The notes under the pieces are model-generated. The model searched no databases. It had not been told where the DNA came from and saw only the letters and a program-made list of their open reading frames with translations. A stretch of 64,000 nucleotides of DNA from Terriglobus saanensis SP1PR4 (GTDB lineage: Bacteria > Acidobacteriota > Terriglobia > Terriglobales > Acidobacteriaceae), in contig NC_014963.1 of NCBI RefSeq assembly GCF_000179915.2, forward strand, positions 682,001 through 746,000, given 5' to 3'. Made by a program: the position numbers and the translations under genes. Positions 1 to 64,000 of this stretch are shown piece after piece (the first letter of the stretch is position 1; the number at the start of each line of letters is the position of its first letter).

Positions 1-92
1 GAGAAATCTGCTTCTCTTTCACGCCACCTGATACACTCACAGAAGTTGTCTGGCGTTGCCGCTGTTCCACCGCGCAACGCTCCCAGAAGTGT

Positions 93-168
93 GGGGCTGT
101 AGCTCAGCTGGGAGAGCGCCTCGTTCGCAACGAGGAGGTCAGCGGTTCGATCCCGCTCAGCTCCACCA
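93..168 (+). tRNA. tRNA-Ala (anticodon CGC)
   Basis: This is a complete 76-nt cloverleaf with an encoded CCA end. The acceptor stem pairs GGGGCTG with CAGCTCC and contains the G3-U70 wobble pair that is the classic alanine identity element. The anticodon stem CCTCG/CGAGG encloses the loop TTCGCAA, so the anticodon is CGC and reads GCG codons. The T-loop is the standard GGTTCGATCCC. The gene stands alone, convergent with the response regulator downstream. No clear terminator follows it. Confidence 0.97.
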
Positions 169-227
169 AAAACAATTACTTTAGCCCGCAAAATCTGGCC
201 AATATGAACGCCATCGACAGCTCGTTC

Positions 228-1058
228 TCAGGCTGGTAAAGCGTCCTGAACGGACTCTGCGATGTAGCTTTTCATTGCCTGACTCAGCTGCGAATCCACT
301 TCATCGGCGATGGTCATCACGCCCAGAAGCAGCACGCTGAAATCAATCGTGCCAAGGTTCTTCTGCAGTGTGTGGAAGATGGTCACCTGAAGGATGCGAC
401 TCTCTTCCACCATCATGGCAGCAGTGTATCCCTGCCTGCGACGCTCCATCCCATGCTGCGAGGCCGATTCGGACTTCAGTTCTTTTGTGCCGAGCGGCTT
501 AAAGGCTTGCAGGCGCTTTTCCAGGTCGCGAAAGAGCTGAGGCAGATGCTTGCAGCGCTCGTCACGGCTCAGATGAATCGTAAGCAAGGTCTCTTCCTTT
601 TTTACCTTGTCATACCAATCCTCGATGCTGGCTTCGGTGGTACGTTCGAGAATTGTGGCGAGGGTTTCGACCTTCCGTCTATGGAGAGGTCCCTTGGCGA
701 GTCGTTGCTTGATCGCGTCCAGAAGGTCGGGAACATTCATCGGCTTCACGAGGATCTCGTCCGTCTGCATCAGGATGGCATTGGCAGCCTCGGACATTTC
801 CGGGAACGCACTCAGAAGTAGAGTCACAGCTTCAGGATTTGCGTGTCGCATGGCGCTCACCACGGTAAGTCCGTCTCCCGCACCAGGCATATGCAAATCG
901 CTCAGCAAAACATCGTATTTTTGCGAACTGATGAACTTGAGCGCTTCGCTTACATCGGCGGCGCAGGTGACCTCGAAGCCATGACTTTCAAGAATGGCAC
1001 AGAGGCTCAAACGGACGGACTCGTTATCGTCAACAACCAGAACCCTCGCCAGCGCCAT
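228..1058 (-). CDS. Response regulator: receiver domain plus C-terminal helical domain
   Basis: This 276-residue protein starts at the ATG at 1058, which has GGAGG five bases upstream; a TTG four codons earlier lacks such a site. Residues 1-120 form a canonical receiver domain: acidic pocket D10/D11, phosphoacceptor D54 in LLSDLHMP, and lysine K105 in LVKP. The threonine position is a serine (LLLSA). The rest (about 130-276) has no DNA-binding motif. Its start resembles the RsbRD/RsbU-type N-terminal helical domain (ILERTTEASIEDWYDKV), so it probably relays signals by protein contact rather than by binding DNA. No histidine kinase is adjacent, so it is an orphan. The regulator call is confident; the output-domain family is inferred. 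Confidence 0.85.
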   Translation of the reverse strand: MALARVLVVDDNESVRLSLCAILESHGFEVTCAADVSEALKFISSQKYDVLLSDLHMPGAGDGLTVVSAMRHANPEAVTLLLSAFPEMSEAANAILMQTDEILVKPMNVPDLLDAIKQRLAKGPLHRRKVETLATILERTTEASIEDWYDKVKKEETLLTIHLSRDERCKHLPQLFRDLEKRLQAFKPLGTKELKSESASQHGMERRRQGYTAAMMVEESRILQVTIFHTLQKNLGTIDFSVLLLGVMTIADEVDSQLSQAMKSYIAESVQDALPA

Positions 1059-1252
1059 TGGAACCTCCAAGTGGTCGCAGACGAGTGTCCGTTTGTCCCC
1101 AGTTGTTTATAGGATACGCTTCGTACGGAAGCAGGCATAGCGAGAAGTGTTTGGCAACGCGGGCGGCGGTACTGCGATACGGATTGTTCCCGTGGGACGT
1201 CGCGATCGGAAGCCCAACCCTCCAGCGATGTGCTGTTGCACACGAATAACTC

Positions 1253-1280
1253 TTGACAGAGGCATAGCCCTCTATATATT
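1253..1280 (+). promoter_or_regulatory. Sigma70-type promoter of the ADOP permease gene
   Basis: A perfect -35 TTGACA (1253-1258) is followed after 16 bases by TATATT (1275-1280). It lies about 80 bases before the ATG of the permease at 1363. Many ADOP genes have a PadR-type repressor gene next to them; none is present here, so control, if any, is by an unlinked factor. Confidence 0.65.
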
Positions 1281-1362
1281 AAGCTGTCTAGGTATAAGAG
1301 AGCAGGACGCTTTATTGATGCGGCGACTGCCGCGATCCATCGCGTTTTGAGGACGGTGTGAG

Positions 1363-4002
1363 ATGAGTCTCTGGTCACGTATTTCGAATGCCTTTCGTGG
1401 CGAGCGAGTAAATCGCGAACTGGACGAGGAGTTCGCCTCGCATCTGGAAGAGGCGGTGGCCGCTGGCCGCGATCCGGAGGAGGCCCGGCGCGCGCTTGGA
1501 TCGCCTCTACGGCTGCGCGAAAAGAGTCGCGAGTTTCAGGTAGCGGAATCGCTGGACTCTCTTCGTGCAGACATCGTCTTCGGCTGGCGACAGTTGATGA
1601 AGCATAAGGTGACGACCGCTGCCGCTGTGCTTTCGCTTGGGCTTGGGATCGGTGCGTGTACCGGTGCGTTCCGTCTAGTGGACGCATTGTTTCTCCGGCC
1701 ACTGCCTGTGAGTCATCCTGAAAACTTGTATGCCGTCTCGTACGAGGGTTTGAACGGCCGTGGTGTGCCTGCGAAGTGGGATACGAGCTCGTATCCTCTG
1801 TTTCTGGAGATGCGTGAGGCGGTCAAGGGACAGGCCGAGTTAGTCGATGCGGAGTACGCGATGCACGCCGACTTGACCTATGGCAGCTATCAACAGATGG
1901 AGCGGGTAACGCTGGGGCCGGTGTCCGGTGAGTTCTTCGCAAAGATGGGATTACAGCCGGCGCTGGGACGTTTGATCGTGAACGAAGATGACCTGATGTC
2001 CCATCCGAGGCCTGTGGCCGTGTTGTCCTACGACTACTGGATGCGGCGGTTTGCGGGGGACCCACGGACGGTAGGCAAGACCTTCAAGTGGAATGACACG
2101 CTCTTTGAAGTTGTGGGTGTCGCTCCGAAGGGATTTACGGGAACAGAGCCAGGTACGTTGATCGAGGTGTTTCTACCGGCGCTGATGGATCCCTCTGCAA
2201 AGGATGCGAACGATGCCAGCCAGCGTCTCTTTCTGCGGCCGGAGCGCGGCGTAGGTCTCGCTTCTCTCACGAGCAAACTGGACGCGGTGTATCACCGTTC
2301 CGAACGTGAGCGCGCGAAGGGATGGACGAATCTACCGAAGTATCTTTTGGAGGGATGGCCCAATGCTCATCTCTCGCTTATGCCTGCCGCTGGAGGCGTC
2401 TCTGAACTGCAGAGCGAGTATGGACTGGCACTGAAGGCCCTCGGCGTTCTGGTGGGACTGGTGTTGTTGATTGCATGCGCCAATGTTGCCAACCTGATGA
2501 CGGCGCAGGCGGCTTCACGGGCGCGCGAGATGGCCTTACGCGTCTCTCTTGGCGCGGGACGAGTACGCCTTGTGCGATTGGTCATGATCGAGAGCGTGAT
2601 GATGGGACTCATGGCGTCGACCCTGGGATCGCTGTTCGCATGGTGGGCCGCGCCGTTTGTTGTAGCCAGGATTAGCACGGCGTCGAATCCCATACAACTT
2701 GTGTGGCAACCCGACTGGGCCGTTACAGCCTTTGGTCTCGCGTTAACGCTGGGTGTGATCCTTCTGTTTGGTCTCATACCGGCGCTACGTGCCTCGAGCG
2801 TGAAGCCGTCGCTTGCTCTCAAGGGTGGAGAGGGACCGCAGTCGCAACGCAGAAAAATGCATCTGCTCATCGCATCGCAGGTGACGTTCTGCTTTGTGGT
2901 TTTGTTCATTGCGGGATTATTTACAACGACCTTCCGTAAGCTATCGAATCGCCCGCTTGGCTTCGACTCCGGACGCGTGCTCACGATGCCCACAGATGCG
3001 GAACAGCCGCAGTCCCTTTCACGATGGAACGCTCTGGCCGAACGAATACGCGCCGTTCCCGGAGTGAAGTCCGTTGCGATGTCCGACTGGGCCCTGCTGG
3101 GCGGTAACTCCGAAAACGGTTTCATCAGTGTGCCCGGAAAGCCCAAAACCGAAGTGCTGACGTACTTTCTAAACATCACTCCTGAGTGGCGCACAACCAT
3201 GGGGATACCTCTGCTGGAAGGTCGCGATCTGCGCGATGGGGACATGCAGGGCAGAACTGCGGTCGTCAATGAGACGTTCGTGAAGACGTACTTTGAGGGT
3301 GGTAGTCCCTTGGGAAGAACGTTCCTCGTTGGCCCACACCAACCGATCGCCATTGTCGGTATTGTGGGAGATGCGGTCTACAAGACGCTTCGAGAACCGA
3401 TACTGCCGCAGGTCTATGAGCCGATGCTTGCGACTTCTAAAGACGGAAAACTCAAGGAGCTTCGCTCGGCTACCCTTGTCGTGCATACCGAACAGAGCGA
3501 TCCCGGATCTCTCATGCAGAGTCTTCGTAAAAAGATCGAAGAAGACCCGACGTTTCGCGTAAGCAGGATGCGGACGCAGGAGGAGCTGGTCAGTGCGCAG
3601 ACCATGCGCGAAAGAATGCTGGCTACACTTGCCGCATTCTTTGCCGGGGTAGCTTTGCTCCTGGCCGCCATCGGTCTGTATGGTGTGCTGAGTTACTCCG
3701 TGCTGCAGCGCCAGCGTGAATTCGGTATTCGCATTGCCATTGGCGCGCGCATTGGAAGCGTGGCGCAACTTGTAACATCACGCGTGTTTTTGATGGTCGT
3801 GACAGGAGAGGTTCTTGGTATCGTTCTTGGCAATCTGGCTTCGCGAACGATGGCGTCACTGCTCTTTGAAGTAAAAGGCAATGGGATTTCGATGTTGATC
3901 TTACCGACGTCCGTTCTGCTCGGCGTGGCTCTGCTTTCAGCCCTGCCAGCGGTCGTACGCGCGATGAGGATCGATCCCGTCGTTATGTTGCGATCGGAAT
4001 AA
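1363..4002 (+). CDS. ADOP-type ABC transporter permease (MacB/FtsX family)
   Basis: This 879-residue protein matches the Acidobacterial duplicated orphan permease family. Residues 1-50 (RISNAFRGERVNRELDEEF) are the permease prefix domain found in this family. A first transmembrane helix near 82-105 is followed by a MacB-like periplasmic core and a block of FtsX helices near 360-500. A second periplasmic core and a second FtsX block (about 760-870) follow. These proteins are duplicated MacB-like permeases that usually lack a linked ATPase, and none is linked here. The substrate is unknown; MacB relatives move lipoproteins, peptides or drugs. The gene ends 31 bp from the convergent aldo/keto reductase. 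Confidence 0.93.
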   Translation: MSLWSRISNAFRGERVNRELDEEFASHLEEAVAAGRDPEEARRALGSPLRLREKSREFQVAESLDSLRADIVFGWRQLMKHKVTTAAAVLSLGLGIGACTGAFRLVDALFLRPLPVSHPENLYAVSYEGLNGRGVPAKWDTSSYPLFLEMREAVKGQAELVDAEYAMHADLTYGSYQQMERVTLGPVSGEFFAKMGLQPALGRLIVNEDDLMSHPRPVAVLSYDYWMRRFAGDPRTVGKTFKWNDTLFEVVGVAPKGFTGTEPGTLIEVFLPALMDPSAKDANDASQRLFLRPERGVGLASLTSKLDAVYHRSERERAKGWTNLPKYLLEGWPNAHLSLMPAAGGVSELQSEYGLALKALGVLVGLVLLIACANVANLMTAQAASRAREMALRVSLGAGRVRLVRLVMIESVMMGLMASTLGSLFAWWAAPFVVARISTASNPIQLVWQPDWAVTAFGLALTLGVILLFGLIPALRASSVKPSLALKGGEGPQSQRRKMHLLIASQVTFCFVVLFIAGLFTTTFRKLSNRPLGFDSGRVLTMPTDAEQPQSLSRWNALAERIRAVPGVKSVAMSDWALLGGNSENGFISVPGKPKTEVLTYFLNITPEWRTTMGIPLLEGRDLRDGDMQGRTAVVNETFVKTYFEGGSPLGRTFLVGPHQPIAIVGIVGDAVYKTLREPILPQVYEPMLATSKDGKLKELRSATLVVHTEQSDPGSLMQSLRKKIEEDPTFRVSRMRTQEELVSAQTMRERMLATLAAFFAGVALLLAAIGLYGVLSYSVLQRQREFGIRIAIGARIGSVAQLVTSRVFLMVVTGEVLGIVLGNLASRTMASLLFEVKGNGISMLILPTSVLLGVALLSALPAVVRAMRIDPVVMLRSE

Positions 4003-4033
4003 CCAGGATGTTCTGTCGCGCGTACGACCACTT

Positions 4034-4918
4034 TTACTGCTTAGGCGCTGTACCGATGGAGTCGAGTTCAGCGAGTAGCTCGGCGGGTATCTGCAACGTC
4101 GCAGCCTTCAGATTTTCGTGCAGGTGCTTCACCGTCGATGTGCCGGGGATCAGGAGAATGTTCGGCGAGCGCTGCAGAAGCCATGCCAGCGCCACCTGCA
4201 TCGGTGTGGCCTGGAGCGAGGTCGCTGCTGTGTTGAGCGCATCCGACTGGAGCGGCGTAAACCCTCCCAACGGAAAGAACGGCACAAACGCTATGCCCTG
4301 CTTGGCAAGCTCATCGATAAACGCATCGTCATGCCGATGTGCGAGGTTATACATGTTCTGTATACACACGATCTCAGAGATCGCCTGTCCTTCGGCCAAC
4401 TGTTTGGGCGTGACATTGCTCAAGCCAAGATGGCGAATGAGCCCCTGCTGCTTGAGCTCCGCGAGGACCGTCAGAGGTGCTTCAATCGAGTCTTCCGATG
4501 GCTCCGCGATTCCACCCACGCGCAGGTTGACGACATCCAGCCTGTCGAGACCTAGATTGCGAAGGTTGTCATGCACTCCATCGATCAGTTCCTGACGCGA
4601 AAGAGCGTGAACCCAGGACTTGTCTGCCTCTCTGCGAGCGCCTACCTTCGTCACAATCGTCAAGTCATCCGCATAGGGATGAAGCGCCTGTTTGATCAGT
4701 TGATTGGTCACATGCGGACCATAAAAGTCGGAGGTGTCGATATGGTTTACGCCGGACGCAACCGCTTCTTTCAGTACCGCAATCGCACCGTCTACATCTC
4801 GTGGCGGTCCCCACACCTGCGGTCCTGCAAGTTGCATCGCACCATACCCCATGCGGTTCAAGGTCATCGAAGTACCGGGAAGGGTAAAGCTTCCGCCGAG
4901 ATCTATCTGCTTCGTCAT
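4034..4918 (-). CDS. Aldo/keto reductase
   Basis: This is a cytoplasmic NAD(P)H-dependent oxidoreductase of the AKR superfamily (TIM barrel), about 294 residues from the ATG at 4918. That start has AGGAG seven bases upstream; an in-frame extension upstream overlaps the promoter and is unlikely. Catalytic D and Y lie in HIDTSDFYG and the active-site lysine in TIVTKVG. In place of the usual catalytic histidine region it reads NLRVGG, as in some YdbC/YakC-like oxidoreductases. A C-terminal cofactor loop reads LIPGTSTVKHLHEN. The gene is divergent from a TetR regulator across 51 bp, the usual arrangement for a stress- or solvent-inducible reductase under its own repressor. The substrate cannot be predicted. 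Confidence 0.93.
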   Translation of the reverse strand: MTKQIDLGGSFTLPGTSMTLNRMGYGAMQLAGPQVWGPPRDVDGAIAVLKEAVASGVNHIDTSDFYGPHVTNQLIKQALHPYADDLTIVTKVGARREADKSWVHALSRQELIDGVHDNLRNLGLDRLDVVNLRVGGIAEPSEDSIEAPLTVLAELKQQGLIRHLGLSNVTPKQLAEGQAISEIVCIQNMYNLAHRHDDAFIDELAKQGIAFVPFFPLGGFTPLQSDALNTAATSLQATPMQVALAWLLQRSPNILLIPGTSTVKHLHENLKAATLQIPAELLAELDSIGTAPKQ

Positions 4919-4969
4919 TTGTTTCTCCTTGTGATTAGATGAAGAAAGCTTCAGGTTAGGAGTTCGCAT
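4919..4969. promoter_or_regulatory. Divergent promoter region, aldo/keto reductase - TetR regulator
   Basis: This 51-bp spacer holds the ribosome binding sites of both genes: AGGAG on the minus strand for the reductase, and AGGAG at 4958-4962 for the regulator. The central part around 4940-4956 contains the inverted pair GAAAGCTTC, a plausible core of a TetR operator. No protein-binding data can be inferred beyond that geometry. Confidence 0.4.
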
Positions 4970-5629
4970 TTGCCCCCGCATCCCTCAGCACTCTTAGAAC
5001 CCCGTAAATCGCCTGTACAAGCGCGCTCCACTGCGAGTGTGGAAGCCATTCTGGAAGCCACCATTCAGGTTCTGGTCACCGTGGGCAAGGAGCGTTTGAC
5101 CACGACCAGGGTGGCACTCAGAGCGGGTGTGTCGGTTGGAACTTTGTATCAGTACTTCCCCAATAAGAGCGCGCTTCTTCAGGCAGTGATCCAGCGTCAT
5201 CTCGACGAAGTGACCGAGGCGGTGGAGCACGTATGTCAGGAGCAGGAGACCGCCACCCTTCAGCAGATGGGGACAGCGCTCATCAACGCGTTTCTTGAAG
5301 CGAAGATGAGGAATGATCCGAAGACGAGCGTCGCGATGTACTCCGTAAGCTCTGATGTGGACGGAGCCAGGATCGTGCGGAAAATGGGTGTGCGAACCAA
5401 CAAGGCGATTGTCGGCATGTTGAAAACCTCCTGCGAACCGCTCACGAGAGATCCGCAGATCGTCGCCACCATGTTGCAGAGTGCGATGGCGGGCATCAGC
5501 CGCAGCCTGCTCGAATCGGCTTCTCCCGAGAAACAATTCGAAGCCTTTCGACAGGAACTGATCTTCTTCGTCTGCACCTATATGGAGGCCGCTTCCGCGC
5601 GGCCATCGATGCGTGCGCGTGGGCGATAA
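4970..5629 (+). CDS. TetR/AcrR family transcriptional regulator
   Basis: This 219-residue repressor-type regulator starts at a TTG at 4970, supported by AGGAG at 4958-4962. The N-terminal DNA-binding domain is typical: RSTASVEAILEATIQVL, then the helix-turn-helix TTTRVALRAGVSVGTLYQYF and the family signature YQYFPNKSALL (about residues 45-75). The C-terminal ligand-binding half is divergent, as usual. Its placement 51 bp from the divergent aldo/keto reductase suggests that it controls that gene and itself. The dehydrogenase at 5657 starts only 27 bp downstream and may be co-transcribed. Confidence 0.92.
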   Translation: MPPHPSALLEPRKSPVQARSTASVEAILEATIQVLVTVGKERLTTTRVALRAGVSVGTLYQYFPNKSALLQAVIQRHLDEVTEAVEHVCQEQETATLQQMGTALINAFLEAKMRNDPKTSVAMYSVSSDVDGARIVRKMGVRTNKAIVGMLKTSCEPLTRDPQIVATMLQSAMAGISRSLLESASPEKQFEAFRQELIFFVCTYMEAASARPSMRARGR

Positions 5630-5656
5630 ACACGCGGGAACCTTTACCATCACTTC

Positions 5657-6694
5657 ATGCAGCGCATATCTTTTGCCGAACTCCAGTCCACGATTTCAGC
5701 CGTCCTCCAGCGCACGGGTGTCTCGCCAAAGCGCGCGGACCGCTGTGCCACGCTCTTTGCAGAGACCACGCGCGACGGTGTCTACACGCACGGTCTCAAC
5801 CGTCTTCCACGCATGCTGGCGATGATCGCGAACGGCTCCGTCTCCACTACGGCGGAGCCCACCGTGGTGGCCTCTCACGGCGCGCTGGAAAGCTGGGACG
5901 GCCATCTCGGTATCGGCAATCTCAACGCAGAAGCCGCGATGGCCCGCGCCATGGAGTTGGCCGACCAGTACAGTCTCGGATGTGTTGCGCTCCGTAATAC
6001 CTCTCACTGGATGCGTGGTGGAACCTACGGCTGGCAGGCGGCGGACCGCGGATACTTCGCCCTCAGTTGGACGAACACCAACCCCAACACGCCAGCCTGG
6101 GGAACCGCTGGCCCTACACTAGGCAACAATCCCTTCGTCGTCGCGATTCCAAGGATCAATCCCAAAACGGGGGACTACCGCAGCGGCCCGCACGTCGTTC
6201 TCGACATGGCCATCAGTCAGTTCTCCTATGGCCAGCTCGACGCTCACATCGCGCGTGGAGAACAACTCTCTGTCCCCGGTGGATTTGATCCGGAGGGGAA
6301 CCTTACCCGCGACCCCGCAGCCATCCGTGAAAGTTATCGTGCTCTTCCCATCGGTTTCTGGAAAGGCTCCGGTCTGGCCCTTACGCTCGATCTCTTTGCA
6401 GCCATGCTCTCCGGCGGCAAGGCCACGCATGAGATTTCGCTCGATCCACTCTTTGAAACCGGAATCAGCCAGATCTTCCTCGTTGTCTCGCCTTCGAACG
6501 TGGCCCATGCCGAAGCTATGACCCAGACAGTCGATGCCCTCATTCAGGCTCTCCGGTCGGCGCCGCGCAGCGATCCGGCCACGCCACCCCGCTATCCCGG
6601 CGAAGAAACCCTCCGCCTGCGCGAGGAAAACACCCGTCTCGGCATTCCGGTGGACGAGAGTGTATGGGCGGAAATCCAGTTACGTCTGTCTTAG
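5657..6694 (+). CDS. dlgD: 3-dehydro-L-gulonate 2-dehydrogenase (malate/L-lactate dehydrogenase family)
   Basis: This 345-residue NAD(P)H-dependent reductase belongs to the LDH2/MDH2 family. It resembles E. coli YiaK along its whole length: VYTHGLNRLPR near residue 40, VALRNTSHWMRGGTYGWQAA near 105-125 with the proposed catalytic histidine, then GGFDPEGNLTRDP, GFWKGSG and GISQIF. YiaK interconverts 2,3-diketo-L-gulonate and 3-dehydro-L-gulonate in L-ascorbate/L-xylulose-type sugar use. No kinase, transporter or aldolase of that pathway lies nearby, so the substrate is inferred from similarity alone. No strong ribosome binding site precedes the ATG. Confidence 0.85.
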   Translation: MQRISFAELQSTISAVLQRTGVSPKRADRCATLFAETTRDGVYTHGLNRLPRMLAMIANGSVSTTAEPTVVASHGALESWDGHLGIGNLNAEAAMARAMELADQYSLGCVALRNTSHWMRGGTYGWQAADRGYFALSWTNTNPNTPAWGTAGPTLGNNPFVVAIPRINPKTGDYRSGPHVVLDMAISQFSYGQLDAHIARGEQLSVPGGFDPEGNLTRDPAAIRESYRALPIGFWKGSGLALTLDLFAAMLSGGKATHEISLDPLFETGISQIFLVVSPSNVAHAEAMTQTVDALIQALRSAPRSDPATPPRYPGEETLRLREENTRLGIPVDESVWAEIQLRLS

Positions 6695-6993
6695 ACCGAA
6701 GCAAATCAGACGGAATTCGATCCCTCGATTACCGTAAATTGGCCCAGACGATAGGCACGTAAGAGCCTCCATGGGGGATATTTTCGGGGTAAAAAGGAGA
6801 AATTTCTTTCTTCTTCGTCGGGCATTGCTCTTCTTATCTTGTTGATTTATTTAGGGACGAAATGGATCGCCAAATGCAAGGGTTGGAGATAGCTCTCCCT
6901 CGACCCATAATATCTTCCCTGACTTTTCGAAAGACAGTAATTCGAAACAGCGGTGGAACAAGAACATGGATTGGTTGTTCTTCGAGGTCAATT
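6695..6993. other. Intergenic stretch with no recognised gene
   Basis: About 300 bp of comparatively A+T-rich DNA lie between dlgD and the XRE regulator. I see purine-rich GGAG runs and short palindromes such as AGAAATTTCT near 6800, but no convincing gene, RNA or repeat. It probably contains the promoter of the XRE gene. An in-frame upstream extension of that gene from 6862 looks non-coding in composition. Confidence 0.4.
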
Positions 6994-7281
6994 ATGAATC
7001 TTTCTTCTGTCGGAATTCCTTCGAACACAAACGGGCAAGATGCCTCGGTTAACCAGAGTTACTCACTTCCGCGCGACATCAGCAGCCGATTTGGAAGACG
7101 TCTTAGGGAACTCAGACAATCGCGAAATCTCACGCAGTTAGCCATGGCGGAACAGTTTGGGATCGATCGCAGTTTCATAAGTGATGTTGAGTGTGGGCGG
7201 AAGAGCATCTCTCTCCCGACTCTGGAAGTGATGGCTTTAGGATTCAAGCTTTCTCTTTCGGACATTCTTCGCGGTATCTAG
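6994..7281 (+). CDS. Small XRE-family helix-turn-helix regulator
   Basis: This protein of about 95 residues starts at the ATG at 6994, with GAGGT seven bases upstream. Almost all of it is one Cro/C1-type helix-turn-helix domain (residues 30-90): FGRRLRELRQSRNLTQLAMA, then the recognition region FGIDRSFISDVECGRKSIS and LPTLEVMALGFKLSLSDIL. It has no sensor or dimerisation extension. Such stand-alone proteins are often phage-, plasmid- or restriction-linked controllers, or regulators of a neighbour. Here the nearest downstream genes are a predicted small membrane peptide and a membrane glycosyltransferase. Its target is unknown. Confidence 0.85.
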   Translation: MNLSSVGIPSNTNGQDASVNQSYSLPRDISSRFGRRLRELRQSRNLTQLAMAEQFGIDRSFISDVECGRKSISLPTLEVMALGFKLSLSDILRGI

Positions 7282-7330
7282 GATCACCTGTTATCGCAAC
7301 AAGCGGTGCATGCATTACCGAGGATCGAAG

Positions 7331-7483
7331 ATGAAAAACTTGAGCGAAACCAGCATAGCAACGTACCGTCCACTTACCGGCCGATCTCTTTGGTCTGCAT
7401 GGCTGTCGAGCCCGCATCTCACGGTACATTTTATGTTTATCTGGGTGGCTGCCATGTTACTTGTTGTTCTTGCTCTGCTGTAA
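7331..7483 (+). CDS. Predicted 50-residue single-span membrane peptide
   Basis: This short reading frame starts with ATG at 7331, preceded by GAGG nine bases upstream. It encodes about 30 polar residues (start MKNLSETSIATYRPLTG) followed by a hydrophobic segment (about 31-50, MFIWVAAMLLVVLALL), then a TAA stop. The shape, soluble N-terminus then one helix at the extreme C-terminus, fits a tail-anchored small protein. It lies 49 bp after the XRE regulator and 84 bp before the membrane glycosyltransferase. I recognise no family. It could be chance, since a hydrophobic run of this length is not rare in T-rich DNA. Confidence 0.45.
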   Translation: MKNLSETSIATYRPLTGRSLWSAWLSSPHLTVHFMFIWVAAMLLVVLALL

Positions 7484-7567
7484 TCGAACGCTCGCTCCAG
7501 GTTAGACAGTCCAGGCACGCGGGCATTCCAGAGATCGATATTGCCCCAGAATATCGATAGGAGATAC

Positions 7568-9070
7568 ATGGGGGTTGTCGGGCTCCGTAGTCTTTACTTT
7601 TGGATCGCCATAGCCGCTTGTTATGCGGCATGGACACCTTTTCATAGCGGACTTGCCTGGCATGTCTTCGTCCAGGACGACTGCTTTTACTATTTGAAGG
7701 TCGCTCAAAACCTGGCGACCGGTCATGGCTCTACGTTCAACGGTCTGGTCGCCACGAATGGCTACCATCCTTTGTGGCTCCTACTTTTGACTTTGGTTTG
7801 CGCACTCTTCGGCCAGTCATCGTTCTTTCCATTTATTGCACTGATGGTCTTTGCGGCCATCCTTGCGACCTATTTTGCAGCACGGATCATTCTTCGACGG
7901 ACGGGTGTTTCTCCGCTGGTAGCGAGCACCCTCGCGGCATTGGTCGCCGCGTTTTCCATGCCAATGTTTTTTACGGGCATGGAGGTGATTCTCACCATTC
8001 CGATCGGACTTTTTTTTCTTGCGCTTTGCGTTAGCGCCGACCCGGATCGCCACCGGTTTTATCACGCGTTCGGTCTGGGATGCGTACTCACCTGCCTGGT
8101 TCTCTCTCGGCTCGATACGGTTCTGCTGGTACTACTTCTGCTGGCAGGACTTCTTCTGCAACCGCGCCTGCGGTCTCGGATCCGGCGTCCGCATGTCGTT
8201 GGGGTCCTTCTCGGCCTGATTCCGCTCGGTCTGTATTTTGCTTCGAATCGAATTCTCTTCCATACCTGGATGCCCGTCTCCGGGATGGCGAAGCAGATGC
8301 GCTGGCATCACTTCCCATCGCGACAGGTCTGGCACAGCTTTCTCGCCGGTCCGGTGCGCCACTATGGAAGCTTTCTGCCGATCGTCCTGGCGTTTCCACT
8401 TCTCTTCAAATGCTTCCGCAAGCTGTCGGATACGGAGAAGGTGGTCTACTCCGCCGTTCTGATATGGCCTTTTGCGTACATCCTGATGCTCTCCTGCCTG
8501 AGCGACTGGATGCTCTGGATGTGGTACTTCTACCCGTTTCGCCTCTCTCTTTGCGTCGCCCTGGCACTCATTTTTAGTTGGGATCCGGTCATTCGACTTA
8601 CTCAGAAGCCTGCGATGATCGTTTTGCTTGTCGTGATTTCCGTGGTGAAGTTGTTTACCGCGCGCTGGGCACCGGGAGATGTGCCGGAGATGGTCGAGGC
8701 CGGGCAGCGTGTGGCCACGTTTTCCCAGACACATCCAGGCACATACGCCATGGGAGATCGCGCTGGCAGTGTTGGCTTTCTCATGCGGCATCCTCTCGTG
8801 CAAACAGAAGGCCTCATGATGGACCTCTCCTACCTGGAGTCCTTACGTCGGCAGGGAAGCTTGCGTGGTGCGCTGCGCCTTCGCGGCGTTCGCTACTACA
8901 TCGCAACAAGCTCCGCGCCGATGCCGCAATGCTTCCAGGCAAGTGAGCCCAGCCAGGCCGGCCCGGATTCACCCCATCTGCAGGACCTTTTCTGCGACGC
9001 CCCCATTGCCAGATTCAAAGAAGGAGAAGTCACGACAGCCATCTTTGACTTGCAGTCTGCACACGAATAG
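7568..9070 (+). CDS. Polytopic membrane protein, GT-C type glycosyltransferase-like
   Basis: This protein of about 500 residues starts at the ATG at 7568, which follows AGGAG by four bases. The N-terminal helix is followed by a loop containing the acidic pair in VQDDCFYYLK and the conserved-looking NGYHPLWLLLL. This is the usual layout of GT-C enzymes, which use lipid-linked sugars and keep a catalytic acidic residue in the first external loop. About 10-11 further hydrophobic segments extend to residue 400, then a soluble C-terminal tail of about 100 residues. It probably adds sugars on the outer face of the cytoplasmic membrane, for the surface polymers encoded downstream. The exact reaction is unknown. 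Confidence 0.75.
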   Translation: MGVVGLRSLYFWIAIAACYAAWTPFHSGLAWHVFVQDDCFYYLKVAQNLATGHGSTFNGLVATNGYHPLWLLLLTLVCALFGQSSFFPFIALMVFAAILATYFAARIILRRTGVSPLVASTLAALVAAFSMPMFFTGMEVILTIPIGLFFLALCVSADPDRHRFYHAFGLGCVLTCLVLSRLDTVLLVLLLLAGLLLQPRLRSRIRRPHVVGVLLGLIPLGLYFASNRILFHTWMPVSGMAKQMRWHHFPSRQVWHSFLAGPVRHYGSFLPIVLAFPLLFKCFRKLSDTEKVVYSAVLIWPFAYILMLSCLSDWMLWMWYFYPFRLSLCVALALIFSWDPVIRLTQKPAMIVLLVVISVVKLFTARWAPGDVPEMVEAGQRVATFSQTHPGTYAMGDRAGSVGFLMRHPLVQTEGLMMDLSYLESLRRQGSLRGALRLRGVRYYIATSSAPMPQCFQASEPSQAGPDSPHLQDLFCDAPIARFKEGEVTTAIFDLQSAHE

Positions 9071-9189
9071 CGTGCGATAACGCTTATGGAAAAGTAGTAA
9101 AAGCGTGGGCGAGTAGGAAAAACTTGCCCAGTCTTCTGCAAGGAGGTGCATTTTCCCTCGTGAAATTGAGGAAAGTGCAAATTTTCGTT

Positions 9190-9204
9190 TGGCGCATGAA
9201 GTGC
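9190..9204 (+). promoter_or_regulatory. Weak sigma54-like -24/-12 element before PEP-CTERM gene
   Basis: TGGCGC-N5-GTGC keeps the GG-N10-GC spacing of sigma54 promoters. It ends only 12 bases before the ATG at 9217, so the transcript would be leaderless. The element is also an imperfect inverted repeat (TGGCRC/GYGCCA), so it may instead be an operator or chance. It is listed because two other PEP-CTERM genes in the window have better matches. Confidence 0.25.
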
Positions 9205-9216
9205 CATACCGAAGGC

Positions 9217-10218
9217 ATGCGTAACCTGAAACATTGTTTTCTTCTTTCTCTCCTTGGTCTGCCGTTCGTATCTGTGGCGGCTCGTGCCGATTCCGTGAAT
9301 CCGTTTGGCGCGGCAAGCGCCTACAGTCTCGTGGCGCTCGGCGGTGTGAATACCAAAGGTGCTGCGGTAGCAGGCACGATCAATACGCAAGCCGATATTA
9401 CCGGTCGTATCGCGGCAGCGGACAAGGTGCTCCACGGCACCACAGTAGGCAGCAATCTTGGCTCGGACCCTTACGGAGCATCGGCGAAGTATGACATCGT
9501 CTCGACGAACGGATTCAGTAGCGGTGCACAGTTCAACGTGAACAGTCATGGAAACGTCTACGCTCCCGGGACGGACGGAAACATCAACTTCAATGGCGGC
9601 GGACATCGTGTCACCACAGGCGGCTCGGGAATCGATTTTGCCGCGCTGAAGACCAGCCTCGTCGCCGAATCGAATGCTCTCTTTGGTCTGGCTCCAAACG
9701 GCACGGTTGCCCTGGGCACAGGTGCGAATCCTTCGTGGCTCGTCCTGCAGGGCACGAGCACAACGCTGAATGTCTTCACCATCACCGCCGCAGAGTTTGC
9801 CAGCACAAACAACAACATCGACATCGAAGCGCCCCTCGGCTCGACGATCGTCGTGAACGTACTGGGCGTGAACGTGACCCTCGGCACGGGTCTCTATTAC
9901 AACGGCGTCCAGCACAGCGGAGACGACGAGACGGACGATCGCATTCTCTTCAACTTCGCCCAGGCGAACACGGTACAGATCAACGGCCAGTTCAACGCCT
10001 CCGTCCTCGCGCCCTATGCCATCCTCTCTGGTTCCGCCCAAATGAGCGGAAACTTCATCGCCGCCCAGATCGGATCGACCGGTGAAGTACACAACGGCGA
10101 ATTCATCGGCGACCCGCTTACACCCACACCTACCCCGGAGCCTTCCACGCTCGCGTTACTAGGCACCGGCCTGCTCGGCGTAGCAGCGACCGTTCGTCGT
10201 CGCGTACGCAAGGTCTAG
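9217..10218 (+). CDS. Choice-of-anchor A family protein with PEP-CTERM sorting signal
   Basis: This is an exported protein of about 333 residues. The chosen ATG at 9217 begins a signal peptide (hydrophobic FLLSLLGLPFVSVAA, cleavage near ARADS). The body (about 25-290) has the choice-of-anchor A pattern: SAYSLVALG, GTINTQADITGRIAAAD, NVYAPGTDGNINFNGGG and NASVLAPYA, predicted to form a beta-rich extracellular domain. The tail is a textbook PEP-CTERM signal: a Thr/Pro linker, PEPSTLALLGTGLLG at about residue 307, a hydrophobic helix and the basic end RRRVRKV. The exosortase at 28.7 kb is the expected processing enzyme. An earlier in-frame ATG at 9196 would add seven residues. Confidence 0.9.
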   Translation: MRNLKHCFLLSLLGLPFVSVAARADSVNPFGAASAYSLVALGGVNTKGAAVAGTINTQADITGRIAAADKVLHGTTVGSNLGSDPYGASAKYDIVSTNGFSSGAQFNVNSHGNVYAPGTDGNINFNGGGHRVTTGGSGIDFAALKTSLVAESNALFGLAPNGTVALGTGANPSWLVLQGTSTTLNVFTITAAEFASTNNNIDIEAPLGSTIVVNVLGVNVTLGTGLYYNGVQHSGDDETDDRILFNFAQANTVQINGQFNASVLAPYAILSGSAQMSGNFIAAQIGSTGEVHNGEFIGDPLTPTPTPEPSTLALLGTGLLGVAATVRRRVRKV

Positions 10219-10245
10219 CCTCTACCGTCTTCCTTCGCCGTCGTT

Positions 10246-10320
10246 TGTGCCCCATTCTTTCGCGGCCTCATCGCGAAAGGGTGGGGTCGCGCAGAGCGCA
10301 CAAACCGGATCTGTCAGGAA
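10246..10320 (+). repeat. Dispersed intergenic repeat, family A (full copy)
   Basis: The copy begins TGTGCCCCATTCTTTCGCGG and forms an imperfect hairpin with GCGAAAGGGTGGGG, followed by a conserved 3' half (GCGCAGAGCGCACAAACC...GATCTGTC). Almost the same sequence occurs at 49758-49830 and, inverted, at 43687-43758. Here the hairpin also sits just after the PEP-CTERM gene and may act as a transcription stop between convergent genes. Confidence 0.8.
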
Positions 10321-10383
10321 AACATAAAGCGTCTTGGATTCACTAGCCAAGTACAGCTAAATTCCGAAATAAAAGCGAAAAAA

Positions 10384-11265
10384 CTAATCTCGGAAGTCAT
10401 TCCTCAACGTCCCCAACAGGACCTTAAAACGGCGTGGCGGCCAGAACGGCGAAGGCCAGGCAAGATAAGAATTCCGAAGATACCGAACCTCTTTTTGCGT
10501 CTCCCCCGCAGCTCGCGCCGTGAGCGCCGACTTGAAGTTTTGGAAGCCCAGAATACGCCTTCTCCACACGCGCCGGTTCCAACCGCTCAAGCCAGCGAGC
10601 AGTGCGGGATCAAGAATCCTGAGAAAGTCGCGAAAAAGGACATCCGCATTGGAGCTCACCCCGGTATTGCTGACGCGATAGTTCGTCAGCGGTGCCTCGA
10701 CGGCGCAGAACGTGCCAAGCTGCCGCAGGCGAACCCAAAGCTCCCAATCCTCACATCCATTGGCTTCCGGATTGAAACCACCCACAGACTCATAAGCGCT
10801 CCTCCGAAGCATCACGCAGGACGGCGTAATGGCGGGGTTCAAGAAACGCAGCCTCTCAAGAATCGTGGACGGCTTCGCCACGTCCGGGAAGGTCTGTGTT
10901 CCATCCGGGTGTTCTTCGGTCAGGCCCGTATAGCAAAGAACATAGTGCGGGTCTTTCTCCATCTCCGCCAGCTGCTCGGCCAGTTTTGTGGGATGCCACC
11001 AGTCGTCCGCATCCAGAAAGGCGATGAAGGTGCTTTGCGATTCCGCGACACCACGGTTCCGCGCCACGGATGGACCGGCGTTTTTCTGCGTGAGAAGACG
11101 CACGGCGGCCCCGTACTTCTCCACAACGCTGAGCGTCGCGTCCGTCGATCCATCGTCTACCACCAGGATCTGGTGCGGTCGCACAGTCTGTGCGAGAACG
11201 CTGTCCAACGCCTTGGCGAGAAAGGCTTCGGCGTTATATGCGGGAATGACGACGTCAATCGACAA
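10384..11265 (-). CDS. Family 2 glycosyltransferase
   Basis: This cytoplasmic GT-A enzyme of about 293 residues would transfer an activated sugar in surface-polysaccharide assembly. The start is taken as the TTG at 11265, because GGAGG precedes it by five bases; another TTG at 11367 would add 34 unlikely residues. Motifs near the N-terminus are VVIPAYNAEAFL, VVDDGSTDAT (nucleotide binding), ARNRGVAES and the metal-binding FLDADDWW. A later ED pair in NGCEDWELWVRL fits the catalytic base region. The C-terminal 80 residues are variable. It is divergent from the WbpP-like epimerase, which could supply its sugar donor. Confidence 0.9.
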   Translation of the reverse strand: MSIDVVIPAYNAEAFLAKALDSVLAQTVRPHQILVVDDGSTDATLSVVEKYGAAVRLLTQKNAGPSVARNRGVAESQSTFIAFLDADDWWHPTKLAEQLAEMEKDPHYVLCYTGLTEEHPDGTQTFPDVAKPSTILERLRFLNPAITPSCVMLRRSAYESVGGFNPEANGCEDWELWVRLRQLGTFCAVEAPLTNYRVSNTGVSSNADVLFRDFLRILDPALLAGLSGWNRRVWRRRILGFQNFKSALTARAAGETQKEVRYLRNSYLAWPSPFWPPRRFKVLLGTLRNDFRD

Positions 11266-11325
11266 CCGTTCCTCCAGGGGGTGCCTTTGGTGACCTGCGC
11301 CAATGGAAAACGATACTCCCCGCTT

Positions 11326-11357
11326 GCTCTTTCCTGTAGCTTTTAACAGGAAAGAGC
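11326..11357 (+). promoter_or_regulatory. 12-bp perfect inverted repeat in the leader of the epimerase gene
   Basis: GCTCTTTCCTGT (11326-11337) and its exact complement ACAGGAAAGAGC (11346-11357) are separated by an eight-base loop. They end nine bases before the epimerase ATG at 11367. No T-run follows, so a terminator is unlikely. It may be an operator in the divergent GT2/epimerase promoter, or an RNA hairpin that masks the translation start. Confidence 0.45.
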
Positions 11358-11366
11358 GAAGAGACA

Positions 11367-12317
11367 ATGTCTAAGGTTTTGATTACGGGAGTGGCTGGAT
11401 TCATTGGTTCCAGCATCGCACGAGCTCTGCTCGCTGAAGGCGCGGAAGTTCGCGGGCTGGACAATTTGAGTACCGGGAAACTCGAAAATATCGAGCAGAT
11501 TCGCAATGGAATCGATTTTCGCCACGGTGATGTGCAGGATGCCGTAGCAGTTGCGGACGCATGCAAGGGCGTGGACTACGTCTTTCACGAGGCCGCCATT
11601 CCCTCTGTTCCGGTATCGGTGGCCGATCCCGTAGGAACGAACGGACCCAATCTGATCGGAACGCTGCAGGTTCTGGAAGCCGCGCGACAGGCTGGCGTAA
11701 AGCGCGTCGTCTACGCTGCATCGTCTGCCGCTTATGGCGACTCGCCGGAGCTACCCAAGCGGGAGGATATGGCGCCCGCACCGCTCTCCGCATACGCCGT
11801 GCAGAAGCTGACGGGCGAATATTACCTGACGAGCTACGCCAAAATGTATGGCTTGGAGACGGTCTCCCTGCGCTACTTCAATATCTTTGGACCGCGCCAG
11901 GATCCCACGTCGCAGTACTCGGGGGTACTCGCCCGTTTTATCTCGCAGATGCTTGCGGGCACCAAACCCACCATCTTTGGCGACGGTTCTACGAGCCGTG
12001 ACTTTACCTACATCGACAACGTGGTGAGCGCGAACCTGCTGGCCGCAAAGTCGGGCTCGCACGTTGCGGGCAAGGTCTTCAACGTGGCTACCGGGACGTC
12101 GGTCACGTTGCTCGAAGCCTACGAAGAGGTACGCCGCATCACGGGATATGCCGGAGACCTGGACTTCAAGCCCGAGCGGGTAGGCGACATCAAGCACTCC
12201 GTCGCGGACATCTCGCTTGCGCGGAAGGAACTCGGATATGGAGTGGTTGCGGATTTCGCCGCTGGTCTGGAGGAGACGATCGCCTGGTACCGCACGCAAA
12301 CGGTCGCCGCAGTCTAG
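11367..12317 (+). CDS. NAD-dependent sugar-nucleotide epimerase, WbpP/GalE-like
   Basis: This 316-residue extended short-chain dehydrogenase/reductase has the NAD-binding TGVAGFIGSSIARALL at residues 6-20 and the acidic LDNLSTGK. The catalytic S/Y/K set is ASSAAYGDS, then YAVQK at about 142-150. Sugar-nucleotide binding segments read YFNIFGPRQDP and FGDGSTSRDFTYIDNV. The pattern fits UDP-N-acetylglucosamine or UDP-glucose 4-epimerases used to make polysaccharide precursors. Its context between glycosyltransferases supports a role in EPS precursor supply. The substrate (acetylated or not) cannot be fixed from sequence reading. Confidence 0.9.
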   Translation: MSKVLITGVAGFIGSSIARALLAEGAEVRGLDNLSTGKLENIEQIRNGIDFRHGDVQDAVAVADACKGVDYVFHEAAIPSVPVSVADPVGTNGPNLIGTLQVLEAARQAGVKRVVYAASSAAYGDSPELPKREDMAPAPLSAYAVQKLTGEYYLTSYAKMYGLETVSLRYFNIFGPRQDPTSQYSGVLARFISQMLAGTKPTIFGDGSTSRDFTYIDNVVSANLLAAKSGSHVAGKVFNVATGTSVTLLEAYEEVRRITGYAGDLDFKPERVGDIKHSVADISLARKELGYGVVADFAAGLEETIAWYRTQTVAAV

Positions 12318-12352
12318 AGACAAAGGTCGTACAGACAACCATCGCACAAGGG

Positions 12353-12853
12353 CTAGCGGCAGGGCGAAATAGAACCCGGGCTGCTGGCTTTGTGCAGGCC
12401 AAGGATGTGGAACTCGCGGATCTGGTGGCGCATCACGAAAACCAGCCAGTTGTTTCCTGTCGGATCCGTGGGCTTCAAGTAAAAGCCCTTTTCTTCAAGG
12501 ATTCCCATGGAGTTTTCCGTCATTCCTTCCAGGACCTCTCCATCGGTAAAGGTAATCTGGACCCAGAGGCACCCCATCGGCTCGCCGTCATGGAAGCGGA
12601 TATCGTCGTGGTCCCTGTTTCCCTCAAAGCTGTTCACAAAGAAGATGCCCTTGGCATCCTGAATGGAGACGTCCTCGGGTGTGGTGGAGCCGTCCCGCGT
12701 GATCGTCATCATCCGCTCTTCTGAATGCGGAGAAAAGAAGGAGGACCCTGCGGTCTGGTTCCAATGGCTACTGTCGAAGTGCCCTTTAATAATCGAGTCG
12801 GCGTAACGAATGACTACTTTTGTGTCGGCAGCGATGGAAGTGTCCTTTGGCAT
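12353..12853 (-). CDS. Conserved beta-rich protein of unknown function (DUF6982-like)
   Basis: This protein of about 166 residues starts at the ATG at 12853. It has two copies of a short beta-rich unit: VVIRYADSIIKGHF...DAKGIFFVNSFEGNRDHDD, and WVQITFTDGEVLEGMTENS...FYLKPTDPTGNNWLVFVM. I know this pattern from small proteins and regulator-linked domains in acidobacteria and other soil bacteria, probably DUF6982, though the accession is from memory. It starts eight bases after the stop of the sigma54 activator and is almost certainly co-transcribed, so it may modulate that protein. No catalytic motif or signal peptide is visible. Confidence 0.7.
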   Translation of the reverse strand: MPKDTSIAADTKVVIRYADSIIKGHFDSSHWNQTAGSSFFSPHSEERMMTITRDGSTTPEDVSIQDAKGIFFVNSFEGNRDHDDIRFHDGEPMGCLWVQITFTDGEVLEGMTENSMGILEEKGFYLKPTDPTGNNWLVFVMRHQIREFHILGLHKASSPGSISPCR

Positions 12854-12861
12854 AATTCGAG

Positions 12862-14262
12862 TTACCTGCGTGCCAGATCGTATTGTTTGATTTTGTAAAG
12901 CAGAGCCTTGTAGCTGATCTGCATCTTGTGAGCAGCGGCTTTGCGGTTCCACTTCGTCTCTTCCAGGGCTAACGCAATCGCAGATGCCTCGGCGTCACCC
13001 TTCAAGCTCTTGACAAGCTGCTTCAAGCCAACATCTCCACCCGGATCGGCGGCTCCGTTGGTAGGTGCGGCCGCAGGCATGCGTGTAACGATATCGGCGA
13101 GGATGGACTCTTCGTCTCCGATAATCAAATACCGGTTCATCACATTTTCCAGCTCGCGCAGATTACCCGGCCAGGTGTAGCGGGTCAGAGCAGCCATCAG
13201 CGCGGGAGAGATCGGCAGCGGATCGCGACCATACTTGTCCGAACCCTTCTGCATGAAGAAGTTCGTAAAGGTAGCAATCTCCTCCGGACGCTCCCGAAGT
13301 GGAGGCAGCGTGAACGAAAAGCCGTTGAGGCGATAGTAAAGATCTTCTCGGAAGGTCTTCGCGGCCATCGCCGCCTTCATATCGATATTGGTCGCAGCGA
13401 CGACGCGAACATCCGCTTTCATGGGAGCGCGGCTGCCCAGACGGGAGAAGGTGCCGTCCTGGAGTACGTGCAGCAGCTTCGCCTGCAAAATTGCGGGCAT
13501 CTCTCCGATTTCATCCAGGAAGATCGTCCCGCCATTGGCGATCTCGAATTTGCCGGGCTTCGTTTTCAGAGCGCCGGTGAAAGCTCCCTGCTCGTAACCG
13601 AAGAGCTCGCTCTCCAGAAGATCTGCGGGCATGGCTGCGCAGTTTACCTTCAGAAAGATCTTGTCGCTTCGGAAGGACATGGCATGTGTGTACTTGGCCA
13701 GAACTTCCTTGCCGGTGCCGCTTTCTCCCAGAATCAGGACAGGGATATCCGAACGGGCCACGAGCCTGGCCTGCGTCTCGATATCGCGCATGCGCTTGCC
13801 CGACCGCACGAAGGAAGTATTGTCTCCAAGAGGAGTGACCACCACCTCATTCTTCGTGTCAGGCGAATCGATCTCCGCGATCTGGCGGTCGATGGCCTCG
13901 TGCAGCTCCAAAGCCGAAAAAGGGCGACGGACGATCTCGCGTACGCCGGCGGCGGCAATCTGACCGATATCGTTTACATCGGAGCTCGAAGTCGAGAGGA
14001 TGACAGCCGCCTTGGAGGCGATCACCTGGGAAACAAGTCCCATGGACTGCTCTTTGCTGATCCAGGGAAGCAGAGCTACATCGGGTCCGCTGCCGCGCTC
14101 AATCTCTGCGAGGAACTCGGCCTGGTCGGAGAACATCCGCACAGCGTAGCGCTTCCCCAGAATGGTGTTCATGTATTTCAGCAAAGGCAGGTTCTGCTCG
14201 AGAACGAACACCTCTGGTTGGCCCAGCTCCGATTTGCTCTCGTGCGACTTGAGGGAAGACAT
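12862..14262 (-). CDS. Sigma54-dependent activator with degenerate receiver domain
   Basis: This protein of about 466 residues starts at the ATG at 14262, which has GGAG just upstream. The first 120 residues fold like a receiver but lack the phosphorylation machinery: the acidic pocket reads VLEQN, the phosphoacceptor position reads LLPW, and the lysine is arginine (VRRPF). The AAA+ domain is complete: Walker A GESGTGKE, the sigma54-contacting GAFTGA loop in [13 protein letters not shown], Walker [20 protein letters not shown] and [10 protein letters not shown]. The C-terminus is a Fis-type helix-turn-helix ([20 protein letters not shown]). By position it parallels PrsR, the regulator of PEP-CTERM/EPS loci, but it cannot be a normal phosphorylated response regulator. 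Confidence 0.9.
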
Positions 14263-14656
14263 CAGACTCCAAAAACTCGAAAGGATAAATGCATTCCATT
14301 GTTGCTCAACGCTTTGCCGTTTCATGCCAGGGAGTCGCGGCATATTTACAATACGGCGCGTCTATCTGGGCTGCTGCAGGCACATCATATTCTTTTTGAT
14401 ACATTTCTCAATGCAAAATGGTGCACTTGTATGCCATAGACGGCAAAGCTGATTCTATTATGATGCCAAAAATGAACTGTTTTTCGCCTAACTTGCAGGC
14501 GATTGCGGATCTTTAGACTATAGGGCGAAATGTTTTCCACCCATCCCCAGAAGGTGGAACATTTATACCCAAAAATAGTGACTTTTTGGTTACTTTTGTT
14601 CAGAACCCAGAAATTAAGTGGAAAACAGGCAACTTGCGATTGGCCGTCAAGGTGCA
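14263..14656. promoter_or_regulatory. Divergent control region between the two sigma54 activators
   Basis: About 390 bp of A+T-rich DNA separate the two activator genes. It contains the 27-bp motif at 14554-14580 that recurs at 36752-36778, and the inverted pair TTTTCCACCC/AAGGTGGAA around 14533-14559. I could not find a good -24/-12 element in either orientation, so the activators are probably expressed from sigma70 promoters that I cannot place with confidence. Confidence 0.5.
14554..14580 (+). repeat. 27-bp conserved upstream motif, copy 1
   Basis: The motif runs GTGGAACATTTATACCC and continues to AAAAATAGTG. It matches 23 of 27 positions with the copy at 36752-36778. The four differences are all transitions. 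It lies 77-103 bases before the ATG of the receiver-less sigma54 activator. Confidence 0.6.
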
Positions 14657-15838
14657 ATGGATTACATCGGAATCCAATCCAGGCGCAGGCAGGGCATGAC
14701 AAGCGAATCTTCCAGGGATCCTCAACTGCGTGTCGCACAGAGATCCCCCGTATTTCCTCCCATGGACGTAATGTTCGGGAGCACGAGCGTTATGCAGGAT
14801 ATCCGCAAACGCATCGAGTTGATCGCAGCAACGGATGTCGCGGTACTGCTTCAAGGCGAAAGTGGAACGGGGAAAGAACTCTGTGCCCAGTTGATTCACG
14901 CTCTTTCACCCAGAGCGAAGCATCCCTATGTGAAGGTGAGCTGTCCGGTCATACCGAACGCTCTCATTGAAACCGAGCTCTTTGGCTATGAGCGAGGTGC
15001 ATTTAATGGCGCTCTTTCAGAAAAGCGCGGACGCGTCGAGCAGGCCCACAAGGGAACCCTGGTGCTCGACGAGGTCGGAAGCCTTGACCTGACTGTGCAG
15101 GGAAAGATCCTCCAGCTTCTGGAGGACGGCACCTTTACCCGGGTAGGTGGCCACGAAACCCTGGGAATTTTCACCCACATCATCTCCATCGCCAACGGCG
15201 ATCTCGGACGGCAGGTCGCCGAGGGAAGCTTCCGGCTTGAGCTCCTCTATCGCATCAACGCAGTGACGATCAGCCTGCCCAGCCTCCGCCAGCGCAAAGT
15301 CGACCTTCCACGCCTCGTAGAGTACTTCGCGCAAAAGCATGCGAATGAGTTCCATGTGACGCCGCGAACCATCTCCAAAGATCTGCTTCAGCTCATGCTG
15401 GCCTACGATTGGCCAGGAAATATCCGGCAACTCGATAATCTGATGCGCAGCTATACGGTCATCGGGGATGAGAGCCTGGTCGTGCAGGAGCTGGCTCCTA
15501 GCGGTACCGGACGGGACAAGGTTTCGGCGGAGATTGACGTGACCAAGCCGCTCTCTCTCAAGCAGATCACGAAGAGCGCAACCAAGGACCTCGAACGCCA
15601 GATCATCCTGAAAGTCTTGCAGGCGAATAGTTGGAACCGCCAGAAGACCGCCAAATGGCTTCAGATCAGCTATCGTTCGCTGCTTTATAAGCTTGCCGAG
15701 GTAGGAATCAATCATCCAGAGACTGCAGAAGGGCATGCGGAAGGTCTCCAGAATGTTGTTCGACCCGCACCCGTCGAAATGAGGCGTCTCAAGCCCTCTC
15801 TTCTGGAAACGACGATTCAACTCCCCGTCCGCGCTTAA
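14657..15838 (+). CDS. Receiver-less sigma54 activator with GAFNGA loop
   Basis: This protein of about 393 residues is taken from the ATG at 14657 (AAGG upstream); a GTG at 14618 and an ATG at 14696 are alternatives. It has no sensory domain, so AAA+ begins near residue 35. Walker A is GESGTGKE and Walker B reads GTLVLDEVGSLD. The loop that touches sigma54 reads GAFNGA (in FGYERGAFNGALS) rather than GAFTGA. The AATN motif is replaced by SIANGDL, while the FRLELLYRIN arginine region is kept. A Fis-type helix-turn-helix ends the protein (WNRQKTAKWLQISYRSLLYK), close to that of the divergent activator. It could be a constitutive activator, a partner subunit, or an antagonist that binds DNA without opening the promoter. 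Confidence 0.88.
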   Translation: MDYIGIQSRRRQGMTSESSRDPQLRVAQRSPVFPPMDVMFGSTSVMQDIRKRIELIAATDVAVLLQGESGTGKELCAQLIHALSPRAKHPYVKVSCPVIPNALIETELFGYERGAFNGALSEKRGRVEQAHKGTLVLDEVGSLDLTVQGKILQLLEDGTFTRVGGHETLGIFTHIISIANGDLGRQVAEGSFRLELLYRINAVTISLPSLRQRKVDLPRLVEYFAQKHANEFHVTPRTISKDLLQLMLAYDWPGNIRQLDNLMRSYTVIGDESLVVQELAPSGTGRDKVSAEIDVTKPLSLKQITKSATKDLERQIILKVLQANSWNRQKTAKWLQISYRSLLYKLAEVGINHPETAEGHAEGLQNVVRPAPVEMRRLKPSLLETTIQLPVRA

Positions 15839-15850
15839 AATCTTGCGCAG

Positions 15851-16996
15851 CTAGGGCCGGAAGTCTCTCAGAGTCTGTTCGAGCACATGCAGTACGTCTG
15901 TTGCGACGTCCTGCCAGCTCCTGGTATGCCGTGAGGCGATGTCTTCGGCGTTCCAGCGAATCTCCAGCGTCTGTTGCAGGGCAGCCGCCAACGCCGGAAC
16001 ATCCATGGGCGGTACCAGGCGACCGCTCGTAGCATCCATCAGCTCGGGAATGCCTCCCACATTCGTTGCGACGACTGGACGGCCAGCGCAAAGCGCTTCG
16101 ATCACGACATTGGGGCAGCCCTCTTTGTAACTCGGGAGGGTCACAAGATCGGAAGCCGCCATCCACCGCGCGACTTCCCCGGTCGGCTGCGGCGGCACGA
16201 GGGTGATCCAGTCACCGGCGTTATGTTTCTCGATGGATGCCTGCAAAACGACTTTATCCGGGCCGTCCCCCACGAGATAGCAGCGAAGCTCAGGCGTCTG
16301 TTCCTTTACCCGCGCCGCAGCCTCAATCAGTTCGCCCAAGCCCTTGCGGAGATCGTAGCGGCCCACGTACGTCACAATCTTTGCGCTCATGGGCAGGCCG
16401 AGGGCTTCACGGGCGGCATCCAGTGCTTGCGGACGGAAGATCTCCGTATCGCATCCGTTGAGAATCGCCGCACTTGCCGCGGGCGAAGCGCCCAGCCTCC
16501 GTGCGGTTTGCAGCAGGTCTCCGCTCACCGTCACGGTGAACTCCGCCTCGCGCAACGTCTTCCTGGTCAAAGCAGCGCAGAGAGGGTCGCTCATCCGGTT
16601 CAAGTCGGATCCAATGGCTGTAAGAACCACCGGCTTATGCAGAATATGGCCGATGCGCACCGCAGCGAACCCGTCTGGATAGGCGACGTAATTCAGAACG
16701 ATGTCAGGATCAAAACGCCGGACATGCGGAAGAAGCCTGCCCGAAGCCGACCATCCGTTCAAGGGCCGTGTGACGAGTGGAAGGGCGGGATAGGGGATGT
16801 ACTCCACGCGGACATCAGACGGCTGATATGCGGGATCGATGCGCGGCGAGCCTTTTCCCGCCAGGTAATGAACCTCGGGATAAAACACCTTCAGATCGCA
16901 GCTCTTTGCCAGCAGCCGCAGCGTCTGATACGCGGAGTGTCCCGCCCAGGGCTGCAGCGAGGTCGGAAAGTATTGCGTTACAACGGCGACCTTCAT
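15851..16996 (-). CDS. Family 4 glycosyltransferase
   Basis: This is a GT-B retaining glycosyltransferase of about 381 residues. The ATG at 16996 overlaps the stop of the upstream glycosyltransferase gene (ATGA), so the two are translationally coupled. The N-terminal half begins MKVAVVTQYFP with the Gly-rich acceptor region GHSAYQTLRLL. The C-terminal half has VTYVGRYDLRKGLGELIEA, LVGDGPD and the donor-binding E-x7-E motif EGCPNVVIEALCAGRPVVA. It should act at the cytoplasmic face of the membrane in building the EPS repeat unit. The sugar specificity is unknown. Confidence 0.92.
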   Translation of the reverse strand: MKVAVVTQYFPTSLQPWAGHSAYQTLRLLAKSCDLKVFYPEVHYLAGKGSPRIDPAYQPSDVRVEYIPYPALPLVTRPLNGWSASGRLLPHVRRFDPDIVLNYVAYPDGFAAVRIGHILHKPVVLTAIGSDLNRMSDPLCAALTRKTLREAEFTVTVSGDLLQTARRLGASPAASAAILNGCDTEIFRPQALDAAREALGLPMSAKIVTYVGRYDLRKGLGELIEAAARVKEQTPELRCYLVGDGPDKVVLQASIEKHNAGDWITLVPPQPTGEVARWMAASDLVTLPSYKEGCPNVVIEALCAGRPVVATNVGGIPELMDATSGRLVPPMDVPALAAALQQTLEIRWNAEDIASRHTRSWQDVATDVLHVLEQTLRDFRP

Positions 16997-18306
16997 CGGT
17001 TCCCTCCTGCCAGCGAATGCAGAAGCTCCGCATACTTTTCCGCCAGCGGCGCACGATGAAAACCCGCGATCGCTTTCAGATCGGGCTGGAAGGTATCCGC
17101 CAGCCGTGGCGCATTCTCGACCGCATCCACAAATAGCTGGGTCATCGCCGGGACATCTTCCGAGTCGGCCCACCATCCCGTGCGCGTCTCTTCCAGGAGT
17201 CGCCGCACATCGCCCTCGGGCTTCACGGCAGCAAGAATCGGCTTCGCTCCGCCGAGGTAGTCGTACAGCTTGGCCGAGACGTTGATGGGATCGTGCGAGA
17301 TCAGCAGCAGGTACGTCGTGTCGTCGATGGCGCGGAGGGCTTCGGCCTGTGGCATAAAGCCCTTGAGTTCCACTGTCTCACCAAGCGAAAGAAGGCTGGC
17401 GCGCGAAGCTGCAGTTTCCACATGCCCTATGAACCGAAAGAGGATGCGGGCGCGCAACGCAGCGGGCATCGAATGAACGGCGGCAACGAAGGTCGATGGA
17501 TCGGTCGAGCCATACACCGAACCGAGAAACGTCACGATCACGCGGCCGTTTTCTTCGATGGGAGTCACGCGCGATGCGACTGGTGGCTCGCTCTGAAATC
17601 CATTGGGAACACAGTAAAACTTCTCCGCGCTCTGGTTGGGGTAGCGCTCCCGCAGCTCTCGTTGTGCAGCACGCGTTACGGCCACCACGGCGGTTGCATC
17701 GCGAACGGCCTCGGACTCGACCGTCTGCGCAACGTGCCTCGCGCGCTCGCTGCGATTGAAGCTGACGAGGTTGATCGTCGAGGTCAACCACTCATCGCGA
17801 AAGTCGATCACAATGGGCAGAGCAGGGAAGCGGTGCCGCAGCTTCGTCACCAAGCGCGCGCATGAGAACGGCGGCACGGTGATCAAAACGAGATCGATTT
17901 TGCGCGCGCGGATCAGCTTCACTGCACGTGGAAAAGCGAAGGGAAGCCACCCAATCTGCGGGTCAGGCAAGAGCAGGTCTGCAATCAGACGCCGCAGCAG
18001 TGGTTGTTTCTTCGCGCTCGGTGTCGGCATCGCAACAGGCGCAGCCGCGCCTCGCTTCGACACAAACTTCTTCACCGCCTTCCGCAGGCGAAAGGGGAGA
18101 TCCAGTGTCCACGTACGCTGCACATCGACCCCAGCGGGAAGCTGCTGCAGGAGGAGCGGATCGACACTTACCGCGGGCGCGTTCTTCGCCGTAAGAACGG
18201 TGACCTCAATTCCATGCAACGGGAGATAGTGCGCCAGGCTCAAAGCTCGCAGAACGCCAACGCCACCGATCGGCGGAAAAGAAAACGTGATGAGCAGCAC
18301 CTTCAA
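16993..18306 (-). CDS. Family 4-like glycosyltransferase
   Basis: This protein of about 437 residues starts at a TTG at 18306 that overlaps the upstream TGA (TTGA), with GAGGTG just before it. The N-terminus KVLLITFSFPPIGGVGVLRALSLAHYL is the typical GT4 acceptor domain. DFRDEW (about residue 190) and VVAVTRAAQREL follow, then VPNGFQ and VIVTFLGSVYG mark the donor domain. The usual E-x7-E motif is weak: the matching region reads SHDPINVSAKLYDYLGGAKPIL, which keeps a K-D-Y pattern seen in WbuB-like relatives. It is the middle gene of a coupled three-gene minus-strand unit with the deacetylase-like protein and the next GT4. Confidence 0.88.
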   Translation of the reverse strand: MKVLLITFSFPPIGGVGVLRALSLAHYLPLHGIEVTVLTAKNAPAVSVDPLLLQQLPAGVDVQRTWTLDLPFRLRKAVKKFVSKRGAAAPVAMPTPSAKKQPLLRRLIADLLLPDPQIGWLPFAFPRAVKLIRARKIDLVLITVPPFSCARLVTKLRHRFPALPIVIDFRDEWLTSTINLVSFNRSERARHVAQTVESEAVRDATAVVAVTRAAQRELRERYPNQSAEKFYCVPNGFQSEPPVASRVTPIEENGRVIVTFLGSVYGSTDPSTFVAAVHSMPAALRARILFRFIGHVETAASRASLLSLGETVELKGFMPQAEALRAIDDTTYLLLISHDPINVSAKLYDYLGGAKPILAAVKPEGDVRRLLEETRTGWWADSEDVPAMTQLFVDAVENAPRLADTFQPDLKAIAGFHRAPLAEKYAELLHSLAGGNR

Positions 18307-19361
18307 GCTGGCACCTCGGCACCCTGCGCCACGCCACGGGTGACGCGGTCGACCGCGTCGAACATGCCATAGGCACTCACCCAACGGATTTCGAGGTTGC
18401 GCTCCCTGGCTGCTTCGTCGATCCAACGAAACATCGGAGCCAGAGTTCCCGGCTTCCCATCGGTTCCAAGCAAAGCTCCGGCGTTGTCCTCGCGTGCGCC
18501 ATGCGCATAAAGCTTCAGAAAAACATTGCCACCGATGCGTGGCGCAAGATCAAGCCATCGCTTTACGCGATAGGGTGTCGGCGGATCGTAGACCGCGAGC
18601 TCGCCCGTCTCCATACGCGGAACCAGGCGATCGCGATAGCGCACACCGAGTGGTCCCGGAATCATCAGCAGCCCGTCCTTCGTTCCACCGCCGCGCGTCG
18701 CGGGTATGCCCTTGTCAAAACCACGCGGCAACGCAGGATCACCCGTTGTCCAATAAATCTGGTTCACCACACGCGACTGCGTCGGGGAAGGCAGAGAGGG
18801 CATGGTGAAATCCGCATAGCAGCCCAGATTTAGCAGTGCCTGTAGCTCTCCCTTGACGCCGCACCAGCGGCCGTCGGGACGCGAATTATCCAGCGCCCAG
18901 TTGCCGTGGATGAAGCCAAAGACGAGACGGCCTTCGCGCGTCCTCAGCAGCCCGTGATCTTCATGGAGACGTTTGCAAAACTCCGTGATCTTCTGGCGAA
19001 AGCCGTCGTTCGTCTCGTGGTCGTGATGAATGTGCACGTCCACATCCGCTACGCCTGTCCTCACGATCTCCGCAATCGCTTCCAGTACCTCACTGCGATA
19101 CTCCTCCTGCGGATAGAAGAAGGTATAGCAAGGTTGGTTCCCATTCACATCCTTCGGAGCCGCTGCGGCGATCTCCGGCCAACGCTCCTGCCACGCGCGG
19201 ACGCGGGCCGTTGCAATCTCCGTGGAGGCGTTACCGCCGCACGGTTCGTAGTGGTCCGCGATGGTCACCCACAGGCGCTCGGGCTTGCCTGGATGCGCGA
19301 AGTGGGCAGCGCGGTTCTTCAGGTAAGCAGGGAGCCACAGGTCGAAGTTCTTGAAGGCCAT
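18303..19361 (-). CDS. Polysaccharide deacetylase-like protein of EPS cluster
   Basis: This protein of about 352 residues starts at the ATG at 19361; a TTG six codons upstream is possible. There is no signal peptide. Conserved-looking segments are WVTIADHYEPCGG (near 30), the histidine-rich VDVHIHHDHETNDGF (about 105-120), FGFIHGNWALDNS and GGNVFLKLYAHGARED. The D/H distribution resembles carbohydrate esterase 4 or related TIM-barrel metal enzymes, and PEP-CTERM/EPS loci usually carry a deacetylase. The match to that family is remote, so the activity is an inference. Its stop overlaps the start of the next GT4. Confidence 0.6.
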   Translation of the reverse strand: MAFKNFDLWLPAYLKNRAAHFAHPGKPERLWVTIADHYEPCGGNASTEIATARVRAWQERWPEIAAAAPKDVNGNQPCYTFFYPQEEYRSEVLEAIAEIVRTGVADVDVHIHHDHETNDGFRQKITEFCKRLHEDHGLLRTREGRLVFGFIHGNWALDNSRPDGRWCGVKGELQALLNLGCYADFTMPSLPSPTQSRVVNQIYWTTGDPALPRGFDKGIPATRGGGTKDGLLMIPGPLGVRYRDRLVPRMETGELAVYDPPTPYRVKRWLDLAPRIGGNVFLKLYAHGAREDNAGALLGTDGKPGTLAPMFRWIDEAARERNLEIRWVSAYGMFDAVDRVTRGVAQGAEVPA

Positions 19362-19472
19362 CGGATCTTTCTTTCGCAAAGGTAATAGATTCTGGTCAGT
19401 GGTCGGCGGCCTTGGTGCGGCGCGTCCTGTAGGCTAAACAACGGCTCCCGTGATGCTACTGCCGGGAAGTGG

Positions 19473-20549
19473 ATGCACATGAAGATCTGCCACGTTGTTT
19501 ATAGTCTCGAGATGGGCGGCGCGGAAGTGCTGGTGGCCCAGCTCTGCCGCATCCAGCGCGCGCACGGCCACGATGTCTCCGTCTGCGCGTACAGCAAGCT
19601 CGGCCCCATCGGCGAGCAGTTGCAGGCCGATGGATTTGCAATCTTCGTTCCTGGAGAAGCGCATCCCGCGCGGACGATGTTCCGTTATCTGGAGCACTTC
19701 AGAAAACTCCGTCCCGACGTGGTGCACTGCCACAATCCTGCGCCCACTCTGCAGGCCGCATTGAGTGCGCGCCTCAGCGGAGCATCGCGTGTGCTCGCCA
19801 CGCGACACAGCCTCGTGGCTCCTCCGTACGACAAGGGGGCGGAGATCAAGTTCAGCATCTTCGCTCGCTTCTGCGACTGGGTTACCGGCGTCTGCGAGAC
19901 CACGTCGAACAACCTTCGCCATGCTCCGCTCGCCGCAACGTCGCGCATCGTGACCGTCTATAACGGCGTTAGCCCCGTCGAGCGTGTCGTGGACAACGCA
20001 CGCACTCACGACGATTTCACGCTGCTGTTCATTGGCCGCATCGCCGTCATCAAAGACCTGCCCACCATGCTGCGCGCAGTCGCTATCGCGGTAGAGAAGA
20101 TCCCGCATCTCAAGCTGTGGGTCGTTGGAGACGGTCCCGTCCGCGGCTATCTCGAAGCGCTTGCAACTCAACTCGGCATCGGCGTAAACGTGCGCTTCTG
20201 GGGACAGCAGATGGACACTGCTCGCTTTTATAACGCGGCGGATGCCTTCATCATGTCGTCCGCGTCGGAGGGTGTGCCTATGTCTCTGCTGCAGGCGATG
20301 TCCCTCGGTCTGCCCGCAGTGCTCACCGATGTCGGAGGCATGGGTGAAGTCCTGCGCCTGTCGCAGAGCGGCCTGTTGTCTCCCGTGGGAGACGCCCCGG
20401 CGATGGCGAACTCCATCGTAAGGCTCGCGAGCGACGCCTCTCTGCGTGCGGAGTTTTCCAAGCGCGCGTGTGCCAGCTACGAAGAGTACTTTACCCTTGC
20501 GAAGATGGACGCGGCCTACATGGATCTCTACCAGAGCAGACGCAGCTAA
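19473..20549 (+). CDS. Family 4 glycosyltransferase, opposite strand
   Basis: This 358-residue GT-B enzyme starts at the ATG at 19473 (GGAAG upstream) or at the ATG at 19479. The acceptor domain reads ICHVVYSLEMGGAEVLVAQL, with VVHCHNPAPTLQAAL and VYNGVSP. The donor domain has LLFIGRIAVIKDLPTML and LWVVGDGPVRGYLE. The expected E-x7-E motif reads SEGVPMSLLQAMSLG, so the second glutamate is glutamine (E-x7-Q), which may lower activity or change the nucleotide contact. It is the only plus-strand gene inside the 15.8-28.5 kb minus-strand EPS block, so it needs its own promoter and may be a later insertion. Confidence 0.9.
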   Translation: MHMKICHVVYSLEMGGAEVLVAQLCRIQRAHGHDVSVCAYSKLGPIGEQLQADGFAIFVPGEAHPARTMFRYLEHFRKLRPDVVHCHNPAPTLQAALSARLSGASRVLATRHSLVAPPYDKGAEIKFSIFARFCDWVTGVCETTSNNLRHAPLAATSRIVTVYNGVSPVERVVDNARTHDDFTLLFIGRIAVIKDLPTMLRAVAIAVEKIPHLKLWVVGDGPVRGYLEALATQLGIGVNVRFWGQQMDTARFYNAADAFIMSSASEGVPMSLLQAMSLGLPAVLTDVGGMGEVLRLSQSGLLSPVGDAPAMANSIVRLASDASLRAEFSKRACASYEEYFTLAKMDAAYMDLYQSRRS

Positions 20550-20560
20550 AAAAACTCGGT

Positions 20561-21730
20561 TCATCGCTCGCTCCTGGCCTGCTTCTGCGCGAGCGCCCGC
20601 TCTGCGTACCAGCCTTTACTCAAGGGCTCCGAAGAGAAGAGAAACGTATACAGTCCCACAACTGCTGCGGCGTTGAGCGCGAGAAACCCGCCTGCCGCTC
20701 CACTCAGCCGGTGAATGACCGGAAGCTTCATCACAAGCCCTGCCGCAGCCACACCCCAGAAAATCCACTGCATCAGCGCGACGATAAACCATCCCGCGTG
20801 ATGCACACCCAGCACGGTTGCCACAGCGAGCGTGAGGAGGAAGCAGTACGGTGCCACCAGCCGCAAAAGCTTGTGCGAGATCAGCTGCACCAGCAGCCTG
20901 TTCTTCGGAGTGATGAGCCATGGAGCCACGGCAATCAATTGAAAGTTTCCCGCAAGGGTCCGCACCTTCCTGCGAAACTCGCCCTTCATCTCAGCAGGCC
21001 ACATGTCGACCACATGCGCGTCCGCATCGATGACGCTGCGATATCCCTGTCGCGTGATCGCCAGCGGCTGAAACATATCGTCCAGCACCAGACCGGCGGG
21101 GAATGGTGTAAACAAGCTGCGACGCACGGCGTAGAAGCCGCCATAGACACCCAGCGGCGAATCGAAGGCAGCTTCGCACTGGCGAATCCACTGCTCATAA
21201 CGCCAGTACAGACCACTCACAGCAGACGCCGCTCCATCGTGCCCATCGGTACGCAGACTGAGTTCGCCCGTCACACAACCTACCGTTGGATCGGTGAAGT
21301 TACGCAGAAGTTTTTCCAGCGCGTCATCCTGTAGTTGGGGACGGACATCGACAAACAACAGAATCTCGCCAGTAGCAGCAGCCACGGCGAGGTTCAAAGC
21401 TCCCGCTTTGCCGAGGTGCTCTTCCAGGATGATCGTCTTGCAGCGAGGCTCTGTCAGTTCGCGAAGAATCTCCGCCGTCCGGTCCTGCGAAGCATCGGAG
21501 ACCACTACGATCTCACGCACAAGGTGCGGAGCATGCGCGATCAGGCGCTGCATCTGCAGCGGCAGCATCGACTCCCCGTTGCTCACGGACATCACAATGC
21601 TGACGCTGGCATCGTACGGAGCGTGCACTCTTTTTCTGGGCTGCATCCTGGCCAGAAGGTAGATCGCGACGGGATAGCCGACATAGGTATAAAGGATGAC
21701 GCCGAGCGCAATCCAGAAGGCCAGCGTCAC
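20561..21730 (-). CDS. Membrane family 2 glycosyltransferase (processive type)
   Basis: This 389-residue protein has an N-terminal membrane helix (IALGVILYTYVGYPVAIYLLA), a cytosolic GT2 domain and three or four C-terminal helices (about 285-375). The GT2 part has SIVMSVSNGESML, VVVSDASQDRTAEIL, the acidic FVDVRPQLQDDAL and the catalytic-type LVLDDMFQPLAI. The layout is that of cellulose/hyaluronan-synthase-like enzymes that polymerise or extend a glycan at the membrane. Its start overlaps the stop of the priming transferase gene (ATGA), so it is the last gene of the EPS operon that begins near 28.5 kb. Confidence 0.9.
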   Translation of the reverse strand: MTLAFWIALGVILYTYVGYPVAIYLLARMQPRKRVHAPYDASVSIVMSVSNGESMLPLQMQRLIAHAPHLVREIVVVSDASQDRTAEILRELTEPRCKTIILEEHLGKAGALNLAVAAATGEILLFVDVRPQLQDDALEKLLRNFTDPTVGCVTGELSLRTDGHDGAASAVSGLYWRYEQWIRQCEAAFDSPLGVYGGFYAVRRSLFTPFPAGLVLDDMFQPLAITRQGYRSVIDADAHVVDMWPAEMKGEFRRKVRTLAGNFQLIAVAPWLITPKNRLLVQLISHKLLRLVAPYCFLLTLAVATVLGVHHAGWFIVALMQWIFWGVAAAGLVMKLPVIHRLSGAAGGFLALNAAAVVGLYTFLFSSEPLSKGWYAERALAQKQARSER

Positions 21731-23103
21731 TGCGCGCCTCGCCGCCGCACAATCGTCTTGATGGTCTCGAACATGATCAGTAGGTCAAGCCCAAGCGTCA
21801 TGTGCTTCACATAATAAAGATCGTACTCAAGCTTTTCGCGGCTGTCGGCCAGCGTCGCGCCGTACTTGAAACGCACCTGTGCCCACCCCGTAAGTCCGGG
21901 TCGGATGATATGGCGAAGGTCGTAGAAGGGAAGCTGCTCCGTGAGCCACGGGACAAACTCGGGACGCTCCGGTCGCGGTCCCACCAGGCTCATATCGCCG
22001 CGCAGCACATTCCAAAGCTGCGGGATCTCATCGATGCGCGTCTTGCGCATGAAGCGGCCAAAGCTGGTCACGCGCGGATCGTCCTGTGTAGCCCACTTCG
22101 CTCCCATGGCCTCTGCGTCGGTGCGCATCGAACGAAACTTGACGACCGTGAAGTGGCGACCCGCATATCCTACGCGTGTCTGTTTGAAAAACAGCGGACC
22201 CGGCGCCGTCAACTTCATCGCGATATATACAAGAGGAAAAAAAGGAAGAAAGAGAAGCAGACCGATCGCGGCCACAATGAACGAAGCGATGCGGCGCGAA
22301 AGCTGCTGTGAAGGCTTGATGCGGAATCCCTCGGAGAAAAGAAATGTGCTCGGTCGCAGACCATCGAGCTGAATCTTGCCCGACATCCTCTCCAGAAACG
22401 CGCCCGCCTCTTCAATCACAACGCCCCGGAATCGCAGAGCCAGCAACTCCTGCGTGGGCATCTCGGCGCGACGGTCTTCCATGGCCACAATGATGCGGTG
22501 GATCCCAGGCTTCTGCGTTGTCAACTTAGCAAGTGCCGCAGACGCCATCCGCTTGCGCTCTTCACGGTCCTGAGAGATGCCCTCCCAGCCACAGACTTCC
22601 ATGCCGAGGTCAGAACGGGCTTCAATCGTCTGCATTACGGAGAAGGCGTATTCGCCTCCGCCCATGATGTACACGCACTCGCGAAACATCTTCTTGCTCA
22701 GGATCCACTCATACGCCTTCCGCCACGCCAGCAGCGCGCCGGTCAGCAGCGTGAAGCCCAGCGGGAAGATGTACCGCTCCATGCCGACGCTGGGGAAGAA
22801 ATAGACCACTGCGGAGAGCAGAAGGCAGACAACGCCTACGACCAGCAGAACGCGGAAGATAATCTCTCTCCGGTCCAGCAGCATCTGCGGTTCGTAGAGG
22901 TCGAAGTAGTAAGAACACAAGAGGGTAATGACGGTAAGGAAGAGCACCTTCGCCGCACCGTACTCATAGTTCAGCGTGATGAAGGCGTCCGAACCCTGCA
23001 CGATGATCGTCGCTGCAAAGAAGCATCCGGAGACGATTAACGCCTCGCAGACGAGCAGCATGATCGTTCGCGTCGGATAGTAAACATTCAGGATGCGGAT
23101 CAT
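21727..23103 (-). CDS. Undecaprenyl-phosphate sugar phosphotransferase, PEP-CTERM/EPS type
   Basis: This 458-residue priming enzyme puts the first sugar phosphate on undecaprenyl phosphate. Four or five membrane helices in residues 1-130 precede a Rossmann-like middle domain (YIMGGGEYAFSVMQTIEA). A re-entrant helix near 270-295 comes before the catalytic sugar-transferase domain: PGPLFFKQTRVGYAGRHFTV, KFRSMRTDAE, RFMRKTRIDEIPQLWNVL, GDMSLVGPRPERPEFV and RPGLTGWAQV. The architecture fits the transferase subfamily described for PEP-CTERM loci. It sits seven bases after the BY-kinase gene. Confidence 0.93.
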   Translation of the reverse strand: MIRILNVYYPTRTIMLLVCEALIVSGCFFAATIIVQGSDAFITLNYEYGAAKVLFLTVITLLCSYYFDLYEPQMLLDRREIIFRVLLVVGVVCLLLSAVVYFFPSVGMERYIFPLGFTLLTGALLAWRKAYEWILSKKMFRECVYIMGGGEYAFSVMQTIEARSDLGMEVCGWEGISQDREERKRMASAALAKLTTQKPGIHRIIVAMEDRRAEMPTQELLALRFRGVVIEEAGAFLERMSGKIQLDGLRPSTFLFSEGFRIKPSQQLSRRIASFIVAAIGLLLFLPFFPLVYIAMKLTAPGPLFFKQTRVGYAGRHFTVVKFRSMRTDAEAMGAKWATQDDPRVTSFGRFMRKTRIDEIPQLWNVLRGDMSLVGPRPERPEFVPWLTEQLPFYDLRHIIRPGLTGWAQVRFKYGATLADSREKLEYDLYYVKHMTLGLDLLIMFETIKTIVRRRGAQ

Positions 23104-23109
23104 TCTTCG

Positions 23110-24063
23110 TTATGCCTTTGCCGTGTCTTCGCCATAGTAGCCGTAGTACCCATTTCCCTTTGGCGGCGCGGCAGCAGCATTCAGAACAAAGCCAAGAAGA
23201 TTTGCCGCCTTGAACTCTGCAACGGCTTTCTTTGCCGTCGCCAGCTGCGTATTTGCAGCGCGAGCTACCAATAGAACACCGTCGCAGGCGCGACCCAGGT
23301 TCGCAGCATCAGATACAAGATTGATGGGAGAAGAGTCAACAATAATCCAATCAAAGTAGGGTGAAACCGTCGCGATCAATTCATCGAAACGCTTGTTGCT
23401 GGAAAGATCGGAAGCCCGGTCTGCCCCGGCGCCGCCGGACATGAAGGTCAGTGCCTCCAGGCGCTGATCCAGTTTCTCTCCAGAGTTCGCTGCGACCATC
23501 GGCTGCTGCATCACATCCAGAAGACGAGATTCTCCGGAGAGATAATCCGCCAGGCCTGGCTCCAACCCACATCCGAGAATGGAATGAAGCGTGGGCCGTC
23601 GCATGTCTCCGTCGATCAACAACACTTTGCTGTTCTTGTGCAACGCAAGGCTCAGCGCAAGGTTCGCGGCGACAAAGCTCTTGCCCTCTTGTGGCAGGCC
23701 GCTGCTGACCAGGACGGACTTCAATGTCTTCGCCGCACGCAGTTCATAGAGATGCGACCTCAGGCTCCGGAACTGCTCTACCGAAGCGCCGCGGTGCATG
23801 AGGGAAGGAAGGCTTTCCATGCGAGGCGTCCAGACGCTCTTCCGGATCTGACCGAAGACCGAGGTTCCTCCGTCGAAAGGCGACACAAGCTGGTCCGGTT
23901 CGGCGTATGCGAGGGGGGCAGGCGTGATCTCTGTTTTTGCCTCGCCTGCAATATGAAAAGCGCCCTCAAGGGAGTCACTTTGCTGCAACTTAGAATCGCG
24001 GCCCTCTTGCAGGGCGACGCGATCGAGCTCCGCTCTCAAGAGCGCTTCATAAATCTTGCTCAT
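23110..24063 (-). CDS. CpsD/Wzc-like BY-kinase ATPase
   Basis: This 317-residue cytoplasmic protein controls chain length and export of EPS with the Wzz-like partner. The N-terminus (MSKIYEALLRAE) is the short form found in PEP-CTERM EPS loci. The ATPase has Walker A SSGLPQEGKSFVAANLAL, Walker A' LLIDGDMRRPTLHS and Walker B WIIVDSSPINLVSDA. The C-terminal tyrosine cluster GYYGYYGED is the likely autophosphorylation tail. It starts on ATG overlapping the stop of the ATPase gene upstream (ATGA). Confidence 0.93.
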   Translation of the reverse strand: MSKIYEALLRAELDRVALQEGRDSKLQQSDSLEGAFHIAGEAKTEITPAPLAYAEPDQLVSPFDGGTSVFGQIRKSVWTPRMESLPSLMHRGASVEQFRSLRSHLYELRAAKTLKSVLVSSGLPQEGKSFVAANLALSLALHKNSKVLLIDGDMRRPTLHSILGCGLEPGLADYLSGESRLLDVMQQPMVAANSGEKLDQRLEALTFMSGGAGADRASDLSSNKRFDELIATVSPYFDWIIVDSSPINLVSDAANLGRACDGVLLVARAANTQLATAKKAVAEFKAANLLGFVLNAAAAPPKGNGYYGYYGEDTAKA

Positions 24064-25001
24064 CGAATCGTCCTTTCCTGCTCTCTCTCAAAGGGAGAGC
24101 CTTCGTCCGAAGACGGTTGTTTCATGCTGGATGCGGACTTTGGATAGCCGACTGGTTCGTGCCCCAGCACCGAAGATTTGGCCATCGGTTCCGGTTCCGG
24201 AAGGTCCAGGTCGCGCACAACAGCTCGGATCACTGCTGAGTGGATGTTCGGAATGCGATCGACAAAGCCGAAGATCAGAGCGTGCTCGCAGATGAGGTTT
24301 ACGATGCGCGGAATCCCCTGGCTGTATCGGTGTACAAGCTCGACCGCTTCCCTGGAAAAAATCGGCGTTGTTCTGCCGGAGACTTCGAGGCGATGCGCGA
24401 TATAAGCCCAGGTATCGGCGAGAGAAAGAGAAGAGGTGTGGGCCCAGAGCGGAACCCGCTGGCGGAGCTGACGAAGTGCCGGTAGCCGCAGCTGTTCTTC
24501 AAACTCCGGCTGGCCGGAGAGCACGATCTGCAGCAGCTTCTCGGAAGAGGTCTCCAGGTTTGTAAGCAGTCGGATTTCTTCGAGCATGTCGTGGGAGAGG
24601 TTCTGCGCCTCGTCCACCACAATGACGCAGATATCGCCCTGCGCATAGCGCTCGATGAGCCACCTGTTCAGCTGCAGCAGCATGCTGGACTTCGTACGCG
24701 TCGTCGGCGGCACACCGAAGTCGGTCAGAACAAACTCCAGGAAGTCGAGGATGTCCAGCCGTGGATTGAAGACGAAAGAAGTGTGGACCTTTCCAACATG
24801 CAAAGACTCCAGCGCGCTGCGCAGAAGGGTCGTCTTGCCTGTACCGACTTCGCCGGTGAGCACAACAAAACCTTTGCGGGATCCGATGCCATGCTCCAGG
24901 CAGGCCAGGGCCTCTCGCGTCGCTGCCGTGCTGTAAAGAAAGCGCGGATCTGGGCTCATGCTGAAAGGTGCTGTCTTCAGATTGTAGAAACTCTTATACA
25001 T
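24060..25001 (-). CDS. XrtA/PEP-CTERM-associated ATPase (ExeA-like AAA protein)
   Basis: This 313-residue protein begins MYKSFYNLKTAPFSMSPDPRFLY, the hallmark of the ExeA-like ATPases tied to PEP-CTERM/EPS loci. Walker A is TGEVGTGKTTLLR (about 50), Walker B is ICVIVVDEAQNLS (about 125), and a sensor region reads LLQIVLSGQPEFEEQL. The last 60 residues are disordered and charged. Such ATPases probably energise assembly or export of the polymer; their exact role is unproven. Two bases separate it from the Wzz-like gene. Confidence 0.93.
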   Translation of the reverse strand: MYKSFYNLKTAPFSMSPDPRFLYSTAATREALACLEHGIGSRKGFVVLTGEVGTGKTTLLRSALESLHVGKVHTSFVFNPRLDILDFLEFVLTDFGVPPTTRTKSSMLLQLNRWLIERYAQGDICVIVVDEAQNLSHDMLEEIRLLTNLETSSEKLLQIVLSGQPEFEEQLRLPALRQLRQRVPLWAHTSSLSLADTWAYIAHRLEVSGRTTPIFSREAVELVHRYSQGIPRIVNLICEHALIFGFVDRIPNIHSAVIRAVVRDLDLPEPEPMAKSSVLGHEPVGYPKSASSMKQPSSDEGSPFEREQERTIR

Positions 25002-25003
25002 GC

Positions 25004-26524
25004 TCAGCCGCGGGCCTCAGAAGGAGCAATAGCATCTTTGGGGGATCGTTGGAAGAGCCCCTTGAGACCTTTCTTTTCGATTGAGTCCGGTACCTTATCG
25101 CCCACCCAGGAGATGGTGGCGAGCGTCGGCAGGTTCATCGTCTCCCAGATGTCGGCCTCGGTGTTGATCGACTGATCGCGGAACTCAAGTAGAGCCGCGG
25201 TCGCAAATCCAATCAAAAGTCCAAGGACCAGACCTGCTCCCGCAAATAGGGGCCGCTTCGGAGTGGAAGGTGAGTCCGGAAGAGTCGGTTCATCCAGCAA
25301 CTTGAACTGCTCACCCTGCTGGCGCTTCTCCAGATCAGCCGCCATCTTCGAGTGATTCACCTTGGTCAACAGGTCGTCGTAGAACTGCTGCGCCGTCTGG
25401 TAGTCACGCGTGATCTGCTTGAATTGAGCTTCGACCAGTGGTGAGGACTGGATGCGGTCCTGGTACATGCGTACCGCATTCTGAATCTGTGCCTGCTCCT
25501 GGCGCTTCGCTTCGATCCCCTGCGTCGCCGCGCGAACCTGCGCGCGAAGTTGCTGCACGCCCACCGACTCCCGGACGGAAGGCGTCGCCGCGGTATGTGT
25601 GGGGCTTGTGGGTGAGGCCGCCATCTTTGCGCGAAGCTCACCGATCTTGCGCCGGACCGCAATCAGGTCCGGATAGTCCGCGGTGTATCGCGTCGAAAGC
25701 TCCGTCTCTTGCGACTGTAACTGCGCCATCTCAATCTGCTGGGGCGACTGCACATAGCCCGGAGCCTCGCTTGGCACGACATCGCGGGTCTGCTGCGCCA
25801 GCATCGATTCGGCGTACGTCTTATCCTGCTGCATACGCGCAAGCTGCTGTGTCGCTGCTTCCAGCTGCGTATTCAGGCTGGTCAGCATATTCAGGTTCGG
25901 CGACTCTTCCCCTGGAAGTTTCCCGACATACTTCTTCTGGAACTCTGCGAGACGCGCATCCTGCTCGTCCAGATTGCGCTTGGCGTCATCGAGCTGCCCC
26001 TTGAGGAAGTCGGTCGTCCCCTGCGTGGACTGTTCGCGGTCTAGCGTATTGGCGTTGATAAAGAGCGATGTAATCTCGCCGCAGACGATCTGCGCCGTGC
26101 GCGCATCGCCAGCCTTGAATGCGATGGTGAACCCGGGAAGGCCTCCGGAGCGTGCGATCTCTGAATGAATCAACTTGATCGAGATATTCGTACGCGCGTT
26201 GTCGATGCGATTTTCCATCGACTGCCCGGGGTACAGGTTCAGGCGCTCGACGATAGGCTGGAGGCGCGAACGGCTGAGGATCTGTTCCTTCATCGTAGCC
26301 AGCCGATTGTCCAGATCCGCCGTTACGACGGGCTTCACATAATCATCCGGGACCTTCTGCTGATCGATCAGCACCGTGGTCTGCGAGACATACTGCGGCG
26401 GTACAAGATACGAAATAGCAAACCCTACAAAAGGAAGCACGAGCGCTGGAATCAAAACGATCCACCCGCGGCGCTTCAGCAGTTGCCAATACTCATTCGG
26501 TCTTAGTTGACGATGTCCAAGCAT
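25004..26524 (-). CDS. Wzz/GumC-type polysaccharide chain-length determinant
   Basis: This 506-residue inner-membrane polysaccharide co-polymerase has an N-terminal cytosolic part (RQLRPNEYWQLLKRRGW) and a first membrane helix (VLIPALVLPFVGFAISYLV, about 22-40). A long periplasmic domain follows, with coiled-coil stretches (about 170-400, rich in Q, E, A and R), then a second helix (LFAGAGLVLGLLIGFATAAL, about 430-450). The short C-terminal tail EFRDQSINTEADI is typical of the family. It lacks its own kinase domain, which is encoded two genes downstream. It should set polymer length and bridge to the Wza-like exporter. Confidence 0.93.
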   Translation of the reverse strand: MLGHRQLRPNEYWQLLKRRGWIVLIPALVLPFVGFAISYLVPPQYVSQTTVLIDQQKVPDDYVKPVVTADLDNRLATMKEQILSRSRLQPIVERLNLYPGQSMENRIDNARTNISIKLIHSEIARSGGLPGFTIAFKAGDARTAQIVCGEITSLFINANTLDREQSTQGTTDFLKGQLDDAKRNLDEQDARLAEFQKKYVGKLPGEESPNLNMLTSLNTQLEAATQQLARMQQDKTYAESMLAQQTRDVVPSEAPGYVQSPQQIEMAQLQSQETELSTRYTADYPDLIAVRRKIGELRAKMAASPTSPTHTAATPSVRESVGVQQLRAQVRAATQGIEAKRQEQAQIQNAVRMYQDRIQSSPLVEAQFKQITRDYQTAQQFYDDLLTKVNHSKMAADLEKRQQGEQFKLLDEPTLPDSPSTPKRPLFAGAGLVLGLLIGFATAALLEFRDQSINTEADIWETMNLPTLATISWVGDKVPDSIEKKGLKGLFQRSPKDAIAPSEARG

Positions 26525-26536
26525 GAAAAAATCCTT

Positions 26537-27838
26537 CTAGTGACGTCCTACATGAATAGAGCTGGGAGCAAATGTGATGCCGACGCCGATCACATGCGTG
26601 ACGCCGTTGTAAGCGTTCAGCGTCGACGACACACCGCTTACGTTCTGCGTCTGCGCCGTGTAGCTGAGATACGAAGAAAAGTTCCGGCCAAGTCTGCGTG
26701 AAACCTGCACTCCGCCGTAGAAACTGTCGGTGCCCGGTTGCGGCAGCGTCGAAGTGAGCAGCCCTGCAGTATGGGCATAGTTGCCTGAGAGCGAGCCGGA
26801 CCAGTTGCGATCCAGTTGGCGCTGCACCACGAAGCCTACGTTGTCCGTGGTAGCTCCAAGTAATACACCCGAACCCGCGTTCACGCCCTGGTAATAGGCC
26901 AGGCTGGCTTGGGTGCGTTCGCCCCTGTAGTTCAGGGCCGCGCTGACCGAAGCGCTAAGACGCGCCGGAATCACGCCAGAGACTGAGCTGCTGCTCGTCC
27001 ACTGTGGACCCGCGGAGAGGTCCATCGAAAACCTCTTGCTCAAGGCTCGCTCGAACGTCGCATTCACACCTTGCGAGTTGAAGGACAGGTTGCCCTGGTT
27101 ATACAGGGGCGAGGCTCCGTAGTTGAACCGCGAGAAGACATAGTTCACGCCAACGGAGTCCCGCGCATCGATCCGGTGCTGCATGCCGACCGTTGCCATG
27201 GCCTGGGAGTTGTCGATTCCGATGTCGCTCAGAAACCGCTGTATCGTATACGACCCAGAGGCCTCGACGGATGTGCTTCCGGTGATCTTTAGCTCAGCGC
27301 TACCGCTCGCCGTATTCGTGATGCGCGTGGAGTAGTAGCTCAGGACGCTCTGGCTGCCGATGGGGTTGACCGGTATGGTCCCGATATCTCCCACGCCCGC
27401 CACGCCGGAGAATCCGGTCGTCGGCGAAGAAGGCAGATAGCTCACAAAGTCGGCTGCAACGAGAGTCCACTTCCGCGTCGCCAGTACCTGCGAGACGCCG
27501 AAGTTCTGAAAGGTCCCGGAGGGCTGTCCCGATGTGTTGGAGAAGAGATAGCCGCCGGAATAGAGCAGGCTCGTCGGATGTCGCTCGCTCGCCGTGATCA
27601 GGGACGCGGTGCCAATGATGTTGGTCGAACTCGTGGTGCCATTGTTTCCATTCGCACCGACGAGGACGGTCTCCGACGCGCCGAGAGAGTAGTTGAGCGT
27701 ACCGCCCAGTTGGGGTGCGCCCAGCGAGGGGCCTGCCTGAATCGGCGGAACGATGACCGTAGGCGCCGCCTGCGAGTAAAGGCGAGGGGCCGCGAGGACG
27801 GTCAGTAGTGAGAGGGTGGTAAGCAGTGTCTTGTTCAT
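26537..27838 (-). CDS. Outer-membrane beta-barrel protein of EPS locus
   Basis: This 433-residue protein has a signal peptide (MNKTLLTTLSLLTVLAAPRLYSQA). The rest alternates polar and aromatic/hydrophobic residues, as in outer-membrane strands (for example VGVNYVFSRFNYGASPLY and RTQASLAYYQGVNAGSG). A beta-barrel of this kind occurs in many PEP-CTERM EPS operons next to the Wza-like gene. It probably helps polymer cross or anchor at the outer membrane. Start and upstream stop share TAATG, so translation is coupled. I cannot name a specific family with certainty. Confidence 0.8.
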   Translation of the reverse strand: MNKTLLTTLSLLTVLAAPRLYSQAAPTVIVPPIQAGPSLGAPQLGGTLNYSLGASETVLVGANGNNGTTSSTNIIGTASLITASERHPTSLLYSGGYLFSNTSGQPSGTFQNFGVSQVLATRKWTLVAADFVSYLPSSPTTGFSGVAGVGDIGTIPVNPIGSQSVLSYYSTRITNTASGSAELKITGSTSVEASGSYTIQRFLSDIGIDNSQAMATVGMQHRIDARDSVGVNYVFSRFNYGASPLYNQGNLSFNSQGVNATFERALSKRFSMDLSAGPQWTSSSSVSGVIPARLSASVSAALNYRGERTQASLAYYQGVNAGSGVLLGATTDNVGFVVQRQLDRNWSGSLSGNYAHTAGLLTSTLPQPGTDSFYGGVQVSRRLGRNFSSYLSYTAQTQNVSGVSSTLNAYNGVTHVIGVGITFAPSSIHVGRH

Positions 27839-28476
27839 TACGGCACCACGATCGTGTCGCCGGATTGAAGCGCGATTCCCTGGACATCGCCCTTCAGAGC
27901 GCTCTTGTAATTAAACGGAATCTTGATCTGCTTTCCCTGCGTGCCACGCAGGATGTAGATGTGCTTGGAATTTGCAAACGCCGTCAGACCGCCGGCCGCG
28001 GCGATGGCCTGCAAGGGAGTCATTCCGGCAGAGAGTGGGAGCGGCCCTACCTTCTGCACCTCTCCCACCAGAAAGATGCGATGGCTGTTGACGGCTGCCA
28101 CCAGTACCGTCACATTCGGGTCCTGGATATATTTCTTCAGACGCGTGCTGATATCGTCGCCCAGCTGCATGGGAGTCCGGCCAGCGGCCATCAGGTCGCC
28201 CAGAAGCACAAGCGAGATCATTCCATCTGGACGGACCGGGAAGGTTCCCGAAAGGCTCGGCTCTTTCCAGACCGTGACTTGCAGAGAGTCATCCGGACCG
28301 ATGACGTAGTTGGCAGCAATGCCGGCATCCGGGGTGGTGCTGGCGGGCCCTGTCCCCTCGGGTGTCACCACCTTGGTCGCCTGTGGTGCAGGCGTGACCA
28401 GCGGCTTCACCTGGGCGGAGAGAGCACCGCCCGAGAGTAAACAAAGCAGTACAAGGGTGCAAACTGTCAATCTCAT
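27838..28476 (-). CDS. Wza-type polysaccharide export protein
   Basis: This exported protein of about 212 residues starts at the ATG at 28476, which opens a good signal peptide (MRLTVCTLVLLCLLSGGALSA). An upstream extension to 28566 would run into the promoter. The Poly_export domain reads YVIGPDDSLQVTVWKEPSLSG...PVRPDGMISLVLLGDLMAAGRTP, followed by one SLBB-like segment (NSHRIFLVGEVQKVGPLPLSAGMTPLQAIAAA, in two parts). No lipobox cysteine is seen, unlike classical Wza. It is the first gene of the EPS operon (Wza, barrel, Wzz, ATPase, BY-kinase, transferase, GT2). Confidence 0.92.
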   Translation of the reverse strand: MRLTVCTLVLLCLLSGGALSAQVKPLVTPAPQATKVVTPEGTGPASTTPDAGIAANYVIGPDDSLQVTVWKEPSLSGTFPVRPDGMISLVLLGDLMAAGRTPMQLGDDISTRLKKYIQDPNVTVLVAAVNSHRIFLVGEVQKVGPLPLSAGMTPLQAIAAAGGLTAFANSKHIYILRGTQGKQIKIPFNYKSALKGDVQGIALQSGDTIVVP

Positions 28477-28549
28477 TGCTCTTCCTGCTGACGCACCCGT
28501 AATTTGTCCTGAACCCTTTGGATCCACGGCGCGTCTTGGCATAGAACAC

Positions 28550-28565
28550 TGCACAACAGTGGCCA
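28550..28565 (-). promoter_or_regulatory. Candidate sigma54 promoter of the EPS export operon
   Basis: Read on the minus strand the element is TGGCCACTGTTGTGCA. It has GG-N10-GC spacing and matches about 8 of 11 informative positions of TGGCAC-N5-TTGCW. Transcription would start near 28540, about 64 bases before the ATG at 28476. It is the weaker of the two divergent sites in this region. Confidence 0.45.
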
Positions 28566-28746
28566 AACGGGAAGTTTCCGGGGTGTGGAATAAAAAACTT
28601 ATCAGTTGCTAAGAATCTCAATCAACCACTTGGAGATGTATTGCGTGAGTGAAAACTTTTGCAGGGTAAAACCGAAGCATTTTGGTACTACTTGCTAAAT
28701 CTTTACCACTATACTCAGGCTGCATGCATGACATACACAAAATCTT

Positions 28747-29721
28747 GTGCCATACCCAACGTGGCCTGTCAATTGCAGTGATCTTCTCGTGATTGAAATT
28801 GAAAATACAGCGGTAGTGGGACACGTCGACACTTCCGCGGCAGCAGGCAGCTTCTCTCCGAACTTCGGGACGTGGAAGCAGCAATCCCGTGCCCTCCTTC
28901 CGCAGGCCTTGGTTGTCGGTATCTTCCTCGTCCTTCTTTACTGGAAGGTCAGCATCAAGCTCGTCTCCGACTGGTATCTCCTGCCGGATTTCTCTCACGG
29001 ATTTCTGATCCCGTTTTTTGTCGCATTTCTTCTTTGGGACAGACGTGATCGCCTCGCGGCGGTGCCGATTCGCCCCAGCTGGGCGGGCTTGCAGCTCGTC
29101 GTCTTCGCCATTGTGGTGCTCATGCTGGGCATCTACGGCGCAGAGCTCTTCCTCTCCAGGATCTCCTTCGTCTTTCTGCTTGCAGGCATCGTCTGGACCC
29201 TCGCTGGCTGGCAGATGCTGCGCGAACTCCGTTTTGTCTTCTTTGTCATGCTCCTCGGCATTCCCCTGCCGGCTGTGCTCTTTAATCAGATAACGTTTCC
29301 GCTGCAGCTCATGGCCTCGCGTGTGGCCAGCGCTATGCTTCCGCTCTTCAACGTGCCAGTGCTGCGCGAAGGCAACGTCATTCAACTCGCTTCCATCCAG
29401 TTGGAAGTCGCAGAGGCCTGTAGCGGCATCCGGTCCTTAATGAGCCTCTTCACCGTCGCCGTTCTGTACGGCTACTTCATGCAGAAATCCAGAAGAAACC
29501 GTGTCCTGCTTGCACTCGCCAGCGTGCCTATCGCGGTTGCCGCAAATGTCTTTCGCATCGTGGGAACGGGGCTTTGCGTACAGTATTGGGACCCGGACAA
29601 GGCATTGGGTTTTTTCCATGAGTTTTCCGGCTGGCTCATGTTTGTCCTCTCGCTTGTCTGCTTGCACTTCGTGAATACACTGCTTTCAATCCGACGTTGG
29701 AACAAGGGGAAAACAGTATGA
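28747..29721 (+). CDS. Exosortase (EpsH/XrtA family)
   Basis: This polytopic inner-membrane cysteine protease/transpeptidase recognises PEP-CTERM tails; about 324 residues with about eight membrane helices. The catalytic triad is visible: Cys in VAEACSGIRSLMSL (about 225), Arg in VAANVFRIVGTG, and His in GFFHEFSGWLMF. An early conserved loop reads YLLPDFSHGFLIPFF. The start is uncertain: GTG at 28747, GTG at 28789 and GTG at 28816 all lack a good ribosome binding site, and the candidate sigma54 promoter would exclude the first. The stop overlaps the EpsI start (ATGA). Confidence 0.93.
   Translation: MPYPTWPVNCSDLLVIEIENTAVVGHVDTSAAAGSFSPNFGTWKQQSRALLPQALVVGIFLVLLYWKVSIKLVSDWYLLPDFSHGFLIPFFVAFLLWDRRDRLAAVPIRPSWAGLQLVVFAIVVLMLGIYGAELFLSRISFVFLLAGIVWTLAGWQMLRELRFVFFVMLLGIPLPAVLFNQITFPLQLMASRVASAMLPLFNVPVLREGNVIQLASIQLEVAEACSGIRSLMSLFTVAVLYGYFMQKSRRNRVLLALASVPIAVAANVFRIVGTGLCVQYWDPDKALGFFHEFSGWLMFVLSLVCLHFVNTLLSIRRWNKGKTV
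28762..28777 (+). promoter_or_regulatory. Candidate sigma54 promoter of the exosortase operon
   Basis: TGGCCTGTCAATTGCA has the GG-N10-GC spacing and a perfect TTGCA -12 part, about 9 of 11 informative positions. It predicts a start near 28788, right at or just before the GTG codons at 28789 and 28816. It is divergent from the element at 28550-28565. Confidence 0.5.
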
Positions 29722-30368
29722 AGTCACCCCGGTTTCTCGTTCTCACTCTTCTTCTGCTTTTAGCCACTGGCGTCGTCTACTCCCGTGCCGACACGGACCG
29801 CGTGCCTCCGAGCACACCGCTGGACCAGCTTCCTAAAACCATCGATTCGCGCTCCAGCAACGAGATTCCCATCAGTCCGGACACGCTGCGTCTCCTTGGG
29901 AGTGGCAGCTTCCTCCATCGCATCTATCGAGGAACCACCCCTAGCGGCCTTCCCGACGACGCAAACGCGATCGGGCTTTTTATCGGATACTTCCCCACAC
30001 AGCGGACAGGCCAGGCCATCCACTCCCCGCAGAACTGCCTGCCCGGAGCGGGATGGACGTTTCTCTCCTCTCGTAAGATTTCGCTCAATGGTATGGAAGG
30101 CGATGTCGGAGAATATGTCATTACCGATGGAACGGCGAAGCAGCTTGTCCTCTACTGGTACCGTTCCCACGGGAGAAGTATCGCCAGCGACTACGCAGCG
30201 AAGGCTTATATGATGGCAGACGCGATCCGCTATAACCGTACGGATGGCGCTTTGATCCGCGTCATCACACCGATGAGGGAACAGGAGTCGATGGAAGCCG
30301 CGCATGATCGGGCGACTCAATTTGCCTCGCAGCTGGTTACTTTGCTGCCAGAGTACATCCCGAATTAG
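29718..30368 (+). CDS. Exosortase-associated protein EpsI
   Basis: This protein of about 216 residues starts at the ATG at 29718, which overlaps the exosortase stop. It has an N-terminal membrane anchor or signal (FLVLTLLLLLATGVVYS). The periplasmic EpsI domain reads IGLFIGYFPTQRTGQAIHSPQNCLPGAGW, in two parts, followed by VLYWYRSHGR and a C-terminal RVITPM region. EpsI is either fused to or encoded right after exosortases in EPS-linked systems, exactly as here. It is thought to assist polymer or substrate processing; the biochemical role is not established. Confidence 0.92.
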   Translation: MKSPRFLVLTLLLLLATGVVYSRADTDRVPPSTPLDQLPKTIDSRSSNEIPISPDTLRLLGSGSFLHRIYRGTTPSGLPDDANAIGLFIGYFPTQRTGQAIHSPQNCLPGAGWTFLSSRKISLNGMEGDVGEYVITDGTAKQLVLYWYRSHGRSIASDYAAKAYMMADAIRYNRTDGALIRVITPMREQESMEAAHDRATQFASQLVTLLPEYIPN

Positions 30369-30438
30369 ATTGCAAAATTTGCGCTCGTTGAACGAAGCGC
30401 GGAACCACTATATTGACTGACTTGGAAGGAAACACTCG

Positions 30439-32733
30439 ATGTCGAAGCCAACAAATCATTTCAAAATTCAGACCTCGGGCCTGATTGCACTCTGTCTCGT
30501 GACTGCCAGCATGGCCGGATGCTCGCGCGACCCCAATGTTCAAAAGGTCAAATACCTCGAAAGCGGCAAGCGCTACGAGAAGAGCGGCAAGTATAAAGAG
30601 GCCGCAATCCAGTTCGCGAACGCACTGAAAGCGGACAAAAACTACGGCGAAGCCCACTATGAGCTGGCGAAGAGCTACATCCAGATGGGCATGATGCAGG
30701 CTGGATATAACGAACTGGTTAAGACTGTGGAGTTGAGCCCCAGCAACATTCAGGCGCGATTGGACACCGGCAATCTCGCGCTTGCGGGCGGACAGCCCGA
30801 CGCCGCGGAGGTCCAGGCCAAGGCCGTCCTCGCTGCGCAGCCCAACAACGCCGATGCCTATGCCATGCTCGCGAATGTTGCGATCCGTAAGGGCGATACC
30901 CCTACCGCTCTCACGCAGATCGGCAAGGCCCTCGCCATCGACCCCAACCGCGCTGCCTTCCACGCAACCTATGGGATGCTGCAGACTCTTAACCCGGCTA
31001 CGCTTGCTCAGTCGCAGGGCGAACTCGCCAAGGCGGTCCAGCTCGATCCCTCCAACGCCGGTGCGCATCTTGGCCTTGCGGCCATCCTGGAAAAGAAGGG
31101 CGACGTCGCCGGAGCAGAGCAGCAACTCAACGCCGCCGTCTCTGCGGATCCCAAAAATCTGCAGGCGCGTGTCAGCCTGGCTGCGCTCTACATGCGCTCC
31201 AAAGATCAGCCCAAGGCGGAAGCGGTTCTGCGCAAGGCGACAGAAGACCTCTCCGAATCGACGCAGGGCTCCGACCTTCTGCGAAGCTATTATGCACAGC
31301 AGAACCAGATGGACCGAGCAGAGACCGCTTACGCCGACCTGACTGCCAAGCACCCCGGAAGCGTTCCTCTGAAGCTCGTCTACGCCCACATCCTCGTAGG
31401 CCGGGGAAAGATCGCACAGGCGACCGAAGTCTCGAAGGAACTGACGAAATCCAAGCCGAAAGACCCGCAGGTCGTCGTGCTCAACGCCATGCTTATGCTC
31501 AATGCGGGCAAGGTCGACGAGGCGAACAGTGCTCTTCAGGAGGCTCTGAAAGACTCTCCAGACAACCCGACCGTTCGTCTCTGGGCGGGTATGACCGCTC
31601 GCGCCAAGGGCGATATTCCCGCGGCGCAGCAGGACTTTCAGCAGGTACTGCAGGCTGAACCAGCCAACTTCGGTGCACAGAAAGGTCTCGCTGAAATCGC
31701 CAGCAGCAAAGGTGACTTCACTCTGCTTCGCCAGATCGCGGAGAGCACGATCGCCCGGTATGGAAATCTTCCCGATGGTTATCTCTGGCGCGGCACTGCG
31801 GAAGCCAATGAGCACGATCTGGACAAGGCCGCCGCAGACTTCCAGATGGCTTTGACCAAGGATCCCAACAACTCCGCAGGTCTGTTCGAACTGGCGCAGA
31901 TCCGCATCGCGCAGCATCGCGTCGACGATGGACGAAAACTCCTCGAACAGGCAGTTTCGTCCAGCGCCAATGCCCAGGCGCTTCATCTCCTGACGGCGTT
32001 GGACATGCAGGCGAAGCAGCCGGACAAGGCCCTTGCTCGCATTCAACAGCTCATCGGCCGGTTTCCCCAAAGCGGAGCGCTCTACGACGAACTGGGCGCA
32101 GTGCAGTTGAGCCAGCATAACGGCGCCGGTGCAATTGCAAGTGCGCAAAAGGCGATGGAACTCAACCCCTCTGACGCTCAGGCGGTCAAGATCTACACGC
32201 AGGCGCAGATTCTTACCGGCAACGTCGGACCTGCTATCGCCAAGTGGGAGCAGTGGATCGGCGCGCATCCCAAGGATCCGCAGGGGTACGCTGTCCTGGG
32301 GCTTCTCGAAGAATCCGCTGGCGATCCTACCAAGGCGATGGAGTACTACAAAAAGACCCTTGAACTTCAGCCGCAACAGCCTGCTGCTTCGAACAACCTC
32401 GCCTACCTGATGGCGGAGCACGGCCAAAACCTGGATGTAGCGCTCACCCTCGCACAGACCGCCCGTCGCGGTCTTCCCAACTCCGCCAGCACGGACGACA
32501 CGCTGGGTTGGGTCTACTTCCGCAAGGGTCAGTATGACTCGGCGCGAAGCTATCTCGAAGATGCCGCCAAGCTGGATCCCAATAACGCGTCCATCCACTA
32601 TCACCTGGGTATGACCTACAGCCGTCTCAACCGGAAGCCAGACGCTCAGGTTCACCTGAACAAGGCCATCACCCTCGCTCCAAACACCCAGACCATGAAA
32701 GATGCTACGCAGGAACTACAGCGCCTGGGGTAA
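30439..32733 (+). CDS. Large TPR-repeat lipoprotein of exosortase locus (PrsT-like)
   Basis: This 764-residue protein has a lipoprotein-type N-terminus (LIALCLVTASMAGC, lipobox cysteine at about 29). The remainder is continuous tetratricopeptide-type helical repeats of about 34 residues (for example YKEAAIQFANALKADKNYGEAHYEL and QYDSARSYLEDAAKLDPNNASIHYHL, given in pieces). PEP-CTERM/EPS loci encode a large TPR protein, PrsT, of this kind, probably a periplasmic scaffold. It follows EpsI by 70 bp and ends at a strong terminator, closing the exosortase operon. Confidence 0.9.
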   Translation: MSKPTNHFKIQTSGLIALCLVTASMAGCSRDPNVQKVKYLESGKRYEKSGKYKEAAIQFANALKADKNYGEAHYELAKSYIQMGMMQAGYNELVKTVELSPSNIQARLDTGNLALAGGQPDAAEVQAKAVLAAQPNNADAYAMLANVAIRKGDTPTALTQIGKALAIDPNRAAFHATYGMLQTLNPATLAQSQGELAKAVQLDPSNAGAHLGLAAILEKKGDVAGAEQQLNAAVSADPKNLQARVSLAALYMRSKDQPKAEAVLRKATEDLSESTQGSDLLRSYYAQQNQMDRAETAYADLTAKHPGSVPLKLVYAHILVGRGKIAQATEVSKELTKSKPKDPQVVVLNAMLMLNAGKVDEANSALQEALKDSPDNPTVRLWAGMTARAKGDIPAAQQDFQQVLQAEPANFGAQKGLAEIASSKGDFTLLRQIAESTIARYGNLPDGYLWRGTAEANEHDLDKAAADFQMALTKDPNNSAGLFELAQIRIAQHRVDDGRKLLEQAVSSSANAQALHLLTALDMQAKQPDKALARIQQLIGRFPQSGALYDELGAVQLSQHNGAGAIASAQKAMELNPSDAQAVKIYTQAQILTGNVGPAIAKWEQWIGAHPKDPQGYAVLGLLEESAGDPTKAMEYYKKTLELQPQQPAASNNLAYLMAEHGQNLDVALTLAQTARRGLPNSASTDDTLGWVYFRKGQYDSARSYLEDAAKLDPNNASIHYHLGMTYSRLNRKPDAQVHLNKAITLAPNTQTMKDATQELQRLG

Positions 32734-32747
32734 CTTTTACGACTCCC

Positions 32748-32790
32748 AAAAATATGACCAGCAACGCTTCGTTGCTGGTCATATTTTTTT
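32748..32790 (+). terminator. Rho-independent terminator after the TPR gene
   Basis: AAAAATATGACCAGCAACG (32748-32766) pairs perfectly with 32770-32788 around a CTT loop, followed by T residues. With 19 bp and no mismatch it is one of the clearest terminators in the window, and it ends the exosortase-epsI-TPR unit. Confidence 0.92.
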
Positions 32791-33167
32791 GATCGCCAGA
32801 GCAGCTCACCATTTGTCACTCCGCTGCGTTCTTGTGCTTCTACTACTCCTTTGTCATCCAGTAGCGCAGCGAAGGGATCTGCTGTAAAAACTGGCAAGCT
32901 GTATCACCTCCGCATAAGCAGCAACATCCGCTATGGCGGGAAATCTGGGGGCATCGCCTTCAGGATCGCAAGGCATGAGGCCTTCCGCTACATAGCCGAC
33001 TGAAGATAAATGCCGCTGGCGCTGCCATCGCCGGCAGGGGAAGTGAGCTTGCAGGCGCAAAGCAAAACGATCGCAGCGGCGCGAAGGGCGACGTCCACTC
33101 GTCACCCGTTACACCCGGGGTGACCAAAAATAGAGGAAGTGGGAATGCTTTTCTCTTAATTTGGGGC
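32791..33167. other. Intergenic region with repeat fragment, no gene seen
   Basis: The stretch contains a family C repeat fragment (about 32857-32885, minus, AGCGAAGGGATCTGCTG) and a short inverted pair GTCACCC/GGGTGAC near 33100. Reading frames in both strands lack start sites, family motifs or plausible composition. I see no gene. Confidence 0.5.
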
Positions 33168-33210
33168 AAAAAAAAGCCCGTTTGCGAGCGGGTTGGCTCG
33201 CAAACGGGCT
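33168..33210 (-). terminator. Rho-independent terminator of PEP-CTERM gene
   Basis: On the minus strand AGCCCGTTTGCGAGC pairs with GCTCGCAAACGGGCT around a six-base loop and is followed by a run of eight T (A-run at 33168-33175). The stem is 15 bp and perfect. It lies 14 bases after the stop of the gene at 33225-33779. Confidence 0.92.
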
Positions 33211-33224
33211 ACTACTTTTTAGAA

Positions 33225-33779
33225 CTAAGCCGTGAGAGTACGACGACGACGGAAGAACGCGCCCGCGGATCCAACCAGGCCGGTGCCAAGGAGGAAGAGC
33301 GTGCTGGGTTCAGGCGTCGGTGCCAGTGCTGTAGCCGAGAAGGAGACGACCGGGGTCTTATCACCAAACTGCGAGCTCAACGAGAACGTACCATCCGTAA
33401 TGACTCCGTTGAGGTCAATGGTTGCAAGGCCCGTAAGAGCGAGAGCTCCAGGTGTGTTCACAATCGTATCCAGCGAGTCGAAGAAGATCGTCAATGTGTT
33501 GGAGCCTTCCGTGATCGAAAAGATCTGGAACGGCGTAAAGATGGGGCTGAAGGTGAAGCTGTTTGCTGTCACTGCGGCGGCACTATCGAAAATCGTGAAA
33601 GAACCGGTCGTCGTAGCTGCCAGGACAGTAGGGTTGCCAACGAAGGTGAAAGAGGTGCTGTTATACGAGTTCGCGCCAGTAAAGGAGATTGCCCCGATCG
33701 TATCGGCAGAAGCATACGTAGAGGAACCAAGCAGAACGGCGAGAGCAACGAACAATTTAACTAAGAATGATGCTTTCAT
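33225..33779 (-). CDS. PEP-CTERM protein, small beta-rich
   Basis: This 184-residue exported protein starts at the ATG at 33779. The signal peptide reads VKLFVALAVLLGSSTYASA. The middle (about 25-150) is rich in S, T, F, N and G with alternating beta patterns (FTGANSYNSTSFTFVGNP) and no cysteine, as in other small PEP-CTERM proteins of unknown function. The tail is canonical: APTPEPSTLFLLGTGLVG from about residue 153, a hydrophobic helix, then FFRRRR. It is monocistronic, with a sigma54-like promoter about 110 bases upstream and its own strong terminator, so it may be highly and conditionally expressed. Confidence 0.9.
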   Translation of the reverse strand: MKASFLVKLFVALAVLLGSSTYASADTIGAISFTGANSYNSTSFTFVGNPTVLAATTTGSFTIFDSAAAVTANSFTFSPIFTPFQIFSITEGSNTLTIFFDSLDTIVNTPGALALTGLATIDLNGVITDGTFSLSSQFGDKTPVVSFSATALAPTPEPSTLFLLGTGLVGSAGAFFRRRRTLTA

Positions 33780-33896
33780 GAGCGCTCCATATAAATAACC
33801 GCTGATCGCGGGAGTTGTCGTGCGAGCATCCCGCAACCAGTAACTTCTCTACGCCGTGCGAGAAGGAACTCTATGGAGATAGCTCGATAGAACATC

Positions 33897-33913
33897 TTGC
33901 AACTGATGTTCCA
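33897..33913 (-). promoter_or_regulatory. Candidate sigma54 promoter of PEP-CTERM gene (best match)
   Basis: On the minus strand TGGAACATCAGTTGCAA matches TGGCAC-N5-TTGCW at about 10 of 11 informative positions with exact GG-N10-GC spacing. The predicted start is near 33887, giving a leader of about 108 bases before the ATG at 33779. This is the strongest of the -24/-12 elements I found. Confidence 0.65.
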
Positions 33914-34057
33914 AAGTAAAGAGGGCGATGATCTTTTTATTGCCTAAAAAACAGCAGGAATTCAGGGGGAAAAACTTGCAAACAAATGCTCAAGCTTAGG
34001 CAAAATAACTGCAACATCTTCTGTTCTGTCTTGATAGTGGAAGCGGAACGAACTCGG

Positions 34058-34687
34058 TTATTTCCGCTTCCGATAAGCAATACGGGCTAAACCAGCAACT
34101 CCACTGGCGACCATGAGCAGCGTATTCGGTTCCGGCACCGCTGGCGGAGTCGGCGGAATCACCGGAGGTCCGATCGGAGGTATTCCAGGTCCCGTCGGAA
34201 TCGACGGGCTGGAGGGGATGATCGGTGACTCCGGTGTGACCGGCGGAACCGTTCCCGTAATCGTGGGCGGAGGCGTATCTACGGGAACATTGTTTACCAC
34301 TCCCGGTGTGAACGGACGCGTAAGTGCATATGCAGGTGGAGGATCCGGGGGAAGCACGGTTGCCGTCTCGTCATTTGGAAGATCTCCGCAAACAATCTTG
34401 AAGCGCTTCATCATCTCTGCCGGCGTCAAATGCGGACGGCGCGGACGAGGATGATCGGCCACCGTGACAACACGGGGCTTCGGCTTGACGTAGCCCGCAA
34501 CCTTGCGTTTGGCGTAAGCGCGAGCGCGACGTTGTGCCGTCACAGCTCGACGGACTCGCTGGTCGTTCTCGAGCTTCTGTCGATACTCAGCCACCCATTT
34601 CGAACAGTCCGGTGAAGCCGCGACTGTTCTGGCTGTTCCTACAGACACAGTCAGCAAAAGAAGGGTGAGGATAAGGCGACGACGCAT
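34058..34687 (-). CDS. PEP-CTERM protein with basic N-domain and proline-rich stalk
   Basis: This 209-residue exported protein has a signal peptide (LILTLLLLTVSVGTARTVAA) and a basic helical region (about 25-90, QRRARAYAKRKVAGYVKPKP) with two cysteines in the mature part. From about 110 to 183 there is a Pro/Thr/Ile/Gly-rich stalk (PPTPPAVPEP), likely an extended spacer that projects the N-domain. The tail PEPNTLLMVASGVAGLARIAYRKRK (in two parts, from about residue 185) is a PEP-CTERM variant with PEPNT. It has its own sigma54-like promoter. Function unknown; it could bind the acidic exopolysaccharide through its basic part. Confidence 0.85.
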   Translation of the reverse strand: MRRRLILTLLLLTVSVGTARTVAASPDCSKWVAEYRQKLENDQRVRRAVTAQRRARAYAKRKVAGYVKPKPRVVTVADHPRPRRPHLTPAEMMKRFKIVCGDLPNDETATVLPPDPPPAYALTRPFTPGVVNNVPVDTPPPTITGTVPPVTPESPIIPSSPSIPTGPGIPPIGPPVIPPTPPAVPEPNTLLMVASGVAGLARIAYRKRK

Positions 34688-34737
34688 TCAGGGCTCCCGG
34701 GGTGGCATCAGTCCAAGCTGTGCACTACACGTGTGTA

Positions 34738-34753
34738 AGCAGATGGGATGCCA
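34738..34753 (-). promoter_or_regulatory. Candidate sigma54 promoter of stalked PEP-CTERM gene
   Basis: On the minus strand TGGCATCCCATCTGCT keeps GG-N10-GC and matches about 9 of 11 informative positions. The predicted start is near 34727, giving a 40-base leader that includes GGGAG before the ATG at 34687. Confidence 0.6.
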
Positions 34754-34848
34754 AACACGCCGGAAGGAAATGGACAACCCTTCGGTGGGAACAAAAGGGA
34801 AAAGCAATACCACTTCTGTGGGACTCTTTCCCAAATACGGAAACTTGC

Positions 34849-36378
34849 CTACTTTTCCAGGTGATAGATCTTCAGGTCCCCATAATAGGGATCGACTACT
34901 TCTCCAACCAGCTTGCTTTGGACTTCTAGGTCTTTGAGGTCCTGGTTCAGCTCCAGGTAGAACCTGTCATCCGGCTCTCCCTGGGTCATCATGCGGTCGC
35001 CCACAATAAAATACCGCGCTCCGTAGAGGTCTGCTGCCATGTGCGGCGTGGTTCGCTCATAGGAGATAAAAGGATGATCGTGAAAAGCCAGCCAGAAGGT
35101 GATCGTCCCGAAAACCGTCGCATTTACTGGCACAAAGGCACGAAGCTTCGCGCCGAGCTCCGAATAGTTTGCCTTCCTGGCATTGTGGAGGAGAAGAAAA
35201 TTGGCAGATGCCTGCACGACGACCACCGCTAAAGTGCCGTATGTTAACCACCTGCGGAGATTGGCCCGTTCTTCCGTCGCGCGAATCGCAGCTCCAACCG
35301 CCAGGGCAAAAAGCGGTCCAACGATCGCCACATAGCGGGACGACTTGTTCACGGTATAGATCAGCCACAGTATAGAGGGGACAAGAAGCACCAGTTCCAC
35401 ATAAAACCAGCTCCGCTTGTATCTCCAAAGCAGGTAAGACGCGAAGAGGAAGAAGAGAGGGATCGGCAGGCGAACTGGAAGAGAGCCCAGATGTCCCGAA
35501 AGCATGTGGAAACCGAGAACGTCTGAATATCTCCTTCCTTCATGCAAAAACTTTTCCAAAAGTGGAACTTTTATGGCCCTGTTGAGGAACTCCTCGTGGA
35601 AACCCTCCAAACCCCGTGGAGCTGTGAAAATCCATAGAGCAAAGGGGACAAGTCCTATGGCAAAGCCAATCCAATAGGTCAAAGCGCCGCGAAGGATGAA
35701 ATCCCCGCGCTTCTTATCGAGGAAAAGGAAGAGTAAACCGAAAGAGATGAGATAGCCCAGCAGCGTAATGTGAAACATCGTTCCCGCCGCCATCACGAGT
35801 CCGCAGGCAAAGGCGTAGGCTGGCTTTCGCAAGTTCGCATACTTTTGCAGTGCCAGCAGACCGGCGAAGATACACATCGTCGTCAGCGCCTCGGGCCTTG
35901 CCGTACGCGAGGTCAGCACAAGCAGGTTATCGGTCGCGATGACGAATGTCGCACAGAGGGCCCCCGGAACTCCGAAAAGTTCCCTTGAAAGCCTATAGAC
36001 CAATACGACGACCAGCAGGCCAGCGAGAACAGACCCGATGCGCGCTGCAATCTGCCCCGTGCCGAAGAGCTTGAAGCCAGCGGCGATCACAAGGGCTGTG
36101 CCCGGCGGCCGCGCGTCAAAGTGGTTCTCCAGTTCATTCGGTCCAAGCGCCGGATCGCGCATCCCGTCGCCATGCACCAGGGAATAGGCCGGTGCGGCGT
36201 ACCAGCTCTCGTCCGTCACCCATCGATACGACAGAAACGGAAGCGTCTGCAGCAGAAAAAGCGCAATCGCCGCCAGAAGCCAGAGGTGTGTCCGTCTGGA
36301 AGTCGGTCTCCCGGTAGGAGGCGTCGATAGATCAGGCTGGTTGGGACGAGACAATAGGACCTCCGGAGACAGAGTCAT
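34849..36378 (-). CDS. Family 39-type membrane glycosyltransferase (ArnT/PMT-like)
   Basis: This protein of about 509 residues starts at the ATG at 36378; the in-frame extension upstream lies in repeat DNA. A first helix (LLAAIALFLLQTLPFL) is followed by the catalytic-type acidic loop YRWVTDESWYAAPAYSL, then by RPPGTALVIAAGF and about ten more helices to residue 395. The C-terminal 110 residues are soluble and periplasmic. The Asp-Glu in the first external loop is the usual GT39/GT83 active site for sugars carried on polyprenyl phosphate. It ends the surface-polymer island and may glycosylate lipids, proteins or EPS. Confidence 0.85.
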   Translation of the reverse strand: MTLSPEVLLSRPNQPDLSTPPTGRPTSRRTHLWLLAAIALFLLQTLPFLSYRWVTDESWYAAPAYSLVHGDGMRDPALGPNELENHFDARPPGTALVIAAGFKLFGTGQIAARIGSVLAGLLVVVLVYRLSRELFGVPGALCATFVIATDNLLVLTSRTARPEALTTMCIFAGLLALQKYANLRKPAYAFACGLVMAAGTMFHITLLGYLISFGLLFLFLDKKRGDFILRGALTYWIGFAIGLVPFALWIFTAPRGLEGFHEEFLNRAIKVPLLEKFLHEGRRYSDVLGFHMLSGHLGSLPVRLPIPLFFLFASYLLWRYKRSWFYVELVLLVPSILWLIYTVNKSSRYVAIVGPLFALAVGAAIRATEERANLRRWLTYGTLAVVVVQASANFLLLHNARKANYSELGAKLRAFVPVNATVFGTITFWLAFHDHPFISYERTTPHMAADLYGARYFIVGDRMMTQGEPDDRFYLELNQDLKDLEVQSKLVGEVVDPYYGDLKIYHLEK

Positions 36379-36463
36379 CTTACGATGCCGAACTCTACAA
36401 GTTGCTGGGCATTCGTAGCGATTGAATGCTTCCGGAACCAAAAGGCTACGGACGCCGCATCCG

Positions 36464-36616
36464 ATCGCGCTCCGCGCGATACCAACAGATCTCTCCGCTA
36501 CGCGACGATAAAGCTGTCGCTCCGGTCGAGATGACGGAGATCTCACCCACCCCACATCACCACCGTCATTTTCGACCGAGCGCGTAGCGGGAGCGGAGAA
36601 ATCTGCTTTGTTATGC
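36464..36616 (+). repeat. Dispersed repeat, family B (about 150 bp), copy 1
   Basis: The element matches the reverse complement of 43495-43649 over its whole length with few differences, by eye near 90%. Each copy is itself an imperfect palindrome: CAGATCTCTCCGCTACGCG near one end mirrors CGGGAGCGGAGAAATCTGC near the other, with GACCGGAGCG/CGGTCGA parts inside. It resembles a REP/BIME or MITE-type intergenic element. The first bases of the window (GAGAAATCTGCTTC) look like the edge of a third copy. Confidence 0.8.
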
Positions 36617-36730
36617 GCCGAAGGCGCAGCCTCCCCCGTGCGTGTTTGCCGCTAAGATCTATAAACCGTTGAAATAAAGTAGTTTAATCGAAATTTTGCA
36701 TTCAAAGCGCCATGCGAAATCCCCAAAACT

Positions 36731-36750
36731 TTGCGCAAAAAATTGCGCAA
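36731..36750. promoter_or_regulatory. Two TTGCGCAA palindromes in tandem
   Basis: TTGCGCAA occurs twice with a four-base A spacer (36731-36738 and 36743-36750). Each octamer is a perfect palindrome. The pair sits directly before the 27-bp motif and about 120 bases before the ATG at 36868, suiting two dimers of one regulator. Confidence 0.45.
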
Positions 36751-36751
36751 A

Positions 36752-36778
36752 GTGGAATATTTATATCCAAAAATGGTA
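36752..36778 (+). repeat. 27-bp conserved upstream motif, copy 2
   Basis: The motif runs GTGGAATATTTATATCC and continues to AAAAATGGTA. It is the partner of 14554-14580 (23 of 27 identical) and lies 89-116 bases before the ATG at 36868, a similar distance to that of copy 1 from its gene. Confidence 0.6.
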
Positions 36779-36867
36779 AATAATGTGGCAAATCGAGTTG
36801 TCGAAGGCGTACGTTGAAGGAACTCGCTACTGCGAGCGGGCCCTTCACAGGGAATTGGAGCTTGATC

Positions 36868-37290
36868 ATGAAGCCATTTCTTACTGCTACCGTTCTGACA
36901 CTTGCACTTTCCATGTCCCAGCTCGTCTCTGCCGAAAACCGTTTTTGCCTTGGCGGCGAAACGGACCATCTCGACGCCGCCGGCAAACAGGCTTGCGCCA
37001 CGCAGATCAAGTCAGCGCAGAAATTGGTTTCGCAGCACCCCGGCGTCGATAACTGGCATTTTGTTGTCGTGTGTGGTGAGACCGGATGGAGTGACTATGC
37101 CCTCTTCGCTCACGACAGCGCCACGTCGCTCCGCGAAGCATCGCTCGACATCAGCTACACCGATCGCACTATCTACCTCCGCGGCGATCGCCTCTCGGTA
37201 GAACCGACCAAGGCCGATCCTAAGCTGACCATGGCGCTTGTTGCCCTGTCCGCGGCATCCCACTCCACCACTACCCAGGGCGCGGAATAA
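36868..37290 (+). CDS. Small secreted protein of unknown function
   Basis: This protein of about 140 residues starts at the ATG at 36868; an in-frame ATG at 36814 would add 18 residues before the signal. The signal peptide reads MKPFLTATVLTLALSMSQLVSA. The mature part has three cysteines (FCLGGETD, KQACATQI, VVVCGETGW) and ends in a Ser/Thr-rich tail. I recognise no family. The pattern YALFAHDSATSLREASLDIS followed by YTDRTIYLRG suggests a small alpha/beta domain. It is monocistronic and carries the 27-bp motif in its promoter region. Confidence 0.75.
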   Translation: MKPFLTATVLTLALSMSQLVSAENRFCLGGETDHLDAAGKQACATQIKSAQKLVSQHPGVDNWHFVVVCGETGWSDYALFAHDSATSLREASLDISYTDRTIYLRGDRLSVEPTKADPKLTMALVALSAASHSTTTQGAE

Positions 37291-37355
37291 TCCTTTTTCG
37301 CTGCTCTCTGTTCCTGCTTCCAACCCAGCGAAGACGAGCTTATACTGGGCAAGTC

Positions 37356-37430
37356 GCGGGAGTAGCTCAATGGTAGAGTAGCGGCTTCCCAAGCCGTTGG
37401 TTGCGGGTTCGATCCCCGTCTCCCGCTCCA
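37356..37430 (+). tRNA. tRNA-Gly (anticodon CCC)
   Basis: This 75-nt cloverleaf has acceptor stem GCGGGAG/CTCCCGC and an encoded TCCA end. The anticodon loop TTCCCAA gives CCC, reading GGG. The T-loop reads GGGTTCGATCCCC. It lies between the secreted-protein gene and the convergent protease gene. Confidence 0.97.
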
Positions 37431-37444
37431 AAGTTCAGACACAA

Positions 37445-37476
37445 AGAAGCCCGGCTAATGGCCGGACTTCTCTCTT
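37445..37476 (+). terminator. Probable terminator after tRNA-Gly
   Basis: AGAAGCCCGGC pairs with GCCGGACTTCT (one mismatch) around a five-base loop, followed by the pyrimidine tract CTCTT. It lies 15 bases after the tRNA and, from the other side, 17 bases after the ctpA stop, so it may serve both. Confidence 0.55.
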
Positions 37477-37492
37477 GCCACAACTGCTTCTC

Positions 37493-39112
37493 TTACTGCC
37501 GCAGACTCGCCGTCTTCGCAACCTGAGGTTTCGCCGTCGTATGCTCCTCAAGCGCCTGCGCCTCGGGAAGATATGTCAGTGCCTTGTTGATCGTCGGATC
37601 CCAGTCGGCACGGACCTTCAACCCCTCGATCTGTCCAAACTGCGAGGTCACGAGATCGGCCTTGATGCTCATCTTGACCCAGTCAAGATTGGCCGCAATG
37701 TCTTGATCGGTGTAATCGATCTTCTGCTCTTTCAGGAATGCCTTGAACTCCTGCATAACGGCGTCGTCGACCTGGAAGTCCTTTGTTACCGATCGGTTGG
37801 AGAGGTAGTGCTTCGAGAAGTTGAAGAACGCATAGTGCTGGGCCATGCCATTCTGGAACGGATTCGACTTTGGCGCTTCAATCTTCTCGTCCGGCGTAAT
37901 GCCGCCGCCACCGTAGACCGTCCGTCCGCTGTCCGTCAGCTTCACTTCGCGGTTGGCGTTGTCTTTCTTGGACGCTCCATCGCGCACATAATAATAGTCA
38001 TAGAGCGACACATTACTATAGTTGCGCTGGATCAGGCGTCCGCTGGGTGTGTAGTAGTGGAAGGTCGTCAGGGCCAGACCAGTGTTGTCCGCCACCTGGA
38101 ATACCGTCTGGACCAGCCCCTTGCCGAAGGTCGTCTCGCCGACGATCAGGGCGCGGTCATGGTCCTGCAGGGCTCCGGAGACAATCTCCGCCGCTGAGGC
38201 CGTATTCCTGTTTACGAGGACCACAATCGGATAAGGCTTGCTGTCAGTGCCGCGGTTCGCGCGATAGACCTGGTCGGGATACGACCGCCCCTTCTGCGAC
38301 ACAACCACCTGTCCGCGCTGCAGAAACTTGTCCGCCATAGCCACGGCTTCATTCACCAGGCCGCCCGGATTGCTGCGCATATCGATCAAAAGGCCGTTCA
38401 GCGGACCAAAGCGCTCCAGGGCCTCGCCTACCTCGTGGCTGGTGGTTTCCATGAACTGTCCTACATGGATATAGCCCACGCCCGGCTTGATCAGAAAGGC
38501 AAGATCCACCGAAGGACGTGGAATTGAATCACGAATCAGGGAAAATACGAGCGGCTTCGGAGCGCCTTCGCGCACCATCGTCACCTGTACCTGCGTTCCT
38601 TTGGGCCCCTTGAGTGCCGTAGATACGGCCACGGAGTCCATGCCGTCCGTCGTTTTGCCGTCGACGGCCGAGATAATGTCGCCCGGGCGAATGCCGGCCT
38701 TGTAGGAAGGCGTTCCCTCAAAGGGAGCCAGGACCACGATCCGCTGGACACCGGCGATCAACTGGGGCTGGATGCTCATGCCGACGCCGTAATACTGTCC
38801 GTGCTGGTCCTCGCGCATCTGCGCGTAAGCCTTGGGGTCGTAAAAGCTGGAATGGGGATCCAGGACGTGCAACATGTTCGGAATCGCGCCGTCGTAGATG
38901 ATCTTGTCGACCTTCTCGTTATTCAGGGGATCGGCATAGTTTTGCTCGATCACGCTGTAGACGTCGGTGAACTGATGCAGGCTGTCGCGCAGGGTGGACT
39001 CTTCGGTCGCCGCCTGTGCGCTTACCTTCTGGTTCATGAGGGACCCAACAACCGCACAGGTCGAAAGAAACAACGTCAGGGAGAGTACAGCGCGGGGCGT
39101 GCGGAAAGCCAT
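37493..39112 (-). CDS. Carboxy-terminal processing protease (S41 family, CtpA/Prc-like)
   Basis: This exported serine protease of 539 residues starts at the ATG at 39112 (AGAGGT eight bases upstream). An N-terminal signal or anchor (LSLTLFLSTCAVVGSLM) is followed by the S41 cap region DPHSSFYDPKAYAQM and a PDZ domain (about 115-195, GIRPGDIISAVDGKTT). The catalytic core has LLIDMRSNPGGLV, nucleophile Ser in NTASAAEIVSGALQDHD and the general-base Lys in TFGKGLVQTV. The C-terminal 150 residues are an extra helical part. It trims or degrades periplasmic proteins from their C-termini. It is divergent from a SurA-like chaperone, which fits an envelope quality-control pair. Confidence 0.95.
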   Translation of the reverse strand: MAFRTPRAVLSLTLFLSTCAVVGSLMNQKVSAQAATEESTLRDSLHQFTDVYSVIEQNYADPLNNEKVDKIIYDGAIPNMLHVLDPHSSFYDPKAYAQMREDQHGQYYGVGMSIQPQLIAGVQRIVVLAPFEGTPSYKAGIRPGDIISAVDGKTTDGMDSVAVSTALKGPKGTQVQVTMVREGAPKPLVFSLIRDSIPRPSVDLAFLIKPGVGYIHVGQFMETTSHEVGEALERFGPLNGLLIDMRSNPGGLVNEAVAMADKFLQRGQVVVSQKGRSYPDQVYRANRGTDSKPYPIVVLVNRNTASAAEIVSGALQDHDRALIVGETTFGKGLVQTVFQVADNTGLALTTFHYYTPSGRLIQRNYSNVSLYDYYYVRDGASKKDNANREVKLTDSGRTVYGGGGITPDEKIEAPKSNPFQNGMAQHYAFFNFSKHYLSNRSVTKDFQVDDAVMQEFKAFLKEQKIDYTDQDIAANLDWVKMSIKADLVTSQFGQIEGLKVRADWDPTINKALTYLPEAQALEEHTTAKPQVAKTASLRQ

Positions 39113-39402
39113 CAGTCGTTACCTCTGGGACGCTGCCGTAGGCGACTCGCACGGCAGCAACTACCTCGGGACGGGGAGTCTTGGTGAGCTCCTCCACCCC
39201 TCGTGGGTAGGACGAAGTATAGCACCGGAAGGTTATCGATTTCCCCGGCAAACACCTCCCCAACGTAACGCCCACCACACCACTTTGCACAGTAGAATAG
39301 GAGCTAACCCGATACCGTCCGACGTCACCGCCAGTCCAAGCAGCAGGCACTCCGGTGGACGCACTTACGACGCCACGGGAAAGATTCTCTTTGCAGGTAT
39401 TG

Positions 39403-41292
39403 ATGACCGTCCGAATCTCGCAGCTCCGCTCCACCGCAGCCATTGCACTTAGCGCGCTTCTGGCCCTGTCCCTTACGGCATCCGCGCAGCTCAAATCGCC
39501 GCGTTATCAAAGCCCGGGCACGCTTCCCGCAGAGCCGCAGAGCACGATCCTGCCGTCCACTCCGGCCATCACGCCGGACGGTGTTGTGGTGGAAGATGTT
39601 GTTGTGCGCGTGAATGACCAGATCATTTCGCGTTCGGACGTGGAGCGCCAGGAGCAGCAGCTCCAGGCGGAACTGCGCCAAGGTGGTGCACAGGCGGGCG
39701 ATCCGGCAGAGCGGCAGAAGAACATGCTCCGCGATCTGATCGATCAGCAGCTTCTGCTTTCGCGCGGCAAGGAACTCGGCATCACCGGCGACACGGAGCT
39801 GATCCGTCGCCTCGACGACATCCGCAAGCAGAACCACCTCGACAGCATGGAAGACCTGGAAAAGGCCGCCCGCGCGCAGGGTGTTTCCTTTGAAGACTTC
39901 AAGGCACAGATCCGGAACAGCATCATCACCTCCAGCGTCGTCCGCGACGAAGTCAGCCGCCATCTACAGATGACACAGGCCGACGAGCGCAAGTATTACG
40001 ACGCGCATAAAGATCAGTTCGCTCAGCAGGAACAGGTTCGTCTCTCCGAGATCCTGATTCCTCTTCCCGCCGATGCTACGGACGCCGCCATTGCCCAGGC
40101 GCAGGCCAAAGCCGAAGAGACTGCCGCCAAGATCCGCGCGGGTGCAGCCTTTGCCGATGTCGCCAAAACGACCTCCGGCGGTCCCACCGCAGCGCAGGGA
40201 GGCGATCTCGGCTTCTTCAAGCGTGGTGGGCTGGCGCCGGTGCTCGAAGAGAAGACCTTCCCCCTTAAGGTTGGAGACTTTACCGCGCCCATTCGCACGC
40301 GCCAGGGCTTTGTGATCCTTCAGGCCACGGAGCACCAGGAAGCCGGTGTGCCTCCGCTTGCACAGGTGGATCAGCAGGTGCAGGAGGCCATGTATCAGGA
40401 CCAGATGCAGCCCGCTCTCCGCGCCTATCTCACCCATCTGCGCGAAGATGCCTACATCGACATCAAGCCCGGCTTCGTAGATTCTGGTGCGTCGCCACTT
40501 CAGACCAAGCCTCTCTTCAGCGCTTACACGGCGCCTACACCGAAGAAGAAGGCTGCCCCCGCAAAGGCGCGTTTCGATCGCCACACCACGACCGCAGCAG
40601 CAGGTGCAGCTCCCGCCGCCGCTCTGCTGGCGCCGGTACAGCTCGACAAAAAGGGCCGCCCCAAGAAGATCAAGAAGGAAAAGATTCGCTACGGCCAGGC
40701 GCCTCGCCTCGCTCTCCCTGCCGCTCCTGACGATGGCACGAACACCGCAACGGGTGGAACCCCTGTGGCTGCGGCACCGGGTACGGCCATTGCACCCACC
40801 ACCAGCGACAACACCGTTTCGGCGGCCAACGCCAGCGATGATCCGCTCGCGCCCCAGGCGGCTCCTGCGAAGAAGACACGCTATAGCTCGCGCGTTGTGG
40901 AAGTGCGTAAGGCAAAAGTCGAGAAGCTTGAAAAGAAGCAGGCCGACAAGATTGCAGCCACACCCAACGGCCCCAGCGCCGACGAGGTGAACTCCAAGAA
41001 GGTGCAGGCTGCTCCGCTGGGACTGAATGGCGATACGGCCACCAAGAAAAAGAAGAAGCGCAAGAAGGGTGAAGCCAAGGAGCGCTACTCGGAGAAGCCG
41101 GTAGAAAAGGCTGCTCCTCTGATCGACAACACGCAGCCGCGTCTGCCGAAGACGGATACGACTACGCCGAAGCCGACCTCGGACACCACGACGCTTCCAC
41201 CCGCGAACCAGCCCGCGCCCGGCAGCACGGCTCCGGCTCCCGCAACTCCTGGAAATCCTGCTCCGAGCACCACCACGCTGCCTCCACAGTGA
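39403..41292 (+). CDS. SurA-like periplasmic peptidyl-prolyl isomerase with low-complexity tail
   Basis: This protein of about 629 residues starts at the ATG at 39403; a GTG at 39355 is in frame. The signal peptide reads STAAIALSALLALSLTASA. A SurA-type N-domain (VVVRVNDQIISRSDVERQEQ, about 50-190) precedes one parvulin domain (about 200-320: RLSEILIPLP, GGDLGFFKRGGLAP, PIRTRQGFVILQATE). The chaperone part ends near residue 350. About 270 further residues are Ala/Pro/Lys/Thr-rich and disordered, with lysine blocks such as TKKKKKRKKGEAKERYSEK. The core should fold outer-membrane proteins; the tail is unusual and may bind the cell wall or polyanions. Confidence 0.9.
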   Translation: MTVRISQLRSTAAIALSALLALSLTASAQLKSPRYQSPGTLPAEPQSTILPSTPAITPDGVVVEDVVVRVNDQIISRSDVERQEQQLQAELRQGGAQAGDPAERQKNMLRDLIDQQLLLSRGKELGITGDTELIRRLDDIRKQNHLDSMEDLEKAARAQGVSFEDFKAQIRNSIITSSVVRDEVSRHLQMTQADERKYYDAHKDQFAQQEQVRLSEILIPLPADATDAAIAQAQAKAEETAAKIRAGAAFADVAKTTSGGPTAAQGGDLGFFKRGGLAPVLEEKTFPLKVGDFTAPIRTRQGFVILQATEHQEAGVPPLAQVDQQVQEAMYQDQMQPALRAYLTHLREDAYIDIKPGFVDSGASPLQTKPLFSAYTAPTPKKKAAPAKARFDRHTTTAAAGAAPAAALLAPVQLDKKGRPKKIKKEKIRYGQAPRLALPAAPDDGTNTATGGTPVAAAPGTAIAPTTSDNTVSAANASDDPLAPQAAPAKKTRYSSRVVEVRKAKVEKLEKKQADKIAATPNGPSADEVNSKKVQAAPLGLNGDTATKKKKKRKKGEAKERYSEKPVEKAAPLIDNTQPRLPKTDTTTPKPTSDTTTLPPANQPAPGSTAPAPATPGNPAPSTTTLPPQ

Positions 41293-41312
41293 TTTACTAA
41301 TAGTAAGAACTC

Positions 41313-41346
41313 TGTGCCCCATCCTTTCACAAAGGGATGGGGCACA
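41313..41346 (+). terminator. Hairpin after the SurA-like gene (repeat family A-related)
   Basis: TGTGCCCCATCC (41313-41324) pairs exactly with GGATGGGGCACA (41335-41346) around a ten-base partly paired loop. It lies 20 bases after the stop of the SurA-like gene. The arm resembles the 5' end of repeat family A, so the repeat may have been adopted as a terminator. No long T-run follows. Confidence 0.55.
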
Positions 41347-41381
41347 CTGCTTTTGGGCGAACCGCGTTATCCTTGCCTTGC

Positions 41382-42365
41382 ATGAAAGACTTCTACATCG
41401 CAGACGCGGCGAAGCACGAAAACGCCCACATTACCTCGTACTTTGCCCTTGCCAGCATCAGCGCACGCGACAAAAAGGGAGGCGGTGGACAATACCTCGC
41501 GCTCACCCTCGCGGATAAAACCGGCAGCTTTGAAGCACGCATGTGGGAAGACTTCGCCGATGCTCTCAACACCTGCTCCTCCGGCTGTTATGTCAAAGTG
41601 CAGGGCCGCATCGACAAGTACCAGGGCCGCTATCAGATCACACTTTCGAAGATGCGCTCCGCTGCCGAGAGCGAGATCGATACCGCCGACTTTCAACCCA
41701 CCACGCAGTACGACATCGCCGCGCTCTCGACGGAGCTCGATACCTTCGTCGCCAGCTTTACTAATCACCATCTCCAGGCCCTCGTTCGCAGCTTCCTCGA
41801 CGATCCCGATCTCGGCCCGGCCTTCCGCACCGCGCCTGCTGCGAAGATGCTCCACCACGCGTGGATCGGTGGCCTGCTCGAACACGTCGTCTTTCTTCTG
41901 CGTCTCGCGGAGCGCATCGCGCCGCAGTACCCTGAGGTCGATCGCGACCTGCTCATGACGGGAGCGATTTTGCATGACTTCGGCAAGGTCCGCGAGCTCG
42001 CCTGGAAGACCAGCTTCAGCTACACCGCAGAGGGGCAGCTCCTTGGCCACATCACCATCGTGATCGGCATGCTGCGGGATAAGATCCGTCTGCTGCCAGA
42101 GTTCCCCGACCGCCTTCGCATCCTCGTGGAGCACCTGATCCTCTCGCACCACGGACGCTTCGAGTTCGGTTCGCCCAAGCTGCCCATGACGCCGGAAGCC
42201 ATCGTCTTCTCCGCCATCGACGACCTCGAAGCGAAGATGCAGAACATCCGCGCCGAGTTCCAGAAGGCCCTCGAAGGCGGCAAAGCTCCGGACGAGGTCA
42301 CGGACTTCTCTCGCAGCATGGAGCGCGCGCTACTTAACTCGAAAGCGTATCTCGCAGGCGAATGA
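41382..42365 (+). CDS. YhaM-like 3'-5' exoribonuclease (OB fold plus HD domain)
   Basis: This protein of about 327 residues starts at the ATG at 41382. An OB-fold nucleic-acid binding domain covers about 15-105 (YLALTLADKTGSFEARMWED, YVKVQGRIDKYQGRYQIT). The HD phosphohydrolase/nuclease domain follows: HHAWIGGLLEHVVFLLRLA, the metal-binding ILHDFGKVREL and LILSHHGRFEFGSP. This is the architecture of B. subtilis YhaM, which trims RNA or single-stranded DNA 3' ends. Its last codons overlap the start of the VWA gene (ATGA). Confidence 0.9.
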   Translation: MKDFYIADAAKHENAHITSYFALASISARDKKGGGGQYLALTLADKTGSFEARMWEDFADALNTCSSGCYVKVQGRIDKYQGRYQITLSKMRSAAESEIDTADFQPTTQYDIAALSTELDTFVASFTNHHLQALVRSFLDDPDLGPAFRTAPAAKMLHHAWIGGLLEHVVFLLRLAERIAPQYPEVDRDLLMTGAILHDFGKVRELAWKTSFSYTAEGQLLGHITIVIGMLRDKIRLLPEFPDRLRILVEHLILSHHGRFEFGSPKLPMTPEAIVFSAIDDLEAKMQNIRAEFQKALEGGKAPDEVTDFSRSMERALLNSKAYLAGE

Positions 42366-43438
42366 TCTCCATGGGCAGAGGTCGATGGGTTGCTGTTCTC
42401 TTCGCCGCTCATCTGACCTTTGCGCAAAACCCGGTGCCTCCTACAACCGAAATACGCACTACCTCCACGCTCGTTCTTGTTCCCGCCCTCGTTCACTCGG
42501 CGGCTGGAGAACTGCTCCTGGGGCTCAACGCGAATGACTTCATCGTGACGGATAACGGGGTCGAGCAGAAGGTCGCGTTGGAAGAAGTAGAGCGCCAGCC
42601 GGTTTCGATTCTTGTCGTGATGCAGACCGGCGGTGCGGGTCAGCGCCAGTTCGAGTACTACCGGAACGTTCCGACTTTGCTTGACGCCATGGGAGGAAGC
42701 GCGAAGCACGAAACCGCGGTGATGACCTTCGACAGCGCGCCCGAAGATCTCTTTCCCTTCGTCTCTAATCCCGCGCGATTGAAACAGGCCTTCACGCATC
42801 CACACGCGGGCGATCATGGCGCAGCAGTTCTGGACGCGGTGAACTACGCCATCGATCTCTTCAAAGGGAAGCCCGCAGGTACGCGACGCATCATCCTTCT
42901 GCTGAGTCAGCCGCAGGATCACGGCAGCAAGGTGCATGCGGAAGAGGTCGTCCGTCGCCTGGGCGAAAACAATATCACGATCTTCAGCGTCTCGTTCTCG
43001 CCGGAGAAGACCTGGCTCAAAGACCAGTTCACAAGGGAGCGCCAGGGAAATCCGCCGTACAAGATGACGGGCCGTCCTGACATCATTGGGACGTTCAGTC
43101 TATCGACCCCGCTCGGTGTTGCCCTGAAGGCCATGCGCGAAGATGCCGCGGCAGAGATTGCAAGCCTCTCCGGCGGAGAGCACGCACGCTTCGATGACAC
43201 GCGCAGCCTCGAAGAGCAACTGGCCCTCATCGCGAATCAGATCCCTAACCGCTATCTTCTGAGCTTCAGCCCAAGCTCAAACGCACCGGGTTTTCACGCG
43301 CTCAAGGTGCAGGTGAAGGGGCAAGCTGATCCAGTCAGCGTCTCCGCGCGAACGGGCTATTGGTCAAGCGCCGATACGGCTTCTGCTGCGATCAAGCAGC
43401 GACCGATGTTGTCCCCTAACCACTTTGTCTTCCCGTAG
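42362..43438 (+). CDS. VWFA-related protein of acidobacterial type
   Basis: This 358-residue exported protein starts at the ATG at 42362, coupled to the nuclease stop. After a signal (VAVLFAAHLTFAQ) comes a short N-domain (LVLVPALVHSAAGELLLGLNANDF, in parts), typical of this family, then a von Willebrand A fold (about 80-285). The metal-site motif DxSxS is absent: the equivalent strand reads SILVVMQTGGAGQ, so metal-dependent adhesion is unlikely. Such proteins are expanded in acidobacteria; their function is unknown. The last ten residues (PMLSPNHFVFP) are encoded by the edge of a dispersed repeat, so the C-terminus has probably been altered by repeat insertion. Confidence 0.88.
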   Translation: MISMGRGRWVAVLFAAHLTFAQNPVPPTTEIRTTSTLVLVPALVHSAAGELLLGLNANDFIVTDNGVEQKVALEEVERQPVSILVVMQTGGAGQRQFEYYRNVPTLLDAMGGSAKHETAVMTFDSAPEDLFPFVSNPARLKQAFTHPHAGDHGAAVLDAVNYAIDLFKGKPAGTRRIILLLSQPQDHGSKVHAEEVVRRLGENNITIFSVSFSPEKTWLKDQFTRERQGNPPYKMTGRPDIIGTFSLSTPLGVALKAMREDAAAEIASLSGGEHARFDDTRSLEEQLALIANQIPNRYLLSFSPSSNAPGFHALKVQVKGQADPVSVSARTGYWSSADTASAAIKQRPMLSPNHFVFP

Positions 43439-43494
43439 GGAAGCGAAGGGATCTGCTGTTTCAAGTCGCTCTTCGAGCGAAGGATGCGCTGCGC

Positions 43495-43649
43495 GCATCA
43501 CAAAAGCGGATTTCTCCGCTCCCGCTGCGCGTTCGGTCGAAATGACGGTGGTGGTGTGAGCCTGGTGAGGTCTCTCCGTCATCTCGACCGGAGCGACAGC
43601 TTTATCGTCGCGTAGCGGAGAGATCTGTTGTTATCGCCCGAGCGCGATC
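43495..43649 (-). repeat. Dispersed repeat, family B, copy 2
   Basis: This is the inverted partner of 36464-36616. The match is continuous from the GATCGCGCTC end to the GAGAAATCCGC end. The differences are mostly single substitutions plus a variable centre (43545-43570). The pair flanks about 7 kb that includes tRNA-Gly, ctpA, the SurA-like gene, the nuclease and the VWA gene. Confidence 0.8.
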
Positions 43650-43686
43650 GGATGTGCATTTGGCGCATAACCCATGATTTGAGGTC

Positions 43687-43758
43687 CTGGCAGATCTGGT
43701 TTGTGCGCTCTGCGCGACCCCACCCTTTCGCGAAACAGCCGCGAAAGAATGGGGCACG
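43687..43758 (-). repeat. Dispersed repeat, family A, copy 3
   Basis: This is the inverse of the copies at 10246 and 49758. It shows the same GCCCCATTCTTTCGCGGC arm, GCGAAAGGGTGGGG arm and the GCGCAGAGCGCACAAACC 3' half. Confidence 0.8.
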
Positions 43759-43790
43759 AAGCGGATCTGCTGTTGCTGCACTTGAGATGT

Positions 43791-45803
43791 TTAGCGCAGC
43801 ACCGTACTCGCCTCGGCCTCCGCAATCATCTTCTCCGCGTCATCCTGCAGCAGCAAGCGCTCACGCGCCTGCTTCATTGCGGTAGCACGCACGCGCTCAA
43901 CATACTGCGCATGGGTTCCGTAACGCTCTTCGATGGAAGGCCGAGGATCATGCTTCGTCTTGCGTTCTTCTGCCGTCGCCGCGAACGGGATGTACCCACC
44001 CGTCAGAGCGCAGAACTGTCCCTTGCGGAATCCACTCGTCACCACATTCCATCCCACGTAAGTGCCCAGGGGAGCATCGCGTAGAGCAGTATGCAGGCCG
44101 CCGATCTCGTTGCCATCTGCATCCAGAGTCGGCAGCACACCCTTCGCTACGCCGATGACAGGTTGCGGCCTCGTCTGCACTACTCCGGAGAGATCATTCG
44201 CGTGGAAGTCGGGGCCGAGCGCATAGATCAGGTTGGGATTGAGCACCGGCATGGGCTCGCCAGGGATATGCGGGAAGCTCGCCATCACCTTGCTTGCAGG
44301 CGCAAGCGTTCCCTCTGCGAGCGTTGGGTATACGCTCGCCGGCGGCAGCGTCCCATCGACCACCCATTGCTTGAGGGCCAGCAGTAGAGCACGTCGCGTC
44401 GGCCCTTCGGGATTCGGATTCGTCTCCAGCACGCAGTTATTTGCCTCGTGCTGATGCAGGTTAAATCCGCCACCACCGCCACCATGCGTCGTGCTGTTCA
44501 CGTAGTACCGCCGCACGTTGAGCGGCAGCGGGAGATCGCGGGTCGCGCTCGTTCCAACAAAAGCCATCGACGCCCGCAGAGAATAGAACTCGGCGGACCC
44601 AAGCAGTTCGACGATCTTTGGGCAGTTCTTCGCTGCCGTGCATCGATCCAGCAAGCCTTCTGCGGGATTGCCTCGCACCGGATCCGTTGCATGCGTCCAC
44701 CAGTTCACGCCATCGGTGCCCACGTCGTAGACCATGCTCGTTCCACCCGGCACACCGAAGCGCACGTTCTCGGGAGTCTGCCGCGCCGCGATGATCGGCA
44801 TCACGCCATCCCACACTCTGCGTCCCTGCTCGTCTTCGTTGAAGCCAAGGTTCACCATGGAGCGCAACGTATTCCCCGACTGCGAAACGCCCGTAGAGAT
44901 CGCGGAACGAACATGCCCGTACACAGGATTCAAAGTTCCTTCGCTGTCCTGCTTCTCATAGCGGAAGAAGGTATTCACATCCCGCATCGCGGCGAAGCCG
45001 ACGCCAAGCACCTGCGGGTCCTTCGCCGTGTAGCGCAGTTCATAGAGCAGGGAAGCGTCCGCTCCGTTCTTCAGGCAGATCTTCGTTGCATCGGCTTTGC
45101 CGGGGAAAGACGTTCGTTCGCAATCGCCCCATGCCCAATCGCTCTGAGGAATCTCGGCAACACCGCTCGTAGCGCCATCGGAATCCTCATACTGCTTCGT
45201 CACCAGGTGCGCATGACCTGTGTCCAGATCTGCGGGAACAGGAGGAACGCCGGAAGAAATATACGTTGCAGACTGCGCCAGGGCCAATGTCTTTTTGCCC
45301 TGGTGAAGATCGTAGAAGCGCGCCACGGCCGCTCCCGTGACCCCGCGCGCCACGGGCACCTTCACCGTCTCACCGGGGCCGCCGGAGATCGCCCGGCCGC
45401 CAAATGCGATATCGGCCTGCCATCCCGAGATCAGAAAATAGTCCCCATTGGCATACTCACGCGGCATTGCCGCTCCACCACGGTTCACCACGTCATAGAG
45501 CAGCACGGTCTTCGGCGCTGGATGCAGGGGCACATAGAGTGTGAAGGTCGCCGTGTACTCCAGCATGCCCCGGCTGTTCTTTTCGGCCAGATCAATGTCC
45601 GTGATGATGCGGTTATGCGGGTCGTGTGGGTCCAGTTCCCCGTACGCGAGGCCTTTCAGGACGCGATAATCCGCAGGCACATTGCGCCGGGCCTCGGAGC
45701 CATCCTTCTGCTCATCCATCACGATCCGCACCACTTTGGCCTCTGCCGTGGGGCACAAGCTCAAAAAAATCAGACCTTTCGATACAGCCCGTCCTGGGTA
45801 CAT
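43791..45803 (-). CDS. Large secreted alpha/beta hydrolase (Abhydrolase_10-like)
   Basis: This exported protein of about 670 residues starts at the ATG at 45803, chosen because GAGGGGG lies nine bases upstream; an ATG three codons earlier is too close to it. The signal is GLIFLSLCPTAEA. An N-terminal beta-rich part precedes the hydrolase core with nucleophile elbow GVSQSGNTLRSM (about residue 300), DVGTDGVNWWTHATDP and the C-terminal histidine region THGGGGGGFNLHQHEANN. The family is known as alpha/beta hydrolase domain-containing proteins of 600-700 residues. The substrate is unknown, perhaps an ester. It is divergent from aroC across 64 bp. Confidence 0.85.
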   Translation of the reverse strand: MYPGRAVSKGLIFLSLCPTAEAKVVRIVMDEQKDGSEARRNVPADYRVLKGLAYGELDPHDPHNRIITDIDLAEKNSRGMLEYTATFTLYVPLHPAPKTVLLYDVVNRGGAAMPREYANGDYFLISGWQADIAFGGRAISGGPGETVKVPVARGVTGAAVARFYDLHQGKKTLALAQSATYISSGVPPVPADLDTGHAHLVTKQYEDSDGATSGVAEIPQSDWAWGDCERTSFPGKADATKICLKNGADASLLYELRYTAKDPQVLGVGFAAMRDVNTFFRYEKQDSEGTLNPVYGHVRSAISTGVSQSGNTLRSMVNLGFNEDEQGRRVWDGVMPIIAARQTPENVRFGVPGGTSMVYDVGTDGVNWWTHATDPVRGNPAEGLLDRCTAAKNCPKIVELLGSAEFYSLRASMAFVGTSATRDLPLPLNVRRYYVNSTTHGGGGGGFNLHQHEANNCVLETNPNPEGPTRRALLLALKQWVVDGTLPPASVYPTLAEGTLAPASKVMASFPHIPGEPMPVLNPNLIYALGPDFHANDLSGVVQTRPQPVIGVAKGVLPTLDADGNEIGGLHTALRDAPLGTYVGWNVVTSGFRKGQFCALTGGYIPFAATAEERKTKHDPRPSIEERYGTHAQYVERVRATAMKQARERLLLQDDAEKMIAEAEASTVLR

Positions 45804-45867
45804 TCCCGCCATCCCCCTCGCACCTGCTCTCGCATTGTTACAATTTCTCTTTAGGTAAAGGATAAAA

Positions 45868-47049
45868 ATGCTTCGATTTTCTACAGCTGGTGAGAGCCAC
45901 GGTGAGGCGCTCATCGCCCTCCTCAGCGGTCTCCCCGCAGGTGTTCCCGTCGACCAGGAGTTTCTCTCGCACGAACTCTGGCGTCGCCAGCAGGGCTACG
46001 GACGTGGCGGGCGCATGCGCATCGAACGCGATGCAGCCCATATCCTCTCCGGCGTACGCCATGGCAAAACCATCGGTTCGCCTATTGCCATGCAGATCGC
46101 CAACCGCGACTGGAAGAACTGGGAAGAGATCCTGCCCGTCGAGACCGGCGATGCCGAAAAGCATAAGCCGGTGACCTCTCCTCGTCCCGGCCACGCCGAT
46201 CTTGCGGGCGCCCTGAAGTATGACTTTCCCGATGCACGCTACATCCTCGAACGCGCTTCGGCGCGTGAATCCTCTGCGCGCGTCGCTGGCGGAGCGCTCG
46301 CCAAGATGCTTCTCCGCGAACTCGGCGTCGAAGTCTTGTCGCACGTCATCCGCGTCGGTCAGGCAGAGCTTGACCGCCCCTATGTATGGCAGGATCTCGT
46401 TGATCTCTCGAAGAAAGAAACCATTCTTCTCAACTGCATCGATCCCGAGGCCGAGCAGCGCATGAAAGGTGAAGTCGATAAGGTCCTCCGTACCGGAGAC
46501 ACCGTCGGCGGCATCTTCGAGGTCGTCACGCACGGCCTGCCGCCGGGCATTGGCACGCACACCAACTGGGACGAGCGGCTCGACGGTCTGCTCGCACAAG
46601 CGGTCATGAGTCTCCAGGCCGTCAAGGCCGTGGAGATCGGACGCGGTGTCACCGCCGCCGAATCCATCGGCTCCGCTGTGCACGACGCGATCGCCTACGC
46701 CGAGACAGAAGATGCAGAGAAGCACACACGCTTCTCGCGCGAAAAGAACAACGCTGGCGGCATCGAAGGCGGCATCTCCAACGGAGAAGACGTCACCGTG
46801 CGCGGCTATCTCAAACCCATCTCCACCCTCCGCCGTCCGCTCGCCTCTGTCAGCTTTGCCACGCGCGAAGTCACCAAGGCAGCGTATGAGCGATCCGATG
46901 TCTGCGTCGTTCCCGCAGCAGGCGTAGCCGCGGAGGCGATGGTGGCCGTTGCGATTGCACGTCTTGTTTTAGAAAAATTTGGCGGCGACTCCCTGCGTGA
47001 GCTCAAGCGCAACTTCGATGGATACCGCGAACAGATCAGAAAGTTTTAG
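45868..47049 (+). CDS. aroC: Chorismate synthase
   Basis: This 393-residue enzyme makes chorismate from 5-enolpyruvylshikimate 3-phosphate with reduced FMN, the last shikimate step. The N-terminus MLRFSTAGESHGEAL carries the conserved histidine region. GYGRGGRMRIERDAAHILSG, TSPRPGHADLAGALKY, RASARESSARVAGGALAK and NAGGIEGGISNGEDV are family signatures in the right order. It is the first gene of aroC-def-fmt-rsmB; def starts two bases after its stop. aroB is also in this window (minus strand). Confidence 0.97.
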   Translation: MLRFSTAGESHGEALIALLSGLPAGVPVDQEFLSHELWRRQQGYGRGGRMRIERDAAHILSGVRHGKTIGSPIAMQIANRDWKNWEEILPVETGDAEKHKPVTSPRPGHADLAGALKYDFPDARYILERASARESSARVAGGALAKMLLRELGVEVLSHVIRVGQAELDRPYVWQDLVDLSKKETILLNCIDPEAEQRMKGEVDKVLRTGDTVGGIFEVVTHGLPPGIGTHTNWDERLDGLLAQAVMSLQAVKAVEIGRGVTAAESIGSAVHDAIAYAETEDAEKHTRFSREKNNAGGIEGGISNGEDVTVRGYLKPISTLRRPLASVSFATREVTKAAYERSDVCVVPAAGVAAEAMVAVAIARLVLEKFGGDSLRELKRNFDGYREQIRKF

Positions 47050-47051
47050 CC

Positions 47052-47561
47052 ATGCTTTACGAAATCATCAAATTTCCGGATCCCGTTCTCGAGAAAGTCG
47101 CCGAACCTGTCACGCTCTTCGACGACAGCCTCAAGAAGCTCGTCGACGATATGTTCGCCTCCATGTACGCCGCGGAGGGCATCGGCCTCGCTGCGCCACA
47201 GATCAACATCTCGCGCCGCATTACCATCATCGATCTCAGCTTTCAGAAGCGGCCGGAAGAGAAGATCGTTCTCATCAATCCCGAGGTCATCGCCGTCGAA
47301 GGCAAGCAGCACGAAGAAGAGGGCTGTCTCTCTCTTCCCGACATCCGCGAAAAGGTGACGCGCGCCGCATGGGTCAAAGTCCGCGCGCAGGACGCCACCG
47401 GCAAGCACTTTGAAGTGGAAGGCACTGAGCTTCTTGCGCGCGCCTTTCAACACGAGATCGACCACCTCAACGGCATCCTCTTTATCTCGAAGATCTCGCG
47501 GCTCAAACGTGACCTCGTCAGCCGGCGCATCCGCAAGATGATGAAGAACGGCGAGTGGTAA
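47052..47561 (+). CDS. def: Peptide deformylase
   Basis: This 169-residue metallo-amidase removes the formyl group from new proteins. All three motifs are present: GIGLAAPQ (about 44), EEGCLSLPD (about 91) and the zinc-binding FQHEIDHLNG (about 133). The length is normal. It is coupled with fmt, which starts one base after its stop, and the two have opposite roles in formyl-methionine use. Confidence 0.97.
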   Translation: MLYEIIKFPDPVLEKVAEPVTLFDDSLKKLVDDMFASMYAAEGIGLAAPQINISRRITIIDLSFQKRPEEKIVLINPEVIAVEGKQHEEEGCLSLPDIREKVTRAAWVKVRAQDATGKHFEVEGTELLARAFQHEIDHLNGILFISKISRLKRDLVSRRIRKMMKNGEW

Positions 47562-47562
47562 C

Positions 47563-48495
47563 GTGAAGCTCATCTTCTGCGGCACACCGCAATTCGCTGT
47601 CCCCACGCTGGAAGCGGTGCTTGCCGCCGGACACGAAGTAGCGCTCGTTCTTTCGCAGCCCGACCGCCCCGTAGGCCGCAGTGGTGAAGTCCAGCCGACT
47701 CCGATAAAACAAACCGCACTTGCGCACAACCTTCGCGTCGTGCAGCCGGAGAAGCTGAAGAGCAACGCCGAGCTGCGCGAACAGATCGAAGGCATCGCAC
47801 CGGACGCGATCCTCATCGTCGCCTACGGCCGCATCATTCCGCAGTGGATGCTCGATGTGCCTCGCTTCGGCAACATCAATCTGCACGGCTCACTGCTTCC
47901 ACGCTGGCGTGGAGCAGCGCCCATTCAGTGGGCTGTTGCTGCAGGCGATGAGAAGACCGGTGTCACGACCATGCGCATCGACGCGGGTCTCGACACCGGA
48001 GACATGCTCTTGAAGCGCGAAGTGCCTATTGGTCCGCACACTACCTCGCCGGAGCTCTTCACGGAGCTTGCCTCGATCGGTGCGATCCTCACGGTGCAGA
48101 CGCTGCAGTGCCTCGAAGCAGGCAACATCACACCGATAAAACAGAACGACGCAGAAGCTACGCTCGCGCCTATCCTCACGCGCGAAGATGGGCGCATCAA
48201 CTTCGCGCAGACTGCACAGACCATCTACAACCGCTTCCGTGGCTTCCAACCATGGCCCGGCGTGTTCACTTCGTTACGTGGCAAGAAGCTCATCCTTCAC
48301 GCCATGCGCCCGTCATCGCACCCAACACAGCATCCACCCGGCACTCTCTTCGTAGAAGAGACGCACCTTCTCGTAGCCTGCGCCAACCAGACCGCCATCT
48401 TTCTCGAGGAGCTCCAGCTCGAAGGCAAGCGCCGTATGCCCGCCGAAGAATTTCTTCGGGGTTTTCAGATTAAAGAGGGCGAACAACTCCAATGA
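47563..48495 (+). CDS. fmt: Methionyl-tRNA formyltransferase
   Basis: This 310-residue enzyme formylates initiator Met-tRNA using 10-formyltetrahydrofolate. It starts at a GTG at 47563. The N-terminal Rossmann-type domain reads KLIFCGTPQFAVPTLEAVL. The folate-binding catalytic motif is HGSLLPRWRGAAP (about 108-120) followed by DTGDMLLKREVPI. The C-terminal OB-like domain holds RFRGFQPWPGVFTSL. The stop overlaps the rsmB start (ATGA). Confidence 0.97.
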   Translation: MKLIFCGTPQFAVPTLEAVLAAGHEVALVLSQPDRPVGRSGEVQPTPIKQTALAHNLRVVQPEKLKSNAELREQIEGIAPDAILIVAYGRIIPQWMLDVPRFGNINLHGSLLPRWRGAAPIQWAVAAGDEKTGVTTMRIDAGLDTGDMLLKREVPIGPHTTSPELFTELASIGAILTVQTLQCLEAGNITPIKQNDAEATLAPILTREDGRINFAQTAQTIYNRFRGFQPWPGVFTSLRGKKLILHAMRPSSHPTQHPPGTLFVEETHLLVACANQTAIFLEELQLEGKRRMPAEEFLRGFQIKEGEQLQ

Positions 48496-49751
48496 CCGAA
48501 ACGCCCGCCAGAATCTCCGCAGCTCGCACCGCGGCCTTCACCATCCTCCACCGCGTCGCCTCTGGCAAAGGTCACTCTGACGATCTGCTACATACCATGG
48601 CAGTCAATGCGCTCTCCTCGGAAGATCGTAACCTCACTACCACGCTCGTTCTGGGTACGCTGCGTTGGCAGCTCGCCATCGACAGCATCCTTCGCCCGTA
48701 TCTGCAGCGTCCGTTTCAGGAGATGCCAGCGCCTGTCCTGCTTGCCCTGCGGCTCGGAACGTTCCAGCTCCTTCTCCTCGATCGCATCCCGGATCACGCA
48801 GCGCTGAACGAAAGCGTAGAGCTTGCTCGCGCCAACGGAGCACCGCATGCTGCCGGTATGGTCAATGCCGTTCTTCGTCGCGTGCAGCGCGAAGGCGACG
48901 CGCTCAAGAAGAACCTCGATCCGGAAGCCGCGCATCCCCAGTGGCTTCTCGATCGCTGGAAACACACCTACGGCAACCGCACCGCGCACTCGATCGCGGA
49001 AGCCGACCAGCACGAACCGAATATCCCTTCACTCTTCAACGCGCCCGAGAACGCGCAACAGATGGACGACGGTTCACGCTTAATTGCCGAACTCACAGCG
49101 GCTTCTTCGTCAGGACCGAAACGCATCCTCGATTGCTGCGCCGCTCCCGGCGGCAAGACCCTCGTCCTCGCGGCGCGCCATCCCGACGCAAAGATCGTTG
49201 CTGCAGACCTCAGCCCACGTCGTCTCTCGGCCATGCAGCGCCGCGTCGAACGCGCAGGCCTTCCCAATATCGAAACCGTCGTTGCTGATCTCACGGCACA
49301 GCAGCGCAGCGGGCCGTTCACGCAGCCCTTCCAGCTCATCCTCTGCGACGTTCCCTGCAGCGGTACGGGCACGCTGGCACGCAATCCGGAGATCCGACAC
49401 ACGATCCGTCCGGAAGAGTTCGCACGCCAGGCGGAACGCCAGCGCGCCATCCTCTCCACGGCGCTCTCGCTGCTCGCTCCCGGTGGTCGTCTGATCTACT
49501 CCACCTGCTCGCTGGAGCCGGAAGAGAACGAAGATGTCGTCCGCTCCGTCCTGGGTCAGCCGCAACACGCAGCGCTCAAGCAGTTGGATATCGCTCCGCT
49601 CTTCGCTCGTCTCGCGAAAGAAAACATTTTGTCGGCAGAGTCAGCCACAAATCTTCGCGACACGGCCCTCCGTGGCACCACGCTCCGCACCCTGCCTGGA
49701 ACCCACGCCACCGACGGCTTCTTTGCCGCCCTCATCGAACGCCCCGCGTAG
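48492..49751 (+). CDS. rsmB: 16S rRNA (cytosine-967-C5)-methyltransferase
   Basis: This 419-residue protein joins an N-terminal NusB-like RNA-binding domain (about 1-135, ARTAAFTILHRVASGKGHSD) to a SAM-dependent methyltransferase. SAM binding reads ILDCCAAPGGKTLVLAA (about 215). The two catalytic cysteines lie in CDVPCSGTGTLARNPEIR and IYSTCSLEPEENEDVV. It methylates C967 of 16S rRNA. It is the last gene of the operon, before a repeat-rich convergent spacer. Confidence 0.95.
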   Translation: MTETPARISAARTAAFTILHRVASGKGHSDDLLHTMAVNALSSEDRNLTTTLVLGTLRWQLAIDSILRPYLQRPFQEMPAPVLLALRLGTFQLLLLDRIPDHAALNESVELARANGAPHAAGMVNAVLRRVQREGDALKKNLDPEAAHPQWLLDRWKHTYGNRTAHSIAEADQHEPNIPSLFNAPENAQQMDDGSRLIAELTAASSSGPKRILDCCAAPGGKTLVLAARHPDAKIVAADLSPRRLSAMQRRVERAGLPNIETVVADLTAQQRSGPFTQPFQLILCDVPCSGTGTLARNPEIRHTIRPEEFARQAERQRAILSTALSLLAPGGRLIYSTCSLEPEENEDVVRSVLGQPQHAALKQLDIAPLFARLAKENILSAESATNLRDTALRGTTLRTLPGTHATDGFFAALIERPA

Positions 49752-49757
49752 CTTTTA

Positions 49758-49830
49758 TGTGCCCCATTCTTTCGCGGCTTTTGCGAAAGGGTGGGGTCGC
49801 GCAGAGCGCACAAACCTGATCTGTCGGGAA
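49758..49830 (+). repeat. Dispersed repeat, family A, copy 2
   Basis: This is nearly identical to 10246-10320, with the same two hairpin arms and 3' half, and begins seven bases after the rsmB stop. A family C element follows directly at about 49835-49870 (AGCAGATCCCTTCGCTACGC), as also seen in inverted order at 43418-43758. Confidence 0.8.
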
Positions 49831-49870
49831 GAAAAAGCAGATCCCTTCGCTACGCTACGGGATGACAAAG

Positions 49871-49926
49871 TATGGGGCGCTCACAAACAGGGTGCCCCAT
49901 ACATCGCGTTCTTTGCGATGTATGGG
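49871..49926. terminator. Mutually exclusive hairpins between convergent rsmB and PASTA genes
   Basis: TATGGGGC (49871-49878) can pair with GCCCCATA (49894-49901), and the overlapping CCCATACATCGC (49896-49907) can instead pair perfectly with GCGATGTATGGG (49915-49926). Both are stable stems and share bases, so only one can form at a time. They may act as a bidirectional stop. Confidence 0.4.
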
Positions 49927-49969
49927 CATGCGCAAAGCGCATCTTTCGCTCAAAGAGCGACCGCAAAGC

Positions 49970-50866
49970 CTAAAGCGAAGGAGCAGCCACCACAGCCGGA
50001 GCATTGTGTGCCCCATTCAAATAAGCCTTGATCGCATCCGCACCCGTCACACGCGCACCCGCCAGCGGAAGCTGCGAGGTCACCGTGCCGCCCGTCAGCA
50101 CCGGAGGAGCCGGAGCCACAGGAACCGCAACTGGAGCCATCTGCCCCACCACCTGCGCTGCCGTGACCGACGGAATCACCTCTGGCGCGACATACGGTGT
50201 AATCGCGACCAACCGCAGGCCCGCAGCCGACATCCGCGTCTGCGCCTCATGCCAGGTCAAACCTACAAGGTTCGGCATCACATACGCTTTGGTCGTCAGC
50301 GTCTCGCCGGAACTCAGCAGAAGGCTCACCTGCGGCTTGTCCACACCCTCGGCATTCGGCGGAGGTGTCTGCGCCAGCACCATCTCGCTCGATCCGGGAG
50401 CGGGGATATGCGCCAGGGCTCCAAGGTCCAGCAGGGCGTGGCGAACCGCCATGGCTGCGTCGCGTTCGGTCATCCCAACGGTGTCCGGAATCGAAACCTT
50501 CTGGCCGCCCATGCTCTCCGTCACGCGCACATGCCAGTCAGGACGAACCTTGCTGCCCGCGCTCGGCGACTGCGATAGAACGCGCCCGCTGGGCACAGTG
50601 GTGGAGTAGAACTTGTTTTCCAGTGTCAGGTTCAGCCGCGCCTTCGACGTCATCGCCGCGGCCTCTTCCAGCGTCAGGCCGCTCAGATTGGGGACTTCCA
50701 CTTCGGATCCGTGAATCGCAAGCCGCATGGTCAGCAGAGCAGAGACCAAGGCCACGGAGAGCATGGCCAGCACTGTCATGGCGATGTGGAAGTAGCGACG
50801 CGCCTGGAGCATGCGCCAGCTTGGCTTCTTGAGCGGTCCTCTCTTCCATCGCACACGCAGCGCCAC
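49970..50866 (-). CDS. Membrane-anchored PASTA-domain protein
   Basis: This 298-residue protein starts at a GTG at 50866. One membrane helix (about 27-49, IAMTVLAMLSVALVSALL) separates a basic cytosolic end from an external part with PASTA repeats: VEVPNLSGLTLEEAAAMTSK, VSIPDTVGMTERDAAMAVRH and YVMPNLVGLTWHEAQTRMSA (each about 65-70 residues). PASTA domains bind muropeptides or beta-lactams when attached to kinases; here no kinase domain is present. A Pro/Val/Ala-rich tail follows. It may sense or organise the cell wall. Confidence 0.9.
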   Translation of the reverse strand: MALRVRWKRGPLKKPSWRMLQARRYFHIAMTVLAMLSVALVSALLTMRLAIHGSEVEVPNLSGLTLEEAAAMTSKARLNLTLENKFYSTTVPSGRVLSQSPSAGSKVRPDWHVRVTESMGGQKVSIPDTVGMTERDAAMAVRHALLDLGALAHIPAPGSSEMVLAQTPPPNAEGVDKPQVSLLLSSGETLTTKAYVMPNLVGLTWHEAQTRMSAAGLRLVAITPYVAPEVIPSVTAAQVVGQMAPVAVPVAPAPPVLTGGTVTSQLPLAGARVTGADAIKAYLNGAHNAPAVVAAPSL

Positions 50867-50879
50867 GTCGTCTCCGTCC

Positions 50880-52316
50880 TTATCGCATGTTATCTGTTGC
50901 TGGTTCGGGATGGATCAGAAGCCGCGCCACCTCGGGGCAGCTGCGGCGGAAGCTGGCCTCCAACTCGGAGATCACCGTATGCACGCGTCCCATCTCCAGA
51001 TCGTCCGGCATGGTGCAGTGGCAGCTCATCTGCACGCGGTCACCGACCCGGATCGTCTTCACATTGTGTACGTCCAGTACCTCTTCAAAGGCCTCTGCGG
51101 CCTCGCAGAGAACGGCCTGCAGACGTTCATCGGAGACCGTCTCAGGCCGCTCAATTGTCGCCTCTTCGCTCTCGATGTGGGTGGCAATTGCCGCGATCTC
51201 CGGCACCTCGCTACACATCTCCGCCTCGATGCGCGTCACCAGATCGTGGGCCTCGCGTAGAGACATCGTCGCCGCCAGCTCAAGATGCTGTTCGACATGC
51301 AGACCGTCGTCATATTCCTGCACGCTCACATCGTGAATGGAAAGGTCATTGCGCTGCGCCACGGCCCGCACGCGGTCGAAGACGCTCTCCGCAACCGTCG
51401 CCACGGGCACTGTGCGAATCATCACATCGGAGTCCGGAAGCGACTTCTGCACCGCGCGGGTCGCGGCCTCGACGAGCTGCTCCGTCCGCTGGAAGGTCAT
51501 GTTGCGCGGCATCTCCACGGTGACGTCGGCAAAGTACTTCGCGCCCGAGCGTCGCATGCGCACGCGCTCCACGCCTAAAACGCCATCCACGCCCTCGATC
51601 GCTTTGGCCACGTCGCGCTGCAATCCCGGAGGCGTGCTGTCCAGCAAGGCATTCACCGTCTCTCGCGCCAGCTTCCAGCTCACGCGCAGAATGATGCAGC
51701 TCACCACCAGCGCCGCAAAGGGATCGGCAAACTCCAGCCAGCGCAGGTGCCAGTGCTGGCCGGCATAGGTTGCGCCCAGACCGGCGAGCACTGCGGCGCT
51801 CGACCAAATGTCCGTGCTGAAGTGCATGGCGTCCGCTTCCAGCGCCTGGGACTTGGACTCGCGTGCCACGCGGCCCAGCTGCCGGGAGCGCGTCCAGTCC
51901 ACGAGGATGGAAAGCAGCAGAACGATGACGGGCCAGATCGAAAACTTCAGTTCCAGTCGGTCGCCCATCATACGGCGAATGGCTTCGACGACGATCCAAA
52001 CGCACGAGGCCAGCATCAACACCGTTTCGATAAAGGCGGAGAGGCTCTCGACCTTGCCATGACCATAGGTGTGGTCTTCGTCGGCGGGCTTGTCCGAGAC
52101 GCGGACACTGAAGAGCGTGATCGCGGCCGCGATCAGGTCAATGCCCGAATGTGCCGCCTCGCTCAACATGCCGAGGGAGCCGGTCATGATGCCCGTGATG
52201 ATCTTGAGGACCGTAATGAACGCAGCACCGATGACGCTGCTCAGCGCCGCGCCCTGCTTGGCGGCGCTCTGCGCGGAGAGCGCGTTCGCTTCGTCGGTCT
52301 GGATCGGGTCGTTCAT
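50880..52316 (-). CDS. Cation diffusion facilitator with two C-terminal metal-binding-type domains
   Basis: This 478-residue metal/proton antiporter is longer than typical members (about 300). Six membrane helices span about 25-225, with metal-site residues in SEAAHSGIDLIA and DAMHFSTDIWSS. The sequence DEDHTYGHGKVESLSAF is a family signature. The first cytosolic dimerisation domain is at about 235-310. A second, related region runs from about 325 to 470 (VEQHLELAATMSLREAHDL, VQMSCHCTMPDDLEMGRVH), so the C-terminal domain appears duplicated. Zn, Co, Fe or Mn export is likely; the metal is not predictable. Confidence 0.92.
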   Translation of the reverse strand: MNDPIQTDEANALSAQSAAKQGAALSSVIGAAFITVLKIITGIMTGSLGMLSEAAHSGIDLIAAAITLFSVRVSDKPADEDHTYGHGKVESLSAFIETVLMLASCVWIVVEAIRRMMGDRLELKFSIWPVIVLLLSILVDWTRSRQLGRVARESKSQALEADAMHFSTDIWSSAAVLAGLGATYAGQHWHLRWLEFADPFAALVVSCIILRVSWKLARETVNALLDSTPPGLQRDVAKAIEGVDGVLGVERVRMRRSGAKYFADVTVEMPRNMTFQRTEQLVEAATRAVQKSLPDSDVMIRTVPVATVAESVFDRVRAVAQRNDLSIHDVSVQEYDDGLHVEQHLELAATMSLREAHDLVTRIEAEMCSEVPEIAAIATHIESEEATIERPETVSDERLQAVLCEAAEAFEEVLDVHNVKTIRVGDRVQMSCHCTMPDDLEMGRVHTVISELEASFRRSCPEVARLLIHPEPATDNMR

Positions 52317-52343
52317 CGCTTCCTCAGCCTACACGGTACAGCT

Positions 52344-53096
52344 TTAGCGGGGACCACCAGCAACGCCGCGAAAGAGCCCGGCCACACCAAACAGGTAAGG
52401 CGTCCACGCAGCCTCGGCGAATCCAGCTTCGGCCATCATGCCGAGCATTACCTTCGGTTTGGGAAACTTCTCCACTGACGCGGGAAGATAGGTATACGAA
52501 CTCCTGCTGCCGCTGATCATCGCGCCGATGCGTGGCAGCACCTGTTTGAAGTACACGCGGTACGCCTTGCCCAGCAGGCCCTCGGGCTCTCCGAAGTCGA
52601 GAATCCCTATCTGTCCGCCGGGCTTGAGGACACGTCGGATCTCGCGCAAACCCACTTCGTAGTCCGCAAGATTGCGAAAGCCGAAGGCGGAGACGACGAG
52701 GTCCTGCGTTGCATCTTCCAGAGGAAGGTGGAGCGCATCGGCTTCCACAAAGATGGCGTTCTCGACGGCGAGCTTCGTGCGTGCCAGCTCGATCATGTTG
52801 TGCGAAAAGTCGATCGCCAGAACCGGCTCTGCACCTGCCGGTCTCCGTGCGAGCAGTGCGCGTGTCATATCGCCGGTGCCGCAACAGAGATCGAGCACCT
52901 TCGCATCCGGACGCTTCAGCGTCGCGTCGAAGGTCTTCGCCGCCTTGTTCCACCAGTGCTTGTCTACACCCGCGGAGAGCACGTGATTCAGCAGGTCGTA
53001 GCGCGGAGCGATCTCATCAAACATCTTCTGCACCGCAGCCGCGGCGGAGTCCTTGTCCTTTGCGCCCTCAGGAGTCGCGCCGATGCGAGCGCTCAT
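52344..53096 (-). CDS. ubiE: Demethylmenaquinone / 2-polyprenyl methyltransferase
   Basis: This 250-residue SAM-dependent methyltransferase works in menaquinone (or ubiquinone) synthesis. SAM motif I is [17 protein letters not shown] (about 65-80). The family signatures are [18 protein letters not shown] near residue 30 and [19 protein letters not shown] with [15 protein letters not shown]. In acidobacteria the product is most likely menaquinone, so menG is the functional name. The start overlaps the aroB stop (ATGA). Confidence 0.94.
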
Positions 53097-54211
53097 CGCT
53101 TGACCTGTTTCTTGGTCTTTGTCATCGCAGACATCTCTTGCAACATGGCTGAGGTCGCGGCCAACAACTCGTCTTCGGTCACATCGGTCACGATCTCGAC
53201 CGTGCCAATCCCCGTGGGCAGGATGAAGCGCTTCGCTCCACCGCGATTCTTCTTATCGCCCGCACTCAACTCCACAAGCCGCTCCGCCTTCGCCTTGAAC
53301 GCGGGCAGAGGTCCATAGCGATGGATCAGGTCCACAACGCGCTTCGCATCCTTCTCGCTCATCGCTCCACGCTGCTCCGCGAGACGGATCGCGGCGATCA
53401 TTCCCCAGCCGATGGCTTCCCCGTGCAGGAGCACCGTGTATTTCGTAGCCGCTTCGATGGCGTGGCCGATGGTGTGGCCGAAGTTCAGAATCATCCGCAG
53501 GCCATTTTCCAGCTCATCCTGATTGACCACATCGGCCTTGACCCGGAGGCTGCGATCCACAACGGTCTGCAGAGCCTTCGTGTCGCCGGCCAGCACCTTG
53601 TCCGCATTCTTTTCCAGAAAGGAAAAAAGCTTCGGGTCGCGAATGACGCCGCTCTTGATGGCCTCCTGCAGACCGGCACGCAACTCGTTCTTCGGAAGCG
53701 TCTGCAGAACATCGATGTCTGCAATCACTGCGACGGGATGATGAAAGCTGCCTACAAGGTTCTTGCCCGCAGCGAGGTTCACGCCTGTCTTTCCGCCGAC
53801 AGAAGAATCCACCTGCGCCAGCAGCGTCGTGGGCACCTGCACCACTCGGATGCCACGCATATAGATCGCCGCGAGAAATCCGGTCAGATCGCCGACCACT
53901 CCTCCACCGAAGGCCACAAGAATCGAATCGCGATCGGCACCGTTGCGCGCAAGCTGCTCCAGAAGCTTTTCGACGGAAGCGAAGCGCTTGTGCGACTCGC
54001 CCGCTGGGAGAAACAAGACTGTCGCCGATTCGAAGCTCTCCGTTACGGCCTCCCCCCATAACTTCCAGAGCGCAGGCGAGGTCACAAAGAAGATGCGGCT
54101 CGTCCGCGATCCGGTGGCGCGGGTGATCCGCTGCCGCAGGGTCTTCAGAAGAGAGGTTCCGAGCGTTACGTCGTAGGAGGCAGAAGGCGTTTTAAGAGAG
54201 ATAGAAGGCAC
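53093..54211 (-). CDS. aroB: 3-dehydroquinate synthase
   Basis: This 372-residue NAD-dependent enzyme converts DAHP to 3-dehydroquinate, the second shikimate step. Signatures are [40 protein letters not shown] (NAD site), [20 protein letters not shown], the metal ligand E in [12 protein letters not shown], and histidines in [12 protein letters not shown] and [11 protein letters not shown]. The length is normal. It feeds the aroC product located 6 kb away on the other strand. Confidence 0.97.
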
Positions 54212-54277
54212 AGGTTCATCTTAAGTCATGCACGGACCAGGGCGCGCTCCGACCCTTGTTTTGCTTGAAAAGAGGGC

Positions 54278-55210
54278 CTATGCGGCCTTTTCAGCTTTTT
54301 CAAGACGCCGTTCGACCACGATGGAAATCGCCGCCGTGACCACCAGGATAGAAAAGATGACCACAAGCGAGATCGCAGGCGAAATCTCGTACCAATCTGC
54401 CACAATCATCTTCCCTGCAGCGAAGGCCAGCACGGCGGCAAGACCATAGTGCAGGTAACGCAACTGCTTCAACATATGGGCCAGCACGAAGAAGAGCGAG
54501 CGCAAGCCCATCACCGCCATGATGTTCGAGCTGTACGCGATGAACGTGTGACGTGTAATCGACAGAACCGCGGGGATCGAATCCAGCGCAAAGACGAAGT
54601 CCGTGAAGGCAATCGCAATCAGCGCCAGCAGAAGCACGGTGGGTTCGCGGCGTCGTTTGCCGTTGCACTCTTCCATCGCGAAAAAGCCGGTCTGCTTGTC
54701 GCTGATGGGGGTCCAGCGTTCGATCCACTGGGTCCACTTCGGCTTGTCGTGCTTCTTCGATTCGTCCTCCGGAAGCACCAGGCGAACGGCAGCGATCAAC
54801 AGCAGGACCGCGAAGATGTAAGTGATCCAGTCGAACTTGTCCAGTAGCTCCACACCCAACACGATGAAGCCCGCACGCATGATCACCGCGCCCAGGATGC
54901 CCCAGAAGAGCACGCGGCGCTGCTGCGGGCCTTCGACGCGGAAGGTCTGGAAGAGGATCAGAAAGACGAAGAGATTGTCGATCGAAAGCGACTCTTCCAG
55001 CGCATAGCCTGCCATGAATTCGGTCGCGAGACGCGGATGCAGGCCGGTGTAGAGCACGGCTGCGAAACCAATCGCGCCACAGATCCAGAGGGCCGTGGCG
55101 ATGTAGCTGCGTTTGGCGGTTTGTTTACGCAGAAGCAGCCACTCCGCTCCCAGAATGACCAGGAGCAGAACGTGAAAACCTATCCAGAAACTGAGTGGGG
55201 CTGTCGGCAT
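54278..55210 (-). CDS. TerC/Alx family membrane protein
   Basis: This 310-residue integral membrane protein has about eight helices. The family signatures are GYALEESLSIDNLFVFLILF (first acidic helix), AVLLLIAAVRLVLPED and FTDFVFALDSIPAVLSITRH (second acidic helix). Relatives (Alx, TerC, MeeF) export manganese or give tellurite resistance and assist metallation of exported enzymes. It lies next to tatC/tatB and a secreted metallo-enzyme, which fits a role in metal loading during secretion. Confidence 0.92.
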   Translation of the reverse strand: MPTAPLSFWIGFHVLLLVILGAEWLLLRKQTAKRSYIATALWICGAIGFAAVLYTGLHPRLATEFMAGYALEESLSIDNLFVFLILFQTFRVEGPQQRRVLFWGILGAVIMRAGFIVLGVELLDKFDWITYIFAVLLLIAAVRLVLPEDESKKHDKPKWTQWIERWTPISDKQTGFFAMEECNGKRRREPTVLLLALIAIAFTDFVFALDSIPAVLSITRHTFIAYSSNIMAVMGLRSLFFVLAHMLKQLRYLHYGLAAVLAFAAGKMIVADWYEISPAISLVVIFSILVVTAAISIVVERRLEKAEKAA

Positions 55211-55237
55211 CGTTCGTTTGATGCTACTTGACGCGGG

Positions 55238-56140
55238 CTAGCGCTGGTTGATGAGGTGAACAGTTTCCAGCAGCAGATCACCGGAGATCTGGAGACTATG
55301 GGCAGAGACCTTGTCCAGCGTGTCCTGCGGCGTGTGGTGCCAGCCATCCGGCGTTGCCGCCGTGTGGGGGCCGTAGTCGATGTCGATCATGTCCAGAACG
55401 GGAACGCCACGCTGCTTGAAGGGGAGGTGGTCATCGCTCACCTCCTGCTCATTTTTGAAGATCGACGGCAGATGGCCTGTGTTCTTCGCCGCCTGATGTA
55501 GCGTGTCGCGCAGCCAGGGCGTGGAGTTCAGCTCGTAGTTCAGGTTCAGATCGCGGTCGCCGATCATGTCCGTGATGATGAAGGCCTTGATCTTCTTGAG
55601 CGTTCCGTCGTTGGACCACTTGGCCGCAAGGTGGCGTGTACCGTAGAGGGAGTCGGTGTTCGTCCAGCTCTGGATGGCCTCTTCGCCGTCGTCGAAGAGC
55701 AGGACCAGCGTGTAGCCGTCATTCGGATGGGTGCGGTAGTACGTCGCCAGTTCCATGAGCAGGCCCGTTGTTGCGCCGCCGTCGTTGGCTCCGACGAAGC
55801 TTGTGTCCTTCAACGGATAGTTCGTCTCATAGTGCGTGGCGACGACGACCAGGCCGTCCTTCTTCCCCGGATAACGCACGATGAAGTTCCGCATGGGCAG
55901 CAGGCCGATGGGCGTGTTCATGGAAAAGCTGTCTTCTTCGAACGTCCCTTTTTTCTTCTCCGGAGCGAAGAAGGTGCGGAGAAAGTCCTCCGCCTTCTGG
56001 TGTCCGGGGGAGCCGATCCAGCGCGGTCCACTTACCGTCACAAACTGCTTCGCAAACGTGTACGCGCGCGGGCCGGAGAGCTTCTGCGCGCTCGCGGAGA
56101 GCGCACTGAGGCAGAGAAGAGCGGAAAGCAACCGGCGCAT
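55238..56140 (-). CDS. Secreted M28-type glutaminyl-peptide cyclotransferase
   Basis: This 300-residue exported zinc enzyme has signal RRLLSALLCLSALSASAQ. Metal and catalytic residues are visible: D in FVGANDGGATTGLLME, E in FDDGEEAIQSW, H in SDDHLPFKQRG and D in FIITDMIGDRDLNL. The stretch WTNTDSLYGTRHLAAK is typical of glutaminyl cyclases rather than aminopeptidases. It would convert N-terminal Gln of exported proteins to pyroglutamate. Its ATG overlaps the tatC stop region by one base. Confidence 0.88.
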   Translation of the reverse strand: MRRLLSALLCLSALSASAQKLSGPRAYTFAKQFVTVSGPRWIGSPGHQKAEDFLRTFFAPEKKKGTFEEDSFSMNTPIGLLPMRNFIVRYPGKKDGLVVVATHYETNYPLKDTSFVGANDGGATTGLLMELATYYRTHPNDGYTLVLLFDDGEEAIQSWTNTDSLYGTRHLAAKWSNDGTLKKIKAFIITDMIGDRDLNLNYELNSTPWLRDTLHQAAKNTGHLPSIFKNEQEVSDDHLPFKQRGVPVLDMIDIDYGPHTAATPDGWHHTPQDTLDKVSAHSLQISGDLLLETVHLINQR

Positions 56141-56922
56141 CAGGCGGCGATCTTCTTCTTATTCCGCGCCGTAGGGTGGACGAGGAACGCGATCAAAACA
56201 CCGAGGAAGTACAGCACCAGCATCGGCGAAGCGAAGAGGCACATCGCCACAGGCTCCGGAGAAGGGCAGATGACCGCCGCAATCAGAAAGATGGCAAGAA
56301 CTGCATAGCGGAAGTGGCGGAGGAAGAACTTGCCATCCACCAGGCCAAAGAGAGCCATAAAGAACATGACCACCGGAAGCTCGAAGCACAGACCCAGACC
56401 TAGAATCACCGACAGGAAGAAGCTGGTGTAGTCCTCGATCGTGATCATGTGGGTGAAGTTCTTGCCGAACTGAACGATCAGGATCTGCATCGCTCCGGGG
56501 AGCACATAGCGATAGCCGAACCATGCGCCCGCCAGGAAAAGGAAGACCGTAACGCCCATGAAAGGCACGACGTAGCGCTTCTCGTTGGCGTACATGCCGG
56601 GCGAGATAAACAGCCAGACCTGGTACAGAATGAACGGGCTGGAAAAGATCGCACCGAAGACGATGGCGGTCTTGATGAAGAAGTTGATCGCATCCGTGGG
56701 GTGCGTCATCGTCATGGAGAGGTGGATGTCCAGCAACGGCTTCTGGATAAAACTCACCAGCGGCACATGGAAGACCCAAGCAATAGCCATGCCAATCAGA
56801 AGGTAGACGACGGAGTGAATGAGGCGCTTGCGGAGTTCGGCAAGGTGCTCCATCAGGCTCATGCCGGGTAGATCGGCGCGATCGGACACCGCCGCTCGAA
56901 CGCTATCGACGATATCAGCCAA
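56140..56922 (-). CDS. tatC: Sec-independent translocase subunit TatC
   Basis: This 260-residue protein has six membrane helices. The N-terminal signature is LPGMSLMEHLAELRKRLIHSV (in parts), the loop reads FINFFIKTAIVFGAIFSSPF-like INFFIKTAIVFGAIF, and FELPVVMFFMALFGLV follows in the fourth helix. TatC recognises twin-arginine signal peptides. It overlaps the tatB-like gene by eight bases. Confidence 0.96.
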   Translation of the reverse strand: MADIVDSVRAAVSDRADLPGMSLMEHLAELRKRLIHSVVYLLIGMAIAWVFHVPLVSFIQKPLLDIHLSMTMTHPTDAINFFIKTAIVFGAIFSSPFILYQVWLFISPGMYANEKRYVVPFMGVTVFLFLAGAWFGYRYVLPGAMQILIVQFGKNFTHMITIEDYTSFFLSVILGLGLCFELPVVMFFMALFGLVDGKFFLRHFRYAVLAIFLIAAVICPSPEPVAMCLFASPMLVLYFLGVLIAFLVHPTARNKKKIAA

Positions 56923-57412
56923 GGTGATCGCGCTCCGTTACGGGAATATGCAGTTCGTGGGATTCGATTTCCTGGTAGACGTGGTCCTCGGTCGCGATCA
57001 CGCCCGCGTTGGAGGTCGCCTCCGTCGCAGTGGCGGTCTCGCCGTCGGCGACCACGGGCGCAGAGTAGTTCCAGTTGGTCGAAGGCTCCGGCAGACCCGT
57101 GCTCGGGGGCATCATCTTTACGCCGCCCGCTTCGGCAATCGGCGTCTCCGAGGGCAGGTGCGGATGCTCCAGGGGCGCGTCCGCGCTGTAGTCCACGGGG
57201 ACCGGCGGGGCCAGGGCGTCGATCTTCTTCTGGTGCTCTTCCTGCTCGGAGATCCGGAGTTCGTCCTCCATCTGCATGCGGAAGTCGTTGGAGGCGCGGC
57301 GAAACTCTCCCATCAGCTTGCCTAACTGCTTGGCAAGCTGGGGAAGTCGCTTGGGGCCGAAGAGGATCAGGGCGATCACGAAGATGACGGCGCTGTCGGC
57401 AAAACTGGGCAT
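56915..57412 (-). CDS. tatB: TatA/TatB-type translocase subunit
   Basis: This 165-residue protein has one N-terminal membrane helix (FADSAVIFVIALILF), the hinge FGPKRLPQLAKQLGKLMGEF and an amphipathic helix (about 20-60), followed by a Pro/Ala-rich disordered tail of about 100 residues. The position right before tatC and the long tail favour TatB, but the sequence reads equally like TatA of two-component systems. No separate tatA is in this window. Confidence 0.88.
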   Translation of the reverse strand: MPSFADSAVIFVIALILFGPKRLPQLAKQLGKLMGEFRRASNDFRMQMEDELRISEQEEHQKKIDALAPPVPVDYSADAPLEHPHLPSETPIAEAGGVKMMPPSTGLPEPSTNWNYSAPVVADGETATATEATSNAGVIATEDHVYQEIESHELHIPVTERDHLG

Positions 57413-57440
57413 AGGTGATTATTCTAGTGCAAGGTGAGCG

Positions 57441-57499
57441 AGTCAGCGGGTCAGCGAGCTGGCAAGTCAGCGGGTCAGCGAGCTGGCAAGTCAGCAAAG
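57441..57499. repeat. 24-bp tandem repeat, about 2.4 copies
   Basis: AGTCAGCGGGTCAGCGAGCT followed by GGCA is repeated exactly at 57441-57464 and 57465-57488, and a third partial copy begins at 57489. Each unit contains internal GTCAGCG repeats. It fills the spacer between DUF2203 and the tat genes and may vary in copy number. Confidence 0.9.
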
Positions 57500-57515
57500 G
57501 GCCACTTCGCTGGTT

Positions 57516-57944
57516 CTACTGAGGTCGATCGTTGCGGATAAAGCGGTGATCGAGCGGCTGGCGACCGGCGAAGCCCGCTTCCAGTGAATGCCAGTGCGTG
57601 ATCGTAAGTTCGCCCTGCAGCCAGCAGAGCAGGACGATGCTGTCGTCCAGCTGGAAAGGGAAGTCCAGCAGGCCCTTTTCCAGGTCCTTGATCTGCACGC
57701 CGATGGCGTCGATCTCCGCCAGAGCGTCGCGGGCCTCGGTGACGGCCTTCTCGTGATCGGCCTTCAGCCGCGTGGCCGCTACGATGTCCACGCGCATGCC
57801 TCCAGAGAGATAGATTGCGTGCGAAAGCTGCTGCTGCTGGTCTTCGAGCACAGTGGCCTTGGCGGCGGCAGACTGGGCCCGCTTCAACAGCGAGTCCACG
57901 AGCGGAAGAAGCGTCTGGGCTTCCTGAAGGGTAAAGGTACGCAT
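57516..57944 (-). CDS. DUF2203 family protein
   Basis: This small cytosolic protein of 142 residues starts FTLQEAQTLLPLVDSLLKRA. A long alpha-helical hairpin (about 15-85) is followed by the family signature IKDLEKGLLDFPFQLDD...LLCWLQGELTITHWHSLEAGFAGRQPL (in parts). Members are widespread in Gram-positive bacteria, chloroflexi and acidobacteria, with no known function; the W-H-x-L-E-x-G-F-x-G-R motif suggests binding of a small ligand. It is the first gene of the long minus-strand run with the tat genes. Confidence 0.9.
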   Translation of the reverse strand: MRTFTLQEAQTLLPLVDSLLKRAQSAAAKATVLEDQQQQLSHAIYLSGGMRVDIVAATRLKADHEKAVTEARDALAEIDAIGVQIKDLEKGLLDFPFQLDDSIVLLCWLQGELTITHWHSLEAGFAGRQPLDHRFIRNDRPQ

Positions 57945-58034
57945 ATCGCTTTCAGAATACTCCCGGAGACTCCCCGGGCCGCAGCCCTGGGCAAGCTATT
58001 TGTTCGCCCGGATGCCATTTTGACGTCACTAGGA

Positions 58035-58694
58035 TCAGTGGCGCGGTGGAACCACGTAAAAGAACACGGCAAAATAATGCGCGATACTGCCCGCCAGCAC
58101 GAAGACGTGCCAGAGAGCGTGGAAGTAGCGCAGCCGGTCGTAGGCGAAGAAAACAATGCCCACGGTGTAAAAGAAGCCTCCCGCTGCGATCCACGCCATG
58201 CCGTGCCACGAGATCGCATGCACCAGCGGCCGCGCGGCAAAGACGATAAACCAGCCCATGAAGATATAGATCACGGCCGAAGCAATCTGAAACCTGCCCA
58301 GCGCAACGCTCTTGAAGACAACGCCCGCAATGGCCAGCGTCCAGATCACGGCAAAAAGAAACCACCCCAGCCGCCCATGCAGCGAGACCAGAGTAAAGGG
58401 CGTATACGTCCCGGCGATGAGTAGGTAGATCGCAGAGTGGTCCAGCACCTGAAAGACATGCCGCGCCCCAGTGCGGACGAGCGAGTGGTAAAGCGTCGAA
58501 CACAGATACACCAGCACCAGCGCGGTGGCATAGATCGAACAACTGACGATGTGCCAGGCGCTGCCTCTGGTGGAGGCGGCGATGAGGAAGGCGGCTCCGA
58601 TAAGGGCGAAGAGCGCGCCGACTCCGTGGGTGATGGCGTTGGCGAGGAGGTCGCCTAGTTTGTACTGTTGGCGGACTCTTGCTTTTGGCTGCAC
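58035..58694 (-). CDS. Hemolysin III / PAQR family membrane protein
   Basis: This 219-residue protein has seven membrane helices. Family motifs are NAITHGVGALFALIGA, STLYHSLVRTG, VFQVLDHSAIYLLIAGTYTPF and HALWHVFVLAGSIAHYFAVF, with the conserved H/S/D/H set that binds zinc in PAQR enzymes (ceramidase-like hydrolases). Bacterial members (YqfA, HlyIII) affect membrane lipid balance; true hemolysis is doubtful. A 42-bp part of this gene is repeated at 58891-58932. Confidence 0.93.
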   Translation of the reverse strand: MQPKARVRQQYKLGDLLANAITHGVGALFALIGAAFLIAASTRGSAWHIVSCSIYATALVLVYLCSTLYHSLVRTGARHVFQVLDHSAIYLLIAGTYTPFTLVSLHGRLGWFLFAVIWTLAIAGVVFKSVALGRFQIASAVIYIFMGWFIVFAARPLVHAISWHGMAWIAAGGFFYTVGIVFFAYDRLRYFHALWHVFVLAGSIAHYFAVFFYVVPPRH

Positions 58695-58890
58695 ATGGTG
58701 ATGATAGGGGATGCTGTCTGGAGCGTTTCGCGCAAAATCCCGAATCGAGGATTATGCACTTTGCTAGCTTGCACCGGCAGAGTGCAGTTGTCTTTACCGA
58801 GGAAAGATACGCGAAGATCCGGAGGTCGTTTTCAAAGATCACAAGCGGGGTTGTGGGGAGACGTTCAGGATTTAGCTTGGAAATCTGGAC

Positions 58891-58941
58891 GAGACAAGCG
58901 CGGTGGTAGTAGATGCAGCAACTGACGATGTGACGAGTGCC
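58891..58941 (-). pseudogene. Fragment related to the hemolysin III gene
   Basis: The segment resembles 58511-58553 inside the hemolysin III gene (shared ACTGACGATGTG and GCGCGGTGG, same spacing within two bases). On the minus strand it would read HIVSCCIYYHRACLV against HIVSCSIYATALVLV in the intact gene. It is probably the remnant of a duplicated copy. The flanks are not recognisable. Confidence 0.55.
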
Positions 58942-58963
58942 AGTTGCTTCATGCCGCAGCGAG

Positions 58964-59971
58964 CTACTTGTGCTTGGTTGTCGAGTCCAGATAAACAAAC
59001 GTCCTTTCGATAGCGAGTTGGCTTGCCGTCCGTGTTGAATCCGGCGTTGCGCCGATCCAACCATGGTCTGCTCCGGGTATATAGAGGGTCTGGACTGGTA
59101 CATGCGCCTGCTTCAACGCAGCGGCGAACATCTCCGTCTGTTTTGGCGGAACTGTTTTGTCTGCGGTTCCATGAAGGAGAAACATGGGCGGGGCGGAAGG
59201 GCTGACATACGTGAGCGGGCTTGCCTGTTTCATCTGCTCCACGCAGTCCTCCTTCTTGCATCCCAGGAATTGCACGGAATTAGCTGAACCGTCCATATTG
59301 AGGTCGAACACCCCGTACCAGCCGATCGCACCTTGCACGCAGTCGGATGTATTTGCGTCAGCCGCGGCGGCAGAAGCCATTTCAGCACGAGTCAGCCGCC
59401 CCGTTGACGGTTGTGGTTCAAAGGCCTTGACACCGCATGTGGTGGCTGCAAGAGCCGCGAGGTGGCCACCGGCGGAGCCGCCCCAAACGAAGATCTGATC
59501 GGGATCGATGTTGTACTTCGCTGCATTTGCGCGCAAAAATCGGACCGATGCCTTGACGTCTTGAATTGCGGCTGGAAAGTGTGCCTCTGAACTCATGCGA
59601 TAGTCGACGGAAGCTACGACAAACCCGCGTGCTGCCAAAGAGGCCAGAACAGCAGGCCAGTTCTTGAACGCACCTGAAGTGCGCGCATCACCTCGGCTCC
59701 ACCCTCCCCCGTGAATCCAGATCACCAAAGGATATTTAGTGGTTGTCTTTGCTGGAAGATATAAGTCCATTTCGAGTGGACGATAGCCAACTAGGTTTGA
59801 AAACTCAATTCCGTGGTATCCGAGGACCCGTCCCGGAAATGGAGTTGCACCGCGGCGAAACACATCCTCCCGTACCGTAGCGGGCTGGATCTCCGGTTTT
59901 TCCAACTGCGCACGCGCCTCCATCAAAGGCCAAGCAAAGATTAGGGCAAGTCCAAGCACACTCGTCTTCAT
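58964..59971 (-). CDS. Secreted alpha/beta hydrolase (BD-FAE-like esterase)
   Basis: This protein of about 335 residues starts at the ATG at 59971, followed by signal VLGLALIFAWPLMEARAQ. The hydrolase core has the oxyanion motif VIWIHGGGWSRGD, the DYRMSSEAHFPAAIQDVKA region, nucleophile VWGGSAGGHLAALAA, the acid in LLHGTADKTVPP and the histidine in PGADHGWIG. This fits the bifunctional acetyl-xylan/feruloyl esterase and carboxylesterase group that acts on plant or surface polymers. The 18-bp palindrome 42 bases upstream is a likely operator. Confidence 0.92.
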   Translation of the reverse strand: MKTSVLGLALIFAWPLMEARAQLEKPEIQPATVREDVFRRGATPFPGRVLGYHGIEFSNLVGYRPLEMDLYLPAKTTTKYPLVIWIHGGGWSRGDARTSGAFKNWPAVLASLAARGFVVASVDYRMSSEAHFPAAIQDVKASVRFLRANAAKYNIDPDQIFVWGGSAGGHLAALAATTCGVKAFEPQPSTGRLTRAEMASAAAADANTSDCVQGAIGWYGVFDLNMDGSANSVQFLGCKKEDCVEQMKQASPLTYVSPSAPPMFLLHGTADKTVPPKQTEMFAAALKQAHVPVQTLYIPGADHGWIGATPDSTRTASQLAIERTFVYLDSTTKHK

Positions 59972-60012
59972 CGTTCCGCTCCTCCCGTGCGATTGAGCAT
60001 GATTATTCTGTA

Positions 60013-60030
60013 TATTATGCATGCATAATA
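60013..60030. promoter_or_regulatory. Perfect 18-bp palindrome, likely operator
   Basis: TATTATGCATGCATAATA is fully self-complementary with no spacer. It sits 42 bases upstream of the esterase ATG and 14 bases from the transposase remnant. An operator for a dimeric regulator of the esterase is the simplest reading; an insertion-sequence end is an alternative. Confidence 0.6.
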
Positions 60031-60043
60031 CATTGAGTGCGGC

Positions 60044-60230
60044 CCGCAAGAGGAGAACGGTTATTGCGGGAGCTTCAACTCAAAGCTGCGCGACGAGTTC
60101 CTCAACGATGAGTTGTTCTACTCGATGAGGGAGATCCGGATGCTGGCCGGGTGCTGGCGCGTCCACTAGAACACGGTCAGGCCGCACTCTTCGCTGGGCC
60201 ATCGACCTCTATGCCGGAAGCCTGGACCAC
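60044..60230 (+). pseudogene. IS3-family transposase (OrfB) C-terminal remnant
   Basis: In one frame from 60044 the DNA reads PQENGYCGSFNSKLRDEFLN...LFYSMREIRMLAGCWRVH, then a TAG at 60167-60169, then NTVRPHSSLGHRPL. This is the conserved end of the IS3 integrase core (normally ENGYCESFNSKLRDE...HYNTVRPHSALG), with the tyrosine codon of HYNTVRPH changed to a stop. The N-terminal part, the DD residues and OrfA are missing. It is a dead fragment of about 185 bp. Confidence 0.88.
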
Positions 60231-60395
60231 AACGAACTTGGGGTGTGAAGTGGAAAGCAAAGTGCCGATCCTAGTGCAGAGTATCGGTAGGATATGGGAC
60301 TACAGCCAGGATCGAGCAGTCTGACATCTTGCCTTCACTGCGGGATGACAAACAAGCTCAGAGGGATAACGAAAAGCTCACGCTAAATTGAAAGC

Positions 60396-60902
60396 ATGCA
60401 GCGCATCCTCATCCTCGGCTGTCCGGGCTCCGGAAAATCCACCTTGGCCAGAGAACTCGCCGAGCGAACAGGCCTTCCGCTGGTGCATCTGGATCAGATC
60501 TATTGGCGGCCGGGTTGGGTGGAGCCGTCCAAAGAAGAGTGGCACGCACAGCTTCCTGAGATCCTTGCTCGGCCTGCGTGGATCCTCGACGGCAACTATG
60601 GCGGATCGATCGCGCTGCGGCTGGAGGCGGCGGACACGGCCATCCTCCTCGATCGTCCGACGTGGCTCTGTCTCTTCCGGATCTTTCGCAGAAGTGTACT
60701 GACGTGGGGACGAATCCGTCCGGATATGGCCGAGGGATGTTCGGAGCGCTTCGATCTTCAGTTTTTCGCCTACGTTCTGAACTTCCGCAGAGCGAAGCTG
60801 CCGAAGGTCATGACCGGGTTAAGGGGATTCCACGGGCAGCACGTGGTGCTGCGTTCGAACGCGGAAGTGGAAGGTTTTCTCCGTTCGTCTTCGGCGCGAT
60901 AA
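60396..60902 (+). CDS. P-loop kinase-like protein (DNA topology modulation FlaR-like)
   Basis: This 168-residue protein has Walker A at the extreme N-terminus (ILILGCPGSGKSTLARELAE) and an adenylate-kinase-like fold: LPLVHLDQIYWRPGWVEPS, WILDGNYGGSIALRL, ILLDRPTWLCLFRIFRRS. Database relatives are annotated as topology modulation protein or adenylate kinase-like; the true substrate is unknown. It has no operon partner; repeat family A sequence directly follows it. Confidence 0.88.
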   Translation: MQRILILGCPGSGKSTLARELAERTGLPLVHLDQIYWRPGWVEPSKEEWHAQLPEILARPAWILDGNYGGSIALRLEAADTAILLDRPTWLCLFRIFRRSVLTWGRIRPDMAEGCSERFDLQFFAYVLNFRRAKLPKVMTGLRGFHGQHVVLRSNAEVEGFLRSSSAR

Positions 60903-60926
60903 AGCCGCGCAAGAATGGGGCACAGG
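60903..60926 (-). repeat. Repeat family A, 5' fragment
   Basis: On the minus strand the segment reads CCTGTGCCCCATTCTTGCGC, the 5' arm of family A without the rest. It immediately follows the kinase-like gene stop and separates it from the convergent GGDEF-EAL gene. Confidence 0.6.
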
Positions 60927-60937
60927 TTCTGGGCTGG

Positions 60938-63028
60938 CTATTTGTGGATCAACTCACGAAACTCAGCAGCCGGTAGCGGCTTACTGAAGAGGTATCCCTG
61001 GCCTTCTTCGCAGCCTTGCTTCTGTAGAAAATCTCTCTGCGTTTCGGTTTCGACACCTTCCGCGATCACGCGGTATTTGAGCCCCTTCGCCATGGCGATA
61101 ATGGCGCATATCAGTGTGGAGTTCCTCGGATCTGCTGTAAGAAGATGGACGAACGATTTGTCGATCTTCAGCACATTGATCGCAAATTGATGCAGATAAC
61201 TCAGGCTGGAGTAGCCAGTTCCAAAATCATCCACCGCCATGTGGATTCCCATGAGCTTCAGTTCATTGAGCACTGCGATTGAGGTCCTAAGATCCTTCAG
61301 AAGAATACCTTCGGTGAGCTCAAACTGAATGGACCGAGGGGTCAGCCCGGTCTCTGCGAGTGCGGCGCGGACGCCCTGAATGAAGTCTGTATCCCGCAGT
61401 TCGGCCTCAGAGACGTTGATGGAGATCGGTAAGACGACCCCGCTCGTCAACTCCCAGAGTCTCGCCTGCCTGCAGACTTCATGCAGCACCCAACGGCCTA
61501 TGGGAATGATCAGGCCTCGATTCTCCGCAACTCGAATAAACTGGTCGGGCAGCAGGAGTCCGCGATGCGGTTCCTGCCAACGAATCAGCGCCTCGGCCCC
61601 CGTGATCTTCCCGGATTTGAGGTTTACCTTGGGTTGATAGTAGAGAAGGAACTCGTTCTGTTCTAACGCGCGGCGCAGGCCGGATTCGACAAACTGGCGT
61701 TCGATCGCCTGAAGCTTCATCTCGTCGCTGAAAAAATGCACCTGGTCGCGTCCATTCTCTTTGGCCTCATACATCGCCAGGTCCGCGTTCTGGATAAGGC
61801 TATTGGCGTCCTTTCCATCTCGGGGATAGATGCTGATTCCAATGGTGGCCGTAATTTGCAGCGTTACGTCGTCGAAGAGGAAGGGCTCACTCAACGCGGC
61901 GAGTATTTTTTTGGCGCTGATCTCGGAGTCGTTCTCCTCCTCGATCTCTGGCAACAAAACAATAAATTCATCCCCTCCATGGCGGCCCACAGTATCTGAG
62001 GCGCGCACGCTTGCCTGAAGCCGTTTTGCAACGGCTTGAAGGAGTTTGTCTCCAACGGCATGCCCTAAAGAATCGTTAATGGATTTGAAGTGGTCCAGGT
62101 CCACGAACATCACGGCAAACTTCTGTTTGTGCCGTTGTGCCGTCGTAATCGCATGAGAGATTCTGTCGTTCAGCAAAAGACGATTCGGCAGCGCCGTAAC
62201 CGCATCGTGGTGCGCCGCGTACGTCATCTCGATGGTCATCGCGCGTGCCACGCTCACATCGTGAAACACGATAACGGCTCCGATGACTGCGCCGGAACGA
62301 TCGTGAATCGGCGCTGAGGAATCTTCAATCGTTGCTTCTCCACCGCCCCTGCGAAGGAGAAGAGAGTTGGACGCAATACTGACCGCTCGATTCTGTTCAA
62401 TGGCCTTCTTGAGAGGATCGGCCGCGGGCTGTCTGGTTTCTCCGTCGATAATCACGAAGACTTCGGCTAAGGGTTTGCCCAGGGCTTCGTCGCGCTTCCA
62501 GCCGGTCAGGGCTTCAGCCACAAGGTTCAAAAAAATAATCTTTCCCGAAAGATCCGTGCAGAGAACGGCGTCGCCAATAGAGTTCAGAGTGACAAGGGCG
62601 CGGTCTTTTTCCACATATAAGGCATCTTCAATGGATTTGCGTTCGACCGCGTTGCGTAAGGCACGTGGAAGCGAGTAACGGTCGATGTGATTCGGAAGGA
62701 GATAATCCTGTGCGCCGCACTCTACTGCTTCGACAGCAAGAGCTTCCTGATCTTCTTCGCCCAGAATGAGAATCGGCACGTTAGCGGCGACGTAGAGCAG
62801 ACTCTTGACCGTTGCTATGCCCTGGCTATCCGGTAGAAACGGATTAAGCAGAATGGCTGCGACTTTAGCGTTGTCGCGACGCAATCGCTCAAGGCCTTCG
62901 CTGAGTTGAGCAACCTCCTCAAGTTCAAATAAGTCATCTCCCGAACTCGCAAGGGCAGTTCTGACTTTTTCAGAGAGAGCTGAATTTTCATTCATCAAAA
63001 GAACTTTTGTAGGCGAGCTCAGTTTCAT
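60938..63028 (-). CDS. GGDEF-EAL protein with degenerate receiver and PAS domain
   Basis: This 696-residue cytosolic c-di-GMP enzyme has a receiver-like domain at 1-125 whose phosphoacceptor is asparagine (AAILLNPFLPDSQG) and whose acidic pair reads MNENS, so it is not phosphorylated normally. A PAS domain (about 140-265, ALVTLNSIGDAVLCTDLSGK) precedes the cyclase domain with an intact GGDEF (GRHGGDEFIVLLPE). The phosphodiesterase domain also has an intact EAL set: GAEALIRWQEP, DDFGTGYSSLSYL, KIDKSFV and AEGVETE. Both activities are therefore possible. C-di-GMP often controls EPS, so it may influence the polymer island. Confidence 0.94.
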   Translation of the reverse strand: MKLSSPTKVLLMNENSALSEKVRTALASSGDDLFELEEVAQLSEGLERLRRDNAKVAAILLNPFLPDSQGIATVKSLLYVAANVPILILGEEDQEALAVEAVECGAQDYLLPNHIDRYSLPRALRNAVERKSIEDALYVEKDRALVTLNSIGDAVLCTDLSGKIIFLNLVAEALTGWKRDEALGKPLAEVFVIIDGETRQPAADPLKKAIEQNRAVSIASNSLLLRRGGGEATIEDSSAPIHDRSGAVIGAVIVFHDVSVARAMTIEMTYAAHHDAVTALPNRLLLNDRISHAITTAQRHKQKFAVMFVDLDHFKSINDSLGHAVGDKLLQAVAKRLQASVRASDTVGRHGGDEFIVLLPEIEEENDSEISAKKILAALSEPFLFDDVTLQITATIGISIYPRDGKDANSLIQNADLAMYEAKENGRDQVHFFSDEMKLQAIERQFVESGLRRALEQNEFLLYYQPKVNLKSGKITGAEALIRWQEPHRGLLLPDQFIRVAENRGLIIPIGRWVLHEVCRQARLWELTSGVVLPISINVSEAELRDTDFIQGVRAALAETGLTPRSIQFELTEGILLKDLRTSIAVLNELKLMGIHMAVDDFGTGYSSLSYLHQFAINVLKIDKSFVHLLTADPRNSTLICAIIAMAKGLKYRVIAEGVETETQRDFLQKQGCEEGQGYLFSKPLPAAEFRELIHK

Positions 63029-63681
63029 GGGGCCTCGGTCTTAGAAATCACTACAGGCGCCTCGAGTAGTAGTGAGCTCATGATCTGATCGAAATAATAT
63101 TTTGCAATCTGCCCGTAGAGATGTCGGACTTAGGAGTCATGTGCGTAGGGTGAACAGTATCCCGCGCGCGACTAACAAAGGGAATAACGTACGGCGTGTC
63201 TTCTGTGGCGGAATCATCTCGCCGGACAGTTATTCGTAACCCATAGAAATATCCCAATCCATAATTTAAAGTGCCAGGCCTAGCGTACTTACTTGCCGAT
63301 CAAACTGCGAAACTCCGCTGGCGGCAGCGGTTTGCTCGAATAGGACAAACAAAGAAGATATTTTGGGTTTAATCAGATCTAGAAAATTTCATCAGATGGT
63401 GCGAAAACTCGATTGAGGACCTTCTATCCGCTCGCGGGTCTGCTGGACACACAGATCCGATAATCTCAGCCCCCGATCGGTAGAATCGACCCTCGTATCG
63501 GTCATTCATACAGGGCGATGGCGATCTAAAATGCGCGGACGTCGCCGAGCTGGGACCTTCCTGAAAATTCTGGTTTGTGCTCTTCTGCGGAACTCCACTC
63601 CGGCGAACAAAAAGCCGCGAAAGAATGGGGCACGTGGCGGCTTCTTGACACCGCGGAAAGTGCACCAGGATACTATAAAGA
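63029..63681. other. Intergenic region with gene and repeat remnants
   Basis: About 650 bp without an intact gene. It contains the EAL-gene remnant (63289-63345), a family A repeat fragment (about 63610-63633, minus, GTGCCCCATTCTTTCGCGGC) and a TTGACA at 63647-63652 upstream of the Fur-type gene. Nothing else is recognised. Confidence 0.55.
63289..63345 (-). pseudogene. C-terminal remnant of a second EAL-domain gene
   Basis: On the minus strand the frame ends YSSKPLPPAEFRSLIGK and a TAA stop at 63289-63291. The intact protein next door ends YLFSKPLPAAEFRELIHK. The 17-residue match ending on a stop is very unlikely by chance. No upstream coding sequence of the fragment is recognisable, so a tandem paralogue has been almost completely lost. 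Confidence 0.75.
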
Positions 63682-64000
63682 GTGCCTACTTCTGCCAATT
63701 CGTTTCGCCGACTTTGCACGGAGCGCGGCATCGCCGTGACGCAGCAGAGGCAGGTGCTCTACGAGACGATGCAGGCGATGGAGGGACATCCTTCTCCCGA
63801 AGAGGTTTACGCGCGGATGAAGCTGCGGATTCCTTCGGTTTCGCTGGCGACGGTCTATAAAAATATCCATCTTTTTGTGGCCAGCGGAGTCTTTCGCGAG
63901 ATGAGCATGCATCACGGCACGTTGCGCGTGGAGATGAACCGCGAGGAGCACCACCACATGGTCTGCTCCGTCTGCCGTTCGATCTGCGACCTGGACGACA
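63682..64000 (+). CDS. Fur/PerR-family metal-dependent regulator (partial, cut by window end)
   Basis: The gene starts at a GTG at 63682 and runs off the window after about 106 residues. The N-terminal winged helix reads LCTERGIAVTQQRQVLYETM, GHPSPEEVYARM and PSVSLATVYKNIHLFVASGVF (the recognition helix with ATVYKN). The metal-binding start HHHMVCSVCRSICDLDD gives the first CxxC of the structural zinc site. Fur, PerR and Zur cannot be separated without the C-terminus; the peroxide regulator type is plausible. Confidence 0.9.
   Translation, partial: MPTSANSFRRLCTERGIAVTQQRQVLYETMQAMEGHPSPEEVYARMKLRIPSVSLATVYKNIHLFVASGVFREMSMHHGTLRVEMNREEHHHMVCSVCRSICDLDD

Follow-up and report, generated by a model that had tools for sequence, protein, structure and literature searches.

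A predicted sigma54 circuit at an acidobacterial exosortase and EPS export island, with a candidate activator box and an activator that appears to lack its sensor kinase

The window, a stretch of 64,000 nucleotides from the genome of Terriglobus saanensis SP1PR4, contains an EPS export operon and an exosortase operon that diverge from a shared intergenic region, followed by two genes for PEP-CTERM or PEP-CTERM-like proteins:

27838-28476, minus strand: wza (Poly_export and SLBB, from Pfam), first gene of the EPS export operon
28789-29721, plus strand: exosortase (TIGR02602 194.9 bits, cut-off 105.55; start at GTG 28789 or GTG 28816)
29697-30368, plus strand: EpsI-type protein, start uncertain (TIGR02914 119.7 bits, cut-off 42.8)
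30439-32733, plus strand: PrsT-type TPR lipoprotein (TIGR02917 314.9 bits, cut-off 312.2)
33225-33779, minus strand: PEP-CTERM protein gene (TIGR02595 28.1 bits, cut-off 16)
34058-34687, minus strand: PEP-CTERM-like protein gene (C-terminus PEPNT...RKRK)

The last gene is not among the TIGR02595 matches; the products of its orthologs end in PEPSS, PEPAT or PEPST followed by a helix and a basic tail.

A sequence-only reading of this DNA had reported a -24/-12 element before each operon and each of the two PEP-CTERM genes, matching 8, 9, 10 and 9 of 11 consensus positions. We found all four on the strands reported and with these counts, and each shows the GG/GC spacing and flanking consensus of a sigma54 promoter. 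Three of the positions were correct as well, while the third element, said to start at 33897, starts one base later:

28550-28565, minus strand: -24/-12 element of the wza operon, TGGCCACTGTTGTGCA (8/11; matrix score 8.9)
28762-28777, plus strand: -24/-12 element of the exosortase operon, TGGCCTGTCAATTGCA (9/11; score 13.6)
33898-33913, minus strand: -24/-12 element of PEP-CTERM gene 33225-33779, TGGAACATCAGTTGCA (10/11; score 14.8)
34738-34753, minus strand: -24/-12 element of PEP-CTERM gene 34058-34687, TGGCATCCCATCTGCT (9/11; score 12.6)

The sigma54 matrix used for scoring (maximum 19.4) was a general one, not trained in this analysis. The genome has rpoN. The window holds 42 sites with at least 9 of 11 positions, and TGGCAC-N5-TTGCW with up to 2 mismatches has 2347 matches genome-wide, compared with 2755 for the reversed control pattern, so that evidence from the single genome is weak. 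The earlier argument that the extra matches were hard to dismiss therefore fails for element counts, which do not beat chance within one genome, and we rejected single-genome consensus counting as uninformative. Sampling of this genome puts the probability of a score of at least 12.5 per 250 bp on one strand at 0.8%, and that of at least 8.9 at 6.6%; hence the wza element is not significant by itself. Of 10 PEP-CTERM genes examined in this genome, 3 are preceded by a site scoring at least 11 within 250 bp, two of which were the ones already picked out. As the other 7 lack a good site, we rejected a general PEP-CTERM regulon. What survives of the regulon as originally proposed is confined to the island, where conserved sites and a box speak for a sigma54 link between the Wza and exosortase operons and the two adjacent PEP-CTERM genes.

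Indeed, the case for these predicted sigma54 promoters is built on conserved sites in relatives, not on counts in this genome. An exosortase match was found in 72 of 150 genomes, and 63 of the 69 fetched loci of relatives were counted after dropping L025 (clipped contig) and L163 and L166-L169 (remote exosortases). Upstream of the exosortase, 10 of the 63 have a site scoring at least 12 (1000 permuted matrices: mean 0.35, maximum 4), compared with 2 for the opposite strand; the divergent side has such a site in 12 (permuted mean 0.78, maximum 4), compared with 3 for the opposite strand. With the cut at 9, the divergent side has 24 loci with a site versus 10 on the opposite strand, and 44 of the 63 exosortase upstreams have no plus-strand site of at least 9. 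Overall, sites before the same genes in relatives exceed chance, the case being weakest for wza of this genome itself. Examples are TGGCAACTGTTGTGCA in G081 and TGGCCCTTTCTGTGCA in G002, 67 and 84 bp from the wza start, and TGGCAGGTCAATTGCT before the G002 exosortase. Orthologs of the 33225-33779 gene have sites in G002 (13.2) and G006 (11.8), and those of the 34058-34687 gene in G002, G011 and G005 have upstream sites scoring 10.8 to 12.6. Pairwise alignment of the intergenic region was not used, because the background identity was already 0.53-0.59 with free gaps.

An unsupervised motif search of 29 loci revealed the palindrome GGGAAAA-N2-TTTTCCC between the divergent wza and exosortase promoters, with a log-likelihood of 132.6 versus 29.4-38.2 in 6 shuffles (150 seeds for the real set, 100 per shuffle). 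Boxes of this type in the window, none assigned to a strand, are as follows:

28649-28664: predicted activator box (UAS) in the divergent wza/exosortase intergenic region, GTGAAAACTTTTGCAG (score 13.6)
33966-33981: possible activator box upstream of PEP-CTERM gene 33225-33779 (leave-one-out score 9.9; 0.03 expected; 13th in the window)
9114-9129: possible activator box before a third PEP-CTERM gene starting at about 9217 (leave-one-out score 10.0; 0.03 expected)
14524-14539: possible activator box in the ebp1-ebp2 intergenic region (leave-one-out score 11.9; 0.03 expected)

When this genome was left out of motif training, the box at 28649-28664 was still recovered (expected number in the region 0.008) and ranked second in the window; the top box, at 35543, lies within a coding region. 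The palindrome GGAAAANNTTTTCC occurs at 16 places in this genome, all with 1 mismatch and none at the exosortase, and the predicted box at the exosortase locus is a diverged, weaker copy. The boxes before PEP-CTERM genes rank 12th and 13th in the window with the leave-one-out motif. The core GGAAAAACTTGC of the 33966-33981 box has exactly 5 genomic copies, 2 of them before PEP-CTERM genes and the other three more than 2 kb from each of nine TIGR02595 matches. We regard the 9114-9129 box as tentative because the one -24/-12 site between it and its gene is weak (8.7, 9190-9205). Upstream of the 34058-34687 gene, the leave-one-out motif gave no significant box (0.12 expected), and two other PEP-CTERM genes, which lack good -24/-12 sites, have box scores of 12.7 and 13.4. 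Among 35 distant upstreams outside the training set, 6 reach a box score of 12 and 2 reach 14, results equalled by 1 and 12 of 500 permutations, respectively. The genome G116 has boxes and no RpoN match.

Candidate regulators are encoded farther to the left in the window:

12862-14343, minus strand: ebp1, sigma54 activator and proposed activator of the island (PF00158, PF02954; no PF00072)
12353-12853, minus strand: DUF6982 gene, about 9 nt after the ebp1 stop, a possible replacement input (PF22478)
14618-15838, plus strand: ebp2, PspF-like activator without sensory domain (Pfam; GAFNGA loop)

Two sigma54 activators had been noted in the island and both are there, but only ebp1 has an intact GAFTGA. 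The protein also has Walker A and B motifs and a Fis-type HTH, the features of a bEBP, and the HTH is conserved. Its receiver is degenerate, with E Q P T R where intact receivers have D D D S K, and the phospho-acceptor Asp and the acidic pair are absent. A neighbouring histidine kinase ortholog is present in 11 of 27 chosen genomes, and the ebp1 receiver is intact, with D D D S K, in these same 11. The ten kinase-less ebp1 proteins, including the one described here, form one clade (support 100/100), and 7 of the ten have lost the phosphorylation site. The DUF6982 gene follows ebp1 in all 10 kinase-less genomes versus 1 of 11 with the kinase; for DUF6982, no solved relative was found up to E 1.

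The best ebp1 and exosortase matches lie at most 35 kb apart in 15 of 17 genomes with both on one contig (hand count; 14 kb here), the exceptions being G116 (59 kb) and G081 (241 kb), and they are on different contigs in about 20 other genomes. Among 13 near genomes, 19 of 24 promoters have a site where ebp1 is present versus 2 of 12 where it is absent (p 0.0008, kinship ignored; the PEP-CTERM counts included, 7/8 and 0/2, were entered by hand). The five of these genomes without ebp1 still keep rpoN. G006 has ebp1 and no clear -24/-12 pair. In two genomes without ebp1 a site nevertheless persists, one scoring 13.0 before wza of G018 and one scoring 10.8 in G014. Of 17 loci of relatives, 11 have a box of at least 12 upstream of ebp2 (mean of 0.78 under permutation, with 1 of 500 permutations reaching 11), and 10 of the 17 have a -24/-12 site of at least 9 between the best box and ebp2. 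No -24/-12 site was found before ebp2 of this genome, where the best score is 7.1.

The conservation of the sites, the box and the gene losses come directly from these computations. Taken together, they make it likely that both operons (wza and exosortase-epsI-prsT) and the two PEP-CTERM genes are driven by sigma54 promoters, under a dedicated activator that binds the box and is kinase-less in this organism. The -24/-12 sites would act as promoters, and the activator would turn on both operons and the two neighbouring PEP-CTERM genes together. The most likely activator is ebp1, which would bind the palindrome between the divergent promoters. Activators of this class generally contact sigma54-RNA polymerase via a GAFTGA loop and their ATPase, and ebp1 could do the same. 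In the ancestral form, presumably kept in relatives, the system would pair a histidine kinase with an ebp1 whose receiver is intact, and ebp2, itself preceded by a box and a -24/-12 site, would serve as an amplifier. With the kinase gone and the receiver's phosphorylation residues lost, ebp1 must be controlled in another way, perhaps through the amount of ebp1 present, through a ligand or through the DUF6982 protein.

The promoters might instead be sigma54-dependent but served mainly by ebp2, by a mixed ebp1/ebp2 hexamer or by another activator. Relatives of ebp2 adjoin ebp1 in many genomes, the recognition helices of the two are alike (one being ISYRSLLYKL), and the genome has ten strong PF00158 matches. 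We nevertheless consider this unlikely, since GAFTGA is replaced in ebp2 here and missing from the ebp2 of G006, G005, G011 and G035 (among 17), yet intact in 21 of 21 ebp1 proteins examined. Less probable again is that the GG-N10-GC matches arose by chance and that ordinary sigma70-type promoters serve these genes: the deficit against the reversed control and the low wza score would fit, but the sites near relatives' genes exceed all 1000 permuted matrices, and an independent palindrome lies between them. The least probable reading, that the circuit is simply the proteobacterial PrsK/PrsR system, would explain the shared layout of box, spacer and -24/-12 element, the presence of PrsT and an ebp1 match to TIGR02915 at 300.1 bits, but conflicts with the model cut-offs and the predicted operator described below.

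Under the preferred reading, in which ebp1 acts through the box, slime export and surface-protein sorting appear to depend for their activation on a sigma54 activator of their own that has lost its sensor kinase. To the sequence-only reading our analysis adds the predicted box, the probable identity of the activator and the finding that the kinase of this activator is gone. More tentatively, this clade of Acidobacteriaceae-like genomes may have dismantled a two-component sigma54 system, losing the kinase once, then the receiver site and, in several members, the ebp2 GAFTGA, with DUF6982 taking over the input and the operator and DNA-binding helix being kept. The series from kinase and receiver to kinase-less activator is a natural experiment on dismantling a two-component system, and the operator, the activator and a candidate for the input protein can each be named. 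A second phylum would show a PrsK/PrsR-like layout in which operator and regulators are different, and the acidobacterial circuit would include the exosortase and exporter operons themselves.

Among known regulators, FleQ of Pseudomonas resembles ebp1 as an activator that has an unphosphorylatable receiver and controls EPS; it differs in also controlling flagella and in having a known ligand, and it is not known to be linked to an exosortase. Sigma54 control of the bacterial exterior has been described, with sites linked to exopolysaccharide genes and, in Myxococcia, also to polysaccharide export proteins; the main texts of these papers do not contain the terms Acidobacteri, exosortase or PEP-CTERM (PMC3162934, PMC12316311). 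In Desulfovibrio vulgaris, the response regulator DVUA0057 binds before predicted PEP-CTERM targets; it is plasmid-borne, in a sulfate reducer, and the paper describes no validated binding motif (PMC3333781). The PEP-CTERM gene pepA of Aquincola tertiaricarbonis is RpoN-dependent with a mapped sigma54 promoter, in a strain that has PrsK/PrsR, whose role in pepA expression the paper leaves open (PMC9850573).

The closest comparison is with PrsK/PrsR/PrsT, for which Haft et al. (2006) defined sigma54 control of PEP-CTERM genes (PMC1569441). Shared features are the order of box, spacer and -24/-12 element (a spacer of about 63 nt in that system and, in 10 of 15 loci of the present set, of 60-108 nt), an NtrC-type activator near exosortase and EPS genes, and PrsT (PMC1569441). 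As the sequence-only reading held, there is no PrsK kinase: the best of 36 TIGR02916 matches genome-wide scores 104.7 bits, and none exceeds the cut-off of 300. There are two activators here, and neither ebp1 nor ebp2 (248.2 bits), the two of the genome's ten activators compared with TIGR02915, reaches its cut-off for PrsR of 502.6; two intact relatives of ebp1 also stay below it (361.4 and 352.0), and similar scores are obtained with models for NtrC, NifA or AtoC. The predicted operator appears to differ from the published motif 1, a 17-mer ending in TTTACA and, among the species of that study, common to Proteobacteria only (PMC1569441). A guessed motif 1 palindrome (12 fixed bases; the published text gives only the TTTACA end) occurs in 2 of 64 loci at 2 mismatches and in none at fewer, while the box found here (14 fixed bases) occurs in 6 of 64 at 0-1 mismatches. 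Furthermore, the wza and exosortase operons themselves carry sites here, and in this lineage the kinase is lost and the receiver eroded. The circuit appears to be a separate version of the control layout described for Proteobacteria, and it is best read as sigma54 control on the PrsK/PrsR plan that uses a different box and an activator without a kinase.

The four -24/-12 elements, putative sigma54 promoters, lie where the sequence-only reading had placed them and with the match counts that it had given: before the wza operon (28550-28565, minus strand), the exosortase operon (28762-28777, plus strand) and two PEP-CTERM genes (33898-33913 and 34738-34753, both minus strand), the third beginning at 33898. 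The window covers 64 kb of a 5.10-Mb genome that forms one contig. Across this genome TGGCAC-N5-TTGCW with up to two mismatches occurs 2347 times, compared with 2755 times for its reversed form, and a sigma54 matrix gave 42 sites scoring at least 9 inside the window alone. Judged by single-genome counts, the finding would fail the genome-wide check against chance that the same reading had set.

Exosortase genes were detected in 72 of 150 related genomes, and we analyzed 63 upstream regions, not counting the window's own locus. Between -130 and +45 relative to the exosortase start, in the correct orientation, sites scoring at least 12 were present in 10 of the 63 (permuted-matrix mean 0.35, maximum 4 in 1000; opposite strand 2), and on the divergent side in 12 of the 63 (mean 0.78, maximum 4; opposite strand 3). 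Lowering the cut to 9 gave 19/63 and 24/63 (opposite strand 3 and 10), so for either side taken singly a clear site is missing in most loci. The element before wza reads TGGCCACTGTTGTGCA in the window and TGGCAACTGTTGTGCA in the related genome G081, the one before the exosortase TGGCCTGTCAATTGCA in the window and TGGCAGGTCAATTGCT in G002; as sequences, we consider these pairs telling for conservation. By sequence-based detection wza is divergent from the exosortase in 16/64 loci, and among the 15 relatives with this arrangement five had a site of at least 9 immediately upstream of wza (four of them at least 12). Six of 20 larger loci (L050, L052, L053, L056, L057, and L060) carry a bEBP-like AAA+ gene between wza and exosortase; these six lack GAFTGA and form their own clade in the activator tree.

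A palindromic motif search in 29 upstream regions yielded GGGAAAA-N2-TTTTCCC, with a log-likelihood of 132.6 versus 29.4-38.2 in six shuffles. Retrained without the T. saanensis genome, the motif gave these candidates in the window:

28649-28664, predicted box, score 13.6 (0.008 expected in the region)
33966, possible box (0.03 expected)
9114, possible box (0.03 expected)
14524, possible box (0.03 expected)

The retrained motif indicated no box in the region before 34058-34687 (0.12 expected), and the two possible PEP-CTERM boxes rank only 12th and 13th by score in the window. The top score (14.4) falls at 35543-35558, inside the reading frame 34849-36555, and coincides with a sigma54-like site scoring 13.5. 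Outside the training set, a box score of 12 was reached in 6 of 35 distant upstream regions (permuted mean 0.56) and in 11 of 17 regions upstream of the activator gene ebp2 (permuted mean 0.78), each equaled by 1 of 500 permutations; a -24/-12 site of at least 9 lay between the best box and ebp2 in 10 of the 17. From the box to the exosortase -24 element, the spacing in 15 loci was 60-312 nt (median 89).

A site precedes the orthologs of the PEP-CTERM-like gene 34058-34687 in G002, G011, and G005, and none was found upstream in G006, G010, and G004. The G002 and G006 orthologs of 33225-33779 each carry a site, and three further PEP-CTERM genes in relatives' loci (L044, L049, and L058) had none. 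Within T. saanensis, 3/10 PEP-CTERM genes examined have a site of at least 11 within 250 bp (1.8% expected each), or 1/8 without the two already proposed, which indicates that the regulon belongs to the island. The proposed sigma54 link to PEP-CTERM genes is supported for the island's two, and not as a general regulon of the PEP-CTERM genes examined.

Of ten strong PF00158 matches in the genome, two are in the window, as the divergent pair ebp1/ebp2, listed here with the gene that follows ebp1:

12353-12853, minus strand, DUF6982 gene directly 3' of ebp1
12862-14343, ebp1, with GAFTGA, Walker A and B, and a Fis-type HTH
14618-15838, plus strand, ebp2, with GAFNGA replacing GAFTGA

The sole named match to the window's activator came from a Terriglobus MAG (94%). 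By hand count over the matches listed, 15 of the 17 genomes with both genes on one contig have the best ebp1 match at most 35 kb from the exosortase (exceptions: G116, 59 kb; G081, 241 kb); in about 20 others the two sit on separate contigs, which in some cases are long (G046). Among 13 near genomes and four promoter kinds, a site was present in 19/24 cases with ebp1 (eight genomes) versus 2/12 without it (five genomes; p 0.0008, kinship ignored). The exosortase tree is compatible with one to three losses, and all five genomes without ebp1 retain rpoN. An RpoN match was absent in 10/150 genomes (G009, G038, G069, G090, G092, G098, G099, G103, G116, and G143); three of these reach 90% completeness or more with no more than 5% contamination, and activator-like genes are still present.

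The ebp1 receiver residues are E Q P T R in T. saanensis versus D D D S K in 11 relatives, and in the same 11 a histidine kinase adjoins ebp1. This kinase looks soluble by eye, and the three examples tested had HisKA and HATPase_c as their only domains. An ortholog search in 27 chosen genomes found this kinase in exactly those 11 (E 6e-61 or better; remaining matches 5.7e-33 or weaker). A tree built from 43 activators groups the 21 ebp1 proteins in one clade (99/97), within which the ten kinase-less ones form a single clade (100/100), so the kinase was probably lost once. The phospho-acceptor Asp is kept in three of these ten (G055, G035, and G079) and gone in seven. A DUF6982 gene lies directly after ebp1 in the window and in loci L170-L177, L182, and L183. 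Its presence there tracks kinase loss: 10/10 kinase-less genomes have it versus 1/11 with the kinase; among the latter 11 loci, L189 ends ~515 bases beyond ebp1. In ebp2, GAFTGA is altered or absent in T. saanensis, G006, G005, G011, and G035 of 18 examined; with GAFNGA in T. saanensis and the motif missing altogether in four of 17 relatives, ebp2 may now be an accessory or a brake.

By computation, the island combines conserved promoter-like sites, a shared box, and an activator with working motifs that has lost its kinase and phosphorylation site. We propose that ebp1 would bind the predicted box and activate wza, the exosortase, and the two PEP-CTERM genes together, with ebp2 a putative amplifier in relatives. 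In the T. saanensis lineage the signal would take a different path, with DUF6982 as the first candidate. A possible connection to c-di-GMP is a GGDEF-EAL type protein that the window also encodes (60938-63028, minus strand).

Among the literature matches listed, none dealt with sigma54 control of exosortase in Acidobacteria, subscription literature being mostly outside their scope. As reported, pepA is RpoN-dependent with a mapped start (PMC9850573), a regulator bound upstream of PEP-CTERM genes (PMC3333781), and sigma54 is tied to exopolysaccharide genes generally (PMC3162934) and to polysaccharide export proteins in Myxococcia (PMC12316311); a term search of the main texts of the last two for Acidobacteri, exosortase, and PEP-CTERM gave nothing. 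For Proteobacteria, Haft et al. (PMC1569441) describe an activator motif, a ~63-nt spacer, a -24/-12 motif, the NtrC-like PrsR, the kinase PrsK, and the TPR protein PrsT, with the motifs common to Proteobacteria only among the species of that paper. The absence of PrsK, part of the original claim, was borne out, as nothing in the genome matches above its cut-off. Unlike in the PrsK/PrsR system, both ebp1 and ebp2 fall under the PrsR cut-off, and the predicted box appears to differ from the activator motif described for that system. A T. saanensis protein does score above the PrsT cut-off, as in the PrsK/PrsR/PrsT system, and the predicted layout of the island is the same as the one described there.
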